From: a virus
Direction: 5' to 3' (one strand)
Length of the DNA stretch: 31,888 nt
Virus record (IMG/VR): IMGVR_UViG_3300044614_000569
Coordinates: 1-31,888 of that record
A model generated the notes under the pieces. It did not search any database. It saw only the letters and a list, made by a program, of their open reading frames with translations, and had not been told where the DNA came from. Made by a program: the position numbers and the translations under genes. Position 1 is the stretch's first letter, and every line of letters starts with the position of its first letter. Below, one piece after another: positions 1 to 31,888 of this stretch.

Positions 1-1529
1 ATACTGCTGACTGGTTTTCATTTAAAAAAGAAAAAGAGCACTTTGATCCATTTGCAATAGGCATCGATGATTTAAAAAAAGTAAGAGGTCTTGGAACTAA
101 CTTTAAAAGAAAAGTAAACAGAGATTTCTCTAAATCGTTTACTGGTCAAGACGGGGCGGCCACACAACAGAATTTAATGGCTCAAGCAATTAGCGGATAT
201 GCTATGTTTGACTTGATTCAGCCACAATATAATTTAGAGTACTTATCACAGGTATACGAAATATCAACATACAACTATGCAGCAGTTAATTCTAAGGTTG
301 CAAACATTGTTGGGCTTGGCTACAATTTTATGGAGACAAGAAAAACCAATGATGCTATTGATGAAATTACAGACGATAAGCAGCTTGAAAGAGCAAGAAG
401 AAAAATAAACAAGTTAAAGCAAGATCTACAAGATTGGCTTGACTCTACTAACGATGAAGATACCTTTACAGAAACACTAATTAAAGTTTATACAGACCTT
501 GAAGCAACTGGAAATGGCTATCTTGAAATAGGAAGAACTACAGCTGGCAACATTGGTTACATTGGGCACATCCCATCAAAGACTATGCGTGTACGTAGAC
601 TGCGTGATGGATTCATGCAGCTTCTATATGGCAAGGCGGTATTCTTTAGAAACTTTGGAGATACAGAAACTCCTAATCCAATAGCAGGTGCAGAGGATAG
701 ACCTAACGAGATCATTCATTTAAAGAAGTACACACCAATGAATAACTATTACGGCATCCCAGACATTATTGCAGCACAAATGGCATTGACTGGAAATGAA
801 TTTTCTGGAAGATATAACCTTGACTACTTTGAAAACAAAGCGGTACCAAGATATATTATTACAGTAAAGGGAGCAAAGCTTTCACCAGAGTCAGAAAGAA
901 AGCTTCTTGAATTTTTCCAGGTAGGGCTTAAAGGCAAAAACCATAGATCACTTTACATCCCATTGCCAGCAGATACACCAGACTCAAAAACAGAATTTAA
1001 GATGGAGCCTATTGAAGCAGGCGCACAAGAGTCTTCATTTAATGTATATCGTGAAACAAATAGAGATGAAATTCTTATGGCTCACCGTGTACCAATTAAT
1101 AAAATTGGTACACCACCAGGAGTCAATTTAGCGGTGGCACGTGATGCAGACAAGACATTTAAAGAGCAGGTTTGCCGTCCAGCACAGATGAGACTTGAGA
1201 AGAAAATCAATGCAATTATTGAAGAAAAGACAGACGCTCTAGTTATTAAATTTAATGAGCTAAGCCTAACTGATGAAATTTCTCAGAGCCAAATTGATGA
1301 GATTTATCTACGTATGCAGGTCTTGACTCCTAATGAAGTTAGAATTAGAAAGGGCATGATTCCACTAGACGGAGGAGACGAAGTCATAGAATTAAAGCCA
1401 CAGCAAGAAGCAGACCAAAGAGCTAAATCTACTGGCAATAAAACTAGAGATCAAGAACGTGCCAAGACTGCCCCAGATAAAAATGGGGAGGGTAGAAATG
1501 CCAAAGGCGACGGTCCAAAAGTCAAATAA
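1..1529 (+). CDS. Phage portal protein, PBSX/XkdE type (5' end outside window)
   Basis: Portal subunit: forms the dodecameric ring at the special capsid vertex through which DNA is packaged and ejected, and on which the tail is built. The frame is open from base 3 with no stop before the first internal ATG at 177, and the residues encoded there (including ADWFSF and RKVNRDFSKSFTGQDG) read as normal protein, so 177 is not the true start and the gene begins left of the window. At least 508 residues are visible. Family-like features are the stretches YYGIPDIIAAQMAL, YFENKAVPRYII and DEILMAHRVPINKIG, which match the core of PBSX-type portals. The C-terminal tail is hydrophilic and rich in K, R, G and D, as is usual for portals. 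The protease gene follows at once, and PBSX-like phages pair these two genes. Confidence 0.9.
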   Translation, partial: TADWFSFKKEKEHFDPFAIGIDDLKKVRGLGTNFKRKVNRDFSKSFTGQDGAATQQNLMAQAISGYAMFDLIQPQYNLEYLSQVYEISTYNYAAVNSKVANIVGLGYNFMETRKTNDAIDEITDDKQLERARRKINKLKQDLQDWLDSTNDEDTFTETLIKVYTDLEATGNGYLEIGRTTAGNIGYIGHIPSKTMRVRRLRDGFMQLLYGKAVFFRNFGDTETPNPIAGAEDRPNEIIHLKKYTPMNNYYGIPDIIAAQMALTGNEFSGRYNLDYFENKAVPRYIITVKGAKLSPESERKLLEFFQVGLKGKNHRSLYIPLPADTPDSKTEFKMEPIEAGAQESSFNVYRETNRDEILMAHRVPINKIGTPPGVNLAVARDADKTFKEQVCRPAQMRLEKKINAIIEEKTDALVIKFNELSLTDEISQSQIDEIYLRMQVLTPNEVRIRKGMIPLDGGDEVIELKPQQEADQRAKSTGNKTRDQERAKTAPDKNGEGRNAKGDGPKVK

Positions 1530-1582
1530 CTTTACTCAACTGCTATTTGCCTTTTGATATATATACCTATAAAATTAAGCAT

Positions 1583-2896
1583 ATGATTATCGAAAAGTCT
1601 AACTGGTCTAGTGATGGAGAAAAACTCCATCTCTCAGTACCCTTTACAAAAGTAAACCGTGAACAGAGAACTGTATCAGGATTTGCAACATTAGACAATG
1701 TTGACCAAACAGGCGACGTTGTTACAGCAGAAGCAAGTATGAAGGCATTTGAAAATTTCCGTGGAAATCTTAGAGAGATGCATCAGTCAATTGCAGTAGG
1801 CAAGGTTATTGGATTTAAGCCAGAGACATACTACGATCAAAAATCACAAACATTTTATAATGGAGTCTATGTAACTTCATACATTTCAAAGGGTGCACAA
1901 GATACTTGGGAAAAAGTTCTTGATGGCACTCTTTCTGGTTTTTCAATTGGCGGAAAAATTAACGAATCAGATAATGAGATTAACAAGGCAACTGGAGAGC
2001 AAGTAAGATTTATTAAAGACTATGATCTTGTTGAGCTATCAATAGTCGATTCACCAGCAAATGAACTATGTAACATTTTTTCTATTGAAAAAGTTGGTGG
2101 CAAGATGGTCTATAAGGGAATAGCAACAGAAGTAGTTGCTGAAAATATTTTTTATTGCGAAGAAAGTGATTCTGTATTTATATCAACAGAAAAAACATTT
2201 GACTCACCAATATCTGGAAAGCCAGCTACTCTAATTGGCTGGGTTGAGTCATCAGATATAAACAAGTCAAAAGAAATAGATAAGATTCTTGCTTCATTCA
2301 AGAAGACAAGATTAGCGTTGCCTGATACACAAATAGCAAAACAGGCAAACGTAGAAGGAGGTAATGAAGTGTCAGACGTACAAAATGAGACAGTAATTGA
2401 AAAATCTGTAGACGTACTAGAAGAAGCACCAGCTGTTGAAGCTGTTGTAGAAGCTATTGTAGAAGATGCTCCTGTAGCAGAAGCTGCAGTAGTAGACGCT
2501 CCTGCCGACTCCGTTGAAGAAGCAGCCACAGCAGAGGTTGATACACCTGATTTTGCAAAAATGTTGGGCGACCTAAAGGGCTTTTTCTCGGACACACTTT
2601 CAAAGGCTACAGAGGCAAATGCTGCACAAGTTTCACAGATCAAAGAATCTGTTGAAGCATTCAGCAAGAATGTCGATGTTAGAATTTCAGAGTTAGCAGA
2701 GAAGCACAGCGCACTAAGCGCAGCAGTAACAGAAATAAAGGGCACTATTGACGGTGTTCAGAAGCGTGTTGATGCCGTAGAAGGCGAAACAGCAATTAAG
2801 AAGTCTTCAGACCTCGGCGGGTCTGAAGTAGTAACAAAATCTAAATCAAAATGGAACGGTTCTTTCCTCGGTTCCGTAAATGAAATCTTTAACTAA
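1583..2896 (+). CDS. Prohead protease (XkdF/S78-2-like) fused to C-terminal scaffold domain
   Basis: Capsid maturation serine protease with a scaffold-like C-terminus, 437 aa from ATG 1583. A TTG at 1547 would add 12 residues, but it has no ribosome site and the conserved domain begins right after MIIEKSNW, so I chose 1583; the start remains uncertain because neither site has a good Shine-Dalgarno. Residues about 1-165 carry the protease: a likely catalytic His67 in REMHQS and a Ser in LSGFSIGG (118 or 121), then DLVELSIVDSPANE, a hallmark of the XkdF family. Residues about 180-255 are a small region (IFYCEESDSVFISTE). Residues 263-437 are Ala/Glu/Val-rich and helical, with a charged coiled coil, and resemble a scaffold. 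No separate scaffold gene lies between this gene and the capsid gene, and an internal start at 2369 would make the scaffold alone. Confidence 0.85.
   Translation: MIIEKSNWSSDGEKLHLSVPFTKVNREQRTVSGFATLDNVDQTGDVVTAEASMKAFENFRGNLREMHQSIAVGKVIGFKPETYYDQKSQTFYNGVYVTSYISKGAQDTWEKVLDGTLSGFSIGGKINESDNEINKATGEQVRFIKDYDLVELSIVDSPANELCNIFSIEKVGGKMVYKGIATEVVAENIFYCEESDSVFISTEKTFDSPISGKPATLIGWVESSDINKSKEIDKILASFKKTRLALPDTQIAKQANVEGGNEVSDVQNETVIEKSVDVLEEAPAVEAVVEAIVEDAPVAEAAVVDAPADSVEEAATAEVDTPDFAKMLGDLKGFFSDTLSKATEANAAQVSQIKESVEAFSKNVDVRISELAEKHSALSAAVTEIKGTIDGVQKRVDAVEGETAIKKSSDLGGSEVVTKSKSKWNGSFLGSVNEIFN
2355..2362 (+). promoter_or_regulatory. Internal ribosome binding site for nested scaffold
   Basis: AAGGAGGT lies inside the protease gene, six bases before the in-frame GTG at 2369. 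As coding sequence it gives an EGG linker at the domain junction, where such a purine run is not otherwise required. Confidence 0.75.
2369..2896 (+). CDS. Predicted scaffold protein from an internal in-frame GTG start
   Basis: A GTG at 2369, in frame with the protease, is preceded by AAGGAGGT (2355-2362) with six bases of spacing. This is the best ribosome binding site in the head region and much better than that of the protease itself. It would yield a 175-aa protein comprising exactly the acidic Ala/Val/Glu-rich stretch and the coiled coil (LGDLKGFFSDTLSKATEANA, SQIKESVEAFSKN) and ending in the conserved-looking tail WNGSFLGSVNEIFN. Nested scaffolds of this kind are known, as in lambda C/Nu3. 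The free scaffold would be needed in excess over the protease-fused form. The C-terminal basic and aromatic residues could contact the capsid protein. The ribosome site and composition are seen directly; the scaffold role is inferred. Confidence 0.72.
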   Translation: MSDVQNETVIEKSVDVLEEAPAVEAVVEAIVEDAPVAEAAVVDAPADSVEEAATAEVDTPDFAKMLGDLKGFFSDTLSKATEANAAQVSQIKESVEAFSKNVDVRISELAEKHSALSAAVTEIKGTIDGVQKRVDAVEGETAIKKSSDLGGSEVVTKSKSKWNGSFLGSVNEIFN

Positions 2897-2913
2897 AAAG
2901 GTAGGTGAAATAA

Positions 2914-3984
2914 ATGAGTAATGAATTATTAGAAAAGGCAGCAGCAGCAGGTACAACAATCGCTGGTGGACCACAGTCCGCTAACGGTACCTTCGCATCT
3001 GCAACAGGTGGTTCAGGAGATCACGTTGCGTCAGAAAATGGCAACGGTGGTGTTCTAAACCCAGAGCAGTCAGCAAGATTTTTAGATTATATGTTCGACG
3101 CTACCGTAATTGGTAAGGTTGCACGTACGGTCCGAATGAAGTCTGATACAACAGAGATTGACCGCATGTCAGTTGGTGAGAAGCTTGTTAAGCTTGCAAC
3201 TGAAGCAGAGAACACAGGCGTTAACGCACCAGTGACATTCTCAAAGATCTCTCTAACAACAAAGAAGCTTCGTTTAGATTGGGAGCTTTCAACTGAGTCA
3301 CTAGAAGACAACATTGAAGGTGCTGATCTCGAAGATCACATTGCCAGAATGATGGCAACACAAGCTGGTAACGACATTGAAGATCTTCTTCTAAATGGCG
3401 ATACAGCACTATCATCAGATGCACTTTATAAGTCATTTGACGGTGTAGTTAAGAAGGCAAAGGCTAACGGTCACGTTGTTGATGCAGCTGGTGCGGGAAT
3501 TTCTCGTGCAGTGTTCAACTCAGCTCTTAAGGCTCTTCCACGTAAGTACAAGCAGCGTCGTACAGACCTCCGCTTCCTATCAGGTTCAAACTTGATCCAG
3601 GATTACTTATACTCAACATCACAGAACATCCAGAACGTTAACCCACAAGATATTGCTTCAGGCATCATCCGTGGTGAGGTTGCACCAGTTTCTGGTCCTG
3701 CAGGATATGTAGCTCCATACGCATTTGGTATTCCAATCGTTGAAGTTCCACTTCTTCCAGAAGTTCAGACAGGCTCATACTCAGGAGCATCAGGTTCACA
3801 CGGTGACATCCACTTGACATTCCCAAATAACGTAGTTATTGGTATCAAGCGTGACGTTACAGTTTACCGATTCTTCTGGCCACGTAAGGACTCAATCGAG
3901 TACACAATGTATACTCGTGTTGGCGTTCAAATCGAGCAGGCAGACGCTTGGGTTGTTGTAAAGAACGTTAAGGTTGCTTCTTAA
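2914..3984 (+). CDS. Major capsid protein (HK97-fold type)
   Basis: Main shell protein, 356 aa, the usual size for an HK97-fold capsid protein with a separate scaffold. It starts at ATG 2914 with TAGGTGA about seven bases upstream. The N-terminus (about 50 residues) is rich in Gly, Ala, Ser and Asn; then LNPEQSARFLDYMFDATVIGKVARTVRM starts the folded part, with a long acidic helix (LEDHIARMMATQAGNDIEDLLLNGD) typical of the spine helix and its loop. The motifs GYVAPYAFGIPIVEVPLLPE and VVIGIKRDVTVYRFFWPRKD are typical of the P-domain and C-terminal region of these capsid proteins in phages of Gram-positive hosts. Arginine is mostly CGT/CGC here, whereas neighbours use AGA, which fits very high expression. 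A strong terminator follows directly. Confidence 0.92.
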   Translation: MSNELLEKAAAAGTTIAGGPQSANGTFASATGGSGDHVASENGNGGVLNPEQSARFLDYMFDATVIGKVARTVRMKSDTTEIDRMSVGEKLVKLATEAENTGVNAPVTFSKISLTTKKLRLDWELSTESLEDNIEGADLEDHIARMMATQAGNDIEDLLLNGDTALSSDALYKSFDGVVKKAKANGHVVDAAGAGISRAVFNSALKALPRKYKQRRTDLRFLSGSNLIQDYLYSTSQNIQNVNPQDIASGIIRGEVAPVSGPAGYVAPYAFGIPIVEVPLLPEVQTGSYSGASGSHGDIHLTFPNNVVIGIKRDVTVYRFFWPRKDSIEYTMYTRVGVQIEQADAWVVVKNVKVAS

Positions 3985-4007
3985 TTAATTTAAGAATTAA
4001 ACCACAG

Positions 4008-4039
4008 AAAGGCCCCCAATTAATTTTGGGGGCTTTTCA
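4008..4039 (+). terminator. Rho-independent terminator after the capsid gene
   Basis: A GC-rich hairpin pairs GCCCCCAA (4012-4019) with TTGGGGGC (4026-4033) around a six-base loop, followed by TTTT and more T. It lies 24 bases after the capsid stop and should limit read-through into the connector genes. Confidence 0.9.
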
Positions 4040-4069
4040 TTTTAATTGACTAATGCTATAATTAAATGA
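4034..4069 (+). promoter_or_regulatory. Extended -10 promoter for the connector genes
   Basis: TGCTATAAT (4054-4062) is a perfect extended -10 box directly after the capsid terminator. The -35 position at 17 bases spacing holds TTTTCA (four of six matches to TTGACA). Transcription would begin near 4069, leaving a short leader before the ATG at 4092. A TTGACT at 4046 is too close to the -10 box to act as its -35. Confidence 0.65.
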
Positions 4070-4091
4070 CCTACAAGAAGGAGAAATAAAT

Positions 4092-4484
4092 ATGTCGTTT
4101 GACACATTAAAAGTAGCCGAATTAAAAACAATAGCCGAAGATTTTGCGGTAGACACAGATGGCCTTAAAAATAAAAAGGATATCATAGCTGCACTTGCAG
4201 AAGAAGGAGTTACCTATTCAGTATATGCAAAGACATTGCAGACACTAGAAGAGGCAGCAGAAGAAATTGAAATTTTACCAAAGTTTGATCCAAAAGCACA
4301 GACAGAGGATTCAGTATTGGTCCGTATGACAAGAGCAAACTTTAGATACGATATTCATGGGTACACATTTACAAATGATCATCCATTCGTAGCAATGTCT
4401 GAAGAAGATGCTCAAAAAATCTTTGATACAGAGGAGGGTTTTCGTTTAGCCACACCAAAGGAAGTTCAAGACTTCTATAACTAA
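4092..4484 (+). CDS. Small head protein with SAP/Rho-N-like N-terminus
   Basis: 130 aa, with GGAG seven to nine bases before ATG 4092. Residues about 4-40 (TLKVAELKTIAEDF ... KNKKDIIAALAEEGV) have the pattern of a SAP/HeH or Rho N-terminal helix-extended-helix motif, a small nucleic-acid-binding fold often found in phage proteins encoded right after the capsid gene. A linker of acidic helix follows (LQTLEEAAEEIEILP). Residues about 75-130 (VLVRMTRANFRYDIHGYTFT ... FRLATPKEVQDFY) form a compact C-terminal segment of a type common to proteins encoded near capsid genes in phages of this kind. Position between capsid and adaptor suggests a capsid-associated or DNA-contacting accessory protein. 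The exact role is unknown. Confidence 0.75.
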   Translation: MSFDTLKVAELKTIAEDFAVDTDGLKNKKDIIAALAEEGVTYSVYAKTLQTLEEAAEEIEILPKFDPKAQTEDSVLVRMTRANFRYDIHGYTFTNDHPFVAMSEEDAQKIFDTEEGFRLATPKEVQDFYN

Positions 4485-4498
4485 ACGAAACGTTATAT

Positions 4499-5485
4499 AT
4501 GGCAGAAGTATATAAGAACAGCAACGCACCAGCGTCTACTAAAATTTTTTGGGGTGGCGCTATTGTTGATGCCGAAGGTGATGTACGTGTAGACATATAT
4601 GACATAACTGAAGACCCAGGAATTTTGCCATCCATTAATCCAGCGACACCAATACTTACAAATATCTTGGCGTCAAAGTCTGAGGTTGATTATGGATCAT
4701 ATCAAATTAATATTCCGTACTCAATAACAAATAGAGACAAGAGTCTAAAGCTTGTCTGGAAGTATCAGATGAATTCAACCAACATACAGCATGAAACATT
4801 TGTTAATGTTGTAACACCATATGCTTCTCTTGCTGAAGTTATTGAGGACCTTGGTCTTGGAACAGATCCATCTGACCCAATGTATAAAAGCTATCATGAA
4901 TTAGTTATGGCAGAAAAATTTGCCCGTAAAGTAATTGAAAGCTATACAGGACAAAGATTCTATTTGTACGATAGCACTGAATCTATATACGGATCAGGTT
5001 CTGATGTTTTGCCATTGCCATTTAAAATTAATGCATTGCATGAGCTATATGGAAATGATATAAAGCTTATAGACAATATAAATGAAGAAACAAATTGGGT
5101 ATTCAATCCAATAATTTCTGAGACAGGCTTTGGATTAAGAATAGATAGAACTAATACTCTTGACAACATAACATACAGTGCAAATGGATTAATCCCGCCA
5201 TCAATTAATGACACATATCACGGGGCTTTCCAGAAAGACGTTAAGTATCGTGTTCAAGGAAAATTTGGCTGGGCGGAAGTACCAGATAATGTTGAGCAGG
5301 CAGCCATCCAACTAATAGGAGACTACTTCTCTAAGGATAGAGTCTGGACAAATAAGTACCTAAAGAATATTAAGACATTTGACTGGCAGTTTGAATATGC
5401 GTCAGATGCTTACAGAGGAACTGGTAATGCCTATGCAGATCAGTTACTCTACCCATATGTCATAAGCAGCATGGTTGTTATATAA
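4499..5485 (+). CDS. Head-tail adaptor (connector) protein
   Basis: Probable adaptor ring protein that docks under the portal (HK97 gp6 / SPP1 gp15 role), 328 aa. The C-terminal two thirds carry the adaptor-like pattern: helix MAEKFARKVIESYTGQRFY, a beta region about strands VLPLPFKINALHELYGNDIKLI, then FGWAEVPDNVEQAAIQLIGDYFSKD and the ending DQLLYPYVISSMVVI. Residues 1-110 form an extra beta-rich domain (SYQINIPYSITNRDKSLKLVWKY) that resembles an Ig-like fold and is longer than the usual 100-200 aa adaptor. There is no clear Shine-Dalgarno before ATG 4499; it may be coupled to the gene ending 14 bases upstream. The stop overlaps the next start (TAATG). Confidence 0.75.
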   Translation: MAEVYKNSNAPASTKIFWGGAIVDAEGDVRVDIYDITEDPGILPSINPATPILTNILASKSEVDYGSYQINIPYSITNRDKSLKLVWKYQMNSTNIQHETFVNVVTPYASLAEVIEDLGLGTDPSDPMYKSYHELVMAEKFARKVIESYTGQRFYLYDSTESIYGSGSDVLPLPFKINALHELYGNDIKLIDNINEETNWVFNPIISETGFGLRIDRTNTLDNITYSANGLIPPSINDTYHGAFQKDVKYRVQGKFGWAEVPDNVEQAAIQLIGDYFSKDRVWTNKYLKNIKTFDWQFEYASDAYRGTGNAYADQLLYPYVISSMVVI

Positions 5486-5913
5486 TGTTAGACCTTATAG
5501 ACTCAATACTGGTAATGAGATTGGATCTATACAGACAGTCTGATTCACAAGACCCAAACACTGGGGCAATACTAAAATCTTGGAATTTTTATAAAACATT
5601 AGATTGCCACGCAAAAGGAATCATTAGCAACTCATCATCAAGTAGCACAAATGATAGACAGGTATTTGGAAACAAATACACAAACCAGCAAATGATCCAG
5701 GTTAGAACGTCAGAAAGAATAACCTACAGAGAAAAGGTTACTAATATTCGTGATGCAAAAAACAAATCAATCTGGACAGAAATAGATTTTCCAACAGAAA
5801 CCCCAACAGTTTTTGAGGTTGTTGGCTCAACTCCAATTACTGATCCATTTGGAAATGTGGTTGGATATAACACTACATTATCAAGGTCGGAGAATCAGCA
5901 AATTGGCATCTAA
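5485..5913 (+). CDS. Head closure (stopper) protein
   Basis: 142 aa, starting in a TAATG overlap with the adaptor gene. The composition is beta-rich with the pattern MRLDLYRQSDSQDPNTGAILKSW ... TYREKVTNIRDAKNKSIWTE ... FEVVGSTPITDPFGNVVGY, which fits the small beta-barrel stopper (SPP1 gp16 / HK97 gp7-like) that closes the DNA channel below the adaptor. Assignment rests on size, predicted strands and position between adaptor and neck genes, not on a diagnostic motif. Confidence 0.6.
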   Translation: MLDLIDSILVMRLDLYRQSDSQDPNTGAILKSWNFYKTLDCHAKGIISNSSSSSTNDRQVFGNKYTNQQMIQVRTSERITYREKVTNIRDAKNKSIWTEIDFPTETPTVFEVVGSTPITDPFGNVVGYNTTLSRSENQQIGI

Positions 5914-6697
5914 TAATGTAGCGCTATTACAAGCAGCCAGCGGTTTAGAAAGACTTATGGTTGGCACCCCAACAAAAGGAGCAATTAGAGATAGCAATGT
6001 CGCACAGATATCTGCATTCTTATATTACCAAGCAAACGTAATGGCGGAGCTAGAAGCAAATGAGGCATTTAAAGCTTTGTTTAAACATACATTATTTAAG
6101 CAAATAGATAAAGACTTTGGGCAATACATAGACGCATTGTCTAGAACAAAGCCAAAAGCATTTCACCATGTTTATGAATGGGGTAAAGCAGGAAAGCCAG
6201 CAGCAAGACTTTTTAAATTAAGAACAATTGATACAACAGGACTTTCTTTTAAAATAGATTTTGATTTTAAATTATCTAAGACTTCTGTTCCATCAAAGAA
6301 TGTAAAACAAAAGAAGAAATATATATTTGAAAATAAGGCTTCTGTTATGGAAGAAGGTATGCCCGTAATAATCCGTCCAAGGACCGCTGAAAGGCTTGTC
6401 TTTGAGATTGATGGTGAAGTAGTCTTTATGCCTAAAGGGGCCTCAGTGACCGTCAAGAGCCCTGGAGGAAGGGCTTCTACAAACCAGTTCAAACTTGCCT
6501 ATAGTATATTCTTTAGCGGACAGCTTGTTAATGAATCAATTAAGAATTCTGGCTTTCAGCAAATATTTGGATCTAAGATTACAAGAGCCTTGGCAGTACC
6601 ACTTAATATTAAAAAAGTTCAATATTCTTTCTCTCCAAACAATGTAAGGCGGCAGGCGGATATGGCATTAACACAATCATTTGGAGGGGTACTATGA
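5903..6697 (+). CDS. Neck/minor head-tail protein, HK97 gp10-like position
   Basis: 264 aa from TTG 5903. The frame is open further upstream to 5813, but that stretch shadows the stopper gene; TTG 5903 has GGAGAA (5889-5894) eight bases upstream and gives a sensible N-terminus (ASNNVALLQAASGLERLM), overlapping the stopper by 11 bases. The core FHHVYEWGKAGKPAARLFKL and following beta strands resemble the neck proteins of the HK97 gp10 group, which join stopper and tail terminator. The middle is rich in Lys (KNVKQKKKYIFENK), and a late region (VVFMPKGASVTVKSPGGRAS) is beta-rich. It is longer than typical gp10 homologues (about 130-190 aa). The stop overlaps the next ATG (ATGA). Confidence 0.6.
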   Translation: MASNNVALLQAASGLERLMVGTPTKGAIRDSNVAQISAFLYYQANVMAELEANEAFKALFKHTLFKQIDKDFGQYIDALSRTKPKAFHHVYEWGKAGKPAARLFKLRTIDTTGLSFKIDFDFKLSKTSVPSKNVKQKKKYIFENKASVMEEGMPVIIRPRTAERLVFEIDGEVVFMPKGASVTVKSPGGRASTNQFKLAYSIFFSGQLVNESIKNSGFQQIFGSKITRALAVPLNIKKVQYSFSPNNVRRQADMALTQSFGGVL

Positions 6698-7200
6698 CAA
6701 AATATAAAGTAGACTCAATATACGAAATAAGAAAATACCTATGGAAAGAGCTGACTGAATCTGGCGTGTTTGATGCTAATGATTATTACAGCGATAACCT
6801 TGGCCAAGAAATAATACCTATTATTCCAGTACAGCAACAGCCAGAACTTAATCAATTTTTAAGCGGGAAAAAGCATATAGTCTACGATAAGATAGGCCTA
6901 ACGTATGAAGACATATGGCTATTGTCTTGCGAAAAGATTATATTTACAATATATGCAATTGACGTGGCAGATATAAATGAGATCAGAAACCTGATGCTAG
7001 ATGTATTTAGAAGAATGGATGATTCGGCCAGAGATGTAAATGAATTTAGCTCAGAGTCTAATTTGATATTCCATAATACTATGATCCTGGAAGCCTCAGC
7101 CACGGCCCCTTCAGAAGAGATACAGGGATTCTTTTCAGCAGATATTATAATAGAGGTCAAATATTCAAGAGTCACAGGCCCAGGCGGAAGATTTATTTAG
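6694..7200 (+). CDS. Tail terminator / tail completion protein
   Basis: 168 aa; ATG 6694 lies in an ATGA overlap with the neck gene and has GGAGG (6683-6687) upstream. A helix-first layout (SIYEIRKYLWKELTESGVF) is followed by IIPIIPVQQQPELNQFL, strands KIIFTIYAIDVADINEIRNLMLDVFRRMDD, and a final strand DIIIEVKYSRVTG. This alpha-beta pattern and the place just before the tail tube gene match the tail terminator (lambda gpU / SPP1 gp17 role) that caps the finished tail tube. No diagnostic motif is visible, so the call is positional plus fold pattern. Confidence 0.65.
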   Translation: MTKYKVDSIYEIRKYLWKELTESGVFDANDYYSDNLGQEIIPIIPVQQQPELNQFLSGKKHIVYDKIGLTYEDIWLLSCEKIIFTIYAIDVADINEIRNLMLDVFRRMDDSARDVNEFSSESNLIFHNTMILEASATAPSEEIQGFFSADIIIEVKYSRVTGPGGRFI

Positions 7201-7311
7201 GTTGCATTTGGGGGCATTATACTCTAGAATTGTCCTAGAGGAAAAGAGCCTAGCCAGCACTTTTGATTTTTATAAATCAATATATATATTTATTTAATAG
7301 GAGGTAGTAAA
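7201..7311 (+). promoter_or_regulatory. Leader region of the tail tube gene with an inverted repeat
   Basis: This is a 111-base gap in an otherwise overlapping cluster. It contains TATACT (7218-7223), a perfect 6-bp inverted repeat CTCTAG/CTAGAG (7222-7227 and 7235-7240, seven-base loop), a very AT-rich run (7261-7298), and a strong GGAGGT ribosome site (7300-7305). A promoter or mRNA-stabilising leader is likely for this highly expressed gene, but no -35/-10 pair is convincing. Confidence 0.4.
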
Positions 7312-7977
7312 ATGGCACTAAACGCCAAAAATATTCTAGTCGGTGCATCACCACTTTATCTTTCAACAAAAGATTCAACTGATGCAGCATACGTAGAAAA
7401 CATGTTAGACAAGGGAACAGTTGCTTTCACAAAGGGAGCAAAGGCTGCAGTTGCACTAGATGCATCAGCAGCAGTTCGTAACGTAGGTTTCACAAACAAC
7501 GGTCTTCAGATTACTTACAACCCATCATACGGTTCAGTAACAGTAGATCAGCTTCTTGATACAGCAAAGCTATTCAAGGAGTCAATGGAAGTTATGATTG
7601 CAACAGAATTAGCAGAAGGTACACTAGAGAACGTTATGGCCGTATTTGGTCAGGCGTCATCAACAAAGTCAGGCACACTCTCAAAGGGAGCATCTGCAAA
7701 CGATAACGTTGACGAAGTTCTTGGCCTTGAGGCAGGTGCTCTTGGAGTTGCTCCAACAGAGCGTCAGCTATTTGCAATTGGACAGGCTCCAACTGAAGTA
7801 ACACCAAACACAGAGCGTGTATACTACGCACGTAGAGTATTGTCTGTACAGCAGTCACAATTCTCACTTGCTCGTAACGCAGCAACAACATTCCCAGTAA
7901 CATTCCGTTTGCTTCCAGACGGTAATTACGCAGGATCAGAATACGGCAAGATCATTGACCGTGTTACAAAGAACTAA
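7312..7977 (+). CDS. Major tail tube protein
   Basis: 221 aa, with TAGGAGGT seven bases before ATG 7312. The protein forms the stacked rings of the tail tube. The pattern MALNAKNILVGASPLYLSTKD, GFTNNGLQITYNPSYGSVTVDQLLDTAKLFKESMEVMIATELAEGT and RVYYARRVLSVQQSQFSLARN...FPVTFRLLPD is the beta-sandwich tube fold with the long alpha/beta hairpin. Arginine codons are almost all CGT, unlike the AGA of flanking genes, which matches the capsid gene and signals high expression. It is bracketed by a 111-base leader and a strong terminator. Its place just before the frameshifted chaperones and the tape measure makes the call firm. Confidence 0.88.
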   Translation: MALNAKNILVGASPLYLSTKDSTDAAYVENMLDKGTVAFTKGAKAAVALDASAAVRNVGFTNNGLQITYNPSYGSVTVDQLLDTAKLFKESMEVMIATELAEGTLENVMAVFGQASSTKSGTLSKGASANDNVDEVLGLEAGALGVAPTERQLFAIGQAPTEVTPNTERVYYARRVLSVQQSQFSLARNAATTFPVTFRLLPDGNYAGSEYGKIIDRVTKN

Positions 7978-8000
7978 TTAATTAATTTAATTATAGTCAG

Positions 8001-8026
8001 TCCCCCCAGAAATGGGGGGATTTTCT
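8001..8026 (+). terminator. Rho-independent terminator after the tail tube gene
   Basis: TCCCCCC (8001-8007) pairs perfectly with GGGGGGA (8014-8020) around AGAAAT, followed by TTTTCT. It lies 23 bases after the tail tube stop. Confidence 0.9.
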
Positions 8027-8028
8027 AT

Positions 8029-8064
8029 TTGTGCTGATAAAATCTATATGATACAATAATTAAG
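8029..8064 (+). promoter_or_regulatory. Extended -10 promoter for the chaperone/tape measure genes
   Basis: TGATACAAT (8049-8057) is an extended -10 box directly after the tail tube terminator; 17 bases upstream lies TTGTGC (8029-8034), which keeps the TTG of a -35 box. The layout copies that after the capsid gene: terminator, then extended -10 promoter, then a short leader with a strong ribosome site. Confidence 0.55.
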
Positions 8065-8087
8065 ACTAGATCCTAGGAGGATTCAAA

Positions 8088-8420
8088 TTGGCAACAACAG
8101 TATATAGCGTAGAAGAAATTACTCTACAAAATGGCGTAACCGTAAAGCTAAAGCCTTTAACAATTAAAGAGCTTAGAAAGTTTATGGTTGTTATCCAAAA
8201 GACAGCAGACGTAACTACAGAAGACGAAACATTAACAATCCTTATTGAAGCATGTGCAGTAGCACTAGAAAAGCAGTTACCAGACTTGGTAAAAGATGTA
8301 GATGCTTTTGAAGATGTTCTAGATGTTCCAACAATTAACCGCATCCTAGAAGTATGTGGTGGAATTAAGATGGACGACCCAAACCTTCTAGCGGCAGCGG
8401 TTCTGGCTGGGCAGAACTAG
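8088..8420 (+). CDS. Tail assembly chaperone G (unshifted product)
   Basis: 110 aa from TTG 8088, with AGGAGG (8075-8080) seven bases upstream. This is the shorter tail assembly chaperone, which binds the tape measure protein before tube polymerisation and is not in the virion. The sequence VEEITLQNGVTVKLKPLTIKELRKFM followed by an acidic helical region matches the gpG-like family of phages of Gram-positive hosts. Position between tail tube and tape measure is diagnostic. A slippery heptamer near the 3' end lets a fraction of ribosomes make the longer GT form. Confidence 0.85.
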   Translation: MATTVYSVEEITLQNGVTVKLKPLTIKELRKFMVVIQKTADVTTEDETLTILIEACAVALEKQLPDLVKDVDAFEDVLDVPTINRILEVCGGIKMDDPNLLAAAVLAGQN

Positions 8421-8749
8421 ATTTAGCCGCTTTATTAGGAGAAGTTTTTCTTTTAGGTAATTGGAAAAATTACGAAGAGCTAGAAGAAAGCCTCTCAATG
8501 CCAGAACTTGTTCAAACATTTAAGTCAATGCAGAAAAGTGAGTCAGAAAAAAGAAAGTTCTTAGCAGCAATTCAAGGCATTGAGTTAGATGGTGAAGAAG
8601 AAGAAAACAAAGGTCCTACCTTTGAAGACATACAAAGAAGGGCACTTGGAATAGAAGCATCAGGAGATGATGTGGTTTCATTACAAGGCCCATTTGCAGC
8701 AGAAGCTGGCTTTGGTGTTGGAGCAGGATTAGGATACTCAAAGGAGTAA
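8088..8749 (+). CDS. Tail assembly chaperone GT, made by -1 frameshift
   Basis: Join 8088..8384, 8384..8749: 99 residues of G followed by 121 residues in the -1 frame, about 220 aa in all. The -1 frame has no stop from 8369 to 8746, has no ribosome site of its own, and reads DDPN then PSSGSGSGWAELDLAALLGEVFLLGNWKNYEEL, a flexible linker joined to a helical T domain. The T part ends in a glycine-rich tail (AEAGFGVGAGLGYSKE). The internal ATG at 8498 is not a likely start. In known phages G binds the tape measure and T recruits tube subunits, and their ratio is set by frameshift efficiency. Confidence 0.88.
8378..8417 (+). promoter_or_regulatory. Programmed -1 frameshift site: slippery heptamer plus hairpin
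   Basis: C CCA AAC (8378-8384) is a perfect X XXY YYZ heptamer set correctly in the G frame (codons GAC CCA AAC). Fifteen bases downstream GTTCTG (8400-8405) pairs with CAGAAC (8412-8417) around GCTGGG, directly before the G stop codon TAG (8418-8420). Confidence 0.85.
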
Positions 8750-8754
8750 ATTAC

Positions 8755-11700
8755 TTGGCTGAACAAAATATTAATACGAACATAACTGCGACGGCAAACT
8801 TTTCAAGTTTAACAGCGCAGTTAAGAGCCGTAACCGCCGAGTTAGTTAAACTTCAAGCTACAACCATTGGATTAGATAGAAACCTATCTAATGAAGTAGG
8901 CAGAATGAATCGTTCATTTGCCGAAACAATGCGAGCAACTGGACAATTTTCTTCACACTTTGTAACACTTGAATCTGATGTACAAAAGTTTGGAAAGAGG
9001 CTAGATACTGGCCGAATGAAACTTGGCGAGTACTTTGGAGTCTGGCAAGGACACACAAGAAAAACAAGTACATTAATTAAAGATCTTGCTAAGCAGCAAG
9101 TATTAATGGAACAAGCTGTATTGCAACCCCTGGGAAGAAATGCCCAGGGGCAAATGCAATACAATGTCCACGTAGCTAATGGACTAGATCTTTTAAAAAA
9201 TAGAACTGCTTTATTAAGACAAGAGGCATCAATTCTTAACAAGGTGATGCTTGATGGATCCAACCAGCTTATCAACTGGGGTAAAAATACACAGTGGGCA
9301 GGACGCCAGTTAACAGTTGGATTAACAGTTCCAATGATGGCATTTGGTGCGGCAGCACAAAAAGCATTCCTAGAAGCAGACCAGCAGCTAGTTAGACTTA
9401 CAAAGGTTTACGGTGGTTTAGCAGAAACATCTTCTGCAGAACTAAAGCAAGTTAGAAAAGATGTCGAGGAGACAGCAAAAGAATTAGCGTCTATCTATGG
9501 TGCATCATATAAAGAAACAATCGCATTAGCAGCGGATATTGCAGCAACTGGCAAGCAAGGAAATGACCTGCTTGTATCAACGCAAGAAACAACAAGACTT
9601 TCTATCCTTGGTGAAGTAGATAGACAAGATGCAATGAAAGCAACTCTTGCTATTCAAAATGCATTTAAACAAAGCAATGATGAGTTAGCACAATCAATTA
9701 ACTTCCTTAACGCAGTTGAAAACCAGACCTCAACATCTCTTGCGGATTTAGTTGAAGCAATTCCAAAAGCAGGACCAGTAATTGAATCTCTTGGTGGAAA
9801 CGTTCAAGATCTTGCTCTTTATTTAACTGCAATGAAAGAAGGCGGAGTAAATGCATCAGAAGGTGCTAATGCCATTAAGTCATCTCTTGCATCACTTATT
9901 AACCCAACTAAAGTTGCAAAAGAAATGTTTATGGGATTTGGAATTGATCTTGGATCAATTGTAAAGAGTAATGCTGGAGATGTAACTGCAACAATATTAG
10001 CACTACAAGCATCATTAGATAAGCTAGATCCGTTACAAAAAGCTCAGGCAATTGAGCAACTTTTTGGAAAATTCCAGTTTGCTCGTATGGGAGCTTTATT
10101 TAATAACCTTGGAAAAGAGGGCTCACAAACTTTACAAGTATTAGATTTGATGAAAGCAAGCACAGAAGAGCTAGCAAGTATAGCAGACCGAGAATTAAAG
10201 GCTATGACAGAGTCTGCATCTGGACAATACAAAAGAGCACTTGAAACAATTAAGGCAGAACTTGCAGGCGTCGGTGATCAGTTCTTAAAGATAAGCACAT
10301 TTGTATTAAAAACAATCAGCGGAATAATTAAGTTTGTAGAAAATCTACCAGGACCAATCAAGTCATTACTGACATTCCTTGGTGGACTAACAGCATTTGC
10401 AGGACCACTTATCATGCTTACTGGTGTGCTTGGAAACTTCCTTGGATATATTATCAAGGGAGTATTCCATCTAAAGCAATTATTTAAGGGTGGCTCAGGA
10501 TTTAAATTATTAACACCTGAAATGATGGCAGCAGCAGAAGCTGGTAAGGTTGTAGAAAAATCATTCTTTAGTGATGCACAAGCTGCAATAGCATTAGAGA
10601 CAGCAGTTAATAATCTTGCAGCGTCATTTGATAGATTGAAGGCAAGCGCATTAAATTCAGCAGTTGCAACAAGCTCAAGTATAAGTACAATGGGTGGAGC
10701 AACAGTATTGTCTCCAACAGGCGTTGCAGCAAATGCAGAAAGAATGGCAGATAAAGATAGCAAGTTTATAGGGGCTCCTTATAGCAGACAATTTGCACAC
10801 ACCATACCTGCAGCTATACAGCAGCCAGGAACCATATTTGGCGTTGTTCCAAACCCAGGTCCAGTAAATGTTAGAGTAAGCAACAACCCACAGATGTATA
10901 TGGATCAGGATCTTCCAAGAGTTCCTGGCGTAACATCTATAAGTGGAGTTTCTACGGGAATCGTAGCTGCAGAAGCTGCTAAATGGCATGCTATGACAGC
11001 AGCAATTGCTACACAGTCACAAGCAGAGCTTTCATTATTAAAGACCGAAGTAGCAGCAACTGGCACAGTTACACATGAGTTATCTTCAGTATACCAAGCA
11101 ATGCTTCCACAGATGCAACAGCTCACACAATTGGCTGCAGATGAAGGAGCTATGATTGTAAGACAGCTACAGCAAGGTGTAATCACTGTAGATCAAGCAA
11201 GAGCAAAAATTATTTCATTAAATGCAACCATTGAAGTTATGATGGCAGAAACAGCTGCACAGGTTGCCGCTGGTATGGGAAGAGGAATAAATCTAACTAC
11301 AGTACCATTTACTAGCCAGCCAGTGGTTGATCCAGTAACTGGCAAGTCCAACATGAAAGAAATGTTCCATAAGCCAGAGACAGCAGCTCTTGTCGATAAG
11401 GTTGCAGAAGGATTAGGTGTTAGAACTTCTGGCGGCGGATACAGCATAGAAACAACTAAGCCAAGAATTATTCTTCCAAAGAGAGGTCCACTTAGAGGCT
11501 TTAATGATGGTGGATATGTATACACATTAGAAGATGGCCCAGTTGTACCTGGTGACAAGAGTGTAAACTATGACAACACAATGGCAAAAATACCAGTTGG
11601 TGGTTTTGTATTAAATCAAGATGCAACAAGAAATAATCCACAGCTAGTGGAATATGCAAAAAAGAGTAAGCCATATAACCGTGGCGGAATGATTGATGCA

Positions 11701-14700
11701 ATGCTGACTCCATATGAGACAGTATTTACACCAGAACAAACACAAGAGATGTTGCCTATACTAGAGGCAGCAAATAACGGACAAAGAATTCAATTTAGAA
11801 ATGCAGGCGGAATCTTAGGCGGACCAATTGTTTCTGGCAAGCACAACTATGGAAGATTTGATGCATTAAAGAGTTTGTTTAAAAGAAAGAAAGCAAAGTC
11901 AGCAGATGATTTAGCAAACCTTTCGCCACAAATAAGGCTTGGAAGAGAGCATAGAACTGACGCAGATGATGCTCATGATTATGTTGAAGGCGTATTTGGA
12001 GCTGCTGCACCAAGAAGAGGAGTTCTTGGAAATAAAAATGGATACTTCTTTGTTGGAAACTGGGGACTGAATACTAGAAAAACAACAAATTCAAAGATAA
12101 ATGCGGGGACAGCTAAGCCACAAGAAATAATAGATGACATAATGTTCCTTCCCCCTTCAGAGGCACTACCAGCACTAAGAAGATTTTTAAAAGTAAATAA
12201 AATAGATGACGAGTTGGCTGATAGACTTGTGCTAGAGGCAAGAGACGGTATCGTATCAAATCTTGCATCACATGGAGACTCGCTTATTGGAGAAAGACTA
12301 TTTGCACAAGCTCAACACGCAGAGTACCTTAAAATAGCAGATCAGCTAGGGCTAAGAAAAAGATATATTGATTCTTTAAATGTACCTGGGCAGAGAAGAG
12401 GGTTCAAAGATCCAGGAAACCACTCCTCTGGATTTCAGGGTGCAACAGCAATAAGTCCATATAGAACATCTGATCTTGATACTTTAATAACAAAAAATGA
12501 AGAGTTTGGTACAAACTTTATGGGCTCTTATGAAACATATAATCCTAAAGAACTAAAGATTAATGGTGAAGATGGAGCATTTGCTCATATGATGCTTGAT
12601 GGCTTTGCAATGGGCGGAATCATTAAAAAGAGAAAAGCTAACTATGGAAGATTATTCCTTGGAATGCCTAAATCAATTAAGCAGGTTCAAGAGCAAAGAA
12701 AACGTAGAGAGGTTATGGAGCAGACGACAGAAGCAGTTAACAAGAGTCGTTTTGCAAAAGAAGAACCAACTAACTTTGGAAAGAAAGAAGAAGATACAAA
12801 AGGACACAGCTTCCCAGTTGAAGGAGTGGGCGGAGTATACACAAAGCCAGATGGAACAAGAGTATTTGTTAAGCCAGTCCTTGATGAAACTGCTGCACTT
12901 GCTGAGCAAAGATATAATGCAATACACCAAGGCGCACATAGATTAACACCTCCTCAGCAGGAAATAAGGGTAATGATAGACCCAACAGATCCAGCAGGTA
13001 AAAGAAAGCTTCTTGTTCTTGAATCACCTTATGATCCAAGATTTGCAAGCTTACCAAAAGAAATGTCAGAGCAGGAGTACTTCCAGCAGTTACTTGCATC
13101 AGCATTAAGAGGAGATAAAGACTTATCACCTGGCAACATTGGAGGAAGTTTTGTTGCAGACGGCGGAACTATGGGTGTATTTAAAACAGCTTCTGGTTTA
13201 AGATCATATGCAGACGATATGCCATCAGTTGCAGAACAAGCAAGAATTAATTTACTTGGCGTAAAGGGCGGAGCAAAGAGATTTTTTGCAGAATCAACAG
13301 TAGACATTCCAAGAGGAATGACCCCTCAGCAATATCAGCAATCGATGCTTAATGAAATTGATGAAGTCCTTCCTAGACTAAAAGAAACAATTGCTGGCTT
13401 TAAAGGTCTAACTCCAAGAGAAGAAGAAGTTTATGCTGCAATGATAAAAAGACTTGAAGATGCAAGGCATGTAAACTGGAAAGAGTTTCATGGCATACAT
13501 TCAGCAGTCAAACCAACAGCTCCAAAATCATTAACACCAGCAGCGCTTGCTAAATTAGAAGAAGCTGCAGCATTAAGAGCAAGACAAAAAGGCCACGCTG
13601 TAAGCCTAAGTGATATGGCATTTAAATCTGATGCTAATGGATTTAATGGCGGTGGATTAATCAATGTTATTAAATCTCTTGCTATGCGTAGAATTGGTGC
13701 AGGGTTTGGCAAGAATACAACTGGCGGATGGGGAGTAACATCACTAGAAATAGGAATGGCAGAAAAGCTATTTGCTTCTAGCGGATTAACAAAGAGAACA
13801 CAAAGAATTCTTTATGACAAGTTTGCAGAAGCACTTGCAAAAGAAATGCCATATGGCTATGCTAAAAATGCACAAGGACAATTATTAAAAGCACTAGAGC
13901 CAGACATTATGGACTCAGTCATTAGATCAGCTGCGTCTTCTACAATTTCCGCACCAGAAGGAAGAAGAGTATTATCTGCAATAGATAGAGATATTCTTAA
14001 GAGAAGATACACAAATTGGGAATCTAGAAAAGATACTCCATTAACAGAAGAGCTAAAGAAATTAATATTTGGCTTAGAGGGCAGAGAAAAGGGCGGACCT
14101 GTATCTGGTGGCACACCTTACATAGTTGGAGAAAAGGGGCCAGAGCTATTTGTTCCTATGAACAGTGGAGGTATTGTTCCTAACCATGCATTAGGCGGAA
14201 TGATTAGAACTGGAAAGTATAATTATGGAGCACTAGGTCCAGTTGCAAGCATTGTAGCACAGCAAGCTTTGCCATTAGCTGCATTCATGTTATTGCCAAA
14301 AGCTTTAGAGAAGTTGGGAATCGCCAGCGAAAAATCAAACCTTATTCTAAATGGAATATTTGCAGTAATGACTGCTGGATCAATTTACAAGGGTGTAAAA
14401 ACTGCAAAGGCTGCAAAGGCTGCTAAAGCAGCAGGTAGTGTTGTAGACGATGCCGCAGAAACCGCAGTAGCAACTAAGAGCGTTAGTAAATTTGCACAAA
14501 GCTTAGCCAAACTAAGATTAGTTGGAATGGCAATTCCTGGTTGGGGTAAGGTAGCAGTAGTAGCACTTACAACACTTGCAACAGTATCTTATGGAGCGTG
14601 GGAGAATGCAAGAAAGGCAAGACTTGCCTCTCAAGAAGCTTTTGATGTAAATGAAAAGCAAGCAAAACAACTTGGAATTGCATACGTAAGTTTAACTGAT

Positions 14701-17700
14701 AAAATAAAAAAGGCAACAGATGCAGCACAAGCACAAAGTCAATTAACTAAGGTAAAGGCAGCGGGATCTACTGCAATTGGCGGCGGAATTAATATGTCCG
14801 TAAAAGAACTTAATGCATTACAAAAGAAAGCCAAAGAGACACAAGGCGATATTGTGTCTATGTTTAATGACCTTGATAAAAATGATGTTACAAAAGCAGC
14901 AACAGCACTAAAGGTTCAGCTAGTTGCAGCAGGAAAATCAGCACAGGATGCAGCAAGAGAAATTTACAGCATTATATCTATTTCAAATAAAGCTTCACAG
15001 GCTACAGAGGCTGTATCATCAACAGAATTTTTAAAGATAGTCGATAGAGCCTCAGCAGCAAAGGTAGCAATAGATACTTTTGTAAAGTCAATGAATGCTT
15101 CCGATGTTGATAAAAAAGAAATTGCAGCATCATTTAGCGGTGGATTAGATGCAATACAGCTTTATTACCAAAGCTTAGTAGGGGTAAAAGATGCTAGCGG
15201 AAAAGCAAAGTCACAAGTAGAAGCTTTAAATGACACTATAGCCCACATGAATGCCAACAAATCTAATCAACAAGATATTGGCGACAATATATTAAATACA
15301 CTTATACAAGAAAACCCACTATATAAAGACATATTAAATTCAACTGATAGCATGGTTGATGCTTGGGCAAAAATACAGTTATATACAAATGGAGTCACAG
15401 CAGACCTTTCTGATATAAGTGGAGAAGAGGCTCAAGGACTACTACAGGTTGTAAACGCTATATCTCAAGCAGCAACAGAGATGACAACAAATGCTAATTT
15501 AATGAATAACCCAATTGATGCAATTGCAGAATACGGAGCAGCTGCAAAGAAAGCATACGATGATGCAAAAAAGGCATCAGATGATGCAACAAAGAATGCT
15601 CAAAAGAATGCAGATGCAGAAATAAAAGCTCTTGATAAAAAGATAGAAAAAATCAATGAAGAAGCAGATGCAAGAATACGTGCCATTGAAGATCAAGCAG
15701 AAAAGCAAGACTATTTAACAGAGGTTCAAAAAGAGCAACTAAACTACCAGCAAGCATTATTGTCTGGCGATATGTCTCGTGCAGCACAATCCCAGCTTAA
15801 TATACAAAGCTTAACAAACGAAAGACAAAAAACACTATCAATAAATGCAATTCAAGATAAGAGAGATGCAGAAGTTAAAAAACTTGAGGCTCAAAAAGCT
15901 GGTGTTCAAGAGAGACTTATTAAGCTTCAAGAGCGAGCAAACAAGTTACAGGAAATAGCTAACGCTAAGCAAAAAGAATATGCGTCAGTACAAGCATTGC
16001 AGCAGAGCATTGCAACAACTTTATCTAAAGCAGCAATTACAACAGACGAAGGAACAATTGCTTTACTTGCTGAGGCACTTCGCTCAGATGTAGCTGCCTT
16101 AGCAGCGCTTGGATCAGATGGTGCAAAAGCTGCTAAAACCGTAACAAGCGGAGTTCCAACATCAAAGGGATCAACAATAGTAACGCCAGGAGGCCAGCCT
16201 ATAGTACAGCCTGGTAAACAAGACTGGGTAGCGTATCTTAAATCATTAACAAATGATCCTGGTGGCCCAGCAAATTCAACAGTAGAATATGCTAAAACTT
16301 ATTTTGAAAAATTTGGCACTCACGTTGAAGACTTTGGTTTGTATGTTAAAACATTAACTGGATTAGATGAGGTTAATGGAACAAGAACTATACCTTTAAG
16401 CAAGCTTCGTGGAGAAATTAAAAAAGACCCAGAAAATCCTAATGATTATAATAAAATGGAATACTTTACAGCAGATGGAAAATCTGTTGGCAAAGGAGCT
16501 AAAGGAAGAGCAAAGTACTTTGAGAACCCAGAAAAGCCTATGTCTGGAGAAGCTTATATATATCCAAATAGCAAAGTAAATCGTGGTGCGCTTAACGGAG
16601 TGCAAGACATAAATCTAGCACTTTACAATAAAGGAGTAAAAACTCCTCTTGTTCAAGACGGATTAAAATATGAGCACAATGGTTCTGTAACAAAGGGAGG
16701 AAAAGTAGTTGGATATTGGGGATACAATATTCCTAATGTTGGATTTAGATCCTATGCTACAGGAGGACCAGTTAAGAATTTTGAGTGGGGTGGAAATGTA
16801 AAGGGTCCAGGAACTGGAACATCTGATTCTATTCCAGCTTGGCTTTCAAATGGTGAGTATGTAATTAAAGAAAAAGCTGTAAAGCAATATGGAGTTAGTT
16901 TCTTTGATGGACTAAATGCTCAAAAGCTTGCAGGTGGTGGCCCAGTTGGATTAGGGTCACCCTCACCAATAAACTCAGGATATTTAAATAAAGGCGGAAT
17001 GATTCCTGGGTTTGCAGAAGGTGGCTGGCTGTCAAGATTTAATCCATTAAATTGGTTTAGTAATGCAGGAAGTGCTTATGTTACTGGAATGCAAAACCAT
17101 GGAGCAAAAAAACTTGATTACCGTGCACCAGAATACAAGACATCTTTAAGCCAGTCAGAAAAGAACGCTACTGCTTTAGAGGCATTAAAAGAAATTTCAA
17201 TGTACAACACAGCTGGAAGAATTGCACAAGGCAACGCTGGAGCTATGGACTACGCATCTATAATTCCATTTATTAGGCCAACCAGAGCCATCAGATCTAC
17301 TAGAAATAAACTAGAAGCACTTAAGCTTATGAAGCAGGGAGTCCATAATTCCCCAAATCCAAACCTAGCTGATGAGCTTTTACATCCACTCGAATACCAG
17401 GCTCAAAAAGAACAAACTTTAGGAAACTTTACACACTTTTCATCAAGCCCTAAGTATCAAGCTGGAAATCCAAGATACGGTAGTAACTCATATAAGACAA
17501 AGCTAGATGTTAAAGCCATAATGACAATATTAAAAAGTAAAGGGTTTGCTAGCTCTACAGATATGGCAAAAAAGTATGGTCTTACAGAAGGTATGTATGG
17601 AGTAAAATTTAATCATCCAGCAGTCCAAGCAGCTATGAAAGACGGATACATTGGAACCAAGTACATGATTGGCAATGAAACTGCTGGACAATTTGCTCCA

Positions 17701-20034
17701 TTCTATACTGGAGTCAAAAATCATCCACTAGGCAGGATAAAAGGGTTCCATGACGGTGGTCCAGTAGGTCATAAGCACGACTCAACAAATGTGATGTCAG
17801 CGCCTAAATGGACAAAGCTTGATGGAAAAAAACATTATGTTTATGATAAGTTGAGTGGTGGATTTGGTATCAGTGTAATAGATACAAAGGGAATGACTCT
17901 TGATCAGCTTAATGCTAGATATATTGATAAGGGAGTTTATACTGAAAGCCAATCTAAAAATAAAAGTTCATCCAACAACTCTCCTTATTCTTATGGACCA
18001 GCAGTTGGAGATGGACTGTTTAGGGGATTCTCAGTACCTTGGCTTGACGCATTAGGTATAAAAGGATTAATGCAAACAGGAAATAAAATTTTTCGAGGAG
18101 GAAAAGAAAGCGAATTCTTTGGAAAACCAAATAAGGGTGACTATGCAAATGCTGCGTTATTCCCCCTCAACTTCCTTGTAGGCAAAACCAAAGCAGCAAA
18201 ATCTATATCAAAGTACCCACTAGATGTTGCTGCACCATCTGCAAAGATGTTGGGATCAGCAGCACTAAGAGCCGTACAACAAACGCCTAAAGGCATATTA
18301 AATACTCTAAGGTCTGTGTTATGGAAAACAGTTGGCGCAACAAAAGTAGGCAAAGAGGCGTTGTATAAAATACCTAAAATTGCTGGCTTTAGACCTTATA
18401 GTCCAAAGGGGGTTCCATCTGTATTTACTAATACAGCCGATTATGTTAGAAGAACAGGCAAAAGCTTTTTTGACGATATTACAAATCGTCCTCGTATTCT
18501 ACCATCTCGTACTGGTGCTCCTGGAGGAGCAAAGGCTTGGGATGATTGGGCAGACCTAAGCAATGTTGGTAAGACAAATCCTCAGGAAGCCTTTGGTGAA
18601 CTTTTTGGGCTACTATCTAATTTAACTAAAGCGACAACTTTAAATCCTATTGCTAAAATTGGAAGCAAGGTAAAGTCAAAAATAACTTCTGGCATTGATG
18701 CTAAAAAGAATTCATTTAAATTCTTTAAAGAATTTATATTGCCAGCAAAATCTTCATTTAATCCAAAGCAAGCTATATCAAATTTCTTATACAGATACAC
18801 CCCATATGGAACAATGAAAGCTAGAAAAATATTAGAAATGGGTGGAAGAGAAGGAAGCTGGTCACCTTCAGCAGTTGATCCAAGCTCAGGACCAGAAATG
18901 TTTGAAACACTTAAAGAGCTATCAATGCGTCCTTTTTATCATGGAGGCATACTTCCAGAAACACTTTTAGATAGATCAGTACCTGGTGTTTTAGGAAATG
19001 CAGTAGATGACATGTTTGCTGCTAAGCACAGCATGTTCGGAAACCTTTTTGACTTTGATTTGTTTACCACAGCTTCAAAAGGAATGTCTTCATCATATTC
19101 AAAAACTAAAAATACGGTTAATGTGTTTAGCGAAGAAGCTGGAAACATATATGAAATGTTTTTCAAAAAACTTACTGGAAGAAAAACTTTAGATTTACGT
19201 GGCGGACAGAAATCAATTTGGTCTCAAAGCAAAAGAGCCTATGCAGCTCTAGAATCGTTTTTAGCTAAAACTCACGGAATGGAAACTGCAAGACTGATGT
19301 TGGCAGGAGAAAGAATACCTGGTCAAGCATTTAGCTCACTTGGTAGAGCAAGAGATAGCTTCTTGCAAGGAGAGAATTTAAGGCTAGCTTTTACCAAGCT
19401 AGGTCCAAAAGGATTTAAATACCTTATTGACACAATAGTTCATGAAGGTGGAAGAAATACAAATTCTGTGTCCCACCCAGTTGTAGCATCTTTAGCTCCT
19501 CAAAAAGTAGTATCTGGATTTAAAAAGATATTAGATGGAAGAGATCTAGGATTTTTTGATTCCCTGAACTTAAGCAAAGTGGGATTTACTAAAATATCAT
19601 CAGAATTAGAAAAAACACTAACAGAAATTGTTACGAGAGCTGCTGATCAAAAAGAAAGATTGGGTAAGGTTTTGCCATTCTTAAAGGCTGGGCATTTTGC
19701 AGAAGGAGGAATGGCTGGAGGAAAATTCAACATTCCTAAATTTGAAACTGGAATTAATAATGTCCCAGCAGATATGCTTGCGATGCTTCATAAGAATGAA
19801 GCAGTAGTTCCTGCTAACATGAACCCCTTTAATCCTAATGCTAATAATGCTACAATGGGTGGAGGCGTATATAACATTACAAATAATATTAATGGATTTG
19901 ATGGTGACATAAATGCACTATCTGATATGGTTACAAGAAAAACAGTTGAGTCTATGAAGACAATGAGCAAGATATCAGTTAAATCTATGGGAGAAAGTAG
20001 ATCACTAGGAAGTGGATTGGAGGTTAGAGCATAA
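8755..20034 (+). CDS. Tail tape measure protein (3759 aa, multidomain)
   Basis: Sets tail length, fills the tube lumen and is ejected ahead of DNA. TTG 8755 has AAGGAG eight bases upstream. Residues 1-170 are helical; about 173-500 match the TP901-type tape measure core (ADIAATGKQGNDLLVSTQ, AIPKAGPVIESLGG); about 517-571 and 1829-1950 hold hydrophobic membrane-like helices; about 2263-2425 is a charged coiled coil. The rest alternates Gly-rich beads (GG-[ILMPYF]) with globular segments. Tape-measure hallmarks are GEKGPELFVP (1792), GTSDSIPAWLSNGEYVI (about 2688) and MLAMLHKNEAVVPANMNPF near the C-terminus. Unusual segments are about 1030-1290 (unknown), 1345-1600 (kinase-like), 2870-2990 (unknown, THFSSSPKYQ) and 3390-3490 (ADP-ribosyltransferase-like). 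Fully helical it would span about 560 nm at 0.15 nm per residue; the globular parts imply a shorter tail. Confidence 0.93.
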   Translation: MAEQNINTNITATANFSSLTAQLRAVTAELVKLQATTIGLDRNLSNEVGRMNRSFAETMRATGQFSSHFVTLESDVQKFGKRLDTGRMKLGEYFGVWQGHTRKTSTLIKDLAKQQVLMEQAVLQPLGRNAQGQMQYNVHVANGLDLLKNRTALLRQEASILNKVMLDGSNQLINWGKNTQWAGRQLTVGLTVPMMAFGAAAQKAFLEADQQLVRLTKVYGGLAETSSAELKQVRKDVEETAKELASIYGASYKETIALAADIAATGKQGNDLLVSTQETTRLSILGEVDRQDAMKATLAIQNAFKQSNDELAQSINFLNAVENQTSTSLADLVEAIPKAGPVIESLGGNVQDLALYLTAMKEGGVNASEGANAIKSSLASLINPTKVAKEMFMGFGIDLGSIVKSNAGDVTATILALQASLDKLDPLQKAQAIEQLFGKFQFARMGALFNNLGKEGSQTLQVLDLMKASTEELASIADRELKAMTESASGQYKRALETIKAELAGVGDQFLKISTFVLKTISGIIKFVENLPGPIKSLLTFLGGLTAFAGPLIMLTGVLGNFLGYIIKGVFHLKQLFKGGSGFKLLTPEMMAAAEAGKVVEKSFFSDAQAAIALETAVNNLAASFDRLKASALNSAVATSSSISTMGGATVLSPTGVAANAERMADKDSKFIGAPYSRQFAHTIPAAIQQPGTIFGVVPNPGPVNVRVSNNPQMYMDQDLPRVPGVTSISGVSTGIVAAEAAKWHAMTAAIATQSQAELSLLKTEVAATGTVTHELSSVYQAMLPQMQQLTQLAADEGAMIVRQLQQGVITVDQARAKIISLNATIEVMMAETAAQVAAGMGRGINLTTVPFTSQPVVDPVTGKSNMKEMFHKPETAALVDKVAEGLGVRTSGGGYSIETTKPRIILPKRGPLRGFNDGGYVYTLEDGPVVPGDKSVNYDNTMAKIPVGGFVLNQDATRNNPQLVEYAKKSKPYNRGGMIDAMLTPYETVFTPEQTQEMLPILEAANNGQRIQFRNAGGILGGPIVSGKHNYGRFDALKSLFKRKKAKSADDLANLSPQIRLGREHRTDADDAHDYVEGVFGAAAPRRGVLGNKNGYFFVGNWGLNTRKTTNSKINAGTAKPQEIIDDIMFLPPSEALPALRRFLKVNKIDDELADRLVLEARDGIVSNLASHGDSLIGERLFAQAQHAEYLKIADQLGLRKRYIDSLNVPGQRRGFKDPGNHSSGFQGATAISPYRTSDLDTLITKNEEFGTNFMGSYETYNPKELKINGEDGAFAHMMLDGFAMGGIIKKRKANYGRLFLGMPKSIKQVQEQRKRREVMEQTTEAVNKSRFAKEEPTNFGKKEEDTKGHSFPVEGVGGVYTKPDGTRVFVKPVLDETAALAEQRYNAIHQGAHRLTPPQQEIRVMIDPTDPAGKRKLLVLESPYDPRFASLPKEMSEQEYFQQLLASALRGDKDLSPGNIGGSFVADGGTMGVFKTASGLRSYADDMPSVAEQARINLLGVKGGAKRFFAESTVDIPRGMTPQQYQQSMLNEIDEVLPRLKETIAGFKGLTPREEEVYAAMIKRLEDARHVNWKEFHGIHSAVKPTAPKSLTPAALAKLEEAAALRARQKGHAVSLSDMAFKSDANGFNGGGLINVIKSLAMRRIGAGFGKNTTGGWGVTSLEIGMAEKLFASSGLTKRTQRILYDKFAEALAKEMPYGYAKNAQGQLLKALEPDIMDSVIRSAASSTISAPEGRRVLSAIDRDILKRRYTNWESRKDTPLTEELKKLIFGLEGREKGGPVSGGTPYIVGEKGPELFVPMNSGGIVPNHALGGMIRTGKYNYGALGPVASIVAQQALPLAAFMLLPKALEKLGIASEKSNLILNGIFAVMTAGSIYKGVKTAKAAKAAKAAGSVVDDAAETAVATKSVSKFAQSLAKLRLVGMAIPGWGKVAVVALTTLATVSYGAWENARKARLASQEAFDVNEKQAKQLGIAYVSLTDKIKKATDAAQAQSQLTKVKAAGSTAIGGGINMSVKELNALQKKAKETQGDIVSMFNDLDKNDVTKAATALKVQLVAAGKSAQDAAREIYSIISISNKASQATEAVSSTEFLKIVDRASAAKVAIDTFVKSMNASDVDKKEIAASFSGGLDAIQLYYQSLVGVKDASGKAKSQVEALNDTIAHMNANKSNQQDIGDNILNTLIQENPLYKDILNSTDSMVDAWAKIQLYTNGVTADLSDISGEEAQGLLQVVNAISQAATEMTTNANLMNNPIDAIAEYGAAAKKAYDDAKKASDDATKNAQKNADAEIKALDKKIEKINEEADARIRAIEDQAEKQDYLTEVQKEQLNYQQALLSGDMSRAAQSQLNIQSLTNERQKTLSINAIQDKRDAEVKKLEAQKAGVQERLIKLQERANKLQEIANAKQKEYASVQALQQSIATTLSKAAITTDEGTIALLAEALRSDVAALAALGSDGAKAAKTVTSGVPTSKGSTIVTPGGQPIVQPGKQDWVAYLKSLTNDPGGPANSTVEYAKTYFEKFGTHVEDFGLYVKTLTGLDEVNGTRTIPLSKLRGEIKKDPENPNDYNKMEYFTADGKSVGKGAKGRAKYFENPEKPMSGEAYIYPNSKVNRGALNGVQDINLALYNKGVKTPLVQDGLKYEHNGSVTKGGKVVGYWGYNIPNVGFRSYATGGPVKNFEWGGNVKGPGTGTSDSIPAWLSNGEYVIKEKAVKQYGVSFFDGLNAQKLAGGGPVGLGSPSPINSGYLNKGGMIPGFAEGGWLSRFNPLNWFSNAGSAYVTGMQNHGAKKLDYRAPEYKTSLSQSEKNATALEALKEISMYNTAGRIAQGNAGAMDYASIIPFIRPTRAIRSTRNKLEALKLMKQGVHNSPNPNLADELLHPLEYQAQKEQTLGNFTHFSSSPKYQAGNPRYGSNSYKTKLDVKAIMTILKSKGFASSTDMAKKYGLTEGMYGVKFNHPAVQAAMKDGYIGTKYMIGNETAGQFAPFYTGVKNHPLGRIKGFHDGGPVGHKHDSTNVMSAPKWTKLDGKKHYVYDKLSGGFGISVIDTKGMTLDQLNARYIDKGVYTESQSKNKSSSNNSPYSYGPAVGDGLFRGFSVPWLDALGIKGLMQTGNKIFRGGKESEFFGKPNKGDYANAALFPLNFLVGKTKAAKSISKYPLDVAAPSAKMLGSAALRAVQQTPKGILNTLRSVLWKTVGATKVGKEALYKIPKIAGFRPYSPKGVPSVFTNTADYVRRTGKSFFDDITNRPRILPSRTGAPGGAKAWDDWADLSNVGKTNPQEAFGELFGLLSNLTKATTLNPIAKIGSKVKSKITSGIDAKKNSFKFFKEFILPAKSSFNPKQAISNFLYRYTPYGTMKARKILEMGGREGSWSPSAVDPSSGPEMFETLKELSMRPFYHGGILPETLLDRSVPGVLGNAVDDMFAAKHSMFGNLFDFDLFTTASKGMSSSYSKTKNTVNVFSEEAGNIYEMFFKKLTGRKTLDLRGGQKSIWSQSKRAYAALESFLAKTHGMETARLMLAGERIPGQAFSSLGRARDSFLQGENLRLAFTKLGPKGFKYLIDTIVHEGGRNTNSVSHPVVASLAPQKVVSGFKKILDGRDLGFFDSLNLSKVGFTKISSELEKTLTEIVTRAADQKERLGKVLPFLKAGHFAEGGMAGGKFNIPKFETGINNVPADMLAMLHKNEAVVPANMNPFNPNANNATMGGGVYNITNNINGFDGDINALSDMVTRKTVESMKTMSKISVKSMGESRSLGSGLEVRA

Positions 20035-20510
20035 TGGGTTATACAAAATTACCTAAAGGCGTAGGGCTACAAATAGAGGGCAAGGATGTTCTTGCCACTG
20101 TACCAGGCACCACTTTAACTTGGCTAAAAATATCTGACCACAATAGATCAGAAATAACTGTAGGCTCAAATAGAATCCAGCAAGTTCAAAGAATGGCTAA
20201 CGGAACCCTCAGAAAATTTTTTATTGCTGATAAAAAAACATTTAGCATGTCTTGGAATATGCTACCAACTACAAGAACACATACGGCAGACGGAAACCTT
20301 GGGGCAGAAGATCTAAGAAGATTTTATGCAAGCGAAGAGGGCAAGGGCACATTTAGAATACTATTAAATTTTGCAAAGTCTGGTGCCGCAGAAGACAATG
20401 TCAATACAGGAGAAGTATATACAGTATCGTTTACAGAATTTTCCGCAGTCTTACAAAAGCGTGGATTACATTCTTTCTGGACAATATCAATGACGCTGGA
20501 GGAAGTATAA
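20034..20510 (+). CDS. Distal tail / tail tube-like minor protein
   Basis: 158 aa, starting in a TAATG overlap with the tape measure and preceded by GGAGGT. It is beta-rich with the pattern ITVGSNRIQQVQRMANGTLRKFFIADKKTFSMSWNMLP, then a helix EDLRRFYASEEGKGTFRILLNF, and ends FWTISMTLEEV. These are features of the ring that joins tail tube and tip (distal tail protein) or a tube-initiator homologue. Position directly after the tape measure supports this. Distal tail protein versus a tail-tube paralogue cannot be settled by eye. Confidence 0.65.
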   Translation: MGYTKLPKGVGLQIEGKDVLATVPGTTLTWLKISDHNRSEITVGSNRIQQVQRMANGTLRKFFIADKKTFSMSWNMLPTTRTHTADGNLGAEDLRRFYASEEGKGTFRILLNFAKSGAAEDNVNTGEVYTVSFTEFSAVLQKRGLHSFWTISMTLEEV

Positions 20511-22777
20511 TGATTTCTCTTGCAACTCCAGCACAAACAGATGCCGTCACAGGAATATTAAAAAACAGATCATCAATCAATATATCAGTTGGCTGTGAAA
20601 TAGAATACAATATGAATACAATGATAGACAATATATCAGTGTATTCATCAAACACAGATGCAGAATATACCGCTGGAATAACTAATTTTAAACAGGGAAC
20701 AGCTAATCCATTTAAAAAGCTATTTCCAGTTGATTCTATTATAAAGCCATTTAGACCACTAAATTCTGGAGTCAAGTATTTTGTAGTACCATCAGATGGA
20801 ACTAATTTTATATATAAAGATCCAAAAGCTACATACTATAATCTTTCTACACCAAGAGTTTATTATCCAGGTCCATCAACATTTTATAAATACTGGCTAT
20901 CGCCAGAAGGCAAAGACTCAACAATAACAATTAAATATTCACAAACAACTGTTTCTATTATAAAAGCGGAGGCATCAAATACTGGTACAAGGTTCAAGGT
21001 TAAATATACAACCACAGTGCCACATGGATTTGTAACTGGCAATACAATAACAATAACTGGAATGTCAGACACAGCATATAATACAAACGGCAAAATTATA
21101 GAGGTACCATCAAGTACTTCATTTATTATAGAAAAGAACATAGGTAAGATTGGCTATCTAACATCTGCTGGAGTAGCCACTATACCAGAAACAAAAGCAG
21201 CGATTGCAAATAAGATATTAATTAGATTTGATAAGAATCATGCACTACCATCCGAAGTTACAGTTAGCATAACCTATAAAGATGGAGCAGTAAAGTCAGG
21301 AATAATGCCTAACTTTAGCACAGATTTTCCATCAGGAGAAGTATCTTTATATCCTACTGAGATAGATGAAAACTGGATTCATTTTACTGACAATATTTAC
21401 AGGGCCCCAAAGTATATAAAATCAATTGCATTAACTGCAAAAAATCCTGGCGGAACAAGCGTCATGGGATTAATAGAGATTTCTGCAAGATGGGTAAAGG
21501 AAATAAGCCCACTAGTTGCAGGATTTTCATTATCACAAGAGTCTTCAAATTCATCTTCAAGCGACATCCTTCCAGTAGGAAAGCTTTCAGCAAATGTTCT
21601 TTCTTTGTCTTTATCAAACTACAATCAGAACCAGGTTATGATTAGATCATACAATAGAGAAAAGCCATGGACAACTATTGCCAATGGCCCATCTGACTTT
21701 GATTTCTTATACACATTTAAAAATGCAGAACTAAGACCACACTTTAAGATATATGATGGCTCAACAGAGTATAAGATTCCACAGGGATCTTACTACATGG
21801 ATAGCTGGACAATTAATAACTTTGGCGACACAGATATAGTTGCCCTAGATGGCGCAAAGTATTTAATGGAATCAATAGCGCCAGACATGCTGTGCGAGAC
21901 ATACTCAGCAACTGCAATAATTAGAAGACTGCTAGACTCAGTTGGATTTACAAACTATAATATAAATATGGTAACAGAAACATCTGCAAAAGGCGCCGTA
22001 GTAATTAAAGACACTTCAATACCAACAATAGGATACTGGTGGACAACAGATTCAAAAACGGTATGGGAGCACCTTCAAGATTTGTGTAGAGACATACAGA
22101 TGAATGCCTTCTTTGATCAAAATAATGTTTTGCAATTTTATACAAGAGATAAGATATATTCACAAACGGTACCAGTTTGGAATTTTTATGAAAAGCCAGA
22201 AGGGTCAGTTCTTCCCAACATTATTTCTTTAAGCCAAGAAGAAGTTGCTTCTGGAAATAACGTAAAGATTATATGGAATTCAATTGTGCCAACCCAGTAT
22301 ACTGGAGATGCTACAAAGCTTGCACAAGCACCAACGACTTTTTTGAGCGCAGGCGGACTAAAGCTAGACATATCAAAGGACACACCAGCAGATAATACAG
22401 TATTAGTAATAAATAATAATACTGTTGGAGATTCTTATAGCCAATATCAAAGCGGATTCGCATTCAGCGGATATTTTCTTATTGACTCAGAGGTAATTGA
22501 ATTTGATGCATTAGAATATCAATTTATTGATTTTAATGATGATGAAAATATTGTTTGGATAGCATCACAAAATGATGTTAATAAGTATGTCTCATTATCA
22601 AAGCCAGGATTTGTTGATATCAATAATATTTTAGGAACAGCATATTTTAAGCCAACAGGTAGATATCGTGTTAAAACACGTGGAGCACTTGGCACATTGG
22701 CAGCGGATCATAAAGCAACACCAATGAATGTAATAGAATCTGGCGGATGGACAGAAAGAGTGGTGGAGTGGATATGA
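20510..22777 (+). CDS. Baseplate hub / tail tip protein, N-terminal half
   Basis: 755 aa, starting in a TAATG overlap with GGAGGAAG upstream. The N-terminal 350 residues are beta-rich and include a small module at about residues 167-210 (VPHGFVTGNTITITGMSDTAYNTNGKIIEV) that recurs in the next protein. The centre (about 395-560) has hub-like features: MIRSYNREKPWTTIANGPSDF, an ADMLCETYSATAIIRRLLDSVGFTNYN-type helix, and VWEHLQDLCRDIQMNAFFD (from residue 518), a pattern of gp27/Tal-type hub domains. The C-terminus has YSQYQSGFAFSGYFLIDSEVIEFDALEYQFI and ends in an SGGWTERVVEWI segment. It lacks the usual C-terminal hub segment, which is instead present in the following gene. Confidence 0.7.
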   Translation: MISLATPAQTDAVTGILKNRSSINISVGCEIEYNMNTMIDNISVYSSNTDAEYTAGITNFKQGTANPFKKLFPVDSIIKPFRPLNSGVKYFVVPSDGTNFIYKDPKATYYNLSTPRVYYPGPSTFYKYWLSPEGKDSTITIKYSQTTVSIIKAEASNTGTRFKVKYTTTVPHGFVTGNTITITGMSDTAYNTNGKIIEVPSSTSFIIEKNIGKIGYLTSAGVATIPETKAAIANKILIRFDKNHALPSEVTVSITYKDGAVKSGIMPNFSTDFPSGEVSLYPTEIDENWIHFTDNIYRAPKYIKSIALTAKNPGGTSVMGLIEISARWVKEISPLVAGFSLSQESSNSSSSDILPVGKLSANVLSLSLSNYNQNQVMIRSYNREKPWTTIANGPSDFDFLYTFKNAELRPHFKIYDGSTEYKIPQGSYYMDSWTINNFGDTDIVALDGAKYLMESIAPDMLCETYSATAIIRRLLDSVGFTNYNINMVTETSAKGAVVIKDTSIPTIGYWWTTDSKTVWEHLQDLCRDIQMNAFFDQNNVLQFYTRDKIYSQTVPVWNFYEKPEGSVLPNIISLSQEEVASGNNVKIIWNSIVPTQYTGDATKLAQAPTTFLSAGGLKLDISKDTPADNTVLVINNNTVGDSYSQYQSGFAFSGYFLIDSEVIEFDALEYQFIDFNDDENIVWIASQNDVNKYVSLSKPGFVDINNILGTAYFKPTGRYRVKTRGALGTLAADHKATPMNVIESGGWTERVVEWI

Positions 22778-24765
22778 GACTATCAGAAATACAAATGATT
22801 GAAGATCCTCAACATACTGGACCAGTTATTGACATGTTATACTCATCATCAGTACATGAGATATCAAATAAAGATCTGGGGTTAGCTGAAAACTCAAATA
22901 TAAATATACATATTTCTGTAAAAGAAATTGATCTAGGCATAGACCCAGACGGATATATTGTGACTCGTCAAATGTTTTCATCAGATGGAAAATCGCCAGA
23001 CGGACCCCCATCAGACCTTTGGCCAGGAAGCACAACAAGAAAGTTAATATTTTATAAACACAATGTAACAAAATTAGTTTGTGCAAATAATTTAATTACA
23101 TTCACTGCAAATGCACACAATTTTGCGGTAGGAGATTATGTAACTATAAGCAATACATTTACAAGATTTAATGTATCAAAAAAGAAAGTAATATCTGTAA
23201 CTGCAAATACATTTTCTTTTGATGGAACTGGAATAACTCCTATAACAGAAAGAGCTACAACTGGAAAAGCCATACAGGATATAATTATAACTGGAATAAA
23301 TTCTGGAAGGTATTATGATTTTAGAATTAATCCGTATAAAGGTAACCCATCTCTTGATGAGAACATAAGCAAGTACTCAGAACTCATAAGTAAGTACAAG
23401 ACATCGTACTATTCTCCAATTGCAAGAGACAAAATATCTCCTGCCTCATTAGCAAATCAAACATCTGGAAAGTCATACTTAGAAATTTTTAATAATATAA
23501 AAAATAACACTTCTATTGTATATAAAGATTTTGACTCAATAGTTGTCCCAGCTATAACATATAGTCAGTACTACTTAGCACTACAACAACCTAATGGATA
23601 TTATTCTTTTGGAACCACAGTTTACTTTGATACAGAGGTCAATTCAAATGGAAGAAATTCAGCAGGCCTAGGATTTTTTGTTTCAGAAAACGGGGGCAAA
23701 GGTTACTTTATACAGCTAAGCACAGAGGCAAATGCTTCTGATGCAAATAAAAAACCTCTTAGGATAATAAAGGTAGACGGATCAGAGCAAAGAGTTCTAA
23801 GTGATTCTCAAATAACTAGAGAGTCTATGTTTGCTGGTGTTCAGCAAGGAATAACATATGCTATTGATGTAAAGGTAAAGTACACACCATCACAAACAAC
23901 TATAATATGTTTTATTAATGGCCAAAGAATTGTTGCCACAGACAAGGTTAGTAATGATAAAAGATTTCCAGGAACAATCTATCCTCAAAAAGGTGTATCT
24001 TTATTTACTACAGTAGGCAAAGCATTTTTTGATTACGTATATGCAGACACTATAACAGAAGAGCAATATAAAAAAGCAGAGTACTCTACAAATTTCTATG
24101 CAGGACAGTTCTCAAATGATATATTAGATTTATCATTTGGAGATTTTATATATAATTCTGTAAGCGAAGATGACGAAATTACAAAAAAGCCAGGTGCAGT
24201 AGAAGAGTTTGGATCCACAGTAAGAGAGATATATAGACTAAGTACAAAATTTGATGAACGCCCAGCTAAGCCTATTGACATATCTTTATCTTTAAATAAG
24301 TCAGCAAAGATATTGGGAAATAAAACGTCTGCTTATGGGACAGATATATTTGTTTTAAACAATTCATCTACAACAGTTCCGCTAGAAGATTCAAAGACCA
24401 ACAGTCTATTTGTTTTTGGAAATCAAATAAACAAAACCCCAGATCAAGAATTTTCTACAGTAAAAGAAAATGACTACAAGAGTGACGAGCCAATAGTTTT
24501 TCAGTCTATGTGGCTACAAAATGAAAATGATGTAGAGTCATTGGCATACTGGATCAAAGATGCAGTTGTAAATAAAGGAAAAATATTAGTAGCAGAGGTT
24601 TTTGGAAACCCACTATTGTCTCCTGGAGATATTGTAAGCGTAAAGTATACATATCAAGGTCTGGACGGAACAGAGAAATTTATTATTACTGGCGTATATC
24701 ACACATACAAGGAAGGCCTAACTACAGAAATTACCTGTAGATCATTAGGAACACAAATGGTATAA
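22774..24765 (+). CDS. Tail tip/hub protein, C-terminal half, with lectin-like domain
   Basis: 663 aa from ATG 22774, an ATGA overlap with the hub gene and GGAG (22765-22768) five bases upstream; an ATG at 22747 in the same frame lacks a ribosome site and overlaps 31 bases. Residues about 110-156 (AHNFAVGDYVTISN ... ISVTANTFSFDGTG) repeat the small module seen in the previous protein. Residues about 262-430 look like a concanavalin/laminin-G-type sandwich (GYYSFGTTVYFDTEVN ... GYFIQLSTEANAS ... YAIDVKVKYT). Residues about 580-663 (VESLAYWIKDAVVNKGKILV ... NPLLSPGDIVSVKYTYQGL) match the last domain of tail hub proteins. Together with the previous gene it likely builds one hub plus a carbohydrate-binding surface. 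Confidence 0.7.
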   Translation: MRLSEIQMIEDPQHTGPVIDMLYSSSVHEISNKDLGLAENSNINIHISVKEIDLGIDPDGYIVTRQMFSSDGKSPDGPPSDLWPGSTTRKLIFYKHNVTKLVCANNLITFTANAHNFAVGDYVTISNTFTRFNVSKKKVISVTANTFSFDGTGITPITERATTGKAIQDIIITGINSGRYYDFRINPYKGNPSLDENISKYSELISKYKTSYYSPIARDKISPASLANQTSGKSYLEIFNNIKNNTSIVYKDFDSIVVPAITYSQYYLALQQPNGYYSFGTTVYFDTEVNSNGRNSAGLGFFVSENGGKGYFIQLSTEANASDANKKPLRIIKVDGSEQRVLSDSQITRESMFAGVQQGITYAIDVKVKYTPSQTTIICFINGQRIVATDKVSNDKRFPGTIYPQKGVSLFTTVGKAFFDYVYADTITEEQYKKAEYSTNFYAGQFSNDILDLSFGDFIYNSVSEDDEITKKPGAVEEFGSTVREIYRLSTKFDERPAKPIDISLSLNKSAKILGNKTSAYGTDIFVLNNSSTTVPLEDSKTNSLFVFGNQINKTPDQEFSTVKENDYKSDEPIVFQSMWLQNENDVESLAYWIKDAVVNKGKILVAEVFGNPLLSPGDIVSVKYTYQGLDGTEKFIITGVYHTYKEGLTTEITCRSLGTQMV

Positions 24766-24773
24766 TGATAAAA
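24758..24773 (+). promoter_or_regulatory. Possible leaderless promoter for the tail protein at 24773
   Basis: TGGTATAAT (24758-24766) is a perfect extended -10 box ending six bases before an ATG that has no Shine-Dalgarno. The first base of the start codon falls at the expected +1. The box overlaps the stop codon of the previous gene, so chance is possible. Confidence 0.4.
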
Positions 24774-25558
24774 TGACAAGAAATGACTCAAGACAACCAG
24801 TAGTATCAGAAAATGATATTGACTATACCCTATTTTTAAACAAAAATAAATTTCTTGTTACCAAAAAAGAAGCTCAGGCTGCATATGTAGGTTCAGATTC
24901 TGCCTATGATGATGGGTCAACAAACCCAAACCCAAACCCAAATCCAGAGCCAGAACCTGAGCCTGACCCAAAGCCAAAGCCTATAAAAAAAGATGTCCCA
25001 GATCTTAGTGACATTGAAAGCATTACATTTCAAGAAGACTATGACCCAGCTACTAAGCTAACAACCATGACGGCATTTATTAAAATTAGAAACTCAAGCG
25101 ACAATAAAGAAAACATTGCTGGAGTAGATGCAAGAATATTTGATGCTGCTGCACCTAGAAATGTAAATGAGACACCATCTGGTAACCCACAAAAATTTAT
25201 TGCGCCTACACCAACTGTACCAGCAGTAACATTTAGTAGATATGGAAATAGCAATACATCTCTTGCCTGGGGATGGAATAACTCAACAGGCTTGGGCTCA
25301 TACGAGTCAGTAAGTTATGAATGGATAATTAGCACAACTGCTGGTAAAAATGCAACAGCGCTAGATAACGGAACTAAAGATTTTGTTGCCTCTGCTTCAA
25401 AAACAATTGGAGATAGTGGTAAGAATAGAACATATAGAGTGAGCTCATATGAAGGAGACACATCTGCAACAGCTAGCCCAAGGTGGCTTCGTGTAAGAGC
25501 AGTTGTAGTTGGAACAAATGGAAAGACATACTACTCACAGTATTCTACGCCAAAGTAA
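24773..25558 (+). CDS. Minor tail protein with proline-repeat linker and Fn3-like domain
   Basis: 261 aa. Residues 1-50 form a small head (NDIDYTLFLNKNKFLVTKKEAQAAY). Residues 51-70 are ten X-Pro repeats, (NP)4(EP)3DP(KP)2, a stiff extended linker. The remainder (VPAVTFSRYGNSNTSLAWGW ... SYEWIISTTAG ... WLRVRAVVVGTNGKTYYSQYSTPK) has the strand pattern of a fibronectin type III domain. It lies between hub and fibre genes and is likely a tail-tip spacer or adsorption accessory protein. No catalytic motif is visible. The ATG at 24773 has no ribosome site. Confidence 0.65.
   Translation: MTRNDSRQPVVSENDIDYTLFLNKNKFLVTKKEAQAAYVGSDSAYDDGSTNPNPNPNPEPEPEPDPKPKPIKKDVPDLSDIESITFQEDYDPATKLTTMTAFIKIRNSSDNKENIAGVDARIFDAAAPRNVNETPSGNPQKFIAPTPTVPAVTFSRYGNSNTSLAWGWNNSTGLGSYESVSYEWIISTTAGKNATALDNGTKDFVASASKTIGDSGKNRTYRVSSYEGDTSATASPRWLRVRAVVVGTNGKTYYSQYSTPK
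24923..24982 (+). repeat. Coding tandem repeat giving ten X-Pro dipeptides
   Basis: Starts as AACCCA repeated three times (24923-24940), then degenerates at third positions while the X-Pro pattern is kept through 24982. First residues shift from neutral Asn to acidic Glu/Asp to basic Lys. Confidence 0.9.
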
Positions 25559-25568
25559 TGGAGATAAT

Positions 25569-26501
25569 ATGATAACAGGTACATACATATATTACGAAGA
25601 CGGCAAAGAGATAGGCCGTTCAAAAAATATTATAACAAAGTTTGGTAAAAGATATTTAACTAATCTTCTTGCTGGCAAGGTAGAAACAGCTGATAGAGAT
25701 ATGGCATTTGGAATAGGGTCAACTGCAGCAACGGCGGACGACACAAGATTAGAGTTTGAGTTCTATAGAATACCAGTAGGAATTTATAGCACAGATATAC
25801 AGACTGATACAGATGGAACTACATATGCTGTAGTATATAAAGCAACATTGCCACAAGATGTTTCTGGTGTAATTTCAGAAATTGGAATTTATCCATCAAC
25901 AAGAACATCTTCAAATAATTATGATAGCAAGTTTCTTTCAGAGTTTTCAAGTCCCCTAGACTGGGAAGAGATAGCAGGAGGCAACCCATCCCTTGGCTAT
26001 GTAAATGGAAAAATTGGAGATACCACACTTGAGATGTATTCAGGAACGGGATCATCAAAAGAATATGTGACGTCAGTAATCCCAATTGATTTATCTGGAT
26101 ATTCAAAGCTAGACTCCCTATCTTTTGTTTATTATCAAAACGATTTAAATCTTTCAAATATAAAGATAAGATTCTATAGCGATGTTGACAAGTACTATCA
26201 GATACAGATAACGCCTGCAGGTGGAGTAGGGTATAAAATAGCAGACGAAATATACCTAGAGCAACTATTTGCGGGGGCAATAAATGGACCAGACATATCA
26301 AGCATTAATAGAATTGGAATAGTTGTAACACCAATTAGTGGACAACAGACATCTATTGGCGCAGACGGACTCAGAATAAACGATGAGGATACATTTGATC
26401 CAAACTTTGGTATTATAAGTAGATCAATACTTTCTTCACCACTATACAAAACAACGGGAAGAACAGTAGACGTAGAATACAGATTGGACCTAAACCTATA
26501 A
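25569..26501 (+). CDS. Tail fibre-associated minor tail protein
   Basis: 310 aa from ATG 25569, with GGAG (25560-25563) five bases upstream; the frame is open back to 25509 but that part shadows the previous gene. The first 140 residues (NIITKFGKRYLTNLLAGKV ... DMAFGIGSTAATADDTRLEFEFYRIPV ... VVYKATLPQDVSGVISEIGIYPS) match the N-terminal attachment domain common in tail fibre proteins, with the typical GIGSTA and SEIGIYPS motifs. The C-terminal half (LSEFSSPLDWEEIAGGNPSL ... LDLNL) is beta-sandwich-like (SYQN/IRFYSDVDKYYQIQITPAGG) and may bind carbohydrate. It is probably a fibre base or adaptor for the following fibre. Confidence 0.65.
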   Translation: MITGTYIYYEDGKEIGRSKNIITKFGKRYLTNLLAGKVETADRDMAFGIGSTAATADDTRLEFEFYRIPVGIYSTDIQTDTDGTTYAVVYKATLPQDVSGVISEIGIYPSTRTSSNNYDSKFLSEFSSPLDWEEIAGGNPSLGYVNGKIGDTTLEMYSGTGSSKEYVTSVIPIDLSGYSKLDSLSFVYYQNDLNLSNIKIRFYSDVDKYYQIQITPAGGVGYKIADEIYLEQLFAGAINGPDISSINRIGIVVTPISGQQTSIGADGLRINDEDTFDPNFGIISRSILSSPLYKTTGRTVDVEYRLDLNL

Positions 26502-26502
26502 A

Positions 26503-29500
26503 ATGGCAGAGTATCAGGATTTACTTAAAGACACATCGCAGTCATATGACAACGGCGATTACTTTATTGTAACCATACCAGGCCTGATACCAGGAACTAT
26601 TTATCCATTAGAGTTTAGATGGAAGTATAAGGATGGAACATTTGGAGAAGATTGGTCTGCAGTAAAAGTTATTACCGCACCTGCTGAATCTATTCCACAA
26701 CCACCATCCCCAGCAGTTGTAACATACTCACAGGGAATCATTACAGTAAAATGGGACGGCAAAAATTCTACTGGTGGGTCTTATCCTGCAACATTAGATA
26801 AGATTGAAGTTTACATAAAGTGGGCGGCAGATGCAGATAACCTATATATTAGCAAAGGCTCAATCCCAGCAACAGGTGGATCAATAAATATACCAGTACT
26901 ACCAGGTGACTATAATATAAAGCTAAGGTCAGTATCAAAAACAGGTGCATGGTCTGGGTTTAATCAAGTTGTAAATGTAACAGCAAAAGCAGATGCCCCA
27001 ATAGTTCCAACATCAATTGTCCCAGCATGGTCTGGTACAGACTTTACTATAGGATTTAATTCTAATCCCGCAGCAACAGGAAATGAATATTTGTCTTTCT
27101 ACCTAATTAAGTTAACAGCTAATGATGGTACAACAAGAGACTTTACTTTAAGAGCAACTAACGCTGCATCACAAAAGTTTGCTTTAAGCTTAGCAGAGAA
27201 CACAGCGGCATTTGGTGTCCCACAGACATCATTCTCAGGCTCCGTATCCACAGTAGATGTATATGGCAATATTGGAACAGCTGTAACATTTGGTGCACAT
27301 GTATACGTTAATAACTTACCAGCACCAACAATAACAGTGACAGAGGCAGTCGAAGGCTATACCGTAGCATACACAACACCAGCAGATAAAACATTTAGCA
27401 GCATTGAAATACAAGAAGTAGAGTCAACTGCAACAAATGACCCAGCTTTTGGATATGAGACATGCTTTTCTGGATCATCTAATCCAGTAGTAATAACAAG
27501 AAGTAATCAAAACAAGCGTTGGGTGAGAGCTAGATTTATTGCTAATAACGGAAGTGCTGGACAATACGGAACAGCAGTTTCTGTTACACCTAAATCAGTA
27601 GTTGTTGCAGATTTAATTCCACCAACAAATCCGACAGGAATAGGTGCGGTTGCAACAGTTGATGCTTACGACCAAACTGGATTTAGTTTGTCTTCAAGGA
27701 TTTCTTGGACAGCATCAACAGATACTTCTACAAGAGGTTACAGACTTCGGTGGTCACCAGATAACCCAGCAACAGTGCCAAATCCAAATTGGGAATATGG
27801 ATTTACAAATGCTAGTTCATTTACTGCATCTGGGCTTATTCCAAATGTAACATATTACTATCAAGTTGCATCTGTAGATCAATATAATAATACACAAACA
27901 TACAGCGCAACCCAGACTTTCACAGCTGCAGATTCTGCTGCAACCGCTGTAAATGCTGCAGCAAGATTAAAATCAATATTAGCAATTGGTGGAGCAACAG
28001 GAGACCTGTTTAAGTTTGGAACAGGAATACCTGATTCAATTAATACTTCTATAACAACTACCCCAACAAATTCACCTTCACCAGTTGGCGGATATCATGG
28101 AATACTTTTAAATAAAACGGGAAACAAAAACAACTACTGGCTTACAACAGGACAATTGCGTGTTGGAACAGATACACAGTTTATGTACTTTAATGGAACA
28201 AACCTTTATCTTACTGGAAATATAAATGCAGCAAGCGGATCATTTACTGGTAGCGTTAATATTGCAAACGGTGGCTCATTATATTCTGGTGCAATTGTAG
28301 GTGGAAATTTATCTGGTGCTGGATATATATTAAATTCAAGTGGCCTTACATTTAACTCAGCAGGCACAAATGGTATAACAACTATTAATGGAACTACTGG
28401 TAAGCTCACTACAGCATCTGCTTCTATTGGTAACTGGGATGTAACATCAAGCGCCATATCAAAAACAAGCAGCTCTGGAACATTAACACTTAATTCATCG
28501 ACAGCTCAGATAACAGCAGCTAGCTCAACGTATCAAGCTGGTATAGCTACACCGAATACAAACTCTCCATCTGACATTGTTTTCTGGGCGGGTGGATCAA
28601 GAAGCACATCTGCTCCATTTTATGTAAGAGCAGACGGATCAGTTGTTATGACAAGTGCAACTATTACTGGATACGCACAAGGCAACTTATCTAACTACGC
28701 AACAACTACAGCGCTAAGCACTGGACTTGCTGGCAAAATAAATGCAGCTGGAGCTGCGGCAGATGTTAATAGCAATACTACAACAATTTCTGGTGGCAAG
28801 ATTCGAGCAGGTGTTATAGAGTCTGGTGGATGGATAGCACCAACAACTGGCGTTGGTGGAACATCTCCTTTCTCAGTAAGAGGAATGCAAATAGTTCTTG
28901 ATGGTAATGGATCTATAATAGGACCACAATTTTATATAGACTCCAGTGGAGGCGCTAGATTTAAAGGAAACATAACTGGAGCTACTGGAACATTTAATGG
29001 ATCAGTTTCTGGAGGCTCTTTCACAGCAACAGACGGAACAAATACATTAACAATTGCTGCAAATGGAGCAATATCAAATAGCTCTGGTAAGTTTAGCGTA
29101 TCTTCTGCTGGAGTTTTGCAAGCATCCTCAGTAATAATTTCTGGTGATATAACAGCAAATAATATTACTGCTGGCAGCTCAATATCTGGAGTCACCTTTA
29201 CAGCATCCAAAATGACAGCTGGCGAATCTGGCGATAGCTATTATTTTAATACAAGAATTTCTAAAAATGGTATAGAGTCCGTAGTTGTAAATGCAATAGG
29301 AATTGAATCTAGCAGAACTGGTGGAGTCTCAACACACTGGTATCCTTACTATTCTGGAACTACCGCTAACTTTGATCTTGGAACAATTGCATATCCATGG
29401 AACGATGGAAGATTTGCTGGTTCCATAATGGTTGGATATAGGAGTCAAGATGCAACAGGAACTACATCTCCTGGATCCACAGCAGGACCAAGGATTAAGC

Positions 29501-29910
29501 TAAATGCTACTGGACCAATATTTGCTAACACACTTGGCTTGGGCTCTGGAAATTCAATAGTTCAGGACGCTGGTTTTCTAAGAGTTCAAACATCCAGTTT
29601 AAGATATAAGGAAAACATAAATGAAATTGATAAGTCTGGGTACCTAGATATAATTAATTTATTAAAGCCTGTCACATATAATTATATTGGTGATACTGGA
29701 TATAATGGAAACCCACGTATATTATCTGGTTTGATAGCAGAAGACTTACATGATATTCCACAGTTAAGAACAGTTGTAAATTATAACGAAGAAAATCAGC
29801 CAGACGGCATAGCATACGATAGACTTAATGCTTCACTAATTTTAGCAATACAAGAAATGTCTCAAAAAATAGATGCCCTTTCAAATAGGCTTGACGCCCT
29901 AGAAGGATAA
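26503..29910 (+). CDS. Tail fibre with Fn3 domains and C-terminal S74 self-cleaving chaperone
   Basis: 1135 aa receptor-binding or fibre protein. Residues about 1-480 are tandem Fn3/Ig-type domains; one clear Fn3 is at about 372-476 (LIPPTNPTGIGAV ... NVTYYYQVASVDQYN). Residues about 490-1010 are Gly/Ser/Thr/Asn-rich repeats with the hallmark rhythm of triple-stranded beta-helical fibres (GNITGATGTFNGSVSGGSFT, GDITANNITAGSSISG). The last 105 residues are an intramolecular chaperone of the endosialidase/S74 type: SSLRYKENINEID carries the Ser1031-Lys1036 dyad, followed by ILSGLIAEDL and a final coiled coil (ILAIQEMSQKIDALSNRLDAL). In this family the chaperone trimerises the fibre and cuts itself off just before the Ser. 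ATG 26503 has a weak ribosome site, so coupling to the previous gene is likely. Confidence 0.88.
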   Translation: MAEYQDLLKDTSQSYDNGDYFIVTIPGLIPGTIYPLEFRWKYKDGTFGEDWSAVKVITAPAESIPQPPSPAVVTYSQGIITVKWDGKNSTGGSYPATLDKIEVYIKWAADADNLYISKGSIPATGGSINIPVLPGDYNIKLRSVSKTGAWSGFNQVVNVTAKADAPIVPTSIVPAWSGTDFTIGFNSNPAATGNEYLSFYLIKLTANDGTTRDFTLRATNAASQKFALSLAENTAAFGVPQTSFSGSVSTVDVYGNIGTAVTFGAHVYVNNLPAPTITVTEAVEGYTVAYTTPADKTFSSIEIQEVESTATNDPAFGYETCFSGSSNPVVITRSNQNKRWVRARFIANNGSAGQYGTAVSVTPKSVVVADLIPPTNPTGIGAVATVDAYDQTGFSLSSRISWTASTDTSTRGYRLRWSPDNPATVPNPNWEYGFTNASSFTASGLIPNVTYYYQVASVDQYNNTQTYSATQTFTAADSAATAVNAAARLKSILAIGGATGDLFKFGTGIPDSINTSITTTPTNSPSPVGGYHGILLNKTGNKNNYWLTTGQLRVGTDTQFMYFNGTNLYLTGNINAASGSFTGSVNIANGGSLYSGAIVGGNLSGAGYILNSSGLTFNSAGTNGITTINGTTGKLTTASASIGNWDVTSSAISKTSSSGTLTLNSSTAQITAASSTYQAGIATPNTNSPSDIVFWAGGSRSTSAPFYVRADGSVVMTSATITGYAQGNLSNYATTTALSTGLAGKINAAGAAADVNSNTTTISGGKIRAGVIESGGWIAPTTGVGGTSPFSVRGMQIVLDGNGSIIGPQFYIDSSGGARFKGNITGATGTFNGSVSGGSFTATDGTNTLTIAANGAISNSSGKFSVSSAGVLQASSVIISGDITANNITAGSSISGVTFTASKMTAGESGDSYYFNTRISKNGIESVVVNAIGIESSRTGGVSTHWYPYYSGTTANFDLGTIAYPWNDGRFAGSIMVGYRSQDATGTTSPGSTAGPRIKLNATGPIFANTLGLGSGNSIVQDAGFLRVQTSSLRYKENINEIDKSGYLDIINLLKPVTYNYIGDTGYNGNPRILSGLIAEDLHDIPQLRTVVNYNEENQPDGIAYDRLNASLILAIQEMSQKIDALSNRLDALEG

Positions 29911-29926
29911 TGGTATCCTTATGATA
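29891..29926 (+). promoter_or_regulatory. Promoter with a dyad over the -10 box
   Basis: TTGACG (29891-29896), 17 bases, then TGGTATCCT with -10 TATCCT (29914-29919). A perfect 7-bp inverted repeat AAGGATA/TATCCTT (29903-29909, 29914-29920) covers the -10 box and could be an operator. It overlaps the fibre stop codon. It would transcribe the 49-aa and 149-aa genes. Confidence 0.55.
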
Positions 29927-29943
29927 AGTAGAAAAGGAATAAA

Positions 29944-30093
29944 ATGGATAAAGCAGAACTAGTAGTACAGGCACTACAACAACGTATTGGAGAGCTTGTC
30001 TCAAATTATGAGACACATATAGCAATCCTTCGTGCAGAAATAACTAATTTAACAAACAAGCCTGAAGAAAATACACAGCAAGTAGGAGAGTAA
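29944..30093 (+). CDS. 49-aa coiled-coil protein
   Basis: ATG 29944 with AAAAGGA six bases upstream; 49 residues, beginning MDKAELVVQALQQRIGELV. The heptad pattern over residues 5-38 (VVQALQQRIGELVSNYETHI, then AILRAEITNL) predicts a single amphipathic coiled-coil helix followed by a polar tail (PEENTQQVGE). Its own ribosome site and an upstream promoter candidate support it as a real gene. The stop at 30093 is one base before the next ATG. Small coiled-coil proteins at this position in phages of Gram-positive hosts are usually of unknown function; a fibre-oligomerising or chaperone role is possible. Confidence 0.7.
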   Translation: MDKAELVVQALQQRIGELVSNYETHIAILRAEITNLTNKPEENTQQVGE

Positions 30094-30094
30094 C

Positions 30095-30544
30095 ATGGCA
30101 GACTATACACTTACACCAGTAAATTTTATGGAGGGGGAACCACTAGACCCTAATAAATTAAACATACTTCAGCAAAACATAACAAGTGTTTTTAAGCAGA
30201 ATGCTTCATTGCAGAATGCGACAGTTGGACAGAAGTCTATTAATAGAGTTCCAATTATTGATGCTGGAAGAATACCTGTAAGTGGCGTACAGAAGGGCGT
30301 AGTAAAAGGCTTTCCAATAAACTGGCTGGGCTCCCAGCTATTTGATCTTAGTGGAGAAACAACGCTCCCATATGTTACAGCAATATACCATGGAAACATT
30401 GGTGCAGAAGGATCAAAGGGCAAAAACATTACAATTTCCGTAAACACCCTTAAAGATGATCCAAAGATATTTATCTATTCTGATACAAAGATTGATAATG
30501 GATTTATATCATGGCAAGCAGTTCAATTCAAAACGCTTAGCTAG
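30095..30544 (+). CDS. Small tail-end protein of unknown function
   Basis: 149 aa, with GGAG (30085-30088) before ATG 30095, tightly coupled to the 49-aa gene. The N-terminus (ADYTLTPVNFMEGEPLDPNKLNILQQNITSVFKQNASLQN) starts with a beta segment and a long helix, and resembles an attachment domain of a tail fibre or collar protein. The rest (INRVPIIDAGRIPVSGVQKGVVKGFPINWLGSQLFDLS ... GKNITISVNTLKDDPKIFIYS) is beta-rich, as in a small receptor-binding or tip domain. No enzyme motif is visible. It is the last gene of the tail operon, just before the terminator. Confidence 0.7.
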   Translation: MADYTLTPVNFMEGEPLDPNKLNILQQNITSVFKQNASLQNATVGQKSINRVPIIDAGRIPVSGVQKGVVKGFPINWLGSQLFDLSGETTLPYVTAIYHGNIGAEGSKGKNITISVNTLKDDPKIFIYSDTKIDNGFISWQAVQFKTLS

Positions 30545-30546
30545 TA

Positions 30547-30574
30547 TTGACAACCGCATAAAATATGTTACACT
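30547..30574 (+). promoter_or_regulatory. Strong promoter with perfect -35 box at the structural/regulatory boundary
   Basis: TTGACA (30547-30552), 16 bases, then TGTTACACT with -10 TACACT (30569-30574) in extended form. It is the best -35 in the window and lies three bases after the stop codon at 30544. It would start transcription near 30581. Confidence 0.65.
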
Positions 30575-30587
30575 TACGGTGTAACAT
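30565..30587. repeat. Perfect 9-bp inverted repeat over the -10 box
   Basis: ATGTTACAC (30565-30573) and GTGTAACAT (30579-30587) around TTACG. It covers the -10 box and transcription start and so looks like an operator; as RNA it would also form a hairpin. Confidence 0.8.
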
Positions 30588-30588
30588 C

Positions 30589-30613
30589 AAAGTCACGTAC
30601 CCGTGACTTTTTT
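30589..30613 (+). terminator. Rho-independent terminator ending the tail operon
   Basis: AAAGTCACG (30589-30597) pairs with CGTGACTTT (30602-30610) around TACC, followed by further T to make TTTTTT (30608-30613). It lies only about eight bases downstream of the predicted start of the promoter above. Confidence 0.88.
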
Positions 30614-30629
30614 CGTATAAAGGTAAACA

Positions 30630-31430
30630 ATGAGTAACGATTTAAAATGGATGATATCCTCTGACCAGCAGTTCCCTTATCAAGACGATAAGATGATTGC
30701 TCTATGGTTTAAGGTAATGAAATGGTTTAAGCCAGATGTGGTTGACTATTTGGGAGACACAGATGATCAGGCTTGCTATAGCAAGTACACAGAGGGACGT
30801 TCAGCAGAGTTCTTAAACTATCACAAGACTGAAAGCGGAGATCTCATTGTTCCTATGATGCGTCATGAAGCAAAGGGCGCAAGAGACTTTTATGCAAAGA
30901 CAAGAGAGATGCTGCCAGACGCACAGCTATTCTCAGCACTGGGTAACCATGATATTAGAGTCTTTAATTATGTAGATGCAAAGCTTCCTGAGTATATCAG
31001 TGAGGTTACACCAGAATCCCTATGGAGCTTAGACTCATTAGGATATGAATATATTTACTATAACGAATTGCCAAAGCGCCGATTTGGAGATATCCATGTT
31101 CACCACGGACTCTCAATTGCAGCAACAGGCTCAGTTAGAAAAGACATGGAAGACCTACAGATATCTTTAATTAGAGGGCACTCACATAGAATTGCTTCTC
31201 ATTTAGTTACATATGAATTAAGAAATAATGGCGAGGGTGAAACACTTCGTGGGTATGAACTAGGGCATATGTGTGATGAAAAGTCTGATGGTATGAAGTA
31301 TATGCAGCACCATGACTGGCAAAAAGGATTTGCTATTGCACATATTGTAAATGACTATCCTCACATCAATATGATTCACGTTGCGCCAGACTACTCTTGC
31401 GTAGTTGATGGAAAGGTATTCACACTATAA
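30630..31430 (+). CDS. Calcineurin-like metallophosphoesterase
   Basis: 266 aa, with AAAGG eight bases before ATG 30630. Two-metal phosphoesterase fold: SDQQ (D12), GDTDD (D43, D46), GNHD (N106, H107), HVHHG (H158 region) and GHSH (H184, H186) are all in order. The first motif is usually D-x-H; here Gln14 stands in the His position, which alters one metal ligand. Substrate is not readable; related phage enzymes act on nucleotides, cyclic nucleotides or DNA ends. It begins a new gene group, separated from tail genes by a terminator. Its stop overlaps the next start (TAATG). Confidence 0.88.
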   Translation: MSNDLKWMISSDQQFPYQDDKMIALWFKVMKWFKPDVVDYLGDTDDQACYSKYTEGRSAEFLNYHKTESGDLIVPMMRHEAKGARDFYAKTREMLPDAQLFSALGNHDIRVFNYVDAKLPEYISEVTPESLWSLDSLGYEYIYYNELPKRRFGDIHVHHGLSIAATGSVRKDMEDLQISLIRGHSHRIASHLVTYELRNNGEGETLRGYELGHMCDEKSDGMKYMQHHDWQKGFAIAHIVNDYPHINMIHVAPDYSCVVDGKVFTL

Positions 31431-31615
31431 TGTGGTGCTCTAAATGCGGTGGAAGAGTTTTTGTAGATAGAGTATTTTCTCAAAAGCTACACATGGAAAT
31501 GTTCTGTGTGATGTGTGGAAAACGCTGGATGATTAATAAAGAAACGAGTGCTTTCGGTAAATGGCTAGATCAAGTAGAAAACCTAAATCAAAAGAACTAC
31601 GGTATTTCTTCTTAA
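31430..31615 (+). CDS. Small zinc-ribbon protein
   Basis: 61 aa, in a TAATG overlap with the phosphoesterase. Two CxxC pairs, C3-x2-C6 and C26-x2-C29 (WCSKCGGR ... FCVMCGKRW), form a zinc ribbon, followed by an amphipathic helix FGKWLDQVENLNQKN. Such proteins bind nucleic acid or a partner such as RNA polymerase; the role here is unknown. Confidence 0.75.
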   Translation: MWCSKCGGRVFVDRVFSQKLHMEMFCVMCGKRWMINKETSAFGKWLDQVENLNQKNYGISS

Positions 31616-31888
31616 ATCAAAAGATACACAAGGTTATTAGGTCATCAAGATCAAAAGATGAATTAGTTGCCTGGTGTTATCCAGATAAAAAGAGAATGCT
31701 TTATTCATATTCACAGGTTAAAAAATATATGGAGACTGCCTATAGCGTAAAGCAGGTGGCGGCAATGCTTAATAGGCATAGGGTTACTATTCAAGATTAT
31801 ATCTTGGATGGTAAAGTAATCACTCCACAAAAAATTTATCCTATAGGAGACCCAGAGAATCCTAATTGGTCTAAGTATATGTTTAGCG
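31561..31888 (+). CDS. Helix-turn-helix DNA-binding protein (3' end outside window)
   Basis: Open from ATG 31561 to the right edge (109 residues). A stop codon lies directly before this ATG, so it is the first possible start; it overlaps the zinc-ribbon gene by 55 bases in another frame and has no clear ribosome site, so a later start is possible. N-terminus ARSSRKPKSKELRYFFLNQK is basic. Residues about 61-84 (YSVKQVAAMLNRHRVTIQDY) form a helix-turn-helix of the MerR/excisionase kind, followed by a wing-like ILDGKVITPQKIYPIGDP. A phage gene regulator is likely. Confidence 0.7.
   Translation, partial: MARSSRKPKSKELRYFFLNQKIHKVIRSSRSKDELVAWCYPDKKRMLYSYSQVKKYMETAYSVKQVAAMLNRHRVTIQDYILDGKVITPQKIYPIGDPENPNWSKYMFS

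Follow-up and report, generated by a model that had tools for sequence, protein, structure and literature searches.

Does the tape measure protein (TMP) of this virus carry an enzyme that could act in the host cell? The question is raised by the C-terminal part of a very long open reading frame (ORF) in the window, the stretch of 31,888 nucleotides analyzed here, in which a preliminary description had proposed an ADP-ribosyltransferase (ART)-like segment. The ORF encodes a TMP according to both its family matches (Pfam PhageMin_Tail, 8e-25; PHROG TMP family, 4.6e-124) and its genomic place, with portal, protease, head-tail, and minor tail genes as neighbors. It contains a conserved domain whose profile is similar to those of ARTs, located in a segment that differs between sibling phages, and sequence comparison indicates that this domain is probably a divergent ART in a modular TMP. 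The features concerned are the following.

8755 to 20034, plus strand: TMP ORF, TTG start, 3759 aa
9469 to 10068, plus strand: PhageMin_Tail (PF10145) match, TMP residues 239 to 438, conserved scaffold
17026 to 19704, plus strand: putative exchangeable cassette, TMP residues about 2758 to 3650, with no DNA match in siblings L006 and L123
18856 to 19560, plus strand: ART-like domain of class I, residues 3368 to 3602 (~235 aa), based on conservation and a profile match to polyvalent-protein ARTs
18937 to 18948, plus strand: YHGG, residues 3395 to 3398, putative strand 1, holding the invariant H3396
19063 to 19098, plus strand: FTTASKGMSSSY, residues 3437 to 3448, with F3437, T3439 (+2), and Y3448 (+11) in the spacing of polyvalent ARTs
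19189 to 19206, plus strand: LDLRGG, residues 3479 to 3484, including D3480, which does not vary in either class
19423 to 19452, plus strand: LIDTIVHEGG, residues 3557 to 3566, with D3559 invariant in class I and a candidate third (strand 5) residue
19474 to 19509, plus strand: HPVVASLAPQKV, residues 3574 to 3585, similar by eye to the VVFNPNQIKS terminus seen in several polyvalent ARTs, which hhalign did not align
19705 to 20031, plus strand: conserved C-terminal tail of the TMP, residues 3651 to 3759, the DNA from 19716 onward being ~94% identical to that of a sibling

When checked on the TMP translation, in which residue 3392 corresponds to nucleotide 18928, the three motifs of the preliminary description (YHGG, FTTASKGMSSSY, and GNIYEMFFKKLTGRKTLDLRGG, the last at residues 3463 to 3484) were found at the residues claimed. 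The span assigned to the segment, 18916 to 19240 (residues 3388 to 3495), covers all of these motifs but is shorter than the conserved domain. H3396 and Y3448, for which conservation had been anticipated, are indeed invariant in all 10 aligned class I rows, as are F3437, T3439, D3480, D3559, and P3582 (alignment A3, whose 10 rows range in identity to the window from 88% down to 28% and include some close kin). H3396, F3437, T3439, Y3448, and D3480 are also common to the 17 rows of classes I and II, class II being a second TMP domain whose rows were trimmed to the first ~109 residues. The domain is carried by at least 16 IMG/VR contigs and, judged by dN/dS values of 0.093 (window versus L004) and 0.163 (L016 versus L071), the ART-like segment is under purifying selection.

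The assignment to ARTs was derived from profile comparisons. Classes I and II matched each other with an hhalign E-value of 5.5e-7, and both matched polyvalent-protein ARTs in register, with F-x-T...Y placed on F/Y-x-T...Y. Against 17 reference ARTs, class I scored 29.3 (maximum of 200 column shuffles, 20.5; reversed profile, 14.0) and class II scored 33.2 (maximum of 200 column shuffles, 22.7; reversed profile, 16.9). With a 7-row ART reference, the corresponding values were 31.6 versus 19.5 for class I and 34.6 versus 26.1 for class II (100 shuffles each). A match by mere composition was rejected, since the score was reached in 0/100 and 0/200 shuffles and the reversed profiles scored low. 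Among 90 TMP-segment profiles compared with ARTs, a set from which segments with fewer than 2 rows had been dropped and which did not include the class I core of the window, only 2 exceeded 18.6; both hold a class II ART, and 0/88 of the others reached the ART score of class I or II. The hhalign probabilities against the reference ARTs ranged from 19 to 65%, with E-values that refer to single comparisons, and the confident match covers mainly F-T...Y, about 50 columns or fewer. For the window sequence alone, the ART-like segment was the best place in the comparison with class II (E 0.0013) and was absent from the 8 best places in the comparison with the 7-ART alignment.

The H-Y ART layout that had been read from the order of the motifs is thus retained in part: H and Y are invariant and the profiles are in register, but the strand-2 aromatic residue is F3437, and Y3448 follows 11 residues later. 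The prototype polyvalent ART has Phe at the strand-2 aromatic position and Tyr at the same +11 place as Y3448. D3559 was not paired with the reference Asp in the hhalign alignment, and no class II counterpart of it was found in the joint alignment of both classes; as a candidate third residue, it does not appear in the preliminary description.

Library searches with the window segment returned no Pfam family at E 10; its 7 relatives (alignment A2) gave only stray matches to UBA_DHX29 (0.0012) and Antimicrobial_7 (0.012), in one member each, and the class II domain matched no ART family. PF18760 (ART-PolyVal) had no match at E 10 in the window segment, the 7 A2 members, or 4 related records, and the segment is therefore classified as related to ART-PolyVal and not as a member. 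Sequence searches of the PDB produced no matches or unrelated weak ones (best, phosphoglycerate kinase at 0.039; 0.37 in another search), and no ART was retrieved from phage records by protein searches with the segment and both ART classes or by a DNA search. TMPs related to that of the window are present in Streptomyces phages. The structure prediction and fold search that had been proposed as a check yielded two models, of which the first (A3, 10 rows, window first) was unusable at a pLDDT of 33. The second (A10, 17 rows, class I domain of L096 first; pLDDT 60.5, pTM 0.63) had no significant match, with a best E of 1.2 against PDB folds (best 50 of 86 matches), a best Z of 2.6 in VIA (161 chains) for an unrelated hydrogenase, and a best E of 0.59 against viral structures, among which a phage ADP-ribosylase ranked 19th with a meaningless E of 7.1. 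These null fold searches are no evidence that an ART fold is absent. The A10 model places H3396 (model residue 18) in strand 16 to 19, a low-confidence part, Y3448 in a helix, and D3559 (model residue 169) directly before strand 170 to 175.

We favor, with a probability of roughly 0.6, the reading that this domain is a divergent H-Y-D ART, kin to the polyvalent-protein ARTs, that resides in a swappable TMP cassette and would be delivered to, and act on, the host; it would adopt an ART fold and use NAD+ to modify a target there. The domain might alternatively be of ART-like ancestry but catalytically dead, with a structural or host-binding role at the tail tip. This is unlikely. In its favor, the domain directly precedes the conserved C-terminal tail, a region that in the TMP of another siphophage is in contact with the baseplate (described in parts of PMC11445458), and Phe replaces Tyr as the strand-2 aromatic. 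Against it, the prototype polyvalent ART likewise has Phe, and H3396, T3439, Y3448, D3480, and D3559 show no substitution even at 27 to 28% identity, as would be the case for an active site. Moreover, a sibling swaps the cassette and keeps the downstream DNA. Next, and improbable as well, the domain may be some other enzyme or an adhesin without kinship to ARTs, the aromatic-T-A-Y likeness to them being due to chance. The lack of an ART match in the libraries, the fold searches without a significant match, and the narrow confident profile overlap are consistent with such a coincidence, whereas the agreement of two diverged TMP classes, the shuffles, and the other TMP segments argue against it, as does HG[GS] upstream of the aromatic-T...Y motif in both classes. 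The spacing [FYW]-x-[TS]-x5-[AGS]-x2-[YF] is present in 12/12 class I, 10/10 class II, and 14/17 reference ART rows; elsewhere it occurs 19 times in the ~259,700 residues of 107 TMPs, in 0 cases with HG[GST] at most 70 residues upstream.

The location of the ART-like domain in a swappable cassette is suggested by the comparison with sibling L006, in which TMP residues 1 to 1000 are identical to those of the window and the DNA is ~94% identical before 16351 and after 19716. Window positions 17010 to 19715 have no DNA match in the sibling, which holds a different ART allele at this place. Part of the divergence lies earlier, with no DNA match at 16352 to 16770 and 79.6% identity at 16771 to 17009. 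TMP residues about 2758 to 3650, the ends of which sit at Gly-Gly linkers, therefore look like an exchangeable cassette. It is very improbable that an assembly chimaera accounts for the difference in place of a real exchange: every record involved is a metagenome assembly, but both versions recur at 100% over the cassette (that of the window in L003, a 115-kb contig, and the other in L123), so that one bad assembly was rejected as the cause, and the TMP frame is open in the window, L003, and L006. A large survey of phage protein mosaicism states that genuine, recently emerged mosaicism could not be confirmed for TMPs (PMC10684548); the window and L006 together appear to provide an example.

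Under the favored reading, the ART would be the last domain of the cassette, which separates the ruler part of the TMP from the conserved C-terminal tail. Upon tail opening, the C-terminal TMP part would exit first, and the ART domain would pass into the host envelope or cytoplasm together with the DNA, fold there, and use NAD+ to ADP-ribosylate a host target, which would aid phage takeover. We infer this ejection by analogy with other siphophages, as described in parts of PMC11445458; the same source reports that in JBD30 the extruded C-terminal TMP part is cleaved off, which counts against delivery. Because its folded size may exceed the tail lumen, the ART domain would have to pass through the tail unfolded or else be housed in the baseplate.

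Several known systems are similar in part. ART-PolyVal (PF18760; Tox-ART-HYD2 clade) has in common with the domain the His of the HG motif, an aromatic-x-T followed by Tyr at +11, and, as a candidate, a downstream Asp, and its carriers, like the TMP, are large multidomain proteins that are probably virion delivered. The domain differs from ART-PolyVal in its lack of a PF18760 match and in the long stretch inserted between its LDxRGG motif and that of D3559, and its carrier is a siphophage-type TMP, whereas polyvalent ARTs are found in N4-type RNA polymerases or MuF/portal fusions. TMPs with muralytic domains are a further example of extra domains inside a TMP; those domains target the cell wall, whereas the ART-like domain would use NAD+. 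The Tox-ART-HYD2 prototype lies in the vRNAP of Roseovarius Plymouth podovirus 1 (CBX87992). T4 Alt and the polyvalent ARTs are described as virion delivered (PMC5512222). T4 Alt and the MuF-VIP2 fusions of Microbacterium phages are virion ARTs that may be carried into the host alongside the DNA (passages of PMC5512222 and PMC7302621), but the Alt/VIP2 clade is of the R-S-E type and comprises head proteins (PMC5512222, in part), in contrast to the H-Y-(D) type in a tail protein proposed here. According to parts of PMC5512222 and PMC9503650, virion-delivered ARTs are known from heads, MuF/portal fusions, and N4-type RNA polymerases; the word "tape" is absent from the main text of both surveys, and no ART inside a TMP is described in the titles and abstract openings retrieved or in the available parts of PMC7302621 and PMC7824862. 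In polymorphic toxin systems, too, the scaffold used for delivery is conserved while the C-terminal domains are exchanged (PMC3482391); unlike these, the protein studied here is a viral tail protein with a conserved tail after the cassette.

These data suggest that the TMP doubles as an exchangeable carrier of bacterium-aimed proteins. More tentatively, TMPs may be modular effector carriers throughout a large phage group, with ART (two classes), perhaps kinase-like, and other cassettes that would be swapped between sibling phages at Gly-Gly linkers, much as in polymorphic toxins, and injected at the start of infection; if this is true, TMPs are a place to seek early-acting host-takeover factors. 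A kinase is not claimed for the stretch from 12775 to 13614, since it has VKP, GDKDL..GN, and D.G motifs but no support from Pfam or the PDB. Exact peptide patterns from the ART and the TMP N terminus, searched against bacterial genomes for a possible host, found no match. ARTs of this kind were present in 11 of the 107 full TMPs, with a median TMP length of 3554 aa (ART carriers) versus 2302.5 aa. Since TMPs with similar N termini vary much in length, it becomes testable, if the modular reading is true, whether tail length is set by the ruler part alone. Polyvalent proteins unite several effector domains in one delivered protein; in the present group, the TMPs of L096 and L097 contain two ART-like domains each, and OmpA, LysM, and CHAP domains are found in relatives.

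The segment belongs to an ADP-ribosyltransferase (ART)-like domain, termed class I, of the tape measure protein (TMP):

8755-20034, + strand: TMP ORF, 3,759 aa (ORF call and family matches)
TMP residues 3368-3602, + strand: class I ART-like domain

The TMP gene neighbors portal, head protease, structural, head-tail adaptor, and minor tail genes. Its clear Pfam match is confined to the N-terminal part (PhageMin_Tail, residues 239 to 438, 8e-25), which was also matched by PHROG TMP families, along with two small matches near residues 1770 to 1816. Window positions 9205 to 10299, encoding the TMP N-terminus, matched 288 phage records, including 127 from Streptomyces and 105 from Gordonia; the best 30 of the 288 were all Streptomyces phages (39.5 to 41.9% identity). 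These matches hint at an actinobacterial host. Elsewhere in the window, positions 26503 to 29910 encode a large protein of the tail region that combines fn3 with a Peptidase_S74 (endosialidase chaperone) domain at its C-terminus.

The three motifs of the preliminary description lie in the TMP exactly where it placed them. A peptide-pattern search initially retrieved the segment only from L003 (100%), a 115,479-base contig apparently of the same virus as the window (itself an IMG/VR record of 31,888 bases), and from the related contig L004 (86%). A query with the TMP N-terminus yielded at least 596 relatives; 80 of them were retained, and among these TMPs and L004 taken together, the segment matched 9 loci. 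Alignment-based scans gave a total of 16 contigs (14, then two more), forming 9 lineages when grouped by near identity. The class I alignment comprises 10 rows, whose identity to the window ranges from 88% down to 28%. Invariant residues include H3396, G3397, G3398, D3435, L3436, F3437, T3439, Y3448, K3452, N3453, D3480, R3482, D3559, H3563, G3565, G3566, H3574, and P3582. The dN/dS ratio was 0.093 between the window and L004 (243 codons) and 0.163 between the related contigs L016 and L071 (233 codons).

According to the available sections of Iyer et al. 2017 (PMC5512222), polyvalent-protein ARTs have an H-Y-D active site (residues in strands 1, 2, and 5, respectively), and their prototype lies in the RPP1 vRNAP. 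We confirmed PF18760 (ART-PolyVal) in the RPP1 phage, and tblastn relatives served as reference ARTs (7 rows from 19 records plus 10 from 28 records, 17 in total). A number of comparisons link the TMP domains to these references. (i) In hhalign, class I and a second TMP domain, class II, matched the 7-row reference with E values of 0.0013 and 0.00015, respectively, both with F-x-T...Y in register; the probabilities of profile matches to reference ARTs were modest (19 to 65%). (ii) Against the 17 references, class I scored 29.3 (maximum of 20.5 in 200 column shuffles) and class II scored 33.2 (maximum of 22.7 in 200). (iii) Among 90 profiles cut from the window TMP and six other long TMPs, the two that contain class II scored 30.8 and 30.4, and the next best scored 18.6. 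(iv) A 12-residue spacing motif was present in 12/12 class I, 10/10 class II, and 14/17 reference rows (several near-duplicates), the exceptions being references L217, L220, and L225.

The window sequence on its own did not find the 7-row reference alignment, and the TMP ART-like domains had no ART match in Pfam or PDB sequences. The fold search proposed in the preliminary description, run on one usable structure model, returned nothing significant. The tyrosine named there, Y3448, is indeed invariant in the 10 rows, but the strand-2 aromatic residue is F3437, 11 residues earlier. The same spacing separates two tyrosines in diphtheria toxin and PARP-1. The last motif, HPVVASLAPQKV, resembles VVFNPNQIKS of the reference ARTs and was left unaligned by hhalign. 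We call the segment an ART-like domain related to the PF18760 ARTs; as the test for PF18760 came out negative, it is not filed within that family, and what is new is the carrier.

Class II was identified in the related contig L096, then in 9 further loci, and then in L181 and L201. The two classes are related (profile comparison E value of 5.5e-7, probability of 92%), and H, G, F, T, Y, and D3480 are common to both in 17/17 rows of a joint alignment in which the class II rows are shortened. A loose motif scan gave 20 matches in 72 long ORFs, many of which overlap one another, versus 2.8 in shuffled copies. Two TMPs contain both classes, one domain of each:

L096 TMP, residues 2257-2446 and 2929-3148: ART-like domains of different classes
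L097 TMP, residues 2785-2980 and 3181-3399: ART-like domains of different classes

ARTs are known in virion proteins, namely, T4 Alt, MuF fusions, and polyvalent proteins, whereas here the ART-like domain resides in a TMP, for which our search of open-licence papers found no report. Located just before the TMP C-terminus, the domain would be among the first parts to leave the tail. Once ejected, it could ADP-ribosylate a host component, by analogy with T4 Alt and the polyvalent ARTs (available sections of PMC5512222). The folded domain may not fit the tail tube and would therefore have to travel unfolded or occupy a baseplate position.

The domain lies in a cassette (residues about 2758 to 3650) that differs between the window and the sibling contigs L006 and L123. 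The window and L006 TMPs are 100% identical over residues 1 to 1000 (100-residue bins), and their DNA is 93.9% identical over window positions 1 to 16351 and 93.6% over 19716 to 20201, where L006 ends; L123 (94.6%) continues to 21591. Between these flanks, DNA matched only at 16771 to 17009 (79.6%), and none of 17010 to 19715 matched L006. Good protein similarity breaks off at the IPG..GG linker (residue 2757), resuming at about residue 3650; identity is already lowered to 56 to 81% at residues 1001 to 1300 and to 41 to 43% at 2501 to 2700. Both cassettes contain a class I ART (mutual identity of 27 to 28%), and each version was found at 100% in a second contig. The end of the window cassette (18210 to 19943) shares 84.5% DNA identity with L004, compared with just 62.6% protein identity in the scaffold (residues 232 to 1009). 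The available text of a survey of phage protein mosaicism (PMC10684548) states that recent mosaicism in TMPs could not be confirmed; the window/L006 pair appears to be such a case. Another cassette segment, residues 2846 to 2995 (window 17290 to 17739), is rare: its counterparts in the L007 and L010 TMPs are 64 to 70% identical to it, and it had few further matches among the TMPs compared and none in Pfam.

ARTs were carried by 11/107 full TMPs (at least 1,500 aa), with class I in 5, class II in 8, and both in 2. These TMPs were longer (median of 3,554 versus 2,302.5 aa), and their nearest noncarriers were 81 to 94% identical in the N-terminal region. Given these close noncarriers and the comparisons of the window with L006 and L004, cargo seems to be gained and lost on a conserved TMP ruler. 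Similar N-termini also occur in TMPs of very different lengths, such as those of L104 and L138 (3,614 versus 2,180 aa at 88.4% identity) and other pairs, making it possible that tail length in this phage group is not fixed by the full length of the TMP.

Other domains were also observed within TMPs. OmpA was present in 4/20 and 2/27 of those scanned (L106 and others), LysM in 1/20 and 1/27, and CHAP in 1/20, and a weak match to ABC1 kinase came from the C-terminal parts of 3/20. Residues 1341 to 1620 (window 12775 to 13614) form a domain without Pfam or PDB support that is conserved in 37 rows of related TMPs and has the kinase-like motifs VKP, LRGDKDL..GN, and D.G.
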